Part shown: one piece after another, positions 1-35,854 of the stretch | Position numbering within the stretch: the first letter of the stretch is position 1 | Layout: each line of letters starts with the position of its first letter | IMG/VR virus record: IMGVR_UViG_3300035181_003098 | Span: 1 to 35,854 of that record | Reading direction: 5' to 3' (one strand) | Origin: a virus | Length of the DNA stretch: 35,854 bases | Notes under the pieces: generated by a model | The model's input: only the letters and a program-made list of their open reading frames with translations | The model's database searches: none | Told to the model about the DNA's origin: nothing | Position numbers and translations under genes: made by a program

Positions 1-249
1 CTTCTTTTGTTGTCTGGTAAGAATGCAGAAGTTTCTCTTTTTCATACTTCTACATCTGGAAACAAAACATTAAAAGGCAAAAGAATGGATAATGGTAATA
101 TTTTAATTACCATGGACCATACTCTTCAAGCAACAGGAGAGAAAAGAACCGTTAGTGGTATTTCTCTTACCCCAGAAAGTATTGTAGTAATTGAAGAACT
201 ACTAAAATCTGGAATTTTTTCTTTAACGTATCAAAAACCTAGAGGTTAA
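1..249 (+). CDS. Hypothetical protein, 5' end possibly outside window
   Basis: The frame is open to the left edge of the window, so this is probably the C-terminal part of a longer protein; TTG codons at 7 and 10 could also be starts, but the region that would hold a ribosome binding site is cut off. About 80 residues are visible, with alternating short strands and one helix (SPESIVVIEELLKSG-like stretch near the end). I recognise no family. It ends 5 nt before the DQLFG-repeat gene and so is probably the upstream member of the same operon as the ubiquitin-like cassette. Confidence 0.55.
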   Translation, partial: LLLLSGKNAEVSLFHTSTSGNKTLKGKRMDNGNILITMDHTLQATGEKRTVSGISLTPESIVVIEELLKSGIFSLTYQKPRG

Positions 250-254
250 TACAA

Positions 255-719
255 ATGTCTAATATTGAAGACCAATTGTTTTGTAATGTATCTACCGCTT
301 CAAATGTAGTAGATCAACTTTTTGGATCAAATCAAGCCCTATCTATTGCAGATCAACTTTTTGGGAATAACAATAATATTCCAAATGAAAATCTTGATAT
401 GAATGACCTAGATATTGAGAACCCAGATACTGAACTGTGTCTGGATCCAGATGAATATCCTAATGATATTAGTGATTTCTTTGATGTTCTGCCTACAGAG
501 TCAGAGCGTCTGGAATCAGTTTCAAATCAACTTTTTGGTGATGCTACTGCTGATGCACCTCAAAGTAGTGTAACAGATCAGCTTTTTGGAGTCTCTGATG
601 AGCCTCTTTCTGATGATGATAATATTATCATTGGGAATATTATTGCATCTTTGATTCCTCGTACTCTTCCTGGTGTTGTATTCAATATTAACATTTCAAA
701 TATGAATGTTAATATTTAA
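255..719 (+). CDS. Acidic protein with five DQLFG-type motifs
   Basis: This 154-residue protein starts at ATG behind an AGAGG ribosome binding site. It contains five near-identical short motifs: DQLFC (6-10), DQLFG (20-24), DQLFG (33-37), NQLFG (91-95) and DQLFG (108-112). They are separated by low-complexity Asn/Asp/Ser-rich sequence, as expected for short linear motifs in a disordered chain. The middle (about 44-86) is strongly acidic, and the last 35 residues are hydrophobic and beta-prone, perhaps a small folded tail. No family is recognised. The JAB protein encoded downstream begins with a similar stretch (VFSQLFSNN, residues 5-13), which hints that both bind one partner. A role as multivalent adaptor or substrate of the neighbouring ubiquitin-like cassette is inference. 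Confidence 0.7.
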   Translation: MSNIEDQLFCNVSTASNVVDQLFGSNQALSIADQLFGNNNNIPNENLDMNDLDIENPDTELCLDPDEYPNDISDFFDVLPTESERLESVSNQLFGDATADAPQSSVTDQLFGVSDEPLSDDDNIIIGNIIASLIPRTLPGVVFNINISNMNVNI

Positions 720-769
720 CATCTTTGGCATTCTGCTTTAATCAATCAATTTATTTAAGGAAAAAACAC

Positions 770-1114
770 ATGTCACAATATACTGTTATTTATACCGCTG
801 GTGGTATTAATTCAACTGTTAATGGTTCTGTTTCAGAAATTACAACAGCGATGCGTAGCCGTTTTCAAGAACTGGCAAATGTAAGCCCAACTGTCGATGG
901 TGAAACAATTACTTTTACTGTTATGACTGGCTCTAAGGCTGCACAATACACTGTGGTTTATGTAGCTGGTGGCATCAATTCAACTGTTAATGGTTCTGTT
1001 TCAGAAATTACAACAGCGATGCGTAGCCGTTTTCAAGAACTGGCAAATGTAAGCCCAACTGTCAATGGTGAAATAATCACATTCACTGTTATGACTGGTT
1101 CTAAAGCCGTTTAA
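770..1114 (+). CDS. Tandem ubiquitin-like protein (PRTRC-C-like)
   Basis: I chose the ATG at 770 because it has an AAGG site a few bases upstream; the open frame itself begins at 725. The 114-residue product is two copies of a 56-residue unit (773-940 and 941-1108). Each unit has a beta strand (QYTVIYTAGG), a helix (SEITTAMRSRFQEL), a short turn and a final strand ending in TGSKA. This strand-helix-strand order and the Gly-Ser-Lys end resemble PRTRC system protein C, a 65-75 residue protein ending in GTKG. The adjacent E2-like, JAB and E1-like genes support a ubiquitin-like (beta-grasp) reading. Identity at the sequence level is weak, so the call rests on shape and context. A terminator follows directly. 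It could instead be an unrelated duplicated small protein. Confidence 0.55.
   Translation: MSQYTVIYTAGGINSTVNGSVSEITTAMRSRFQELANVSPTVDGETITFTVMTGSKAAQYTVVYVAGGINSTVNGSVSEITTAMRSRFQELANVSPTVNGEIITFTVMTGSKAV
773..1108 (+). repeat. Tandem 168-bp in-frame repeat (two units)
   Basis: Unit 1 is 773-940 and unit 2 is 941-1108. The central 87 nt (809-895 and 977-1063) are identical, while the flanks differ at many positions, including silent third positions. This pattern fits a duplication that diverged and was then homogenised in its centre by gene conversion. Confidence 0.95.
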
Positions 1115-1118
1115 TGAA

Positions 1119-1154
1119 AAAAGGGAACGTGTCATTAGATACGTTCCCTGTTTT
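1119..1154 (+). terminator. Intrinsic terminator after the ubiquitin-like gene
   Basis: An 8-bp perfect stem (GGGAACGT at 1123-1130 with ACGTTCCC at 1141-1148) has a 10-nt loop and is followed by TGTTTT. It begins 4 nt after the stop codon. It may uncouple the abundant small protein from the downstream enzyme genes. Confidence 0.75.
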
Positions 1155-1170
1155 CAGTGGAGGTGGACAG

Positions 1171-1449
1171 ATGGATAAAAATATTTATGAAAATACAGTA
1201 TTGTCTTTTATTGAATATTTTAACAAGAATGAGGGTGTTGAAAAGATTTATATAGAAGTTATGTCTCATAAAAATACTAGAGCACTATTTAAATCTAAGT
1301 CTTTATCTTCTGTTAATATTCTTGATCTATTAATAAAAGCAGAAGAAAGAGAAAAGGATGCCAAAAAAAGCAAAACTAGTGTAAAATTTTTAGAGGCTAA
1401 GATTTCTATTCTTTTTAATACTAATGTTTCTAATTCTAATTGGTTGTAA
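1171..1449 (+). CDS. Hypothetical protein in the ubiquitin-like cassette
   Basis: I chose ATG 1171 because GGAGGTGG lies just upstream (about 1159-1166); the longer frame from 1114 runs through the terminator and is unlikely to be translated. The 92-residue product is charged and mostly helical, with a lysine-rich stretch near residues 55-70 (AEEREKDAKKSK). I recognise no family. It lies between the ubiquitin-like gene and the E2-like gene, where a PRTRC accessory protein would be expected, but no similarity to PRTRC proteins D, E or F could be seen. Confidence 0.65.
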   Translation: MDKNIYENTVLSFIEYFNKNEGVEKIYIEVMSHKNTRALFKSKSLSSVNILDLLIKAEEREKDAKKSKTSVKFLEAKISILFNTNVSNSNWL

Positions 1450-1456
1450 AAAATAT

Positions 1457-2368
1457 ATGGAATATCTTGATTTCGCTATTGATTTTAATACTGGTCTAGT
1501 AATGTTGAAAAGAGATATTCTCAGTTCAGCAAATACAAGCGATGTTTCTCGTAAACTTTTTGAATCTTCTAAGATTGTGAATACAATTCCATTAAATACT
1601 TTCAATGATATTATTAGAAGGAGTATTGGGGCAACGTATTCCTCACCCATGCTTCCATATGGAACTGTTTTTTTTAAAGAAACAGAATCATATTTTTTAT
1701 TAGCATTAAAAGTTAAAGAATTTCCATTTAAGTTTTATCATACTAGCTATAAGAAGCTTGATGGTTGTACTGCATATTTTCCAGATTCTTATCTGCTTTT
1801 TGTTATTCCATCTTCTGCTTTATTAAATCCAGAAAAAGGAATTCCAATATCTAAAACCTATATTCTGGTTGAAGATAATCCTCTTAATTATTTTTCTATT
1901 GATAAGAATTATCTTTCTTCTCCTTTTCCTAATTTTGCTTCTGGTTATGGTACTGGAATTTGCTGGGGAGGTGGAGGCAGTTCCCAATATATTTGGAGTA
2001 AAAATATCGTTGATCTTAGAAGTCTTGAAACTGCTCCACATAAATATGTTAGTAGTAGTTTTAATAATGATCTAAGTCCAGAAATAAAACCATTAATTTT
2101 ATATGAAACAATTATTATATTTTTGACTTCTGATAAAGTGGCTTTTGATAGCTATAATGATTTTCTTAATTCTAAAGGGCTTTTAGGTGTAGAATGTGCT
2201 AAACTTAGTAAACCAGAAGATATTAAAGATTTAAGGTATTATCTTGTTCACTATTCTTTTTTGTGCTGGTATGGTGAGACTTATAAGTCATATCCATCTT
2301 TTACTTTTAGTTCATTACCTTCTTATGATTCTAGTGTCTCTAAAATCATTCAAAATCCACTTAGATAG
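1457..2368 (+). CDS. E2-like protein, PRTRC-B / Prok-E2 family D
   Basis: This 303-residue protein is counted from ATG 1457; the frame stays open back to 1424. The key segment is residues 153-175, with PFPN (156-159), a short Gly-rich spacer and ICWGGGG. This matches the PFxN...(V/I)CWGN signature of PRTRC system protein B, assigned to prokaryotic E2 family D, in which the Cys (here Cys169) is the proposed thioester-forming residue. Upstream features also fit: an LP..(V/T)FF strand near 66-75 and a strand ending PSSA near 118-123. A ..SSSFNNDLSP stretch after the motif corresponds to the family's FF.S.FTH region. The likely role is to receive the ubiquitin-like protein from an E1. The gene sits between the ubiquitin-like and JAB genes. 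That the Cys is active is inference. Confidence 0.72.
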   Translation: MEYLDFAIDFNTGLVMLKRDILSSANTSDVSRKLFESSKIVNTIPLNTFNDIIRRSIGATYSSPMLPYGTVFFKETESYFLLALKVKEFPFKFYHTSYKKLDGCTAYFPDSYLLFVIPSSALLNPEKGIPISKTYILVEDNPLNYFSIDKNYLSSPFPNFASGYGTGICWGGGGSSQYIWSKNIVDLRSLETAPHKYVSSSFNNDLSPEIKPLILYETIIIFLTSDKVAFDSYNDFLNSKGLLGVECAKLSKPEDIKDLRYYLVHYSFLCWYGETYKSYPSFTFSSLPSYDSSVSKIIQNPLR

Positions 2369-2380
2369 GATATAACATTT

Positions 2381-3562
2381 ATGTCTGATGATGTTTTTTC
2401 TCAGCTTTTTTCAAATAATTCTGAGCAAGTTAAAATTGGGGGTTTCCCTGATGGTGATTATTGTTTTGGTGTTTTTTCTAATGGTCTTTTTGAAAGAGAA
2501 AATGTTCCATTTATTGGTGAATTTATAACACTGAAAACACCAATAATGATTCCTTCTATTCCAGCTGGAGATAATTCTTTTACTCCTTCTTTTATTCATA
2601 TCCCTTGTGGAATTTTGATTGAAACTATTGAGTTTTATAGAAAGGTAATGAAAACAATAAAGTCAGAAGTTATGACTATGATTGTTTATGATACAGTTCT
2701 GAATGACTATAAAATTGTTGTTCCTGTTCAATCTGTTTCTGGTGCAACAGTTTCCTATAAACAGGTTCAATTTGGTGAACATGAAAAATACATTATGGCA
2801 TGTCACAGTCATGTTGACATGGATGCTTTTTTTTCTGGGACAGATAATAACGACGAAAAAAGAGCTATGTTATATGGGGTTATTGGTAAGCTATCTCAGC
2901 AAACTCCAGCAATGAAGTTTCGTGCTAAAAAAGGTAATATTGCTTCAGAGCTTCCAGTTGATATTGTCTTTGATTTTTCTGACAAAAGAAAATATTCTAT
3001 TCCTGAATGTGAAATTTTGAAAATTAGTCAAAGACAATATCATGCTCAAATTCAAACAGATTTTGCGCAAAGTTGGAATTATCGTAACCCTAATTCTCCA
3101 ACAACCGTTTATGATTATCGTAAAAAAATAGATAACAGTCTTTTAGATAAATATGAAGATGATGAAAATTATTTTTATCAAAATCCAGGATGGTATGGGT
3201 ATCAAGCGAATAAAAATGGTGGATTCTCAAAAAGAACAAAGGAACACAATGATATTGAGTTTCTTGACCCAGATGTAAGCATGGCTGTTGATGCCTTTGT
3301 TCGTGTGTATTCTGACTATGCTGAAAAGAATTTCACTTTAGAACTTAGCGAAGATGAAATTCAGGATTATTATCTTGAAGTTGCGAATAAACTTTGTGGT
3401 TTAATTGATTGTCTTGATGTTAACACTGATTTTCATGAAATGTTTGCAGAGATATATCTTGAAGGCAGTGCAGAATTTGTTGAGGAAGAAGATGATCAAA
3501 CATTGGAAGCTAAAGATAGAACTCCTCTTTCATTAATTGAATCTACAAAAGCGTTAATTTGA
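2381..3562 (+). CDS. JAB/JAMM-domain peptidase, PRTRC-A-like
   Basis: This 393-residue protein carries the zinc-peptidase signature CHSHVDMDAFFSGTD at residues 141-155, that is H142-x-H144-x10-D155. It is followed by NDEKRAMLYGVIGKL, which closely matches the PRTRC JAB/Mov34 proteins (HSH...FFSGTD..DE...YGVIG). A candidate catalytic Glu lies in the helix near residues 81-95. JAMM enzymes of this kind process ubiquitin-like precursors or remove conjugates. The N-terminus has a VFSQLFSNN segment resembling the DQLFG motifs of the protein encoded at 255-719. The C-terminal half (about 210-393) is acidic and unassigned. The gene starts 12 nt after the E2-like gene and ends 3 nt before the E1-like gene, so it is in the same operon. 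Confidence 0.8.
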   Translation: MSDDVFSQLFSNNSEQVKIGGFPDGDYCFGVFSNGLFERENVPFIGEFITLKTPIMIPSIPAGDNSFTPSFIHIPCGILIETIEFYRKVMKTIKSEVMTMIVYDTVLNDYKIVVPVQSVSGATVSYKQVQFGEHEKYIMACHSHVDMDAFFSGTDNNDEKRAMLYGVIGKLSQQTPAMKFRAKKGNIASELPVDIVFDFSDKRKYSIPECEILKISQRQYHAQIQTDFAQSWNYRNPNSPTTVYDYRKKIDNSLLDKYEDDENYFYQNPGWYGYQANKNGGFSKRTKEHNDIEFLDPDVSMAVDAFVRVYSDYAEKNFTLELSEDEIQDYYLEVANKLCGLIDCLDVNTDFHEMFAEIYLEGSAEFVEEEDDQTLEAKDRTPLSLIESTKALI

Positions 3563-3565
3563 AAT

Positions 3566-4636
3566 ATGAAAAATTTAGTAACAGAAAATGAGGTTCAGTT
3601 ATCTGAACTTCAAATAGCATTAGATAATGCTGATTTTAACTATCTCCTTTTAAATATTAAAGGAGGTTCATTCAAAAAAATATTGATAAAAGAACTAAAT
3701 TACCTGTTTAATCATGTTTCTTTAAAAAAACAGGACTTACCGCTGAATGATTTAGCCTTTAGATATAATTCTATTAATCTTTTTCTTGATTCTTTTACTA
3801 TGAGCTATTTTTTACAGCGAATTAAAAAGTCAAAAGAAATTAATAAAAGTCTTTATAACTTAATCCTTCTGGATGATCACGAAATTGTTTTTGATGATGT
3901 TTTATCTTCAAATTTTTCATTTGGTGATATCGGGAAAGAAGTTTCAGATGTTTTATCTTCAAGATATAGTGTTCCAATTACAAGCCTTTCCAGAAGTCTT
4001 TATTTTTCAAAAGATCTTTTTGCAATATTTTCTTCTGTTTCTACTATTGTAATTGATAAGAACTTTTCTGGTATCAACACAAAAGTAAATCATATTAATG
4101 ATTTATCAAGTTCAAGTTGTATTAATGCTGTTAATATTGTTTGTAGCTATGAGAATAGCTTACTTATTAATGCAGATAAGGTAGTTGATTTTGTTAATAA
4201 GCCATTGTCAATTATTGAATTCACAGGTTCTTCTACTAAAATTTATTTTAATAGCATAAAAAAAGAATTTAATACTGAATCTTTAACTAGATCGGAATTT
4301 TTTGAGAATTTTTTTCTGAATTTTTCAAACTTTATATCTGGAGACTTTTCTGAAAATAAAGATTTTTTAGAAGAAGATTTTTTAATTTCGTTGTCTATTC
4401 AAAAAAAAACTGACAATAAAATTATAAATATTGATTTTCAGACTTTAATGGTAATGGAGTATGTTAAAATTATTGAAAGTTCAATTGCTATTAATAAAAA
4501 TTTTATTGAAAATTCTATTTTTGAAAATGGAAATAGTTATGGAATTGGCTCTCGATATAAAAAATTTAGTAGTTATGATGCTTTTGATAGATTAACTAGA
4601 ATTCTTTTTCCTCTTCATTTTGTCCCTAGCATTTAA
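3566..4636 (+). CDS. Degenerate ThiF/E1-like protein (PRTRC-ThiF-like)
   Basis: This 356-residue protein is compared by eye with the PRTRC ThiF family. Residues 25-40 (NYLLLNIKGGSFKKIL) match the position of the nucleotide-binding strand and GxGGxGS loop. Residues 99-134 (LILLDDHEIVFDD, then VLSSNFSFGDIGKEVSDVLS) match the family's hDxDxVEexNxxRQxFxxxDxGxxKAexLaxRy segment. The fold is thus supported, but the first Gly of the loop and the Asn, Arg and Gln of NxxRQ, as well as the Lys of xKA, appear replaced. It is probably unable to adenylate, or does so by other residues. The C-terminal half is unassigned. It follows the JAB gene by 3 nt and precedes the reverse transcriptase by 15 nt. A weakly related fold is possible; a search by structure would decide. 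Confidence 0.55.
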   Translation: MKNLVTENEVQLSELQIALDNADFNYLLLNIKGGSFKKILIKELNYLFNHVSLKKQDLPLNDLAFRYNSINLFLDSFTMSYFLQRIKKSKEINKSLYNLILLDDHEIVFDDVLSSNFSFGDIGKEVSDVLSSRYSVPITSLSRSLYFSKDLFAIFSSVSTIVIDKNFSGINTKVNHINDLSSSSCINAVNIVCSYENSLLINADKVVDFVNKPLSIIEFTGSSTKIYFNSIKKEFNTESLTRSEFFENFFLNFSNFISGDFSENKDFLEEDFLISLSIQKKTDNKIINIDFQTLMVMEYVKIIESSIAINKNFIENSIFENGNSYGIGSRYKKFSSYDAFDRLTRILFPLHFVPSI

Positions 4637-4651
4637 AATTTTGGAGAAAAT

Positions 4652-6355
4652 ATGTTTGACAGTAATTATGGAGTTTCGCCTATTCGTAGTCGTAGGCAAT
4701 CAAGACTTATCAATTTAAATAAAAAATTTTTAGATCTTGATCAGTCATTATTTTTTAAAGACAGTTCGCTTAAGACCTATTTAGTTCATATTCTTCTTAG
4801 TTCTGTCAAATCTATTTTTGAAAATCGTTTTTCTTTTCCAGATTCTGCAAAAATATATATTGATCCAATATGCTCATTTTGTGAAAAAGAAAATATAACT
4901 AATCAGCTTTTTGTTATAACTGATGAGAACTTTAACCTTCTTTCAGAGTGTGTGAAAAATTTACACTCTAAATATATTTGGAATGTTCATAAGGTTGAAG
5001 CTAGAACTGTTTATTCTATTCCAGATAAATATGAGTTTATTAAGAATTCTCATTATTTATTAAAAAATATTAGAGATAAAATTCTTAAAGTTGAAGTTTT
5101 TAAATTTTTTGGAGTTAATAATAACTTTTTTAACTATGTCAATCCTAATACAAAGAAAGATATAAGAAGAAAAAGTAAATATTCTTTAAGTGAAAGATTT
5201 GATGGTAATTCAGTTAATACATCTAGACTTAATTCTGGCAAAATTATTGAAGGTGTAAAGTTTGATAGCTTACCAACTAGACTTGTTAATTATCTTAATC
5301 ATTATGAACTTAATTGCTCTTTTGGTGTCAAAAGAGGTGTACATGATGCCGTAAGAAGACATGAAAGACCAGATAATATGGTTGTTTTTGATATTTCTAA
5401 ATTCTTTAATACATTTAAAATTTCTAATATTGTAGATTATAAATTATTTGATAGGATTTATGAAATATTTGAATCTACTATTTTAAATACACCCTTTAGA
5501 GACAGAAAAAAATATAAAATTAATTATTCTTACAAAAAGGATTCCTATTACTTTTATAAAATAATTGATATGTTTTTTTATAATGGTGTTCTACCAACAG
5601 GTAGTGTTTTTGCTTCAGATCTTGTAAATCTTTTATTTTTCTCTGTAGATCATGGAATAGCGAAAGTTTTAGAGGATCATAATAATATGATTTCTTCTAA
5701 ATATCCATTTTTTAAAATGAGTGGAGGTTCATCGAAATTTTATGGTCTTGTATATACTAGATATATTGATGATATTTGTATAAGTACAGATTTTAATAAT
5801 TTGTCAAGAAAAAGACCCAATGGATTTTTTCCTTCCTCCAGTAATGAAAGTTCTGATATTGATTACCGGGATCTTTTTATTGGAATGCCAATTGTTAAAA
5901 ATATTGAAAAAATCCTTAACTCAAATGGATTTTATATCAAGTATGATAAGACAAAAATATATTCATATAAAATGGACAAAAAATATCTTGGTTTTAATTT
6001 CACAAGGAAAGATATTATTCGTAGAGGGCCTGGTGTAGTTTCTATCTATCCTTTTATTAAAAATAGTAGGTATATTATTTCTGCACCTTCTTCTGTTCGA
6101 TATGAATTTAATAAAAATTTTTATAATTTTTCATCTTTAAAAAAGGGAGAGCAAGATCGTGTAACTAGTCTTTTCCATTATTATTCTAATCCATTTTCTA
6201 GTAAAACATTTATGTTTACTACTATTCTAAATTCAGATGGAAAAACTGGATATGATCAGTTCAGAATAATTGAAAGACAAAAGAAAAAGAGGAGACCTGT
6301 TGTTGAGTTTTATAAACTTGATTCTGGTTCAAGAAAATTCTTTTTTAGGCAGTGA
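4652..6355 (+). CDS. Reverse transcriptase (YIDD type)
   Basis: This 567-residue protein starts at ATG behind GGAGA. The polymerase motifs appear in order: SFGVKRGVHDAVRRHE (223-238, RT motif 2), VVFDISKFFNTF (244-255, motif A with Asp247), GVLPTGSVFASDLVNLL (312-328, motif B, with the usual SPxL Pro replaced by Asp) and YTRYIDDICIS (368-378, motif C, catalytic Asp373/Asp374). GFYIKYDKTKIYS (motif D) and KKYLGFNF (motif E) follow. All catalytic aspartates are kept. About 200 residues precede motif 2 and 115 follow motif E, both unassigned. There is no room upstream for a retron RNA, and no template/variable repeat pair was seen, so the class is open (an unknown-group or abortive-infection type RT is possible). 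It appears cotranscribed with the E1-like gene. Confidence 0.9.
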   Translation: MFDSNYGVSPIRSRRQSRLINLNKKFLDLDQSLFFKDSSLKTYLVHILLSSVKSIFENRFSFPDSAKIYIDPICSFCEKENITNQLFVITDENFNLLSECVKNLHSKYIWNVHKVEARTVYSIPDKYEFIKNSHYLLKNIRDKILKVEVFKFFGVNNNFFNYVNPNTKKDIRRKSKYSLSERFDGNSVNTSRLNSGKIIEGVKFDSLPTRLVNYLNHYELNCSFGVKRGVHDAVRRHERPDNMVVFDISKFFNTFKISNIVDYKLFDRIYEIFESTILNTPFRDRKKYKINYSYKKDSYYFYKIIDMFFYNGVLPTGSVFASDLVNLLFFSVDHGIAKVLEDHNNMISSKYPFFKMSGGSSKFYGLVYTRYIDDICISTDFNNLSRKRPNGFFPSSSNESSDIDYRDLFIGMPIVKNIEKILNSNGFYIKYDKTKIYSYKMDKKYLGFNFTRKDIIRRGPGVVSIYPFIKNSRYIISAPSSVRYEFNKNFYNFSSLKKGEQDRVTSLFHYYSNPFSSKTFMFTTILNSDGKTGYDQFRIIERQKKKRRPVVEFYKLDSGSRKFFFRQ

Positions 6356-6364
6356 GACCTTTAA

Positions 6365-6793
6365 ATGATTGATACTACAATAGGTCAAAATACTTTTTTG
6401 AATAGTGTAGTTTATGAGGGCAAAATTTTGTCTGATTGGATAAATCATTTTAAAATTGATTTTAGTGGTGGGGACGTAGATGTTCTCACCACCTTTATAA
6501 GTAAAAGTTCTGAAGCTAATTACTTGTACGGAAAGATAAAGCCATATTTTGAACTCATAGAATCAAAACTTAAAAAAAAGTATAATGAAGAGAAGGTTCT
6601 ACTTGTTGAATCGTATACTCTTGATAAAACCAAAAGGGTTCCAAATTTAGAAATATTGGATTCTATGGTTAAAGATTTATTAAAAAAGCAATATGAAGAA
6701 CTTGATATTGCAAAATACATTTTGACTACTTTTGAGATAATCATAAAAAATTATGAACAACTATCCTATCTTGTGTCAAAGAAATTTTCTTGA
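6365..6793 (+). CDS. Hypothetical helical protein
   Basis: This 142-residue protein starts 9 nt after the reverse transcriptase stop. Apart from the first 25 residues it looks all-helical, with a Lys/Glu-rich central helix (SKLKKKYNEEKVLL) and a long C-terminal helix. Size and helix layout recall phage UvsY-type recombination mediators and, less, the small accessory proteins of diversity-generating retroelements, but no diagnostic residue supports either. Its position directly behind the RT makes an RT-associated role worth testing. The function is unknown. Confidence 0.7.
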   Translation: MIDTTIGQNTFLNSVVYEGKILSDWINHFKIDFSGGDVDVLTTFISKSSEANYLYGKIKPYFELIESKLKKKYNEEKVLLVESYTLDKTKRVPNLEILDSMVKDLLKKQYEELDIAKYILTTFEIIIKNYEQLSYLVSKKFS

Positions 6794-6801
6794 GGTGGTT
6801 A

Positions 6802-7275
6802 TTGAATACTACATTAGATGTAAGAGATTTTATGAATGCCTGTGGGCAGGAAAATACAAATAATATATATGAAGTTAATAATCCACAAAATACTAGATTG
6901 TATCTACGTTTAATTACTGAAGAATATTTTGAGTTGCTTAGAAGTTTTTCAGATGAAAAAGAACATAAATTTTTAAAAAGTATTGAAGAAATGCTTTATG
7001 AAATTTGTGAGAATGGAAACAAAGTTGTTTCTTCTTTCGATAGAGTATCTATTGCGGATGATTTAGCTGACCTCAACTATGTTATCCATGGACTATCAAA
7101 CGTTCTTGGTATTAATCTTGAGCTTGTAAAAGCAGAAGTTCATTCTTCTAATATGTCAAAGCTTAATCCAATTACAGGGCTTGCTGATAGAGATGAAAAC
7201 AACAAAGTAATTAAAGGTGCAAATTACTTTAAACCAAATATCTTAAAGGTTTTAGAACATGCAAGTTTTATTTAA
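6802..7275 (+). CDS. MazG-like / phosphoribosyl-ATP pyrophosphohydrolase-like NTPase
   Basis: I prefer the TTG at 6802 because GAGGTGG lies at 6792-6798; the frame is open back to 6790. The 157-residue product shows the all-alpha NTP pyrophosphohydrolase pattern: LITEEYFELLRSF (metal-binding EExxEL-type helix, about residues 35-47) and later ADDLADLNYVIHGLSNVLG, the (E/D)xxD helix. It closes with the tail common in phage members of the family, KVIKGANYFKPNI. These enzymes hydrolyse (d)NTPs or modified nucleotides to monophosphates. This suggests nucleotide-pool control, in line with the NrdA gene downstream. It overlaps the next gene by 17 nt. Confidence 0.75.
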   Translation: MNTTLDVRDFMNACGQENTNNIYEVNNPQNTRLYLRLITEEYFELLRSFSDEKEHKFLKSIEEMLYEICENGNKVVSSFDRVSIADDLADLNYVIHGLSNVLGINLELVKAEVHSSNMSKLNPITGLADRDENNKVIKGANYFKPNILKVLEHASFI

Positions 7276-7528
7276 GTATGAATTTGGTAAAGGTCCATTT
7301 ATTATTGATAGTAGAGGCTACCAAAGAGTTCTTGCATTAATTAAAAATGACTTTGATGCTTATGTTGTATTTTATGATACTATCAATGAATCTACATATA
7401 TTGAAAGAGTTAAAAATAAATTTGAACCATCCTTCCAATCTTCTAATTTATGTGCAATAACCTCTGAAGAAGAGTATGCAAACATTTTATCTTTTTGTGT
7501 TGCTAATGAAATCATAAATACTATATAA
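7259..7528 (+). CDS. Hypothetical small protein
   Basis: This 89-residue protein starts at ATG inside the end of the MazG-like gene, behind AAAGG, and its stop codon overlaps the next start (TAATG). Alternating strands and two helices suggest a compact alpha/beta fold. I recognise no family. Confidence 0.65.
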   Translation: MQVLFKYEFGKGPFIIDSRGYQRVLALIKNDFDAYVVFYDTINESTYIERVKNKFEPSFQSSNLCAITSEEEYANILSFCVANEIINTI

Positions 7529-8082
7529 TGTTATCATTTCTTCATTTAGAAATAATTGATTTTATTTCTTTGAATTATCCTTTTCTTAAGATAGAAAAGG
7601 AATATAGAATTAAAAAAAGCAAACTTAGGCTTGATATTTATCTTCCCGATATTTCCCTTGGGATAGAAATTCAGGGAATACAGCATTATGAACAGAATCA
7701 GTTCTTTCATAAAACTTCCAATTCTTTCCTTGAGTCAAATCTCAGGGATCGTGAAAAGTATCTTCTATCTATAAACAATGGAATTTTTGTATTGTATGTT
7801 AAATATAACGAAGAGGATCCATTGAAAAAAATAAAAGCAACAATAAACAGGAGAATTTCTCTAATGGAATATGACAATGACATAATGTATATTGCAAATA
7901 GATTTCATAATGAAGATGAAATAGATAGATTAGTCTGTCCTGTTTGCAGGAACAGGTTTGATTTTAAAAATGAATTTTCCAAGGAATATGGAGAAACTTT
8001 TTCTGATGTTTGTTGTGGACGAAAATTTATTTTAGTCAATTCTGGCGATAAGTATATGACGATTACGGAGAAAATTAGATGA
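7528..8082 (+). CDS. PD-(D/E)XK-like endonuclease with C-terminal zinc ribbon
   Basis: This 184-residue protein is translationally coupled to both neighbours. Residues 28-60 read as a nuclease core: KLRLDIYLPDISLGIEIQGI gives the Asp (D35) and the Glu of an (E/Q)xQ-type motif, followed by QHYE. Then DREKYLLSINNGIFVLYVKY gives the conserved Lys-containing helix and final strand, as in Vsr/DUF559-like and EDxHD-type endonucleases. Near residues 130-165 CPVC and a later CC pair suggest a zinc ribbon. The same GIQHY core recurs in the intron endonuclease at 23604-24509. It may be a free-standing homing endonuclease or a DNA-processing enzyme of the phage. Confidence 0.6.
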   Translation: MLSFLHLEIIDFISLNYPFLKIEKEYRIKKSKLRLDIYLPDISLGIEIQGIQHYEQNQFFHKTSNSFLESNLRDREKYLLSINNGIFVLYVKYNEEDPLKKIKATINRRISLMEYDNDIMYIANRFHNEDEIDRLVCPVCRNRFDFKNEFSKEYGETFSDVCCGRKFILVNSGDKYMTITEKIR

Positions 8083-8735
8083 TTATAAATCATTTATCTA
8101 TTATACAGGATCTGTATAAAAAACATGGGGAAACTCTTTTTTTTACTAGTGAGTTTTCCGATTATTTAGAGCAGACAATTCAGAATAAAAGTCTTTCAGA
8201 ATTATTATTGTGTATTGCTTATGAAACGAAAGATTATGGTGATAGTATTGAAAAAAATGCAGTAACAGATAATGTTCAAAAGCTATTTGAATCATCAGAA
8301 AATACAATTTTAGTTAATAGTTCTTTTGAATCTATCTTTAATTATTATATGGCTGCTGGAATTTTCAATAAACATTTTGTTTTTAATAATAGGAATGATT
8401 ATTTAAAATTCTACTTATCTTGTGTTGATAAAAGCTATACTTCAGAGTCCATTCTTAATATTTTCAATAATTCATTTTCAAATTTAAGAAATTCATTTAT
8501 TAATTTTGAAAAAGCAATAGCTGGAGCTAAGAATGTGTCTGTTATTCAAAATTCTTTTTTAGCTAAAGAAAGTTTAGAATCTTATTCTTTGCTTGAAGCT
8601 CTTTCTGACCCTGATAGTTATCCAAATATAGATTCATCTTATGTTTACTTAGATCAAATAAATAATTCTGATTTTTTCAGTACAGCCTCTTCATTATTGT
8701 TCCAATGGTGTGTAAAAAATGCAAAAAGATCTTAA
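8079..8735 (+). CDS. Hypothetical protein
   Basis: This 218-residue protein has an ATG overlapping the preceding stop (ATGA). It is predominantly helical and rich in Ser, Asn and Phe, with no membrane segment or recognisable motif. It overlaps the next gene by 17 nt. It is the first of a run of genes to 12733 that I cannot assign and that appear to form one operon. Confidence 0.7.
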   Translation: MIINHLSIIQDLYKKHGETLFFTSEFSDYLEQTIQNKSLSELLLCIAYETKDYGDSIEKNAVTDNVQKLFESSENTILVNSSFESIFNYYMAAGIFNKHFVFNNRNDYLKFYLSCVDKSYTSESILNIFNNSFSNLRNSFINFEKAIAGAKNVSVIQNSFLAKESLESYSLLEALSDPDSYPNIDSSYVYLDQINNSDFFSTASSLLFQWCVKNAKRS

Positions 8736-9501
8736 GTGCTATGCTCTCATAGGATCAGATTTTGCTGTAGAAGATAGTGCTTCTGCTGATTATTTTTTCA
8801 CTATAATAAGTAAAACTTTTCCAGAACATAAATGGGAAAAAATATATACAGATGAAATTCCTCTTGATGGCAATATTTATATTTGTCTTCAAAATGCAAC
8901 TTCTGAACTTTACAAAAGTCTTGTTCAAAAGAAAATCTTTAAAGCAAAAGATATTCTTAAAGATTTTATTTATAATGAATCCTTTAAGATGTATGTATGC
9001 TCATTTAACTATGATCTTAATGCTATTAAAGAAAGCAGAGAGGTAAAAAAATCTGTATTTTCTTTTCTAACAAATATTGTTAAAGTTAATATTGATAAAA
9101 TTTCTGCAATTGAAGAAAAAGAAGATCTAAATGTTTTATCAGAGGTTATTACTTCTTCTACTGATACTATTATTGAGGATTCGCCTATTACTGATTCTCC
9201 ATCTATTATTGATGAAACTAAATTTACAATAGAAGAAATTGATTTTCTTATTGAAGACTTGGTATCTCAAATGATAGATGGAACCTCAAAAATTGCAGAT
9301 AAAGTTTTAGATAATTTTGAAGGAATAAAACTCTATTCTTCTAGTAACCCAAAGTATTTTATTACCTTGGCTTTATCTGGGAGAAAAGAATATGTCAACA
9401 AGGTCTTAATTAGTGAATTATTTATTATTCTTAAGGCTGCTAAAATGATGGGAACAGATAGCATAAAATTTAGTGTGAAGAAAAGTGCGATTCACAATTA
9501 A
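8719..9501 (+). CDS. Hypothetical two-domain protein
   Basis: This 260-residue protein has an N-terminal alpha/beta part (about 1-125; strands ALIGSD, NIYICLQN and KMYVCSFN). A Ser/Thr/Asp/Ile-rich linker follows (about 140-170, TSSTDTIIEDSPITDSPS). The helical C-terminal part is about 170-260. The strand pattern of the first part suggests a Rossmann-like or glycosylase-like fold, but no active-site motif is visible. It ends just before a terminator. Confidence 0.7.
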   Translation: MQKDLKCYALIGSDFAVEDSASADYFFTIISKTFPEHKWEKIYTDEIPLDGNIYICLQNATSELYKSLVQKKIFKAKDILKDFIYNESFKMYVCSFNYDLNAIKESREVKKSVFSFLTNIVKVNIDKISAIEEKEDLNVLSEVITSSTDTIIEDSPITDSPSIIDETKFTIEEIDFLIEDLVSQMIDGTSKIADKVLDNFEGIKLYSSSNPKYFITLALSGRKEYVNKVLISELFIILKAAKMMGTDSIKFSVKKSAIHN

Positions 9502-9551
9502 TGGAAATTGTCTAATATAGTAACAGATTTATGGAAAATGTTATGGAAAAT

Positions 9552-9587
9552 GGCTTGGGCTTATATTTTTAAGCAAGCCTTATTTTT
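9552..9587 (+). terminator. Intrinsic terminator
   Basis: GGCTTG(GG)CTTA pairs with TAAGCAAGCC across an AT loop, with a two-base bulge, and is followed by TTATTTTT. It lies 50 nt after the stop at 9501 and closes the operon that begins upstream. The region 9502-9619 holds nothing else that I can identify. Confidence 0.65.
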
Positions 9588-9619
9588 CACACATAATAAA
9601 ATTAAGGAATTAAGAAATA

Positions 9620-9820
9620 ATGGAAGAAGAAAAAGTTCTGGCAGATACTACTCAAGAGGACCTGCCTATTGAGAATATTGATATTATTAGAGTTTCAAGA
9701 TCTAATGATCAATTTCATTTTTTTGCACATGAAGATCTTACTAGTGCTGAATTAATATTTTTTATAAAGTATTTGAAGAATGACATTCTTCCAGCAATAA
9801 TAAGCAAAGAGATCTCATGA
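9620..9820 (+). CDS. Hypothetical small acidic protein
   Basis: This 66-residue protein starts at ATG behind AAGGAA. It is acidic at the N-terminus, with a FHFFAHEDLTSAELIFFIKYL stretch giving one probable amphipathic helix. I recognise no family. It is the first gene after the 9552-9587 terminator. Confidence 0.6.
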   Translation: MEEEKVLADTTQEDLPIENIDIIRVSRSNDQFHFFAHEDLTSAELIFFIKYLKNDILPAIISKEIS

Positions 9821-9857
9821 TATTGTTAAAATTTATCTAATTTATGGAGACATCATC

Positions 9858-10718
9858 ATGTCTATAGATGATACTATTTTTCTTTTTAAAGTATATCTGT
9901 TGAAAAAATTTAAGCCTAGTAATTATAATATTGGGTATGATTATATTAACAGATATAAACTTGAAAATATTTTGTTTGATGGTGTCTCCTATGAATTAGG
10001 CAAAGAAAACAAAATCTTTGAAAAAGAAATACTTAGTGATTTATGTAAAAGAATTTCTAACCTTACTTTCAATGAAGGGTTTACAGAGTCTTTATCTAAA
10101 GAATATTTACTTAAGATTTACTCATTGAATGAGATAGATTTAAATCAAATTGCTGAAAGTTCTCAGAAATATAATTTTTTTTCTCCTTTTGGAATAAATG
10201 ATTTTGAAACATTTTTTATTACAAATCAAGAAAATCATTTTAAAACTCGTGGATCAATACGTCTTTCAGATTTTATTCATCAAAAAACTTATCAAAATAT
10301 TTATAGTATCATTAAAAATCCTAAATTTAGTGAATTTGAAATAGAATTTTTACACTCATTAATAAAAGATACCTATGTTTATGATGATCTTCTTGGAGTT
10401 CATTATAACATTCCCCTTTCAGCTGTTATTTTTGGTTCAAAAATATCAGAAAATTCTATATTTTTGATTTTTGTCAATTTATTGTTTTTTACTGATTTTA
10501 ATTGTGCTATTTTGTACCTTGAAATAGAGAATGAACGAAATGAATTATCAAAAATCAGCTTTATTGAAAAATTAATAGAGCAAATTAATTATGGATCTTT
10601 TGTTTCTGTTTTTAATAATGCCAAAACTATATCAAGAAGATTTTCTCCTGATCCTTTCTGTGATATTGCAAATTTTGACTTTGTTAATATTGCAGAAATG
10701 ATTTATGAAAAATCTTAA
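9858..10718 (+). CDS. Hypothetical protein
   Basis: This 286-residue protein starts at ATG behind TGGAGA. It is rich in Phe, Ile, Asn and Lys, with mixed helix and strand and no clear motif. It overlaps the next gene by 14 nt, which suggests coupled translation. A hydrophobic stretch near residues 194-215 (SIFLIFVNLLFFTDFNCAIL) could be a buried strand-helix pair rather than a membrane segment. Confidence 0.7.
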   Translation: MSIDDTIFLFKVYLLKKFKPSNYNIGYDYINRYKLENILFDGVSYELGKENKIFEKEILSDLCKRISNLTFNEGFTESLSKEYLLKIYSLNEIDLNQIAESSQKYNFFSPFGINDFETFFITNQENHFKTRGSIRLSDFIHQKTYQNIYSIIKNPKFSEFEIEFLHSLIKDTYVYDDLLGVHYNIPLSAVIFGSKISENSIFLIFVNLLFFTDFNCAILYLEIENERNELSKISFIEKLIEQINYGSFVSVFNNAKTISRRFSPDPFCDIANFDFVNIAEMIYEKS

Positions 10719-11295
10719 TGATGAAGAATTGTTATTAAATTTTCTTTCTAAAAATGCAGTATCTATTTTTTCTGAAATGAAAAGATTTAGAGTAGAAGTC
10801 TTTAAGGAAAAATTTGAGGATATAAATGGTTATTCTTCTATATTATCTGAAATACTTAAAGACTTCTATCTATTTTTTAAAAAGAAAACATCAGATAGTA
10901 TCAGTTACTTTGTTTTTTATTATTTTTTTCAGTCTTATTATTTTTCAGATCCAGAAAATTTCTTCATGTATGATGAAGATTTTATTCAAACTTTAATAGT
11001 TAATTCTTTTATTTCGTTTGATAGGATGTTGAGAAAATACTATTCTAAAAAGAATTTAGAAAAAATGGACTATGCTATCAGTATCAATACTTTTATTGCT
11101 AGGAACTTTTCAAGAGTAATGGTCTTTGAATTTAAGAACATGAAAAGGGTTATGGAGACTGAAGTAAAAAAACCTTGTTCTTTTTATTCTAATATTTCTG
11201 AATCAATATCTAATCTACCAGATTTAGGTTATTTTGATTCTGATTTTTCTTTTAATATAGAGAGTTTAAATAAAATATATGGCACTGACATCTAA
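10705..11295 (+). CDS. Hypothetical helical protein
   Basis: This 196-residue protein starts inside the end of the previous gene. It is helical, very rich in Phe and Tyr, and has no recognisable motif. Overlaps on both sides (14 and 17 nt) place it in a translationally coupled set with the flanking unknown proteins, so the three may work together. Confidence 0.7.
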   Translation: MKNLNDEELLLNFLSKNAVSIFSEMKRFRVEVFKEKFEDINGYSSILSEILKDFYLFFKKKTSDSISYFVFYYFFQSYYFSDPENFFMYDEDFIQTLIVNSFISFDRMLRKYYSKKNLEKMDYAISINTFIARNFSRVMVFEFKNMKRVMETEVKKPCSFYSNISESISNLPDLGYFDSDFSFNIESLNKIYGTDI

Positions 11296-12733
11296 AGAAG
11301 TTTTGCTTGATGCTTATCTTGGAGAATATCTGATAAGAAAAGAGCAGAAAAAAATACACAAAATAAAAGATAATGCAAATAGTTTGCGTCAATCTCTTCG
11401 TAATTCAATTCTTTTTATTTATAAAAAATACATTGTTCCTAAAAAAGTTATAGTTCCTGATTTAGGTGAAAATGTAGATTTTATTTTTGAAAATCCATAT
11501 TTTGAAATAAATTTTAAAGCCTGTACTGAATTAAATAAAAATGATTATGATTTTTATTCTATTTCAGTTAGAGATAATATTTTTACAAAAATTGCTATTT
11601 CACTTTCATCACTAGTTCCTCCAGAGACTATTAAATGGAAATTTAGAGGAGATACTAATTGGTATTTTCCACATAAAAATTCTATTGGATTAAATTTTAT
11701 TTCTAGTGGTGGTGGATGGGATAATTCTTCTAGATATGCATTTTTTGGATTTAGTGCTTTGCTTGATGGGTACTACCCAATAATTGAAAAGATAATTCCT
11801 CTTCAGCTTAATGCTTCTCGTGTTTCTTATATTAATTCTGATAGTGTTAGTCTTAATGGTATAGTTGACTTTAAATATATGGCTAAAACTACTCATAATT
11901 GTCAGTCTCTTCCTGTCGATATGTCTAATTCTATTCCTTTTGTTGCTCCATCTGTTTTGATTAAAAATACTGTTAATAATCCAGATGTTGAATTAAAGGA
12001 AAAATTTACAGCAGAAATTTGTAATTTTATTTCTGGGGTATGTAAAGAAGAAAGAATTGAGATTATTTTAGGAGAAAAATATTTCAATTGTGTGTCTTTA
12101 GATACTAAATTTATGAATTTATCTTTTGAGATAGGTTTTGATGTCTCTTACTATGATTTTAAGTATACTAAAAGTATAATGAGGCTTGTTAAGGAATATA
12201 TTGATTTTTGTTTAATTTATGAATCACGTAAATCTTATAACATAATTGAGAATAAAGATCTTTTATCACTTCCTATCTTTAATGATTTATTTACTTTTGT
12301 ATTAAAAGTACTTCTTCCAAAAATAAAGAAGTGTCAAGTTGAATTTTATTCTTCTTATGCAAATGTTGATTTCACTACATTGGATTTTATGATTTTTACT
12401 TTTAATTCTATGGATTCAAATAATCCTGATTCTAGGATTAAAAAATTAGAATCTAGTGAATCTAATCTTTATACTGAAACAACTATTGATCATTCTTATA
12501 TATTTAAGGATAGAAAAAATGACGCTGTTTTATTTAAAAAGATTTATGGTGAAAATTTTGTGTACAATAATTGTTCTCATTGGACATACATTGGAGATAA
12601 AATTTCAGAGGGATTGACTCATAAACTTGAATTAAAAATTGATAATGAGAGTAGTGTTTTCACTATAAAGACTTTTCTTGAAACTTTATCAATTATAGAT
12701 GGAAATATTGTTCAAAATCCAGTTGGAGAATAA
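11279..12733 (+). CDS. Large hypothetical protein
   Basis: This 484-residue protein has a basic, coiled-coil-like N-terminus (about 15-40, RKEQKKIHKIKDNANSLR) followed by a long mixed alpha/beta region. The segment GGGWDNSSRYAFFGF near residue 142 is a Gly-rich turn. I recognise no family; the size, absence of enzyme motifs and N-terminal helix are compatible with a structural protein, but nothing proves it. It ends 7 nt before the primase-helicase gene. Confidence 0.7.
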   Translation: MALTSKEVLLDAYLGEYLIRKEQKKIHKIKDNANSLRQSLRNSILFIYKKYIVPKKVIVPDLGENVDFIFENPYFEINFKACTELNKNDYDFYSISVRDNIFTKIAISLSSLVPPETIKWKFRGDTNWYFPHKNSIGLNFISSGGGWDNSSRYAFFGFSALLDGYYPIIEKIIPLQLNASRVSYINSDSVSLNGIVDFKYMAKTTHNCQSLPVDMSNSIPFVAPSVLIKNTVNNPDVELKEKFTAEICNFISGVCKEERIEIILGEKYFNCVSLDTKFMNLSFEIGFDVSYYDFKYTKSIMRLVKEYIDFCLIYESRKSYNIIENKDLLSLPIFNDLFTFVLKVLLPKIKKCQVEFYSSYANVDFTTLDFMIFTFNSMDSNNPDSRIKKLESSESNLYTETTIDHSYIFKDRKNDAVLFKKIYGENFVYNNCSHWTYIGDKISEGLTHKLELKIDNESSVFTIKTFLETLSIIDGNIVQNPVGE

Positions 12734-12740
12734 AAAAATA

Positions 12741-15548
12741 ATGACAGTTAAAACTGAAATGATGGAAGATGCCATTAGAGAAATTAAAAAAAACCTAAAA
12801 GGTTATCTTGATCATGAAGGAGTTGAATCTCAAAATAATCGGTATTTATGTATTAATCCTGATCATGATGATACTCATCCTTCTGCTACAATTTTTACTG
12901 ATGATAATGGTGGACAACATTTAAAGTGTTGGTCGTGTTTGCCAGGACATGAAAATGTCCTGACTAATTTTGGATATAAAGAAATTTCTAAAATAGACAT
13001 TGGTGAAACTGTATTAGATTTAAATGGAAATTTTTCAAAAGTTACAAATAAAATCGAAACAAAAAATAAAGAATGTGATATATATAAAATTTCAACTTTT
13101 TCATATAATCATGGAATAGAAGTTACTGACGATCATAGAGTCTTTTGTCTTGACGATCTTACTTGTGATAAAAGTAAAACTAATTTTTTTTGTAATAAGG
13201 ATCAATGTTCATATTTTTTGAAAAAAAGATGTAATCCAAAAAAAATAAATTTAGAGATAAAAGTAGTTGAAGCTAAAGATTTAACCTTAAATCATATGCT
13301 TCTTACTCCTATTTATTCTCCTAAAAAAGAATATAATTTTGTTTTTCATGATAAAAATACTGTTTTTAGTTTTGAAGAGGACATGTATTGGCTTTTTGGT
13401 TTATACCTAGCAGAAGGAAGTACTTATGGTAAAAGAGTTGTTGAATTTTCACTTCATAAAAAAGAAATAGATTTTACTCATAAGATAATAGAAATATCAA
13501 AAAAATATTTTAATGCAAATTGTTCAATTAAGAAAAAAGACTCTTCAAATGGAATTGCTATCAGAGTTCACTCTTCCATTTTTTTTAGACTTATTTCAAG
13601 TATTTTTAGTGGAGTATGTGATACTAAAAGTATTCCTTTTGATTTTGTTGATTTGAATTTCAATAATAAAAAATCCTTTATTCAAGGTATTTTTGATGGT
13701 GATGCTTGTAAGGCAAGTGGATGTTTAACTCTTACTAATTCAAATATAGTAAAATATTGTCATGATGCATTATTAACATTTGAAATTATTTCTTCATATT
13801 CTGAAAATGACTCTTATATTTCTATGGATGGTATTGAAAGAAAAAAAACATATTCTATTAATCCTATAGGTATAAATATTTTTGATTTTTTTAAAACTGG
13901 GATTGTAAATTACACTTATACAAATCACAAATCTTTTTTTGTCACTATTTCTGGAGTAAGATATTTAGCTTCTGGAATATCTAATATTGATATTTCCAAA
14001 AATAAATATTCTTCTGTTTTTGATATAACAGTAGATGGCTCCAAATCATTTGTAACAAAAGGGTTTGTAGTTCATAACTGTAGCGCGACTTATGATGTTT
14101 TTGCTGCTGCTCATATTTTGTCTAATAAACCTGTATCTGGAACTGGATTCTTTACGGAAACAGTTCCTTATCTTGCTGAAATGTTTGGTGTTACCATACC
14201 AGAATATTCAATAACAGACAGAGAAAGAGATGAAATTATGTTGTATAGACTTTATCGTGATGCAGCTAATTATATAATTTCTTATTCTGAAGATGCTATT
14301 CCAGATAATGTGATGCATGAGCTTGTTAAGAGGAATTGGCTTGACATAAAAAAGATTAAGAATCTTGGTGTTGGATATGTTGTATCCTATGATCATTTTA
14401 GGTCCCATTTAAGGTCTATGGGGCATACAGTCAAAAGTATTGAAGAATCTGGTTTATCTGATCCATATCTTTTTAATGAACGTAGACTGATATTTACATA
14501 TAATGATGAACATGGTAGACCTGTTGGATTCATTGGGCGTAATTTGGATTATGACGGAATTAAAGATCCTGAAACACATCAGTATCATAAAGGTCCAAAA
14601 TATGTTTTTAATAAGACTCCTTCTATAGGAATTAAGCTTCTTAAAAAGGAGCAACGTTTATACCTGTTTGACAAGGCAAGAAAGAGTGAGGCTCCAACCT
14701 TATTTATAGTTGAAGGTCAACCTGATAGTATTTCTTTCCATTATAGTGGACATGACAACTTTGTTTCTTTGTCTGGAACATCTATGACATTAGAGCATTT
14801 TGAACTTCTAAGGCGTTATGGAATTTATGATGTAGTCATATGCCTAGATAATGATTCACCAGGACAGAAGGCTGCAGAATCTCTTATTGATACCATCTTG
14901 AAACACGTTAATGATATACGTGTAAGGTTTATGTTTTTGCCAATGGTTAATGGTGAAAAAATAGATCCAGATCTTATGGCTAGAGATGGTAGATCTAGTG
15001 AGTTTTTTGATTTACCTAAAGTTTCTCCTTTTGACTTTACATTAACTAAAATAGTAACAGAATTTGAAGATTCTGATCCTGAATTTATTTGTAATAAAGT
15101 TCTTCCAATTATTGTATCTGACCCTTCTTCAATAAGAAGGGAAACAATGGTTTCTATGTTGTCATCTGTAACAGGAATAAGTGAAAGAGCTTTAAAGGAT
15201 GAATTAAAAAGACTTTTAGAAAATAAAGATCAAAAAGTAATAAAACTTAAGAAGGATATTGTTGATCGTCTTTCTCATAAAATTGGCAATACTGACTCTA
15301 CTAATGAGGTTGAAGCATTACTTTCTGAAACTCTTGAAAGTTTTAGACAGATTGATAAGGAGGCTTCTTCTGAAACTCTTGAGCCAAAAACATTGCTTGG
15401 TAATCTTCTTGAAATAAAAAGATATGAAGAAGGAGATGCTTTAATTGACTATATTAAAGTTGATCCTAATCTTGAAATATTCATGAAGACAATTGAGGGA
15501 GACCTTAGTCAGAAAATGATCCTAATTCCAGCGCAACCCAATGTAGGT
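12741..15548 (+). CDS. Primase-helicase (DnaG-DnaB fusion), exon 1 with intein
   Basis: This exon encodes 936 residues including a 381-residue intein. The extein begins with a CHC2-type zinc finger (Cys37, His42, Cys63 and, after protein splicing, the +1 Cys). It continues with the TOPRIM domain (TLFIVEGQPDS with its Glu and VVICLDNDSPG with DxD). A linker then leads to the start of a RecA-type helicase domain, ending inside Walker A (AQPNVG). The reading frame continues 28 codons into the intron and stops at 15632. Joined to 16006-16848 the extein is about 836 residues. The protein would lay primers and unwind DNA at the phage fork with the DnaE-type polymerase. The start ATG 12741 follows GGAG by 12 nt; ATG 12759 is an alternative. 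Confidence 0.88.
12936..14078 (+). mobile_element. Intein in the primase zinc finger, with LAGLIDADG domain
   Basis: This 381-residue intein starts at Cys (CLPGHENVLTNFGYKEI, block A) and has block B as VTDDHRVFC (TxxH-like). Two LAGLIDADG motifs are visible, LFGLYLAEGS and IQGIFDGDA. It ends SFVTKGFVVHN followed by Cys+1 (block F/G). Excision joins CWS to CSATYDVF and restores the zinc finger's second CxxC. All splicing residues (Cys1, block-B His, His-Asn, Cys+1) are present, so it should be active, and the endonuclease looks intact. Confidence 0.92.
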
Positions 15549-16005
15549 GGTTGCTTTTTATGTATAATTCTATTTGATATTGTGTTTTGCCGGTATCAAA
15601 TTATTTCTATACATAATATAAAAAGGCAATAACTGCCCACTCATAAAGTAACTTATGAGTGCACACTCCGACTAATTGCGGGAATACCTTATAGCTTCAA
15701 ATACTACTTATAGATGGTGACATACTATAATACCGTTAGAGTAATAATTCATAACGGCATAGTGAAAATTTTGAAGATTGGTAAATCGGCGCAGCAAAGC
15801 TTCTTTATAAGAAGTGAGTTCAACGACTAGTAAATCCTATATTGTGCAGTAGGTCTAGAGCCAAGTGGTGCCAGTAGGCTTAAATCGAAACGTTGGAGGC
15901 CCTATCAGCTTGTCTGAGGGTTGATATATAGTCTGGTCTATATGGAAACATATAGTCGCGCATAAAGGCGCACAGAATGATTAACGAACCTTCTGGAACA
16001 TAACG
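15549..16005 (+). mobile_element. Group I intron 1 (primase-helicase), no endonuclease
   Basis: This is a 457-nt intron without a gene. Core elements in order are P (AATTGCGGGAA, about 15675), Q (AATCGGCGCAGC, about 15785), R (GTTCAACGACTA, about 15820) and S (GATATAGTCTG, about 15926). They are followed by a P9 hairpin with GAAA tetraloop (CTATATG/CATATAG). The 5' splice site is placed after T15548 and the 3' site after G16005. This joins GGT to AAA ACT and rebuilds Walker A as NVGKTT. A 5' site after T15551 (NVGGKTT) is possible. P1 pairing is weak (AGGT with GCTT). Confidence 0.87.
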
Positions 16006-16848
16006 AAAACTACTTTATTTGTAAATCTCATTCACTCAATTATTAAAAACAATCCAGATTATGTAGTTGGATTTTTATCTATTGATGATTCATTGAAGGA
16101 ACTAGTGCCTCGTTTTATTTGTTACAATGTAATAGACCGTAATGGAATTAATTCTGATGCAGGTCTTACTTATACTATAAATCATTTTTCTACTCCTGTT
16201 CTTTATAAGGATTATCCTTTTTATTCGCATATGATGAATGAAAGGAATATAGCCTTTAGAGAAATAGGTGGATGGGTAAATGAAGGGCGATTAATTCTTT
16301 TAGATAGTGAGAATGGAAGAAGTTTTGATTTTCTTGCTTCTAGTATTAGAAACATAAGAGATAAACATCCATCAAAAAAAGTTTTATTCTTTTTAGATAA
16401 TCTTCATTTACTTACAAGTGAATCATGGTCTGAATCTGGATATGATAGAATTAAAAAATTATCACATGAAGTTAAGGCTTTATGCGTAAATGCTAATGCT
16501 ACCATAATCTCTACTGTAGAACTTAGAAAGTTAGTAAAAGGTCAAAAGGCTGACAATAATGATTTAGCAGGGAGTGCAAGTCTTGCTTATGATGCTAATG
16601 CTATTGCTATTCTTTCTTCTGAATTAGATATGGATCCAGATTCAAGCAAATACTTTAGACACGGGACTTCTACAAGGAAATACCCAATTATTGAATGCAA
16701 TATTAGTAAAAATAAAATTGCTTCATTTAAGGGTCTTTTGTATAGCAAACTTTATGCGTCTCAAGCATATTATCAATTCATTTCAGAGTTGGAATTTAAT
16801 TCACTTTATGGCGATACAGAAGCTGAAGAGTACGCAAAAAGTGTTTAG
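16006..16848 (+). CDS. Primase-helicase, exon 2 (RecA-type helicase domain)
   Basis: This exon encodes 280 residues. It begins KTTLFVNLIHSII, completing the Walker A lysine and threonine cut off in exon 1. Next come GFLSIDDSLKEL (H1a-like) and a Walker B strand VLFFLDNLHLL. Then STVELRK and a Gly/Ser-containing loop (DLAGSASLAYDANAIAIL) resemble the H3/H4 region of DnaB-family helicases. Read alone, the first in-frame start is at 16093, which would lack the P-loop; the exon therefore only makes sense after splicing. A 25-nt gap with AGGAT separates it from the next gene. Confidence 0.88.
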   Translation, partial: KTTLFVNLIHSIIKNNPDYVVGFLSIDDSLKELVPRFICYNVIDRNGINSDAGLTYTINHFSTPVLYKDYPFYSHMMNERNIAFREIGGWVNEGRLILLDSENGRSFDFLASSIRNIRDKHPSKKVLFFLDNLHLLTSESWSESGYDRIKKLSHEVKALCVNANATIISTVELRKLVKGQKADNNDLAGSASLAYDANAIAILSSELDMDPDSSKYFRHGTSTRKYPIIECNISKNKIASFKGLLYSKLYASQAYYQFISELEFNSLYGDTEAEEYAKSV

Positions 16849-16873
16849 TAAATCTATTTATAGGATATAGAAA

Positions 16874-17626
16874 ATGTCAAATATTCGTTTTGGTTCTTAT
16901 GTTTTTGTCGGTTCAGATGAAAACAAGAATCTTTATTTTAAAGACTATCGCCATGGACAAGAGCTTGCTCCAGATAATCTTCTTCCAGATTTTTTTCTTG
17001 AACTTGGTTCAATCAAAGAAGATTTGAGCTATAATGCTACTATAATTGGTGAGACAGAAGAAGTATCATCAATTGTTACTTCAAAAGTTGAAGAGACAAT
17101 TAATGGATTTTTTAGGCGTGCTATTAAAACGCAAATTTCAAATATCAAAGATTCATCAATTAAAACTACTTATCCAAAAAATGGCTTGGCATATATTGAT
17201 AAGCCTATTTTTTATCATTATGAGTCAACCGACACTGAAAATAAAAATCGTGGTGGAATGACATTTGCAATTCTTTACTCTGAAGAGATTAAGTCTTTTA
17301 TTGTAGGTGTTTCATTTTGTAGTAAAAAAGATGTTTATTTCAAAAAAATTGGAAATGAAATTGCATGGAATAATCTGAAAAATCATGCAATTATTATTAG
17401 TACCACTAATATCGAAGAGAAGTTCTTAGGTAATAGGCTTAAGTTCAGAGGAGCTCTTGGTTTAAAGAGTACTATTTCTGATCCAATTGCTTTTATTCGT
17501 AGTATAAATACGGGACTTTTAATTGATGTTATTTCAGAATCTTCTGAAGGACTTTTAGACGTTGATGAAAATGTTCTGAGAAAGATTTGTCGTTTGAATT
17601 ACTTCCCACGTGGAAATAGATATTAA
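16874..17626 (+). CDS. Hypothetical protein
   Basis: This 250-residue protein starts at ATG behind ATAGGA. Mixed alpha/beta, with a hydrophilic N-terminal half and a later strand-rich region (GGMTFAILYS, SFIVGVSF). I recognise no family. It lies between primase-helicase and polymerase genes and its stop abuts the next start (TAAATG), so a replication-related role is possible by context only. Confidence 0.7.
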   Translation: MSNIRFGSYVFVGSDENKNLYFKDYRHGQELAPDNLLPDFFLELGSIKEDLSYNATIIGETEEVSSIVTSKVEETINGFFRRAIKTQISNIKDSSIKTTYPKNGLAYIDKPIFYHYESTDTENKNRGGMTFAILYSEEIKSFIVGVSFCSKKDVYFKKIGNEIAWNNLKNHAIIISTTNIEEKFLGNRLKFRGALGLKSTISDPIAFIRSINTGLLIDVISESSEGLLDVDENVLRKICRLNYFPRGNRY

Positions 17627-17938
17627 ATGACAAGGATCGTCAATATTCATCATAAAAAATCTTATGATCTTTATATCGGTCGACCAAGAAAAGGAATGGG
17701 TTACAATAAATTTGCTAACCCATTCCCAATCAACGATAGTATTGGGGAGACCCGTGAAGTGGTTATAGAAAAACATCGAAAGTATTTATGGCAACAAATT
17801 AAATCTGGAGAGGTATCAAAAGAAGAATTGCTTGCTATGGAAAGCAAAACTCTTGGATGTTTTTGTAATTATCCTGAACAAAATTGTCATGGGTCAAATT
17901 TTATCAAAGCAATTGAATGGCTAAAAAAAGGAGGATAG
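17627..17938 (+). CDS. DUF4326 family protein
   Basis: This 103-residue protein matches the DUF4326 pattern: an N-terminal VNIHH strand, YDLYIGRPRKGMGYNKFANP, a helix RKYLWQQIKSG, and the Cys/His signature LGCFCNYPEQNCHGSNF near residues 80-95. The family is common in phages and often lies near nucleotide or ADP-ribose genes; its activity is not established to my knowledge. It starts directly at the upstream stop and ends 4 nt before the polymerase start, whose ribosome binding site (GGAGG) lies in its last codons. Confidence 0.8.
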   Translation: MTRIVNIHHKKSYDLYIGRPRKGMGYNKFANPFPINDSIGETREVVIEKHRKYLWQQIKSGEVSKEELLAMESKTLGCFCNYPEQNCHGSNFIKAIEWLKKGG

Positions 17939-17942
17939 TGAG

Positions 17943-19679
17943 GTGGATACTTATACTCCCCTGCACGTTCATTCTATTTATTCCCAACTTGATGGGTTTA
18001 GTAAAATTGAAGATATTGTAGACCGAGCTATTGAAACTGGTGCACATGGTGTATGTATTACTGATCATGCATATGCTACCTCTCATTATCAACTTGGTGA
18101 AATTTGTGTCAAAAAAAATATTAAACCAATTTTCGCAGTAGAAGGATATTTATCTCCTAGAGATAATACTATCCATGAAAAAATTGATGGTTTCAAAGAT
18201 TATTATCATATAACTCTTATTGCTAAAAATCCTATAGGGTATTCAAACTTAATGAAGCTTATTGCCGATAGTTTCTTACTAGGGAAGTATCGTAAGCCTC
18301 GTTTTGATATGAATAAGCTAGAGCAGTGGTCTAATGGAATTATCTGTCTTACGGCTTGTCTCGGTGGAGTGGTATCACAGATGCTTGCAAATAATAGAGA
18401 TGAAGAGGCTGAAACATGGATGTCTAATCTTAAAGATATTTATGGCGAAAATGTTTTTGCTGAATTAACCTGGACAGGGTTAGAAGAGCAAGACAAGGTT
18501 AATATAAAAATGATAGCTTTAGCTGAAAAGCTAAATGTAAAAATTGTTATAACTCCAGATAGTCATTATTCTAAAGCTTCAGATTCTGATTTTCATAAAG
18601 CAATGGTGTGTATTAATGTTGGGCAGTCTTTTGTTCCTACTGGCAAAGAAAAAGATGGAGATGATGTTGATGAATCTGGAATGTTCTATCAGCCAGAACA
18701 ATACTGGATCAAAGACAGGCAAACCTTGATCGATCAGTACTATCATAAATTTGAAAATCATAATGAATATTTTGAGAATACAAATGATATTGCTGATTCT
18801 ATAGAATGGATAAAGTTTAATAAAGAAAAGAAATTTCCATGTGATTATTCTAATCCAGATGAAGAGCTAATGAATAGAATTATTATTTCTTTAAATGAAA
18901 AAATTGAATCTGGAATTCTTAATTCTGAGCATATTGATATTTATACTTCAAGATTAAAAGAAGAGCTTGATACAATTATTAAAATGGGTTTTTCTGATTA
19001 CTTTATTGAGATTCAAAATATTGTTAAGTGGGCCAATGATGCTGGAATAACAACAGGGCCTGGACGTGGATGTTTTTATAATAGTACTCCTATTCTTTGC
19101 AGGGATAAATATCGCCTAATTAAAGATATTAAACCTGGAATGGAAGTTTATACTTCACAGCATAAGTATGAAAAAGTAATTGCTCTTTTATCTTATGAAG
19201 TGGAAGAAAGTCTTACTTGTATTGAATATAAAAGTTTTGACAATATTTTCTATAGAATATTTGGAACTACTGATCATAAACACTTAGTGGTTCCTAAATC
19301 CACTACTCCAGTCAAAGACTTTTCATCTGATAGAAATGAAATTGCTCCAATTGAAAGTGTTCCATTTTTTCTTGAATCATCACTTATTAGTGAATCATCA
19401 CATTGTCTTGTTGGTAGTAATTTTAATAGACAGGATCCTAAATTTGAAAAAATTTATATTTCTACTGTTTATGAAACACCAATTATTAAGACTAAGGTTT
19501 ATGATTTAATGGTAGAAGGAAATAATACTTTTATGGTAGGAAATCATTTTGTACATAATTCTGGAGCTGGAAGTTTTATTAATTTTGTTTTGGATATTAC
19601 CCGTGTAAACCCATTAACTTACGGATTGCTATTTTCTCGTATGTTAAATAGTGGTCGTAGTGCTTTTCCTGTTATTGAT
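17943..19679 (+). CDS. dnaE: DNA polymerase III alpha subunit (DnaE type), exon 1
   Basis: This exon encodes 579 residues, 163 of them intein. The GTG start lies 8 nt behind GGAGG. The PHP domain is clear: PLHVHS (His8, His10) and ITDHAYA (Asp41, His42), and further HxH/DSHYS metal ligands at about 200. The palm begins after residue 370 with GPGRG...SGAGS (interrupted by the intein). VNPLTYGLLFSRMLN follows, then PVID. The frame stops five codons past the proposed splice site. The Asp at 19677-19679 joined to VDLDFN of exon 2 gives DVDLDF, the catalytic DxDxDF motif. No 3'-5' exonuclease domain is inserted, so this is DnaE rather than PolC. It is the replicative polymerase of the phage. Confidence 0.9.
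19071..19559 (+). mobile_element. Mini-intein in DnaE (GPGRG/SGAGS site)
   Basis: This 163-residue intein starts at Cys (CFYNSTPILCRDKYRLIKD), with block B GTTDHKHLVV and end NNTFMVGNHFVHN before Ser+1. Excision joins GPGRG to SGAGS, the universal polymerase III palm loop. No endonuclease domain is present, so it can splice but not home by itself. Confidence 0.93.
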
Positions 19680-19700
19680 GATATTTTGGAATAATTATTT

Positions 19701-20420
19701 ATGTTAAATAGAACTGAAAAATATACTCATGAATTCAATTTGAATAATGAGGATATTATAATTGAATTGTTTGTTGAAAAAAATGAAGCTGGTAATGTTA
19801 TTTCCTGGAATTTTTTTATTAATAATATAGAAGAAATGAGTCTTGATAGCGTGAGAGAATATGAAAATGCATTTATCTCACTTCTACTTAATATTTTTCC
19901 AGCTTTACTGTCTAAAAGTGAAAATATTGAATGGCTTACTGTTGGAGGTGCGGATTATCAACTTCAAAAATATCAATGTATTGGTAGAAATAACAACAAT
20001 CTAATTGTTGATCCTTTGTGCGGTAAATTAAAATACCTTTTTGGCATTATTGATCCTGAAGTAGCAAAGCTTAACATATGTAATGAAATTCCATTAAAAT
20101 TTTCAGATTATTTTACTCAATATTTTCCAAATGGTCCTTCTAGAATTTTTGATATATCTGTTATTGATGTATCTGATTATGATGGATTTTCTGGATTTGA
20201 TTCTCCGAAAGAAGCTTATACTGAAGATTTTTATAAACAAATTTGTTCAATAACTAAAATTGGTGGATATATTATAGCCTATGAAGGTACACCTGATACT
20301 TTATCTCAGTTGTCCAATGAAGTGTCTCCTCTTGTCCATATTGATGGATTAAAACTAATTAAAAGGGTCTCTTGTGGTTATGGCTATGGCTTTATGAGTT
20401 CATGGGAAGTCATATCATGA
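19701..20420 (+). CDS. Spermidine synthase-like (polyamine aminopropyltransferase fold)
   Basis: This 239-residue protein has a class I methyltransferase-like layout typical of spermidine synthases. It begins with a beta-rich N-terminal part (1-70), then IEWLTVGGADYQLQKY (76-91, the GGGDG-type loop) and NLIVDP (100-105, acidic end of strand 2). DISVIDVSDYDGF (151-163, equivalent to the catalytic VDxxDP segment), EDFYKQICSITKIGGYIIA and an EGTP loop follow. Key glycines are fewer than in canonical SpeE, so the substrate is uncertain. It has only a weak ribosome binding site (GGAATAATT) and lies 22 nt past the dnaE exon 1 end. It overlaps the next gene by 4 nt. Confidence 0.55.
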   Translation: MLNRTEKYTHEFNLNNEDIIIELFVEKNEAGNVISWNFFINNIEEMSLDSVREYENAFISLLLNIFPALLSKSENIEWLTVGGADYQLQKYQCIGRNNNNLIVDPLCGKLKYLFGIIDPEVAKLNICNEIPLKFSDYFTQYFPNGPSRIFDISVIDVSDYDGFSGFDSPKEAYTEDFYKQICSITKIGGYIIAYEGTPDTLSQLSNEVSPLVHIDGLKLIKRVSCGYGYGFMSSWEVIS

Positions 20421-20698
20421 TAAAAATTGAGGATATTACTCCGGCTAAAAGTAGACTGAGACTTTTAGTTGATAGTCTTTCAGATAACCCTTTCTATATT
20501 AACAATCGCTCTTCTATATATGATGAGTTAGGTATTATTGAGATTCATAATCTTGATGAACAATTGATTTTAATCAAAGAGTCTGGGCTTATTAAGAATA
20601 CTAATAATGGTAATTCATATGTTTCTTATCTTCTTGGAGTGACTACGGTTGCTCCAAGTGGACCACTTGTAAAAAAAGGTGGTTCATTGCCGGATTAA
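20417..20698 (+). CDS. Hypothetical small protein
   Basis: This 93-residue protein starts at an ATG overlapping the previous stop (ATGA) behind GGGAAG. It begins MIKIEDITPAKSRLRLLVDS; a helix follows and the last 20 residues are Gly/Pro/Ser-rich and probably flexible. I recognise no family. It is apparently cotranslated with the spermidine-synthase-like protein, which suggests a shared role. It shows none of the residues of S-adenosylmethionine decarboxylase. Confidence 0.6.
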   Translation: MIKIEDITPAKSRLRLLVDSLSDNPFYINNRSSIYDELGIIEIHNLDEQLILIKESGLIKNTNNGNSYVSYLLGVTTVAPSGPLVKKGGSLPD

Positions 20699-20702
20699 TT
20701 GA

Positions 20703-20733
20703 TTGACAAAATATTTTAAAGTGTAAGTATACT
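20703..20733 (+). promoter_or_regulatory. Possible sigma70-type promoter before HEG
   Basis: TTGACA at 20703-20708 and TATACT at 20728-20733 are separated by 19 bp, longer than the usual 17. It lies 35 nt before the TTG start of the LAGLIDADG gene, with AGGAGG in between, so that gene may be transcribed on its own. Confidence 0.35.
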
Positions 20734-20767
20734 AATGGAAGGAATATAACCATAGGAGGACTTTACT

Positions 20768-21553
20768 TTGAATGAAATAATTTTAGAACAATATGATAAT
20801 GGCTTATCTATCTCTGAGATAGCCAGAGCTAATAATACTACAAACTATTTGGTTAGAAAATTTTTGACTAGCAATAGTAGAGAAATAAGGACTAATGCTT
20901 TTAATTCAAGACGTTATAATCTTGATGATAGTAAATTTAATGCAATAGACACAGAAGAAAAGGCGTATTGGCTTGGATTCTTATATGCCGATGGGTGTGT
21001 TCATGATTCAAGCAATGATATTTCTTTATCTTTATCTGTTGTTGATATCGGTCATTTGGAAAAATTTAGAATTTTTCTTAGTACAGATAGACCAATTAGG
21101 ACTTATTCTAAAAAGGTTGGAGCCGATTACTCGAAATTAATTGCTACATCTTCTCAGATGAAAAGTGCTTTGATTTCGTTAGGTTGTGGTATTAATAAAA
21201 CTACTATTTTAACTTTTCCAGAAATTAGGGAAGATCTTATCTTTCATTTTATTCGTGGATACTTTGATGGTGATGGAAGTATAACTTACGTCTCAACTCA
21301 AAATGAATATAAGTTTAGAATATGTGGAACTTATGAATTTTTATCATCAGTAAAAAATATACTAAATATTAATAATCCATTGCGCCAACGTTGGCCTGAT
21401 AGAGAAATTAATAATTGGGAGATTGATATTGGTGGTAATATTCAGGTTTATAAAAAGTTAAAATTATTATATGAAAATTCTACTATTTATTTAGATAGAA
21501 AGTTCGAGAGATTTTGTCAGTTACGGTCCCTTCATATTGAAAGATATGAATGA
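20768..21553 (+). CDS. LAGLIDADG homing endonuclease (intron 2)
   Basis: This 261-residue protein starts at TTG behind AGGAGG. The N-terminus is a helix-turn-helix (LSISEIARANNTTNYLVRKF, 13-32). Two LAGLIDADG motifs follow: YWLGFLYADG (about 68-77) and IRGYFDGDGS (about 159-168). The single chain therefore carries both catalytic Asp residues. Its likely job is to cut intron-less dnaE near the catalytic-Asp codons and so spread intron 2. It lies upstream of the ribozyme core, unlike the endonucleases of introns 3 and 4, which lie downstream. Confidence 0.88.
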   Translation: MNEIILEQYDNGLSISEIARANNTTNYLVRKFLTSNSREIRTNAFNSRRYNLDDSKFNAIDTEEKAYWLGFLYADGCVHDSSNDISLSLSVVDIGHLEKFRIFLSTDRPIRTYSKKVGADYSKLIATSSQMKSALISLGCGINKTTILTFPEIREDLIFHFIRGYFDGDGSITYVSTQNEYKFRICGTYEFLSSVKNILNINNPLRQRWPDREINNWEIDIGGNIQVYKKLKLLYENSTIYLDRKFERFCQLRSLHIERYE

Positions 21554-21811
21554 TAACCCTGTGAATTCAGTGGATAACTCTACGGAGTCAATACTGAGCC
21601 AAGCCTATGTAAATAATCATAGGAAGGTGCAACGACTATTGCTATGGTGGCAGTAGATCTCAAGAGAGATCGAAGCGCAGGGGGCCTTGTGGTTCGTTTT
21701 AGAACTATGTGGCTATGATATAGTCTGGTCTGTATGGCGACATGCAGCAGTTAAAGTGTTAGGCATTACATTTTAGCGGGGAAAGGTTTTCGTCCTTTCT
21801 TGAACAAAACG
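21554..21811 (+). ncRNA. Group I ribozyme core of intron 2
   Basis: The core elements are AATTCAGTGG (P), ACTC-TACG-GAGT (P5 hairpin), AATACTGAGCCAAGCC (Q; CAGT/ACTG make P4), GTGCAACGACTAT (R) and GATATAGTCTGG (S; P7 pairs CGACTA with TAGTC). A P9 hairpin with GCGA tetraloop (CTGTATG/CATGCAG) and a last hairpin GAAAGG/CCTTTC precede terminal G21811. The Q element is of the GAGCCAAGCC kind and differs from the other four introns here, so this ribozyme has a separate origin. Confidence 0.85.
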
Positions 21812-23212
21812 GTAGATTTAGATTTCAATGCTAAACGTCGTGATGAAGTTTTTGCTCATCTTTATGATAAATACAAAAATGGATTTGCACACATTGGTAC
21901 TCATGGAACTTTGCAGGCCAAGAATGCTTTTAAAGATGTATGTCGCATTTTTAATGTTCCATTTCAAGAAGCCAACACTTTGTCTTCTTTAATTCCTGAT
22001 GGGTCTGAAAGTATTGAAGACGCTCTTAAGGATGAAAAGTTTAGTTCTAAAATAAATGCAGATGAAAATCTCAAAGATGTAGTGAGATATTCTAAAGCTT
22101 TGGAAGGAACTATAAAAAGTTATGGTTGTCATGCATGTTTAAAATATGATCAAAAGATATTTGCAAATGGTAAATTCATTAGTCTTGAAAAAGCTTATGA
22201 TAAATACTATAAAAATACAGATAAAAAAGATCCTATTAAAGTAAGAACTATTAATGGTGATAAGTTTGGTTTAATTCATCAAAGTGGTAGAAAAAATTCT
22301 TACAATGTATATCTATATGCAGAAGATGAGAGGACTATCATTAGTGAAGTTGAACTTAGTTCTGAACATAAAATTCTTATTGACGGAAGGTATATTCCCT
22401 ATAGGGATTTAAGAGAGAATACTTATTATGAACATAATATTTCAAATACTGTTCCAAATTCTATTACTGGATATTTTATTTCTGGTTTCTTGCTTCCTTT
22501 GCTTTCTAATAATATTATTGCTGGTTCATGTGATTGGGTTATTAGTAGTGAAACCATTAATCTTATCTTTGATTCACTTGAAGCGTTTTATGTTGGTGGA
22601 CACTCAGAGTTCAAAGAAGAATGGAAAAAAAATATAAATAATCCAAAAAAGATTTTAAGTAAAATAGAATCAATATTGGGAATAACTAATTGTAATGGAG
22701 TTATACTTCAGGCAATAAATTATAATGATATTTTATTTTCAGAAATCTTAGAGCGTACTGATTTTTTTTCTGGCTTAATTTCTTCTTCTAGGAAAATTTC
22801 AAGCTATTCTTATGGTCACAAAAATGTAGTTTCAAGTTCTATTGCAAAACAATTTAATTTTGAATTTAAAAAATTTGGAATGACTTTTAAATCATCTTCT
22901 TTAGAATTTAGTTCTGCTGATTTAATAAGATTTTTAACATATAATGATTGTATTCTATTTTTTATTGATCTTCCAAAAACATATATTTTTAAGGGATCAA
23001 AAACAGAGCAGAATGCTGTTAGGATGTATGATGTTCAAATTTTAACAGATAATCCAGATAATCAAAATTTTATTTGTAGTGGTATTTCTGTTTCCAACTG
23101 TGGAGTTCTATTATCTCCAGTTCCACTTAATGAAACAATTCCTCTGTTTGCAGTTAATGGATTGCCTACGACAATGTATGATGGCGAAACGTGCGAGAAA
23201 TTAAAATTCATT
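21812..23212 (+). CDS. dnaE: DNA polymerase III alpha subunit, exon 2 with intein
   Basis: This exon encodes 467 residues, 321 of them intein. It starts VDLDFNAKRRDEVFAHLYDKY, completing the catalytic acidic motif and matching DnaE (xDxDFxxxxRDEV). It continues GFAHIGTHGTLQAKNAFKDV and, around the intein, ALEGTIKSYGCHA joined to CGVLLSPVPL (DnaE xxxHAxGVVIxP). It ends TTMYDGETCEKLKFI at T23212, with an in-frame TAA directly after. The TTG at 21800 is inside the intron's terminal hairpin and is not a real start. Confidence 0.9.
22136..23098 (+). mobile_element. Intein in DnaE (HA/CGV site), endonuclease degenerate or absent
   Basis: This 321-residue intein starts CLKYDQKIFANGKFISLEKA, has block B VELSSEHKILID and ends with VRMYDVQILT, then NFICSGISVSN before Cys+1. 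The C-terminus is Ser-Asn rather than His-Asn, which several functional inteins share. About 150 residues between blocks B and F have the size of an endonuclease domain, but no LAGLIDADG or HNH motif is readable (TGYFISGFLLPLLSN is a possible eroded copy). Confidence 0.88.
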
Positions 23213-23521
23213 TAAATTTGGATGAAGTAAAATCGGGAAAATTGCGGGAACCCCCTTAGAGTTCTAACTACTACTTGTAAGTGGAAACATATTACAAAAC
23301 CTTGACCGTAATTGTGGTAAAAAGGCATAGTGAAAATGTTAGAAATTGGGAAATCGGCGCAGCTAGTCTTCTAAATCTATTTATATAGACATGAAGAGTG
23401 TTCAACGAGTAGGTGAGTTACACCAGCTTACATGTAGTAATATGTGTAGGTGCCCCCGACATGAGTTGTATAACAACTCTAAAGATGTACTCTGAACTGT
23501 GAAGAAATTTACAGAAAAAGG

Positions 23522-23551
23522 TTGAAATGCCTTTTCTTTTATCTCTATAAT
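23522..23551 (+). promoter_or_regulatory. Possible sigma70-type promoter inside intron 3
   Basis: TTGAAA at 23522-23527 and TATAAT at 23546-23551 with an 18-bp spacer lie about 50 nt before the ATG of the intron endonuclease. They would allow its expression apart from the polymerase transcript. Confidence 0.45.
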
Positions 23552-23603
23552 AGACCTATAGATTCAAATTTAATATTAAACAAGATTCGGTAGGAGTTAT
23601 AGA

Positions 23604-24509
23604 ATGCCTAAAGAAAATTTACTTAACACTTCCTCTTATGATGAAGTAAAACAATTAATTATAGAAAATTGGCCAATTACAAGTGTTGTATTTTGCAAAA
23701 AGTATAAAACTAGTCACAATTATTTAACCCGTATTTCCTCTGGAAAAACATGGAATCAAATAGTTGTTGACTGTTCTCTTACACCAAATATTCAAACATC
23801 TTCTATTTACAATGAAGAGGACATATTAAAAGACATAAAAAGAATTCATGATATTTATGGTTCTGTAGGTAGTACCACTTATAGAAAACTTGGTATGTTT
23901 TCTCAAAAAACTATTGAAGATAAGTATGGTTCTTATTCTAATGCTCTTATTCAAGCTGGATTTAGATCAAGGATGATTTCAAGAGATATGTCTAATGCGG
24001 ATATGATTGAAGAAGGCAAAATAATAGTAGAAAAATATGATAGGATTGATTCAAAAATTATTACAGAAAGATGTAATTTTTCTGTTCCTACTATAATTTC
24101 TAGATTTGGTTCTTGCTCAAATTTTTATAATGAAATTGGTTATGTAAATAATCACCGAAACTCAAATGAAGGACTGGATGTTTTGTCTATTATTTCTGAA
24201 ATTTTAAATTCAGAATGTATTAAAGAAAAAACATTCAATGATTTAGTTGGTATTGGTGGTAAAAAACTTTATTATGATGGGTTTTTTGAATCCCACAACT
24301 TACTTGTAGAGTACAATGGTATTCAGCATTATACTTTTATAAGCAAGTATCATAGTGATAAAATTTCATTAGCACATCAAGTTGCTAATGATAATTTAAA
24401 AATGGCTTATGCTATCAATAGTGGCTTTAATTTTATTGCTATTCCTTATGGGTGCAATGATTTTGATTCAATTAGGTATATTATTGATAGCATGATAAAT
24501 GTAACATAG
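23604..24509 (+). CDS. PD-(D/E)XK-like homing endonuclease (intron 3)
   Basis: This 301-residue protein starts at ATG behind TAGGAG. The N-terminal 190 residues are DNA-binding repeats of the homing-endonuclease-associated kind. FSQKTIEDKYGSYSNALIQA and FSVPTIISRFGSCSNFYNEI are two clear copies of the (K/R)FGSxxxAxxxxG motif. The C-terminal domain (about 205-301) has YYDGFFESHNLLVEYNGIQH, giving Asp and Glu. HQVANDNLKMAYAINSGFNF, with the conserved Asp/Lys helix, and a final strand FIAIPYG follow, as in EDxHD/Vsr-like endonucleases. The core resembles the protein at 7528-8082. Its stop codon is 3 nt before the intron end. Confidence 0.75.
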   Translation: MPKENLLNTSSYDEVKQLIIENWPITSVVFCKKYKTSHNYLTRISSGKTWNQIVVDCSLTPNIQTSSIYNEEDILKDIKRIHDIYGSVGSTTYRKLGMFSQKTIEDKYGSYSNALIQAGFRSRMISRDMSNADMIEEGKIIVEKYDRIDSKIITERCNFSVPTIISRFGSCSNFYNEIGYVNNHRNSNEGLDVLSIISEILNSECIKEKTFNDLVGIGGKKLYYDGFFESHNLLVEYNGIQHYTFISKYHSDKISLAHQVANDNLKMAYAINSGFNFIAIPYGCNDFDSIRYIIDSMINVT

Positions 24510-24512
24510 TTG

Positions 24513-24672
24513 AAAGTTGATTTACTGGGAGTGAAAATACTGGCGATTATTGATGAAACATTAAAGTTTATCAATGGTAATAATCGTTACCAGAAAATTG
24601 GCTCAGTTTACGAACTCCCTTTAGATGATGAAAGAACATATGCAATGCTGGCAACAGGAGACGTTTTAGGGT
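24513..24672 (+). CDS. dnaE: DNA polymerase III alpha subunit, exon 3
   Basis: This exon encodes 53 codons plus one base: KVDLLGVKILAIIDETLKFI and, at the end, LPLDDERTYAMLATGDVLG. It matches the DnaE finger segment KFDFLGLxTL...PLDDxxTxxMLxxGDTLGVFQLE up to the Gly before FQLE. The last base T24672 combines with CG of exon 4 to a Ser codon. Read alone it looks like a small gene starting TTG at 24510 and ending at 24698, but that would be an artefact of the two flanking introns. Confidence 0.88.
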
Positions 24673-25682
24673 TAACAGAACGGCCCTTTTCTACTTAATT
24701 GCGGGAAACCCCTGAGAGACAAAAGTACCAACCTGTAGTAGTAATATATATAGGGGCAAGCAGTAATGTGCTTGGTATGGTAAAAACCTTTTGTATTGGG
24801 CAATCCGCAGCGAAGATTCCTAATTAAGGAATAACGTTCAACGACTAGTAAATCCTATATTGTATTTTATATAGGTTTAGAGCCAAAGTTAATGTGGTGA
24901 CAGTAGTCTTAAATCGAAATAGTAGAACTTATTTATTTGATAAATGAGAAGATATAGTCTAAACTATAAGGAAACTTATAGGAGATTATACTTTGAACTA
25001 TCAGGAAATTTATAGAAAATTAATTGCTAAAAGACAAGAATATGTTTTATCGGAAAATTATGAAAAACATCATATTATTCCTAAGACTATTGGTGGAGAT
25101 GATTCAAGAAGTAATCTTGTTAAACTCACTCCAAGAGAACATTATATTGCACATCTTTTACTTACAAAGATTTATCCTAAAGAAGATGGCCTTAAAATTG
25201 CTTGGCAGTTAATGGCTTGTACTCGTGATAATTTTAATAAAGTAAAATTTAGCAGTAAAATGTATGAAAGACTAAAATTTGAAGTTCGTAAAGCTCACAA
25301 TTTCTTTATGATTGGTACAACTAAAAATAAGTGTGAATGGAGAATGCGTTCCGCCTTGAAGGCTAAAGAACGCACTGGAGAAAAACATAATCTTTGGGGG
25401 TTCAAACATTCTGAAGAATCTAAACTTAAAATGTCTAGATCTAGAAGAATGGGCGATAACAACAAGGCTAAAAAATGTGAACTTGAAATTTTTAATTTAA
25501 ATACTATTTTTGAATGTTCATGCTTAAAGGAGTCTTGGATTTTGTTAAAATCTGAAAAGATATTTGATAAATCATATGATTATTTTAAGTCGTCTTTTAG
25601 AGAAAATAATTTAAAAAAATATTCTGATTTGTTTATTGTAAATCTCATATAGAATTTACGGTTCTATATAAATGTAATTTTG
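24673..25682 (+). mobile_element. Group I intron 4 in dnaE
   Basis: This is a 1010-nt intron. P1 pairs exon AGGGT with GCCCT (about 24683) over a short loop. Core elements are P (AATTGCGGGAA, about 24698), Q (AATCCGCAGCG, about 24801), R (GTTCAACGACTA, about 24836) and S (GATATAGTCTA, about 24950). P9 is CTATAAG-GAAA-CTTATAG (24964-24981). The HNH gene lies 3' of the core. Splicing after T24672 and G25682 gives GDVLGSFQLEGG. Confidence 0.9.
24993..25652 (+). CDS. HNH homing endonuclease with NUMOD3 (intron 4)
   Basis: This 219-residue protein starts at TTG behind AGGAG. Residues 25-50 carry the HNH motif (EKHHIIPKTIGGDDSRSN, then LVKLTPREHYIAH). The middle has a NUMOD3-type DNA-binding stretch around GFKHSEESKLKMSRSRR (about 138-154). 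The C-terminal part resembles the binding helices of SegB/I-TevI-like enzymes. The ribosome binding site overlaps the 3' arm of the intron's P9 hairpin by two bases, so folding of the intron RNA may limit its translation. Confidence 0.88.
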   Translation: MNYQEIYRKLIAKRQEYVLSENYEKHHIIPKTIGGDDSRSNLVKLTPREHYIAHLLLTKIYPKEDGLKIAWQLMACTRDNFNKVKFSSKMYERLKFEVRKAHNFFMIGTTKNKCEWRMRSALKAKERTGEKHNLWGFKHSEESKLKMSRSRRMGDNNKAKKCELEIFNLNTIFECSCLKESWILLKSEKIFDKSYDYFKSSFRENNLKKYSDLFIVNLI

Positions 25683-25777
25683 CGTTTCAACTAGAAGGAG
25701 GTTCTATCGCTCCTTATGTTCCTCAATGCAAACCAAAGAGCATTGATGATATTGCTGCAATTTTAGCCACAATCCGT
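25683..25777 (+). CDS. dnaE: DNA polymerase III alpha subunit, exon 4
   Basis: This is a 95-nt exon, too short to stand out by itself. It completes Ser and continues FQLEGGSIAPYVPQCKPKSI, then DDIAAILATIR. This corresponds to DnaE GVFQLESxGM...xxxxPxxFEDIIALxALYR. The frame meets TAA at 25778, the first intron bases. The 5' junction is G25682 and the 3' junction T25777. Confidence 0.88.
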
Positions 25778-26271
25778 TAATTATAGGGCGGACTCATATA
25801 GTAATATATGATGAATAAACACATTAAACTGACGGGAATGAACCTTATTCTATTTTCTACCAAGCTACCATAGTAATATGATAGTGGCTGAATTAATTAC
25901 TCAGGTATGGTAAAAAAGAAAATAGTTGGTCGATCCGCATCAAAATCTCCTACCGTTATAGATTTTGTAGTGATACAAATTAAAGGAGAGATGTTCAGAG
26001 ACTATAATATGTGGGTCCATTATTTTAAAATGGATCATGGTATAGTCCACTAGTATTTGACTTTATTATTTCAAGTTTATCTTGTAATATACTTAAGTCA
26101 TCTGAAAATTTATGAATAATAAGATTTATTCCATACAGATTTTGGATGTTATTATTATTTCATGATTATGCATTTTTAGAATTGTGTTTTTCACTCTTCT
26201 TTTGATAGCATTTTGAGTTTTCTCCTTGATTTTGTGTGATTTGAGGAATTTACTATAATTCACACTCAGTG
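25778..26271 (+). mobile_element. Group I intron 5 in dnaE, no intact endonuclease
   Basis: This is a 494-nt intron. P1 pairs exon TCCGT with GCGGA (about 25789). Core elements are P (AAACTGACGGGAA, about 25827), Q (GATCCGCATC, about 25934), R (GTTCAGAGACTA, about 25992) and S (TATAGTCC, about 26041). About 220 nt of AT-rich sequence without a + strand gene follow the core. The 3' splice site is placed after G26271 (giving ATIR-SRDYLPGPL); G26277 (ATIR-DYLPGPL) is an alternative. Confidence 0.85.
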
Positions 26272-27795
26272 TCAAGGGACTATTTGCCTGGTCCTCTTCA
26301 GCTTGGGATGGACAAACTTTTAATTAATGCAATGTCAAATGGTGAGCATTTTGAATTTGATTTTCCTAAGTATAATTATATTTTTAAAGATACCTATGGA
26401 CTGTTCCTTTATCAGGAACAACTTATGCAGCTTGCTGGGTCCATGTGTAACTTTGATCCCATAAAACAAGACGTATTAAGAAAAGCAACTGCCAAAAAAG
26501 ATGAATCTTTATTGAATTCTCTTAAAGAGGATTTTATAAATGGTGCTATCTTAAATGGAGAAAATAAGCAAAAATTAGAAGAATTCTGGGAAAAAATGCT
26601 TGGATTTTCGAGGTATTCATTTAATAAAAGTCACTCTGTGGCTTATGCTTATCTTTCTTATTACTCTGCTTATTTTAAGGCTAATTACCCTACTGAATTT
26701 TGTTGTGCTTGTATTAGTTGTGAAACTGATCCAGAGGCACAATCAGTATATGTTAATGATGCAAAAAGACGTGGCATAGAAATAATCCCTCCAGATATAA
26801 ATTTTAGTGAAATGGATTTTTCAATTTTTAATGGAAAAATTGTTTATGGCTTTAAGGGTCTAAAAGGGATTGGTGAAAAAGCAATAGTTCAAATTATTGA
26901 AAATAAACCATATACTGATGCTACTCACTTTCTTCGTGTTGTAGCAGAAAAAAAGCTTAAAATTCCTAAACAAGTATTGGAAGCATTAATTCGTATTGGA
27001 GCTTTTGATAGTTTTGGGGTTAATAGAAGATTGATGCTTGATAGTTATGACAAGTTTCTTGTTGACTATAAAGGTTATCTTAAAAAGCCTTTAATAGACC
27101 TTCCAATGAAATATAATGATGATACATGTACCTTTAAAGGGGATGTTGATGGATTAACTCTATTTGACATTTTAACTTATGAAAAAAGATATATGGGCGT
27201 TTATATTTCTGGCAATCCTTTTGACTTTGCAAAAAATGTTATAGGTAGTAGTACCTTTACTTTTGAAGAGGCAAAAAGACAGTCTACTGCTTCAGTATTT
27301 TGTGAAATTATGAGTGTGAAGATAACAAAGACAAAATCTAAAGGTGAGAAAATGGGTATCTATAAATGCATAGATAGCTCAAATAACATTTTTGAGTTTC
27401 CTTTGTTCCCTGACTCCTATGCTAAATATGGGGAAAGCATTGAAGAAGGGAATTTCATAGTTGTTAATTTTAAAAACAATGGGTCTCGTGGGTTGGTGTG
27501 TTTGTCGGTGAAGAATGTGAATTCTCTTATTGATGAATATACAAAAACACTTAAATCTGAAAATGCGATAAATTCTATCGCTATTAAGGTTGATAGTCTG
27601 GCAGGACTAAGGAAGTTCTTTACAAGAAAAGGGAAAGAGACTGTTACTGATTTAGAATTCTTGCGCCCATGTCATGTATTCTTTACTGCTGGTTCATATA
27701 CATTTGGGATAGGAACTATTCCATATAGCTCTTCTAATGATTCTATTAGGTTATTAAATCAAATAGAAGAGATAGAGATTAAAATTAATCGTTAA
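26272..27795 (+). CDS. dnaE: DNA polymerase III alpha subunit, exon 5
   Basis: This exon encodes 507 residues. It begins SRDYLPGPLQLGM, matching DnaE YRPGPLxSGM. Next come TYGLFLYQEQLMQLAGSM and later FSRYSFNKSHSVAYAYLSYY, matching the YGFNKSHSxAYxxxSYxTAYLKxxYPxEF finger motif. A helix-hairpin-helix region (YGFKGLKGIGEKAIVQI) follows. The C-terminal part has EKRYMGVYISGNPFD and an OB-fold (about 350-420, FCEIMSVKITKTKSKGEKMG). The C-terminus is normal in length. Exons 1-5 without inteins total about 1154 residues, against 1160 for E. coli DnaE. An intrinsic terminator follows the stop. Confidence 0.92.
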   Translation, partial: SRDYLPGPLQLGMDKLLINAMSNGEHFEFDFPKYNYIFKDTYGLFLYQEQLMQLAGSMCNFDPIKQDVLRKATAKKDESLLNSLKEDFINGAILNGENKQKLEEFWEKMLGFSRYSFNKSHSVAYAYLSYYSAYFKANYPTEFCCACISCETDPEAQSVYVNDAKRRGIEIIPPDINFSEMDFSIFNGKIVYGFKGLKGIGEKAIVQIIENKPYTDATHFLRVVAEKKLKIPKQVLEALIRIGAFDSFGVNRRLMLDSYDKFLVDYKGYLKKPLIDLPMKYNDDTCTFKGDVDGLTLFDILTYEKRYMGVYISGNPFDFAKNVIGSSTFTFEEAKRQSTASVFCEIMSVKITKTKSKGEKMGIYKCIDSSNNIFEFPLFPDSYAKYGESIEEGNFIVVNFKNNGSRGLVCLSVKNVNSLIDEYTKTLKSENAINSIAIKVDSLAGLRKFFTRKGKETVTDLEFLRPCHVFFTAGSYTFGIGTIPYSSSNDSIRLLNQIEEIEIKINR

Positions 27796-27800
27796 ATTTT

Positions 27801-27840
27801 TCGTGAGACTATTTTGGTCTCACGATTTTTTAATTTTTTT
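27801..27840 (+). terminator. Intrinsic terminator after dnaE
   Basis: A perfect 9-bp stem (TCGTGAGAC at 27801-27809 with GTCTCACGA at 27817-27825) has a 7-nt loop and is followed by TTTTT and a second T-run. It closes the 9.85-kb dnaE transcription unit. Confidence 0.9.
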
Positions 27841-27851
27841 GGAACTAAATT

Positions 27852-28133
27852 ATGATACATTTTAGTAATTATTATGGTAAAAGCAAAAATCATAATTCTT
27901 CAATATTTTATTTTTATGATGATTCTACTCGTGAAGAATTCAAAGCTGAAATTTCTTCTGATGGTATAGTTGTAATTACGAAGAATGATGAAAGTTATAT
28001 AAAAAGCAAAGATAATGTCCTTGTTAGAGAAAAAAAGAAGCGTAAAATTGATTTAATTGAAAAGATGGTTGTAGACCTTTCTATTTCAATTAACATGATC
28101 GAATTAGATCATAATAATAACAATGGAGTTTAG
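27852..28133 (+). CDS. Hypothetical small protein
   Basis: This 93-residue protein starts at ATG behind GGAAC. The first 60 residues are beta-prone (SSIFYFYDD, DGIVVITKNDESY), followed by a basic stretch VREKKKRKIDLIEK and an Asn-rich tail. The stop abuts the start of the nuclease gene. I recognise no family; it may assist the nuclease. Confidence 0.65.
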   Translation: MIHFSNYYGKSKNHNSSIFYFYDDSTREEFKAEISSDGIVVITKNDESYIKSKDNVLVREKKKRKIDLIEKMVVDLSISINMIELDHNNNNGV

Positions 28134-29072
28134 ATGGAAATTTTTCCGTTAATTGAACAGGCGATGGCATCAAGTCGCCCTAATATTGGTATAGTTAGAA
28201 GTCGCAGCTATTATCCTAGTGCGGCGATGTCTATTGATCTTACAGATACATCTAAAAGAATTGGCGCTTGTGTACGAGCAGAGTTTTATCGTGTTAAAAG
28301 GTTTTCTGAAACTAATCCTACCTCGGCTTATTCCCATTATATTTTGAACTATGGGAAAATGCTTGAAGGTTTTATGATTGAACAACTTAAAATAGCTGGG
28401 GTTTATGTTTCATCAAATGATAAGTTTGTTTTCCCAAATCATCCATTAATTAGTGGTGAAATAGATATTGTTGTAAAAGAACCAGATGGAACTCATGCTG
28501 TTATTGAAAATAAGACATTTAGTTCAGGAAATTATCAGGCTCTTAAGTCTTTAGCTGGTTCTGCTGGAAGAGGAATTAAATTTCCATATGTTAGACCAGA
28601 ACCAAAAATTCAGAACTTAATGCAGTCACATATTTATTTACATGCTCTATCTGGTATTAGTAAAGTTTACTTAACTTATATTGATAGAGCTGCAGGTGGA
28701 CCTAATAACAATATTCAGTTTACTGTTACTAATCATCAAACAGAAGAAGGTAACTTTCCAAAGGTTTCTGTTAAGAGACCCTGGAAAGATGAGCCTATAG
28801 AGTATGTAGTTGAGCAATTTACTATTGAAAGTATTATTGATGGATATGAACATTTACATGAACATGTCACTACTAATACTTTACCTGTTCCAACTTATAA
28901 GATTAAGATGTCTGATGAGGAAGTTGAGGCTGGATTTGCTGCTGGCGATATTGCTAAAACTAAATATGAAATGTGGCAAAAAAATAAAGATAAGTATCCA
29001 GTTGGAGAGTGGCAGTGCAGTTGGTGCCGCTACCTTAACCAATGTAAAGTGGATCAAAATATGCCATTATGA
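28134..29072 (+). CDS. Cas4/RecB-like PD-(D/E)XK nuclease
   Basis: This 312-residue protein has the nuclease core LISGEIDIVVKEPDG (Asp111) and HAVIENKTFS (Glu125, Lys127). A QSHIYLHAL helix, equivalent to the Q-x(6-9)-Y motif of RecB-family nucleases, follows. Cys46 (GACVRAEF) and a C-terminal cluster CSWCRYLNQC (Cys295, Cys298, Cys304) make the four-Cys iron-sulphur layout of Cas4/AddB-type enzymes. Such enzymes resect DNA ends; in a phage this points to recombination or DNA processing. It directly follows the 93-residue gene. No cas genes or repeats are nearby, so a CRISPR role is unlikely. Confidence 0.85.
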   Translation: MEIFPLIEQAMASSRPNIGIVRSRSYYPSAAMSIDLTDTSKRIGACVRAEFYRVKRFSETNPTSAYSHYILNYGKMLEGFMIEQLKIAGVYVSSNDKFVFPNHPLISGEIDIVVKEPDGTHAVIENKTFSSGNYQALKSLAGSAGRGIKFPYVRPEPKIQNLMQSHIYLHALSGISKVYLTYIDRAAGGPNNNIQFTVTNHQTEEGNFPKVSVKRPWKDEPIEYVVEQFTIESIIDGYEHLHEHVTTNTLPVPTYKIKMSDEEVEAGFAAGDIAKTKYEMWQKNKDKYPVGEWQCSWCRYLNQCKVDQNMPL

Positions 29073-29102
29073 TTAATTTCCTTTTATTTTGATTGTATTT
29101 TA

Positions 29103-29153
29103 TTTTTAACATTGCCAGTTTTTATAATATAGGGGAACTGGCAATGTTAAAAA
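29103..29153. promoter_or_regulatory. Perfect 18-bp inverted repeat
   Basis: The left arm is 29103-29120 and the right arm 29136-29153. They are fully complementary (core AACATTGCCAGTT / AACTGGCAATGTT) with a 15-nt loop containing TATAAT. The right arm is followed by A residues rather than T, so it is not a standard terminator in either direction. It may be an operator or an RNA hairpin controlling the next gene, whose start lies 50 nt downstream. Confidence 0.7.
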
Positions 29154-29201
29154 GGAGTAAATAAAGAAATTTCTTTGAATTATATATTAGGAGCTTGCAT
29201 T

Positions 29202-29465
29202 TTGAAATACACTAGTTCTGACTTTGTTATTGGTAATAAAATTGAAAACTTTAAAGGTGATCAGCTTCTTGTTAGAAGCTTGAATACTACAAAAGGAAAA
29301 AAATCTATGGTTCTGTCTGATAATAAAGACAGATGGTACAGTGTTTATTTTGATGATGGCGTCTGTATTGTTCATTCTATGTCAGAAAGAGGATATGACA
29401 TTCCTTATGATTTTCCTATTCTAGATTCAACAGAGGTGACTGGAGATGGGGAAAACAGTACGTAG
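29202..29465 (+). CDS. Hypothetical small protein
   Basis: I prefer the TTG at 29202 (AGGAG at 29189-29193); an upstream TTG at 29175 in the same frame, behind a more distant AAGGAG, would add nine residues. The product of about 87 residues is beta-rich, with SMVLSDNKDRWYSVYFDDGV. I recognise no family. It overlaps the next gene by 20 nt. Confidence 0.6.
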   Translation: MKYTSSDFVIGNKIENFKGDQLLVRSLNTTKGKKSMVLSDNKDRWYSVYFDDGVCIVHSMSERGYDIPYDFPILDSTEVTGDGENST

Positions 29466-29883
29466 AATTAATTATGAAAAAACTTTAAATTCAAAAATTA
29501 GAGGTTCTAAAATAAGTGGAAAAGGATATTATACTCAAGAGAATTATGAGTATTATAATCATCCAACTTTCAAAGTTAAAAATCTTGTTTATGTTCGTGG
29601 CCCATTTGGAGCTATTACATATGATTGGGCTAAGAGTGGAAGGACTTATCCTGTTGCTGTTCCTTACTATACAGAGTTTGATATTCAGAAATTTTATAAA
29701 GAATATCATTCCTTGCATGGAGACTCTCATTTTGGAGAATATAGTGTTCCAAAATGGTATAGACGTTTTAAAAATAAAAAACTTAAAATGGAATTTAAAG
29801 AATATGTCTATCGTGAATCAAATGGTTTGAAGGAAATAGCAATTCCTAAATTTGTTAAGGACGCCTACTGGGATTATTCTTAA
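29446..29883 (+). CDS. Hypothetical basic protein
   Basis: This 145-residue protein starts at ATG behind GGAG, inside the end of the previous gene. It is basic and rich in Tyr, Lys and aromatic residues (GYYTQENYEYYNHP, PKWYRRFKNKKLKMEFKEY). Binding to nucleic acid is possible from charge alone. I recognise no family. The 71 nt to the next start hold nothing identifiable. Confidence 0.65.
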   Translation: MGKTVRRINYEKTLNSKIRGSKISGKGYYTQENYEYYNHPTFKVKNLVYVRGPFGAITYDWAKSGRTYPVAVPYYTEFDIQKFYKEYHSLHGDSHFGEYSVPKWYRRFKNKKLKMEFKEYVYRESNGLKEIAIPKFVKDAYWDYS

Positions 29884-29954
29884 GTATATCTTTTATGTTT
29901 AGTCATCGTAATTAGAGTTTTAGAAACTTGGAAAAAGCTTTAGGAGAATGGTAT

Positions 29955-30395
29955 ATGACAGTGGTTACTGTTAATGGTAATATTTTTGATTCACCTTGTA
30001 ATGTTCTAGTTAATCCTACTAACTGTAAAGGTCCAATGGGTGCAGGTCTTGCAAAACAATTTAGAGATAGGTATCCTGGATTGGAAAAGAAATATAAAGA
30101 ATTTTGTACTAATGGAATGATAGTTCCAGGAATACTTTCTTTATATCCAATAAATGAAAATCTTAGAATTTTAAATTTTCCAACAAAAGATGATTGGAGG
30201 AATTCATCAGAATTTAGGTATGTTGAATTGGGGATGAATAAATTTCTGAAAACATATTCACGAACAGGAATAAAAACAATTGCTTTTCCTCTTCTTGGAA
30301 CTGGACTTGGTGGATTAGATAAAGAGAAGATTAAAGAATATATGATCTCAAAATTAGATCCATTATTAGATCTATATGTTGAGATTTATTGTTAA
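29955..30395 (+). CDS. Macro-domain protein (ADP-ribose hydrolase-like)
   Basis: I chose ATG 29955 (TAGGAGA 8 nt upstream); the frame is open back to 29928. The 146-residue product is one macro domain. It has VTVNGNIFDSPCNVLVNPTN (strand 1 and the Asn-containing loop), KGPMGAGLAKQF (Gly-rich loop), ILNFPTKDDWR and FPLLGTGLGGL (phosphate-binding loop). The NFPTK.WR stretch is that of the DarG/ALC1-like group, which binds or removes ADP-ribose, including from DNA. In a phage it may reverse host or toxin ADP-ribosylation, or recycle ADP-ribose-1''-phosphate. The defence-evasion role is inference. Confidence 0.85.
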   Translation: MTVVTVNGNIFDSPCNVLVNPTNCKGPMGAGLAKQFRDRYPGLEKKYKEFCTNGMIVPGILSLYPINENLRILNFPTKDDWRNSSEFRYVELGMNKFLKTYSRTGIKTIAFPLLGTGLGGLDKEKIKEYMISKLDPLLDLYVEIYC

Positions 30396-30431
30396 TTGGT
30401 TAGGTAAAAAGAAATAAGTTCTTAAATAGAA

Positions 30432-30542
30432 ATGAAACACAAGTCTCTTTACTTAAAAAGTGAACTTTGGTCTAATGTAGATACAGAGTATTCCTTTATG
30501 AAAAACTTTATGGTCAAAAATATGGGATTATGGAATAGTTAA
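30432..30542 (+). CDS. Possible 36-residue ORF
   Basis: An ATG at 30432 opens a 36-codon frame (MKHKSLYLKSELWSNVDTEY at its start) ending at TAA 30542, in the 179-nt gap between the macro-domain and tail-fibre-like genes. There is no good ribosome binding site. It may be noise. Confidence 0.25.
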   Translation: MKHKSLYLKSELWSNVDTEYSFMKNFMVKNMGLWNS

Positions 30543-30574
30543 TATAAGTATATGATTCTATTAGGAGAATTTTA

Positions 30575-30802
30575 ATGGCAGAAACAAATGAGCCAGATTT
30601 AGCAGATGCTTTTCCAAGTGGAGTGCCCTGGAATAATGGATCTGATAATGGGGGACCGCATGGAACTAGACGTATTCGTCCAAAATTAGACAGATTGAGG
30701 GCTACTGATATAAATCAATTAAGAGATATGATGGAGGGTCTTCTCTACCATACTCATCAGTATACTGATTCTGCGACAACTGTAGTAAATAATAGTTGTT
30801 AA
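30575..30802 (+). CDS. Small tail-fibre-like protein
   Basis: This 75-residue protein starts at ATG behind AGGAGA. A Gly/Pro/Asn-rich N-terminus is followed by a helix LRATDINQLRDMMEGLLYHT and HTHQYTD. The pattern xTxxxINxLRxxxxxLLxHTHxYTD occurs in phage structural proteins, often at trimer stems or in small caps, and HxH pairs can bind metal, as in T4 gp37. A structural role in the virion is inferred from this pattern only. Confidence 0.6.
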   Translation: MAETNEPDLADAFPSGVPWNNGSDNGGPHGTRRIRPKLDRLRATDINQLRDMMEGLLYHTHQYTDSATTVVNNSC

Positions 30803-30807
30803 AAAAT

Positions 30808-30826
30808 CCCTGGGGTATTCCCAGGG
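30808..30826 (-). terminator. Terminator-like hairpin, T-run on minus strand
   Basis: CCCTGGG (30808-30814) pairs with CCCAGGG (30820-30826) across a 5-nt loop. The A6 run at 30801-30806 gives a T-run only for minus-strand transcription. For + strand genes it would be a hairpin without a U-tract. No minus-strand gene is evident nearby. Confidence 0.5.
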
Positions 30827-30926
30827 TGAGGTAAAATATGAATTGATTAAATTTATTTTTATGATTTCGTAAATTTATATACATTGTTTTTATTATGTTT
30901 GTCAACATTTAACTTTAGGAGAGCTT

Positions 30927-31607
30927 ATGGCTGATTTAACTCGTCATATTCAGAATATCAAAAAAACATTTGACTTTACTCTAAATGAGTCTCAACTCCG
31001 TTCTATCAATGACTGGCTTCTTAACAAACACCTATTTCTTTCTGGTGTTGCTGGAAGCGGAAAAACTTGGATTGCTATTTATCTTGCAGTTCTTTCTGTT
31101 CTTAATAAAGAGCATGATGATATTATTGTAGTAAGAAGTCTTGTTCCAACAAGAAACATTGGGTTTCTTCCTGGTGAAGTAGTAGATAAAGCTAAACCTT
31201 TCCTAGAGTTTTATGAGAGTATTTTTTTAGAAGTATTATCAGCTTTTTCTGGTAAAAATAGTGATAGAGACTTTATGAAAAATCGTGTTCATTTTGAAAA
31301 TACTTCATTTTTACGTGGAAAAACTTGGGATAACAGTGTAATATATATAGATGAAGTTCAGAATTTAAATACTCATGAGCTTCATACGGTTATGACCAGA
31401 GTTGGTAAAAATAGTAGAGTTATTGTTAGTGGTGATTATTTTCAGTCTGACCTTAGTCATAGAGAATCTTGTCATGAATTTCTTGAAGCTGTAGTAAATC
31501 AATTAAGCAGCTTTTCTCAAGTTAATTTTTACATTGAAGATATTGTTCGTTCTGACTTTGTGAAAGATTGGTGTGAAATTGCAGAAGCAAAATTGCTTAC
31601 ACAATAA
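30927..31607 (+). CDS. phoH: PhoH-family ATPase
   Basis: This 226-residue protein starts at ATG behind AGGAGA. Walker A is LSGVAGSGKTWIA (Gly40-Lys46-Thr47), followed by IIVVRSLVPTRNIGFLPGEV, the hallmark PhoH segment. Walker B is SVIYIDEVQNL and a sensor-like strand SRVIVSGDYFQSDL follows. It is the short, core-only form common in phages. The in vivo role is not settled; RNA or nucleotide metabolism under phosphate stress has been proposed. A terminator follows. Confidence 0.92.
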   Translation: MADLTRHIQNIKKTFDFTLNESQLRSINDWLLNKHLFLSGVAGSGKTWIAIYLAVLSVLNKEHDDIIVVRSLVPTRNIGFLPGEVVDKAKPFLEFYESIFLEVLSAFSGKNSDRDFMKNRVHFENTSFLRGKTWDNSVIYIDEVQNLNTHELHTVMTRVGKNSRVIVSGDYFQSDLSHRESCHEFLEAVVNQLSSFSQVNFYIEDIVRSDFVKDWCEIAEAKLLTQ

Positions 31608-31639
31608 TACATTCAGGTGGATATGTATAATATTATGGT

Positions 31640-31666
31640 TCCCCATATTTTTGTGGGGATTTTTTT
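31640..31666 (+). terminator. Intrinsic terminator after phoH
   Basis: CCCCAT pairs with GTGGGG (one T-G pair) and is followed by seven T. It lies 32 nt after the phoH stop and just before the nrdA ribosome binding site. Confidence 0.85.
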
Positions 31667-31679
31667 GTGAGGTTTTTTC

Positions 31680-33956
31680 TTGGAAATTTTTAATGATTTA
31701 GCAGAATTCAAAGTCATCAAGCGAGATGGTACTTCTGATTCTTTTCAAATAAAAAAAATAATGCTTATGGTTGAATGGGCATGTGAGGGGAGAGATGTTT
31801 CTCCATCAAAATTGTATGAACGGTTCATTCCTTTTTTAGTTGATGACATGAAGACTTCTGTTATTCAAAATCAGCTAATTAAAATTGCACTTAGTTTGAC
31901 AACAATTGATGAACCTGATTGGGCTGATGTTGCTGGAAACTTGTTGCTTTTAAACGTCTATAAGAATCATAAAGAATATATTAATGATAATTCTATCTTT
32001 GGTTATTCTACTCTTTATGATTTTATTATTGCTACTACTAATGATCTTCTTTTAGATCAAGAAATAGTAGATAAGTATTCAAAAAAAGATATTGATTCAA
32101 TTAATGAAGAAATTGATATTAAATATGATGAATTTGATTATTCTGGTATTAATTTATTAGATAAAAGATATCTTATTCAGTATAAAGGCAAAGCAATTGA
32201 GCCTCCTCAATTTATGTATGCTCTTACTGCAATGGTTATTTTTAAGAATATAGCAGATAAGTCCAGAAGACTTCAGTTGGTCAAAGAATGTTATACTCTT
32301 TTTGCTCAACAAATACTTTCTCCTGCAACTCCTAATCTTTCTAATCTTAGAAAATATGGTCGTGGTTCTTCTCCTAGTTGTTTTATTCTTAAAATTGAAG
32401 ATGATCTTGAGTCAATTTATGATACTCTTCTTAGGGCTGCTGTTATTTCTAAAAATGGTGGAGCATCTGGTGTAAGCTTGTCTTCCATTAGAGGGAATGG
32501 TTCAAATATAAAGGGAATTAAGGGGGCGGCGAAAGGTGTTCTTCCTTTTATGAAACTCTTTAATGATACTGCTATTGCTGTAGATCAATTGTCTACACGT
32601 ACTGGAGCAATTACAGTTGCTCTTGATGTTTGGCATACTGATTTTTTTGATTTTCTTAATATGAGAAAAGAGAACATTGATATTAGAGTTCAGTGCCAAG
32701 ATTTATTTGGACAGATTTGTGTTAATGATGTCTTTCTTGAACGCTATAATGAATCTAAAAAGATTAATTCACATACTCCTAATTGGTTACAGTTTTGTCC
32801 GCATGAGTTTTTCAGAGAAACAGGTATACACATAGAGGACTTATATGGAGAAGTGTTTAGAGAGGCATACCTTAAGGCTGAGGAACTATTCAATAATGGT
32901 GTGTGGCTTAATGGTAAAATGGTTTCATCAAGAGAAGTAATGCTTCGTATTCTTGAGACATGTAAGGAGACTGGACTTCCATATGTTTTTAATAAAGATT
33001 ATGTTAATGAATGTAATCCTAATAAACATAAAGGTGTCATTTATTGTGGAAATCTTTGTCAGGAGAGTTTTAGCACATTTGATAATGAATATAGTCATGT
33101 GTGCAATTTAACATCTTTGAATCTTTCTAAAATTGATACTCCTGAAAAATTAGAAAAAGCAGTAAGAATGGCAGTTATTAGTCTTAATCAAATTGTTACT
33201 CTTTCTACTTCTCCACTTGAGAGTACTAGAAAACATAATGATTTATTTAGAATTATTGGTATTGGAGCGTTAGGGTATCATGATCATCTTGTTAAAAAGG
33301 GAATGAATTATACTGAATCTTCAAATTATGCCTATGAACTTTTTGAAAAAATAGCTTATTGGGCCATTGATGAATCAGTTAATGAAACCATACACCTTGG
33401 TGAATATCCTGCTTTTTCTGGCTCTGACTGGGAAAATGGAATTTTCTTTGGTCGCAATATTTATGATGAAGATTTTAGTATTACTCCTGGAATGAATGAA
33501 AAGTGGATTAGGCTTTATGAGGATAAGGTTGCTAAGTATGGTATGGCTAATGGTGGCTTAATGGCAATAGCTCCTAATACTGGAACTTCTCAATTAGTAA
33601 ATTCTTCTGCTTCAATCCTTCCTGTTTATAGTAAGTTTTTCATAGAAAAGAATAGACTTATGGCTGTTCCTTTTGCTGCAAAGTATTTGTCTAATGAAAC
33701 CTTTTGGCTTTATCAGGAAGCTGTTAATTTAAATCCTGAATTTATAATTGACGTTTGTCAAAATGTTCAAGCTTGGGTAGATCAAGGGATTTCCATGGAA
33801 CTTGTTCTTAATCCAAATTTATATAACAGTGCAGCGACATTGAGAGATTGGTACTTGAAGGCTTTGATTGGAGATGGATATAAGAGAAGTAAAACAGTCT
33901 ACTATCTACGTCCTCTTCAGGCTGATAAAGCTGAATGTAGTTCTTGTGCCAATTAA
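31680..33956 (+). CDS. nrdA: Ribonucleotide reductase class I large subunit
   Basis: This 758-residue protein (E. coli NrdA has 761) starts at TTG behind GTGAGG. An N-terminal ATP-cone (VIKRDGTSDSFQIKKI, then the rest to about 95) suggests allosteric control by ATP/dATP. The active site is complete: Cys234 (SSPSCFIL) and Cys475 (HVCNLTSLNLS) as the redox pair, Asn458-Cys460-Glu462 (GNLCQES), Tyr741-Tyr742 (TVYYLRPLQ) for radical transfer, and the C-terminal CSSC (753-756) for re-reduction. It converts NDPs to dNDPs for phage DNA synthesis. The radical-generating partner NrdB is not in the window, so it must lie elsewhere or be supplied by the host. Terminators flank the gene. Confidence 0.95.
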   Translation: MEIFNDLAEFKVIKRDGTSDSFQIKKIMLMVEWACEGRDVSPSKLYERFIPFLVDDMKTSVIQNQLIKIALSLTTIDEPDWADVAGNLLLLNVYKNHKEYINDNSIFGYSTLYDFIIATTNDLLLDQEIVDKYSKKDIDSINEEIDIKYDEFDYSGINLLDKRYLIQYKGKAIEPPQFMYALTAMVIFKNIADKSRRLQLVKECYTLFAQQILSPATPNLSNLRKYGRGSSPSCFILKIEDDLESIYDTLLRAAVISKNGGASGVSLSSIRGNGSNIKGIKGAAKGVLPFMKLFNDTAIAVDQLSTRTGAITVALDVWHTDFFDFLNMRKENIDIRVQCQDLFGQICVNDVFLERYNESKKINSHTPNWLQFCPHEFFRETGIHIEDLYGEVFREAYLKAEELFNNGVWLNGKMVSSREVMLRILETCKETGLPYVFNKDYVNECNPNKHKGVIYCGNLCQESFSTFDNEYSHVCNLTSLNLSKIDTPEKLEKAVRMAVISLNQIVTLSTSPLESTRKHNDLFRIIGIGALGYHDHLVKKGMNYTESSNYAYELFEKIAYWAIDESVNETIHLGEYPAFSGSDWENGIFFGRNIYDEDFSITPGMNEKWIRLYEDKVAKYGMANGGLMAIAPNTGTSQLVNSSASILPVYSKFFIEKNRLMAVPFAAKYLSNETFWLYQEAVNLNPEFIIDVCQNVQAWVDQGISMELVLNPNLYNSAATLRDWYLKALIGDGYKRSKTVYYLRPLQADKAECSSCAN

Positions 33957-34018
33957 TAATCGCATAATAACAATAAATAAAATAATAAAAATATAATATA
34001 AAAAAATGGCTAAATTTG

Positions 34019-34047
34019 GGACTCATCTTTAAGGTGAGTCCTTTTTT
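34019..34047 (+). terminator. Intrinsic terminator after nrdA
   Basis: GGACTCA (34019-34025) pairs with TGAGTCC (34035-34041) across a 9-nt loop and is followed by six T. The 60 nt between the nrdA stop and the hairpin are AT-rich and hold nothing else. Confidence 0.9.
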
Positions 34048-34064
34048 AATTCATTGGAGTTCTG

Positions 34065-34865
34065 ATGGAAAGTTTTAATGTTAATAATCTTTGGCTTGCT
34101 AGTGATGTACACTTAAACCCAACAACTTATTCAAATGTAGTAATTGATTTGATATCCTCAACATCTAAGGATGATGCAATTTTAATTGCTGGAGATATAT
34201 GTACTGCCTCAAAATTAAAATATTTTTCTGGGTTTTTTAAAGAATTGGCAAATTCATATAAATATATTTTTTATATTCTTGGTAATCATGATTATTGGGG
34301 GAGTGATTTGATTCTTGGGAAAGAAGTTTTTAAAAATTTTTTTATTGATATTGAAATAAAAAATGCATTTCTTTTAGATTCTAGCACTTCATATATTATT
34401 AATGATCATCTTTTAGTTGGAGATACTTTATGGACTGATTTTGATAAAAAGGATCCAAGAAGTATGTTAATCTGGAAAATCATTATGAATGATTCCGTTT
34501 ATATAAAAGATGACATTTTTGATTATAGACAAATTAGCTCCCAAAGGATTTACGAAGAACATTGTTCTCAAATTGATATTCTTAAGAAGAATATTGAAGA
34601 GTCAAATCTTCCAGTTATAGTCTGTACTCATCATGCTCCTTCGATTAAAAGCGTTTCGGATTACTATTATAATGATCCAATCAATCATTATTATTATACT
34701 GAGTTAACAGAATATATTATGGATAATCCAAATATTAAATATTGGCTTCATGGGCATATGCACAACAGAAATAGTTACAATATTGGATCTACTATTGTTG
34801 CCTGTAATGCTTATGGATATTCAAAAGAGATAAAATATAAGTATAAATTGTTTAAGGTTTTATGA
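34065..34865 (+). CDS. Calcineurin-like metallophosphoesterase
   Basis: This 266-residue protein starts at ATG behind TGGAG. All five metal-binding blocks are present in order: LASDVHLNP (Asp14, His16), AILIAGDIC, YILGNHDYWG, VICTHHAPS and YWLHGHMHN. The family covers phosphodiesterases, nucleotidases and DNA phosphatases; the full-length domain with nothing added does not tell which. The stop overlaps the start of the next gene, so they are coupled. Confidence 0.9.
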   Translation: MESFNVNNLWLASDVHLNPTTYSNVVIDLISSTSKDDAILIAGDICTASKLKYFSGFFKELANSYKYIFYILGNHDYWGSDLILGKEVFKNFFIDIEIKNAFLLDSSTSYIINDHLLVGDTLWTDFDKKDPRSMLIWKIIMNDSVYIKDDIFDYRQISSQRIYEEHCSQIDILKKNIEESNLPVIVCTHHAPSIKSVSDYYYNDPINHYYYTELTEYIMDNPNIKYWLHGHMHNRNSYNIGSTIVACNAYGYSKEIKYKYKLFKVL

Positions 34866-35644
34866 TGATTATCCATGTTAACGATCTTCCTTATAAAAGG
34901 ATATGTTTTAAGGGGTCGTATTTATACGATCCTTTTTTTATCAATTACGATATTAGTTTAATGAGTAAGCAAGAGAAAGAATCTAATTTTATGTATATAA
35001 TTTTTTATTCTGTCTTGATGGATCTTTTAAAAAAAATTGATAAAGGCTTAGAAGTTAGAATAGACAATATTGAGGATTTAATATTTTTTAAAATTAGAGA
35101 ATTTATTCCGTATGATATTGTATGTTCTCCGACTTCCTTATCTAGATTTGAAAAATTATCTAGAGTTATCTCCTATAGAATAATAGATATTTTATCGGAC
35201 ATTTCGGGCGGAGTTCTTGTTCAACTTAATCAAAATGTTAATTCTGTTATTAGGAGTATTGGTGAAGCCTCTTATGTTACTTTTAATATTGAGGTAGCCT
35301 ATTTTAACAAAGATGGGAAATTGAAAATTATTCTTTTTGAACCATTTAAAAGAAAAAGCTGTTATAATTCAAAAACAGCATTAGCTTTTTCCTACTGGGA
35401 AGAAATAGCGATTGTTGATTCCATTTCTATTTTTTCTCTTGGCTCAAATCTTTCCGATTTATCAAAACTTTTTCATATAGTGGCTTTTGAAGAAACTATA
35501 TTGAATATTGATGAAAGAAAACGCGGGACTCTTAATTCTATCTCAAAAGCAATCGAGAATTCTTTTTTAATTAAAAATGTGTCTTACGATCACTGTTATC
35601 AGTGTATTATGAAAGATAAATGTGGAGACAAATTGAATGTTTGA
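34862..35644 (+). CDS. Hypothetical protein with C-terminal Cys cluster
   Basis: This 260-residue protein starts at ATG overlapping the previous stop. The middle is helical and the region around residues 140-190 is strand-rich (ASYVTFNIEVAYF, LKIILFEPFKRKSCY). The C-terminus has a YDHCYQCIMKDKCGD cluster similar in spacing to the iron-sulphur cysteines of RecB/Cas4-type nucleases. An (E/D)xK pair could be FEPFKRK, but the match is poor. A divergent PD-(D/E)XK protein is one option; the function is unknown. A terminator-like hairpin lies within its first 30 codons. Confidence 0.65.
   Translation: MMIIHVNDLPYKRICFKGSYLYDPFFINYDISLMSKQEKESNFMYIIFYSVLMDLLKKIDKGLEVRIDNIEDLIFFKIREFIPYDIVCSPTSLSRFEKLSRVISYRIIDILSDISGGVLVQLNQNVNSVIRSIGEASYVTFNIEVAYFNKDGKLKIILFEPFKRKSCYNSKTALAFSYWEEIAIVDSISIFSLGSNLSDLSKLFHIVAFEETILNIDERKRGTLNSISKAIENSFLIKNVSYDHCYQCIMKDKCGDKLNV
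34913..34939 (+). terminator. Terminator-like hairpin inside a coding region
   Basis: GGGTCGT (34913-34919) pairs with ACGATCC (34926-34932, one G-T pair) over a 6-nt loop, followed by seven T. It lies at codons 18-26 of the gene starting at 34862 and could act as an attenuator between the phosphoesterase and this gene. Confidence 0.5.
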
Positions 35645-35854
35645 ATTAATCAAACTTATTCTTGAAAAGGTAAGGGAATTTATAAATAAATATTTTCCAA
35701 TTCTTTCTGATGCCATAACTGAGGTTTCCGAAATTATTGGGCTTATAAAAACTTCTAAGCAAAATATTGGACTTGATGATGTTATAGATATTTCACATTA
35801 TGTTGAAGTAACAGAAAAAACTGAAAATATTCCAATGGCATCGCCTTACTTTAA
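35637..35854 (+). CDS. Hypothetical protein, cut by window end
   Basis: The ATG at 35637 overlaps the previous gene's end by 8 nt and the frame stays open to the right edge (72 codons visible). The N-terminus is amphipathic helical (MFELIKLILEKVREFINKYF). There are no recognisable motifs. The overlap supports coupled translation with the gene before it. Confidence 0.65.
   Translation, partial: MFELIKLILEKVREFINKYFPILSDAITEVSEIIGLIKTSKQNIGLDDVIDISHYVEVTEKTENIPMASPYF

Follow-up and report, generated by a model that had tools for sequence, protein, structure and literature searches.

A PRTRC-type ubiquitin-like modification cassette in a phage, with a doubled Ubl and a probable pseudo-E1

Introduction

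The PRTRC system is found on plasmids and in bacterial genomes, where its four families, namely a ubiquitin-like protein (Ubl), an E2-like protein, a JAB peptidase and a ThiF/E1 protein, lie in the order C - B - A - ThiF. Bacterial operons of the PRTRC-like and polyUbl kinds have been described before (PMC1779556). In row 6e of Iyer et al. 2006, the polyUbl operons encode two or three tandem Ubls, a JAB, an E1 and a protein with an E2-like fold; in those operons, the E2-like domain is inactive and the JAB is fused to the E1 (PMC1779556). The same set of Ubl, E1, E2 and JAB makes up Bil (BilABCD), a host defence system in which BilD holds one inactive and one active adenylation domain (PMC11354881). 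In phages, a Ubl and JAB pair is formed by gpI and gpK of lambda, which are tail-tip proteins with an NlpC/P60 domain and are not accompanied by an E1 or E2.

Within the open literature, which leaves most subscription journals and bioRxiv outside its scope, no description of a PRTRC cassette in a phage was found. Of 26 papers that mention PRTRC, none among those listed deals with phages. Of two overviews of jumbo phages, one does not mention ubiquitin and the other does not mention JAB, ThiF or Ubl. The sole pointers found to such a cassette are automatic annotations in Acinetobacter phage vB_AbaM_ME3 (hereafter ME3) and Bacillus phage KLEB27-3.

The sequence analysed here is a 35,854-base virus record from IMG/VR, which is a fragment of a larger genome and is referred to as the window. 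Judged from its sequence, the region 770–4636 represents the PRTRC ubiquitin-like modification cassette in a phage form, with the same families in the same order. What appears new, within the literature covered, is a phage PRTRC cassette that lacks the partition genes and combines a tandem Ubl with a pseudo-E1. The window cassette differs from PRTRC in these respects and in its SKA tail, and the absence of ParB and PRTRC_D is shared with large phages. It is also unlike the row 6e operons, as its E2 keeps the cysteine, its JAB is a separate protein and its degenerate component is the E1. In contrast to Bil, which defends the host, the locus lies on a virus record; PADLOC found no Bil match in the window, with a library that may hold no Bil models.

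Layout of the cassette

All genes of the cassette are on the + strand, in the order Ubl x2, small gene, E2, JAB and E1-slot gene (Table 1). Four consecutive genes had been proposed in the initial annotation and these are present, with an extra small gene between Ubl and E2. A reverse-transcriptase gene starts 15 nt past the E1-slot gene, and its protein had no match among phage records by tblastn. The recognisable neighbours in the window are replication and nucleotide-metabolism genes. The GC content of the window is 29% and it contains no tRNA genes.

Direct database scans of the cassette products gave strong support for the JAB alone, and no convincing direct family match for the E2, Ubl or E1-slot proteins. 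The caution of the initial annotation was therefore justified and related sequences were needed. With these, its central claim of PRTRC-like Ubl, E2 and JAB genes in a phage is borne out by the profile matches given below. It had missed the doubling of the Ubl, as well as the recurrence of the cassette in dozens of large phages, some of them with poly-Ubl genes.

Table 1. Positions of the cassette features in the window
Feature	Positions	Strand	Basis
Tandem Ubl (Ubl x2, 114 aa, PRTRC_C/Prok_Ub type)	770–1114	+	Window-excluded Ubl profile
Ubl domain 1	770–940	+	Tail ...MTGSKA, then A58; profile domain boundaries
Ubl domain 2	941–1108	+	Tail ...MTGSKA, then V114, one residue past the aligned tail
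Hairpin with terminator character	1112–1165	+	Stem 1122–1149, then TGTTTTC; 3' of Ubl stop
Small cassette protein (~92 aa), ends NSNWL	1171–1449	+	GGAGGT before ATG 1171
E2-like protein (PRTRC_B/Prok-E2_D type), 303 aa	1457–2368	+	Window-excluded profile
JAB/JAMM metallopeptidase (PRTRC_A type), 393 aa	2381–3562	+	PRTRC_A and Prok-JAB profiles
Probable pseudo-E1 in ThiF/E1 slot, 356 aa, 3 nt past JAB stop	3566–4636	+	hhalign, blastp
E1-derived block, aa 72–136	3779–3973	+	hhalign and residue alignment

The tandem Ubl, its hairpin and the small gene

The Ubl gene has an AAGGA about 8 nt 5' of its start ATG. The proposal that its product is PRTRC_C-like is upheld by a Ubl profile from which the window was excluded; it matched the whole protein at E=1e-15 and resolved two domains (E=1e-7 and 5e-7). 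Two other family members, L005 and L057, score above the PRTRC_C and Prok_Ub cut-offs, and through the family profile the window Ubl is assigned to PRTRC_C/Prok_Ub. The two domains are 93% identical in amino acids and 90% in nucleotides, with a dN/dS between them of 0.13 (P=2.9e-4). Their tails align with the [TA]G[TN]KG of other family members. In nearly all relatives GxKG is the C-terminus, or it precedes the next Ubl or an extension. The window tail, GSKA, is missing the C-terminal Gly, and the GNKA tail of ME3 is likewise exceptional. The Ubl of Salmonella phage Arash is 66 aa long, ends in TGTKG and lies in a frame that differs from that of the annotated gp251.

The number of tandem Ubl copies per phage gene ranges from 1 to 6, with three in Vibrio phage D69, four in KLEB27-3, five in L026 and six in L057. 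In L005 and L057, copies that are identical as proteins are 75–83% identical in DNA, and their silent sites are close to saturated. Each Ubl unit is under purifying selection on its own, with amino acids conserved and silent sites diverged. This is the pattern expected if every unit is released and works alone. The polyubiquitin genes of eukaryotes show the same pattern. Poly-Ubl genes were considered as a phage hallmark and set aside, as their frequency (11 of 62 distinct viral genes versus 1 of 30 bacterial) is a trend that does not reach significance (P=0.09).

The hairpin that follows the Ubl stop has a 12-bp stem and an MFE of -25.1 kcal/mol (z=-6.2). Strict terminators lie 3' of 26 of the 62 distinct viral Ubl genes, versus 7 of 310 random places. 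The bacterial PRTRC copies resemble the phage cassettes in this (9/30 Ubl genes versus 2/150 random places). Such terminators suggest separate dosing of the Ubl and its enzymes.

The small ORF (1114–1449) probably starts at ATG 1171, because this ATG is preceded by GGAGGT and the hairpin fills 1122–1149. A gene of similar size and place is found in most phage relatives, and many of the products end in [FYW][ILV]. In the relatives, none of the genes that separate Ubl from E2 was recognisable as PRTRC_F.

The E2 and the JAB peptidase

The E2 is encoded by ORF 1424–2368, within which translation probably starts at 1457. It matched a phage E2 profile built without the window at E=8.6e-13. Other members of this phage family match Pfam Prok-E2_D and NCBIfam PRTRC_B, and the window E2 itself had no direct family match below E=0.1 in the database profile scans. 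The proposed relationship to Prok-E2_D/PRTRC_B therefore holds through the phage family and not directly. The catalytic residue, Cys169 (codon 1961–1963), is also a cysteine in all 78 other rows of the alignment. An AF2 model of the protein (pLDDT 70) was compared with known structures using VIA-align 2, and the ten best rows were all UBC E2s (Z 5.4 to 4.8); a Z of 5.4 is too low to exclude a chance arrangement, and the model may lend the assignment weak support. Foldseek of the same model gave nothing significant (best E 0.3), and tblastn of the window E2 against phage records gave no match. In the E2 tree the window is a long branch. Its placement there next to ME3 was discarded as the meeting of two long branches, without support.

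The JAB peptidase matched NCBIfam PRTRC_A (TIGR03735) at E=1.1e-17, with 64 bits against a curated cut-off of 101.8 that is not reached, and Pfam Prok-JAB at E=2.9e-6. The JAMM site is complete and comprises E96 (2666–2668), HSH142–144 (2804–2812), S152 and D155 (2843–2845). These motif residues are kept in 82–83 of 85 relatives. Together, the PRTRC_A match and the full JAMM site confirm the earlier identification of this gene. Profile scans found no NlpC/P60 domain in the protein.

The E1 slot

The product of the E1-slot gene was aligned by hhalign with the nucleotide-binding part of E1 over aa 72–136. The score of 35.4 was reached by none of 400 shuffles (maximum 26.2) and by none of 327 control ORFs, one of which comes near with 34.2. 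In addition, blastp against the ORFs of the loci found the ME3 ThiF (28% over 82 aa, covering aa 60–134, E=0.002). The E1 profile gave E=9.4 for this product in hmmsearch, and PF00899 (ThiF) had no match in the window.

Within the E1-derived block, nine positions that are invariant or nearly so among 37 other phage E1s (G74, G76, G77, G79, D105, N111, R114, Q115 and K126) are all substituted in the window, and D103, F117, G123, L130 and R133 are retained. An alternative alignment places two loop glycines at 33–34 and leaves the remaining losses unchanged. The C-terminal half has no significant alignment with E1s and residue equivalence past aa 136 is insecure. An early reading that the catalytic Cys and Asp of E1 are lost was withdrawn, as the alignments disagree outside aa 72–136. 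An AF2 model of the protein (pLDDT 60 overall, 75–95 across aa 71–160) had its best structure matches solely in the E1/ThiF family, with VIA-align Z up to 13.9. This support is not independent, because the alignment used for the model consisted of intact E1s.

On these alignments, the protein can be said to share ancestry with the E1 adenylation domain, demonstrably so within aa 60–136. It probably does not function as an E1, as the nucleotide-binding residues are lost in the part that can be aligned. The ThiF/E1 call of the initial annotation thus stands as regards origin, in aa 72–136, and probably fails as regards activity. Loci with E2 and JAB and no recognisable E1 are the window and two others, L033 and L040, both of which are cut by the contig end after JAB.

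Relatives in phages and bacteria

The cassette occurs widely among large phages, including Arash, D69, ME3, KLEB27-3 and dozens of IMG/VR contigs. By tblastn, the JAB matched D69 and its kin, Arash, ME3, KLEB27-3 and one faecal contig. In the named phages the JAB is flanked by an E2-like gene before it and a ThiF gene after it, and the conserved phage order is Ubl - small gene(s) - E2 - JAB - E1. A scan of IMG/VR with the JAB profile found 78 loci, some of them near-duplicates, many on contigs of 140–280 kb. Using iterated profiles, E2 was recognised in 79/84 loci and E1 in 78/84. Scanning of bacterial genomes yielded 50 loci, and an E1 is present in every one of them. Among 23 cassette records surveyed, 22 have a ThiF domain (21 with exactly one, one with two); the window has none. 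As single queries against IMG/VR, the window JAB, Ubl and E1-slot proteins had no close relatives, and the ME3 ThiF found ME3 itself as the sole match.

The initial annotation had noted that ParB and actin-like partners are missing, and the wider survey agrees. PRTRC ParB and the actin-like PRTRC_D protein are absent from the window, itself a fragment, and each occurs in 1 of 30 records (ParB on a 49-kb contig, PRTRC_D on a 69-kb contig). The TIGR03734 and TIGR03739 profiles had no match in the cassette-bearing large phages. A role in genome partition was set aside, since without ParB and the actin-like protein the idea loses its main support.

Proposed function and alternatives

As the window encodes no recognisable working E1, Ubl activation in this phage must come from elsewhere or have been abandoned. 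The preferred reading, with a probability of roughly one half, is that a JAB-processed Ubl is put by the E2 onto proteins during infection, with an active E1 coming from elsewhere. Here, the JAB would process the tandem Ubl by cleavage at the ...G-S-K-A tails, and the terminator would damp the downstream enzyme genes, leaving the Ubl in excess. Proteins of the phage or the host would then receive the Ubl from the E2, and the JAB would be able to reverse this. The pseudo-E1 alone would be unable to activate the tag by the known route. It most likely persists either as a platform for binding or as an inactive half, by analogy with SAE1 and APPBP1, the inactive adenylation subunits of eukaryotic E1s. 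The active E1 would be supplied by the unsequenced remainder of the phage genome or by the host, as no intact E1 is found in the 35.9-kb fragment. A second E1 in the phage would be unusual, because the other phages of the family have, with few exceptions, a single ThiF. Conjugation is supported by the active-site residues kept in the E2 and JAB and by the conserved gene order, and it is weakened by the tail, which is ...SKA and not ...TKG and is missing the C-terminal Gly. An E1-free pathway, in which JAB and E2 would draw on the peptide bond linking the Ubl units for the energy of transfer and the former E1 would be a scaffold, is highly improbable.

It is possible, but unlikely, that the cassette is a non-conjugating assembly module, in which the JAB cleaves the Ubl, the E2 and pseudo-E1 bind, and an assembly step is timed. 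The retention of JAB and Ubl next to a degenerate E1 slot would fit such a role, and a conference summary reports that the JAB of lambda, gpK, cleaves the Ubl domain from gpI within the tail tip (PMC12908700). In both Arash and D69, a PAAR spike gene is located some 6 kb from the cassette, and Gp246-249 and Gp251 of Arash were detected in purified particles (Table 2 of PMC10585845). In the GenBank record of Arash the ThiF and E2 are labelled 'structural protein'; the protein numbering may differ by one between that record and PMC10585845. However, these particles yielded 116 proteins, many of them enzymes (PMC10585845), so the cassette products are possibly carry-over, and the virion association, which comes from this one relative, lends weak support. 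In addition, the surroundings of the window cassette contain no recognised tail genes, and a module that does not conjugate would not need the family-invariant E2 cysteine that the window keeps.

The loss of E1 residues and of the tail Gly, with the long branch in the E2 tree, could also mark a decaying remnant, a cassette without an E1 that is on its way to being lost. This is quite unlikely given that all ORFs are intact, the pseudo-E1 at its full 356 aa included, that the E2 and JAB sites are intact and that the Ubl copies are under purifying selection. Such selection on every copy also suits a used tag more than a decoy, and it counts against a counter-defence role, in which the JAB, with Ubl, E2 and pseudo-E1 as decoys, would strip or poison a Bil- or PRTRC-type conjugation system of the host. 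In its favour, host Bil systems are reported to conjugate a Ubl and thereby interfere with phage assembly (Hor et al. 2024, cited in PMC12660748), and an inactive E1 whose binding surfaces are intact might have a dominant-negative effect. Nevertheless, the E1 is intact in most phages of the family, so the cassette generally looks capable of conjugation, and counter-defence seems improbable.

Large phages apparently have ubiquitin-like tagging systems of their own, some with strongly selected polyubiquitin-like precursors. The cultured phages Arash, D69, ME3 and KLEB27-3 would make PRTRC function directly testable. The window, in which the E1 degenerates while the rest is intact, probes the minimal needs of the system. 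The closest named phage found is ME3, in which one gene is annotated 'PRTRC system protein A'. Like the window it has a Ubl with an exceptional tail, E2 and JAB; unlike the window it has a single Ubl, an intact ThiF and a JAB gene split at the JAMM motif. The sole relative in phage records of another window protein, encoded at 28134–29072, is also in ME3.

Cassette genes in related phages

Two ThiF domains are present in the phage with locus L054 (record G016, record positions 177621 and 158390), which is the sole such case among the surveyed cassette phages and a candidate for a two-subunit E1. In Acinetobacter phage ME3, the JAB peptidase gene is in two parts (L004:8932-12042), with the break at the JAMM metal-site motif: the first part ends in VVVMDIH and is separated from the second by additional genes, as a homing element would leave them. 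For phage Arash, the DNA at L002:107-307 encodes the ubiquitin-like protein (Ubl); the gp251 annotation there uses another frame. The small cassette gene has a C-terminal [FYW][ILV] ending in many phages (L010:5835-6152, L055:5594-5851, L057:2904-3455 and others), which could be a docking tail.

Other features of the window

Features accompanying the cassette in the window
Feature	Position	Remarks
154-aa protein	255-719	[DN]QLF[GC] motif, five copies; immediately 5' of the Ubl gene
Reverse transcriptase, 567 aa	4652-6355	RVT_1, 3.6e-7; YIDD motif
Intein-like inserts in primase-like gene and DnaE	12699-15632 and 17943-27795	By eye
Group I introns (two)	15616-15955 and 24628-24981	Rfam RF00028
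Macro-domain-like protein	29928-30395	By eye

The reverse transcriptase gene is preceded by GGAG, and a tblastn search of 50,697 phage records returned no relatives of its product. It is adjoined upstream by the gene for the pseudo-E1, the product in the ThiF/E1 slot. The macro-domain-like product is possibly linked to ADP-ribose.

QLF also occurs once in the N-terminus of the window JAB. The two introns adjoin the interrupted primase-like and DnaE genes, and DnaE is additionally broken up by homing-endonuclease-like genes at 20768, 23604 and 24993.

What the first reader, a model, noticed from the sequence alone, without database searches (positions are those of the whole stretch)
19680..21811. 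Ordinary genes trapped between dnaE exon 1 and its intron core
Besides the LAGLIDADG gene, the gap holds a spermidine-synthase-like gene and a 93-residue gene with coupled translation. Group I introns normally carry only homing or maturase genes. Either the intron captured cargo, or the polymerase gene is split and the halves are joined in trans, or exon 1 is made as a separate subunit (its frame ends five codons after the junction).
Basis: partly seen in the sequence, partly recalled or inferred. Interest (0 to 1): 0.75.

Follow-up and report, generated by a model that had tools for sequence, protein, structure and literature searches.

The report
Phage DNA polymerase split into two genes
The 'trapped' genes are not inside an intron: this phage encodes its bacterial-type DNA polymerase as two separate genes, with an ordinary self-splicing intron only in the second, so that two parts of the polymerase active site appear to lie on different proteins.

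Summary
The genes are real, but the reading "cargo between dnaE exon 1 and its intron core" is wrong.

The LAGLIDADG group I intron runs from 20696 to 21811 (1,116 nt) and carries only its endonuclease. Its 5' splice site is at the end of the 93-residue ORF (…GGSLPD|VDLDFNAKRR). P1 there has 4+13 pairs and ranks first against all relatives. The proposed 19679 junction pairs only at chance level. About 30 introns at the same dnaE site, in phages and Clostridia, have the same layout.

The "93-residue gene" is therefore the N-terminal exon of a C-terminal half-polymerase. "Exon 1" (17943-19694) is a separate N-terminal half. ORF239, a remotely spermidine-synthase-like gene, lies between the two genes.

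Three further phage contigs carry the same split without this intron: L259 (halves 4.7 kb apart), L154 (a free-standing LAGLIDADG gene between) and L331 (about 8.3 kb apart). All N-halves keep GxxRGS and have lost PDxDxD. All C-halves keep DxDxDF/Y and have lost GPGRGS and LLFERF.

It is a gene-in-pieces polymerase of the Pol III alpha family, apparently with its active-site motifs on two chains. Assembly of the halves is inferred, not shown.

The parts
17943..19694 (+). dnaE-N: N-terminal half of the polymerase (PHP domain, start of the palm, GPGRGS motif); ends ...NSGRSAFPVIDDILE*
   Evidence: PF02811 8e-35, PF07733, phrog_405; homologous N-half genes L259 2000-3319 (41% id, E=1.7e-92), L154, L331/L341
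19071..19559 (+). intein inside GPGRG|S of dnaE-N (C...VVHN|S)
   Evidence: sequence; weak PF14890/PF13403 matches
19701..20420 (+). ORF239, remotely spermidine-synthase-like; lies between the two polymerase genes, starts 6 nt after the dnaE-N stop in the same frame
   Evidence: codon usage as phage genes; hhalign to SpeE profile E=3e-4 over 63-200, control protein E=0.39; no sequence homolog found
20417..20695 (+). dnaE-C exon 1 (the finder's 93-residue gene): start of the C-terminal half; ...NTNNGNSYVSYLLGVTTVAPSGPLVKKGGSLPD|
   Evidence: PF07733 score rises from 95.0 to 113.5 bits when its tail is joined to exon 2; 36% id, E=7.6e-11 to the N-terminus of the unbroken L259 C-half
20696..21811 (+). 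group I intron (1,116 nt) with LAGLIDADG gene in the P1 loop
   Evidence: P1 exon/IGS and P1 extension; Rfam Intron_gpI 70.9 bits E=2.9e-18; size and layout as in about 30 relatives
20768..21553 (+). LAGLIDADG homing endonuclease gene, both motifs intact
   Evidence: PF14528, phrog_4645 E=1.4e-56; alignment A2
20692..20712 (+). 5' splice site region: GGAU|UAAUUGAUUGACAAAAU, 5' arms of P1 (20692-20695) and its extension (20700-20712)
   Evidence: 4/4 and 13/13 pairs with 21526-21529 and 21511-21523
21511..21529 (+). 3' arm of P1 extension and internal guide GUCC; UUAC 21521-21524 can pair with exon 2 GUAG (P10)
21531..21799 (+). P2 to P9.2 of the core: P2 21531-21537/21544-21550, P3 21557-21563/21676-21682, P6 21604-21609/21618-21623, P7 21634-21639/21720-21725, P8 21683-21695/21702-21714, P9 21730-21736/21741-21747
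   Evidence: pair check; fold z -5.2 and -5.9
21812..22135 (+). dnaE-C exon 2: VDLDFNAKRRDEV..., carries the catalytic DxD
   Evidence: PF07733
22136..23098 (+). intein in dnaE-C (GCHA|C...VSN|C)
   Evidence: sequence; DnaE extein resumes CGVLLSP
23204..27795 (+). rest of dnaE-C with three more group I introns (starting near 23204, 24628, 25768)
   Evidence: Rfam 36.5, 72.7 and 26.2 bits; phrog_405 covers successive exons

Best explanation
This phage makes its Pol III alpha-type (C-family) polymerase from two genes. dnaE-N (17943-19694) encodes the PHP domain and the first part of the palm with the GPGRGS motif, and stops just where the PDxDxDF strand should follow. dnaE-C starts at 20417 with a roughly 93-residue presequence, a shortened DnaE-like copy of the overlapping segment without GPGRGS and without LLFERFLNPER. 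It then continues through PDVDLDF, which carries the catalytic aspartates, to the C-terminus. ORF239 lies between the two genes. The LAGLIDADG group I intron (20696-21811) is an ordinary one at the well-used PD|xDxDF site of dnaE-C; its endonuclease gene lies in the P1 loop. Shown here: gene layout, splice-site pairing, the same split in three other phage contigs, and complementary loss of motifs. Inferred: the two polypeptides assemble without a covalent link into one polymerase whose GS and DxD motifs come from different chains; the split arose by fission with overlap, possibly at an endonuclease target site.
For: 5' splice site: P1 plus extension at 20695, -18.4 kcal/mol, best of 19 guides and best of 19 5' ends; the site at 19679 scores -10.9 at rank 4-8. 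Exact pairs 4/4 and 13/13, with a possible 4-bp P10. Exon ends SLPD|TAA, 73 nt before the LAGLIDADG start, intron 1,116 nt; 26 relatives mostly have PD| with a stop at once or within a few codons, 56-224 nt, and 1,096-1,420 nt. ORF93 is DnaE-like: +18.5 bits to PF07733, in-register matches to DnaE. L259: the same protein unbroken (836 aa ORF) and a separate 439-aa N-half 4.7 kb upstream. L154: N-half, free-standing LAGLIDADG gene, C-half. L331: halves about 8.3 kb apart. Motifs are lost in complementary fashion in all four. Presequences W/L259 z=19.3, W/L154 z=5.6. No intron core in 19655-20130 or 20400-20710.
Against: No experiment shows that the halves assemble or that the polymerase is active. 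Joining 'SAF' of dnaE-N to 'PD' before the intron would restore a DnaE of canonical length, which an unrecognised intervening sequence could do; the stretch 20421-20695 is also more structured than chance (z -3.7). The presequence of L331 is not significantly similar to the others (z 1.3-2.1). The N-half of L154 has an in-frame TAG near its start. All four are metagenome contigs. AlphaFold models were too poor to use.
Confidence: 0.83

Rival explanations
1. A second, unrecognised intervening sequence (about 19668-20689, carrying ORF239) separates dnaE exon 1 from a tiny exon encoding PD, so that two adjacent introns are spliced and one polymerase chain is made (SAF|PD|VDLDF).
For: The joined length would fit DnaE exactly. 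Adjacent dnaE introns with a mini-exon exist in L177, L180, L189, L190 and L102. The stretch 20421-20695 folds better than shuffles, z -3.7.
Against: No Rfam group I or II match there even with lax filters. The stretch is coding in the ORF93 frame and DnaE-like. In L259 the homologous presequence is the uninterrupted start of the C-half gene and the N-half is 4.7 kb away.
Confidence: 0.08
2. One 2.1-kb group I intron from 19680 to 21811 carries ORF239 and ORF93 as cargo in its P1 loop.
For: The core is complete and exon 2 starts at 21812. AUUGAU at 19674-19679 can form 6 pairs with GUCAGU at 21516. Exon 1 joined to exon 2 scores well against PF07733, 119.4 bits.
Against: The pairing is at chance level against other guides (rank 4-8 of 19), while 20695 gives 13 + 4 pairs at rank 1. 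None of about 30 introns at this site carries other genes. ORF93 is polymerase sequence.
Confidence: 0.04
3. The locus is a degenerate or chimeric dnaE: one half is a remnant, or the metagenome contig joins two phages.
For: Metagenome contig; the overlapping segment is present twice.
Against: Both halves are open, with phage-like codon usage. The same split with the same complementary losses recurs in three diverged contigs. A chimera of two intact genes would carry both motifs twice.
Confidence: 0.05

Closest known systems
Genes-in-pieces ribonucleotide reductase NrdA of Aeromonas phage Aeh1 (mobE insertion), reviewed in PMC2988022
   Same: Essential phage replication enzyme encoded as two polypeptides, with a homing-endonuclease connection; L154 still has a LAGLIDADG gene between its halves.
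   Different: Different enzyme. Here the halves overlap, each having lost the part the other keeps, and in two contigs they are kilobases apart with no endonuclease gene at the break.
Split B-family polymerase 43A/43B of Aeromonas phages 25 and 44RR (PMC2988022)
   Same: A phage replicative polymerase in two genes; for phage 25 the products co-purify and are active.
   Different: B family, not C family; whether that split has overlapping copies was not examined here.
Split DnaE of cyanobacteria joined by a split intein (noted in PMC3919608) and split PolB with split intein of phage MIJ3 (PMC6892783)
   Same: Two genes encode one polymerase; the cyanobacterial case is also a C-family alpha subunit.
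   Different: Those halves are joined by protein trans-splicing. No intein fragments are seen at the ends of these halves; the inteins in this window are internal and complete-looking.
Group I introns with LAGLIDADG endonuclease at the PD|xDxDF codons of dnaE, e.g. Staphylococcus phage RQ1 and Lysinibacillus phage LC76P1
   Same: Same insertion site, same endonuclease family (phrog_4645), endonuclease gene in the P1 loop, same size range.
   Different: None of substance; in this window the host gene is the C-half gene.
Cargo-bearing self-splicing elements: IStrons (PMC3984707), rps3 in a fungal rnl group IA intron (PMC7902536)
   Different: The intron in this window carries only its endonuclease.

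Membership tests
Group I intron (RF00028) | conserved core P3-P9 with P7/P3 arrangement | tested here: met
   70.9 bits, gathering score 50; stems checked base by base
Group I intron (RF00028) | U.G pair at the 5' splice site in a P1 formed by exon and internal guide | tested here: met
   U20695.G21526, GGAU/GUCC, plus 13-bp extension
Group I intron (RF00028) | terminal G and self-splicing activity | tested here: inconclusive
   intron ends ACAAAACG| at 21811; splicing itself not testable here
Cargo-carrying group I intron | non-homing genes between the splice sites | tested here: not met
   splice sites 20695/21812 enclose only the LAGLIDADG gene
Gene-in-pieces enzyme | one ancestral protein encoded by two separate open genes | tested here: met
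   window, L259, L154, L331
Gene-in-pieces enzyme | the two polypeptides assemble into active enzyme | not testable with these tools
   needs co-expression and polymerase assay
Fractured gene with split intein | intein N- and C-fragments at the facing ends of the halves | tested here: not met
   N-halves end within 5-30 residues of the motif and C-halves start with DnaE-like sequence in all four
C-family DNA polymerase (Pol III alpha) | PHP, GS motif, DxD palm, finger and HhH segments in order | tested here: met
   PF02811, PF07733, PF17657, PF14579 and phrog_405 in order over the two genes
Spermidine synthase (PF01564), ORF239 | match to the family profile | tested here: not met
   no match at E<=10; only a remote hhalign resemblance

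The most novel reading that the evidence does not exclude
A stable class of phage C-family polymerases has its active site divided between two separately translated polypeptides: the nucleotide-binding GS motif on an N-subunit and the catalytic DxD strand on a C-subunit, whose short presequence replaces the lost overlapping strands. It works without intein, RNA splicing or any other covalent joining.
Probability: 0.65. Interest if true: 0.75.

Novelty: new variant of a known kind. Interest (0 to 1): 0.62.

Why it matters
A survey of about 2,000 bacterial genomes mentions as its systematic case of a split alpha subunit only the cyanobacterial one, joined by an intein (PMC3919608). A C-family replicase that assembles its catalytic centre from two chains would be a natural test of how much a polymerase palm can be cut, and gives a ready-made split polymerase for study and tools. 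It also suggests a route: L154 still has an endonuclease gene between the halves, while L259 and L331 have kept the split with the halves far apart. For annotation, it warns that half-length phage DnaE genes need not be intron or assembly artefacts.

Tried and rejected
1. Exon 1 end at 19679 (or 19673) with both genes in the P1 loop. I held this for the first half of the work, because the best duplex for 19668-19695 within the gap lies at the guide. It failed when relatives' guides were used as controls (rank 8 and 10 of 27), and when SLPD|TAA was seen at 20684-20698.
2. The longer dnaE introns L177, L180, L189, L190 and L102 as further cargo cases: they have a second intron at LLFER| and a mini-exon instead.
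3. Homologs of ORF239: none by tblastn in phages or plasmids, pattern scans of viral and genome contigs, 33 related records, Pfam, NCBIfam, PHROGs or PDB.
4. Structure models of ORF239 and of the L259 C-half: pLDDT 39 and 36, not used.
5. Close relatives through RNR, dnaE-N or the DnaE C-terminus as single queries: none. Only the aligned C-terminus found L259.
6. Rfam on the 2.6-kb stretch missed the intron core through its speed filters, although the core scores 70.9 bits when searched alone.

Full report
What is in the window. The window is a whole 35,854-base virus record. Its left-to-right order around the finding is: a DnaE N-terminal gene (17943-19694) with an intein in GPGRG|S; ORF239 (19701-20420); a 93-codon ORF (20417-20698 with stop); a LAGLIDADG gene (20768-21553); a group I core; and DnaE sequence from 21812 onward with another intein and three more group I introns. 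ORF239 and ORF93 have the codon usage of the phage's own genes (0.239 and 0.233 per codon against 0.16-0.31), so they are coding.

The intron family. The LAGLIDADG protein belongs to phrog_4645 (E=1.4e-56). Its relatives sit in the same place in dnaE, between PD and xDxDF, in Staphylococcus phage RQ1, Lysinibacillus phage LC76P1, many IMG/VR contigs and the dnaE genes of Clostridium and related bacteria. In these introns the 5' splice site lies 56-224 nt before the endonuclease gene. The exon 1 frame usually stops at once or within a few codons. The intron is 1.1-1.4 kb long. The exon end and the intron's first bases pair with a stretch at the end of the endonuclease gene: in about half of the 27 introns tested the own pairing ranks first of 27 in both directions. 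So in this family the endonuclease gene lies in the P1 loop, and everything needed for splicing lies at the two ends.

Where the intron of this window begins. I first accepted it, because the best duplex for that region within the gap is at the guide. With relatives as controls, however, the pairing is no better than chance: rank 8 of 27 and 10 of 27, rank 4 and 8 of 19. The 93-codon ORF ends in GGT TCA TTG CCG GAT TAA, that is GSLPD*, exactly the exon end of the relatives (VSLPD|, LPD|TAA) and 73 nt before the endonuclease start. At 20695 the pairing is -18.4 kcal/mol, rank 1 of 19 in both directions and within the best 0.1% of the genome. It consists of GGAU/GUCC (20692-20695 with 21526-21529, U.G at the splice site) and 13 unbroken pairs (20700-20712 with 21511-21523). 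UUAC (21521-21524) can pair with the start of exon 2 as P10. The core scores 70.9 bits as a group I intron and folds far better than shuffles (z -5.2 and -5.9). The intron is therefore 20696-21811, 1,116 nt, with one gene. It is an ordinary member of a large family.

What the '93-residue gene' is. Its end is joined by the intron to VDLDFNAKRR, which restores PDVDLDF. Adding its last 37 residues to exon 2 raises the PF07733 score from 95.0 to 113.5 bits, and the stretch KESGLIKNTNNGNSYVSYLLGVTTVAP lies in register with DnaE of other phages. So it is the start of a C-terminal half-polymerase. The N-terminal gene upstream also covers this stretch, in a complete form with GPGRGSGAGS and LLFSRMLN, and runs out at PVIDDILE*.

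The same split elsewhere. Contig L259 is the nearest relative by the C-terminal half (36% identity, E=1e-92). It has an unbroken 836-residue C-half gene whose first 92 residues match ORF93 (36%, E=7.6e-11) and run straight into PDIDIDF. It has a separate 439-residue N-half gene (41%, E=1.7e-92) 4.7 kb upstream that ends RPQVDCPNYTYEEYSNDKENA. Contig L154 has N-half, then a free-standing LAGLIDADG gene of the same family, then a C-half starting MRIENK...NTNNSWVLYGLGIS...GGGLCDIDVDF; no intron core fits between, because the C-half frame overlaps the end of the endonuclease gene. Contig L331 has the halves about 8.3 kb apart. In all four, N-halves keep GxxRGSxAxS and LLFxRF but have lost PDxDxD; C-halves keep DxDxDF/Y but have lost GPGRGS and the LLFERFLNPER stretch. 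The presequences of the window, L259 and L154 are related beyond chance (z 19.3, 5.6, 3.5); that of L331 is not provably so (z 1.3-2.1). Fifty other loci checked have both motifs in one frame.

Mechanism. The best reading is a two-gene C-family polymerase whose halves assemble after translation. Shown: the gene layout, the splice site by base pairing, recurrence in four contigs and complementary motif loss. Inferred: assembly and activity. From general knowledge of the Pol beta-like palm, both the GS motif and the DxD aspartates are needed for catalysis, so neither half is likely to be active alone. How the split arose is not shown. An endonuclease cutting at the PDxDxD codons is a natural suspect, since the N-half of the window stops within a few codons of that site and L154 still has such a gene between the halves.

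ORF239. It resembles spermidine synthases only remotely (hhalign E=3e-4, probability 39%, co-linear over the nucleotide-binding part; control protein E=0.39). PF01564 does not match. No sequence relative was found. It is not part of the polymerase, and L259, L154 and L331 have other genes in that place.

Comparison with the literature. Split phage enzymes are known: NrdA of Aeh1 and polymerase 43A/43B of Aeromonas phage 25, the latter co-purifying and active (PMC2988022). Split alpha subunits of cyanobacteria are joined by an intein (PMC3919608), as is proposed for PolB of phage MIJ3 (PMC6892783). Most group I introns have a stop codon just after the 5' junction (PMC3073962), and most phage introns surveyed in Bastillevirinae hold one gene or none (PMC11878797); the intron here fits both. 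My literature searches found no split C-family polymerase without intein in phages, but that library is incomplete.

Verdict. The finding as titled is wrong, its third alternative is right, and the split polymerase behind it is more interesting than the intron.

Noticed in passing
window 12699-27795: Very dense mobile elements: primase-helicase gene with a LAGLIDADG intein and a group I intron (15616-15955); the polymerase C-half with four group I introns and an intein; the polymerase N-half with an intein.
   Followed up: partly
[quoted passage not shown] CUUGGAGUGAC-UACG-GUUGCUCCAAG; 20520-20700 folds with z -4.0 although it is coding. Function unexplained.
   Followed up: partly
L177, L180, L189, L190, L102: Two adjacent introns in dnaE, at LLFER| and PD|, with a mini-exon FLNPERVSMPD between; four are in bacterial genome assemblies (Clostridia), L102 in a phage contig.
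   Followed up: partly
L154 4729-5979: N-half polymerase gene with an in-frame TAG in the first PHP motif (LHTH*VCSDFS): stop reassignment, a later start or an error.
   Followed up: no
L259 3319-8000: Between the polymerase halves lie radical-SAM-like genes, one with what looks like a large intein.
   Followed up: no
window 4652-6355 and 725-1114: Reverse transcriptase gene (PF00078, 30.5 bits) and, 3.5 kb upstream, a small gene with two near-identical repeats (AGGINSTVNGSVSEITTAMRSRFQELANVSPTV); possibly a diversity-generating element.
   Followed up: no
window 20703-20733: Promoter-like TTGACA-19-TATACT just before the endonuclease gene, overlapping the P1 extension arm; outside the scan's spacing rule.
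   Followed up: no
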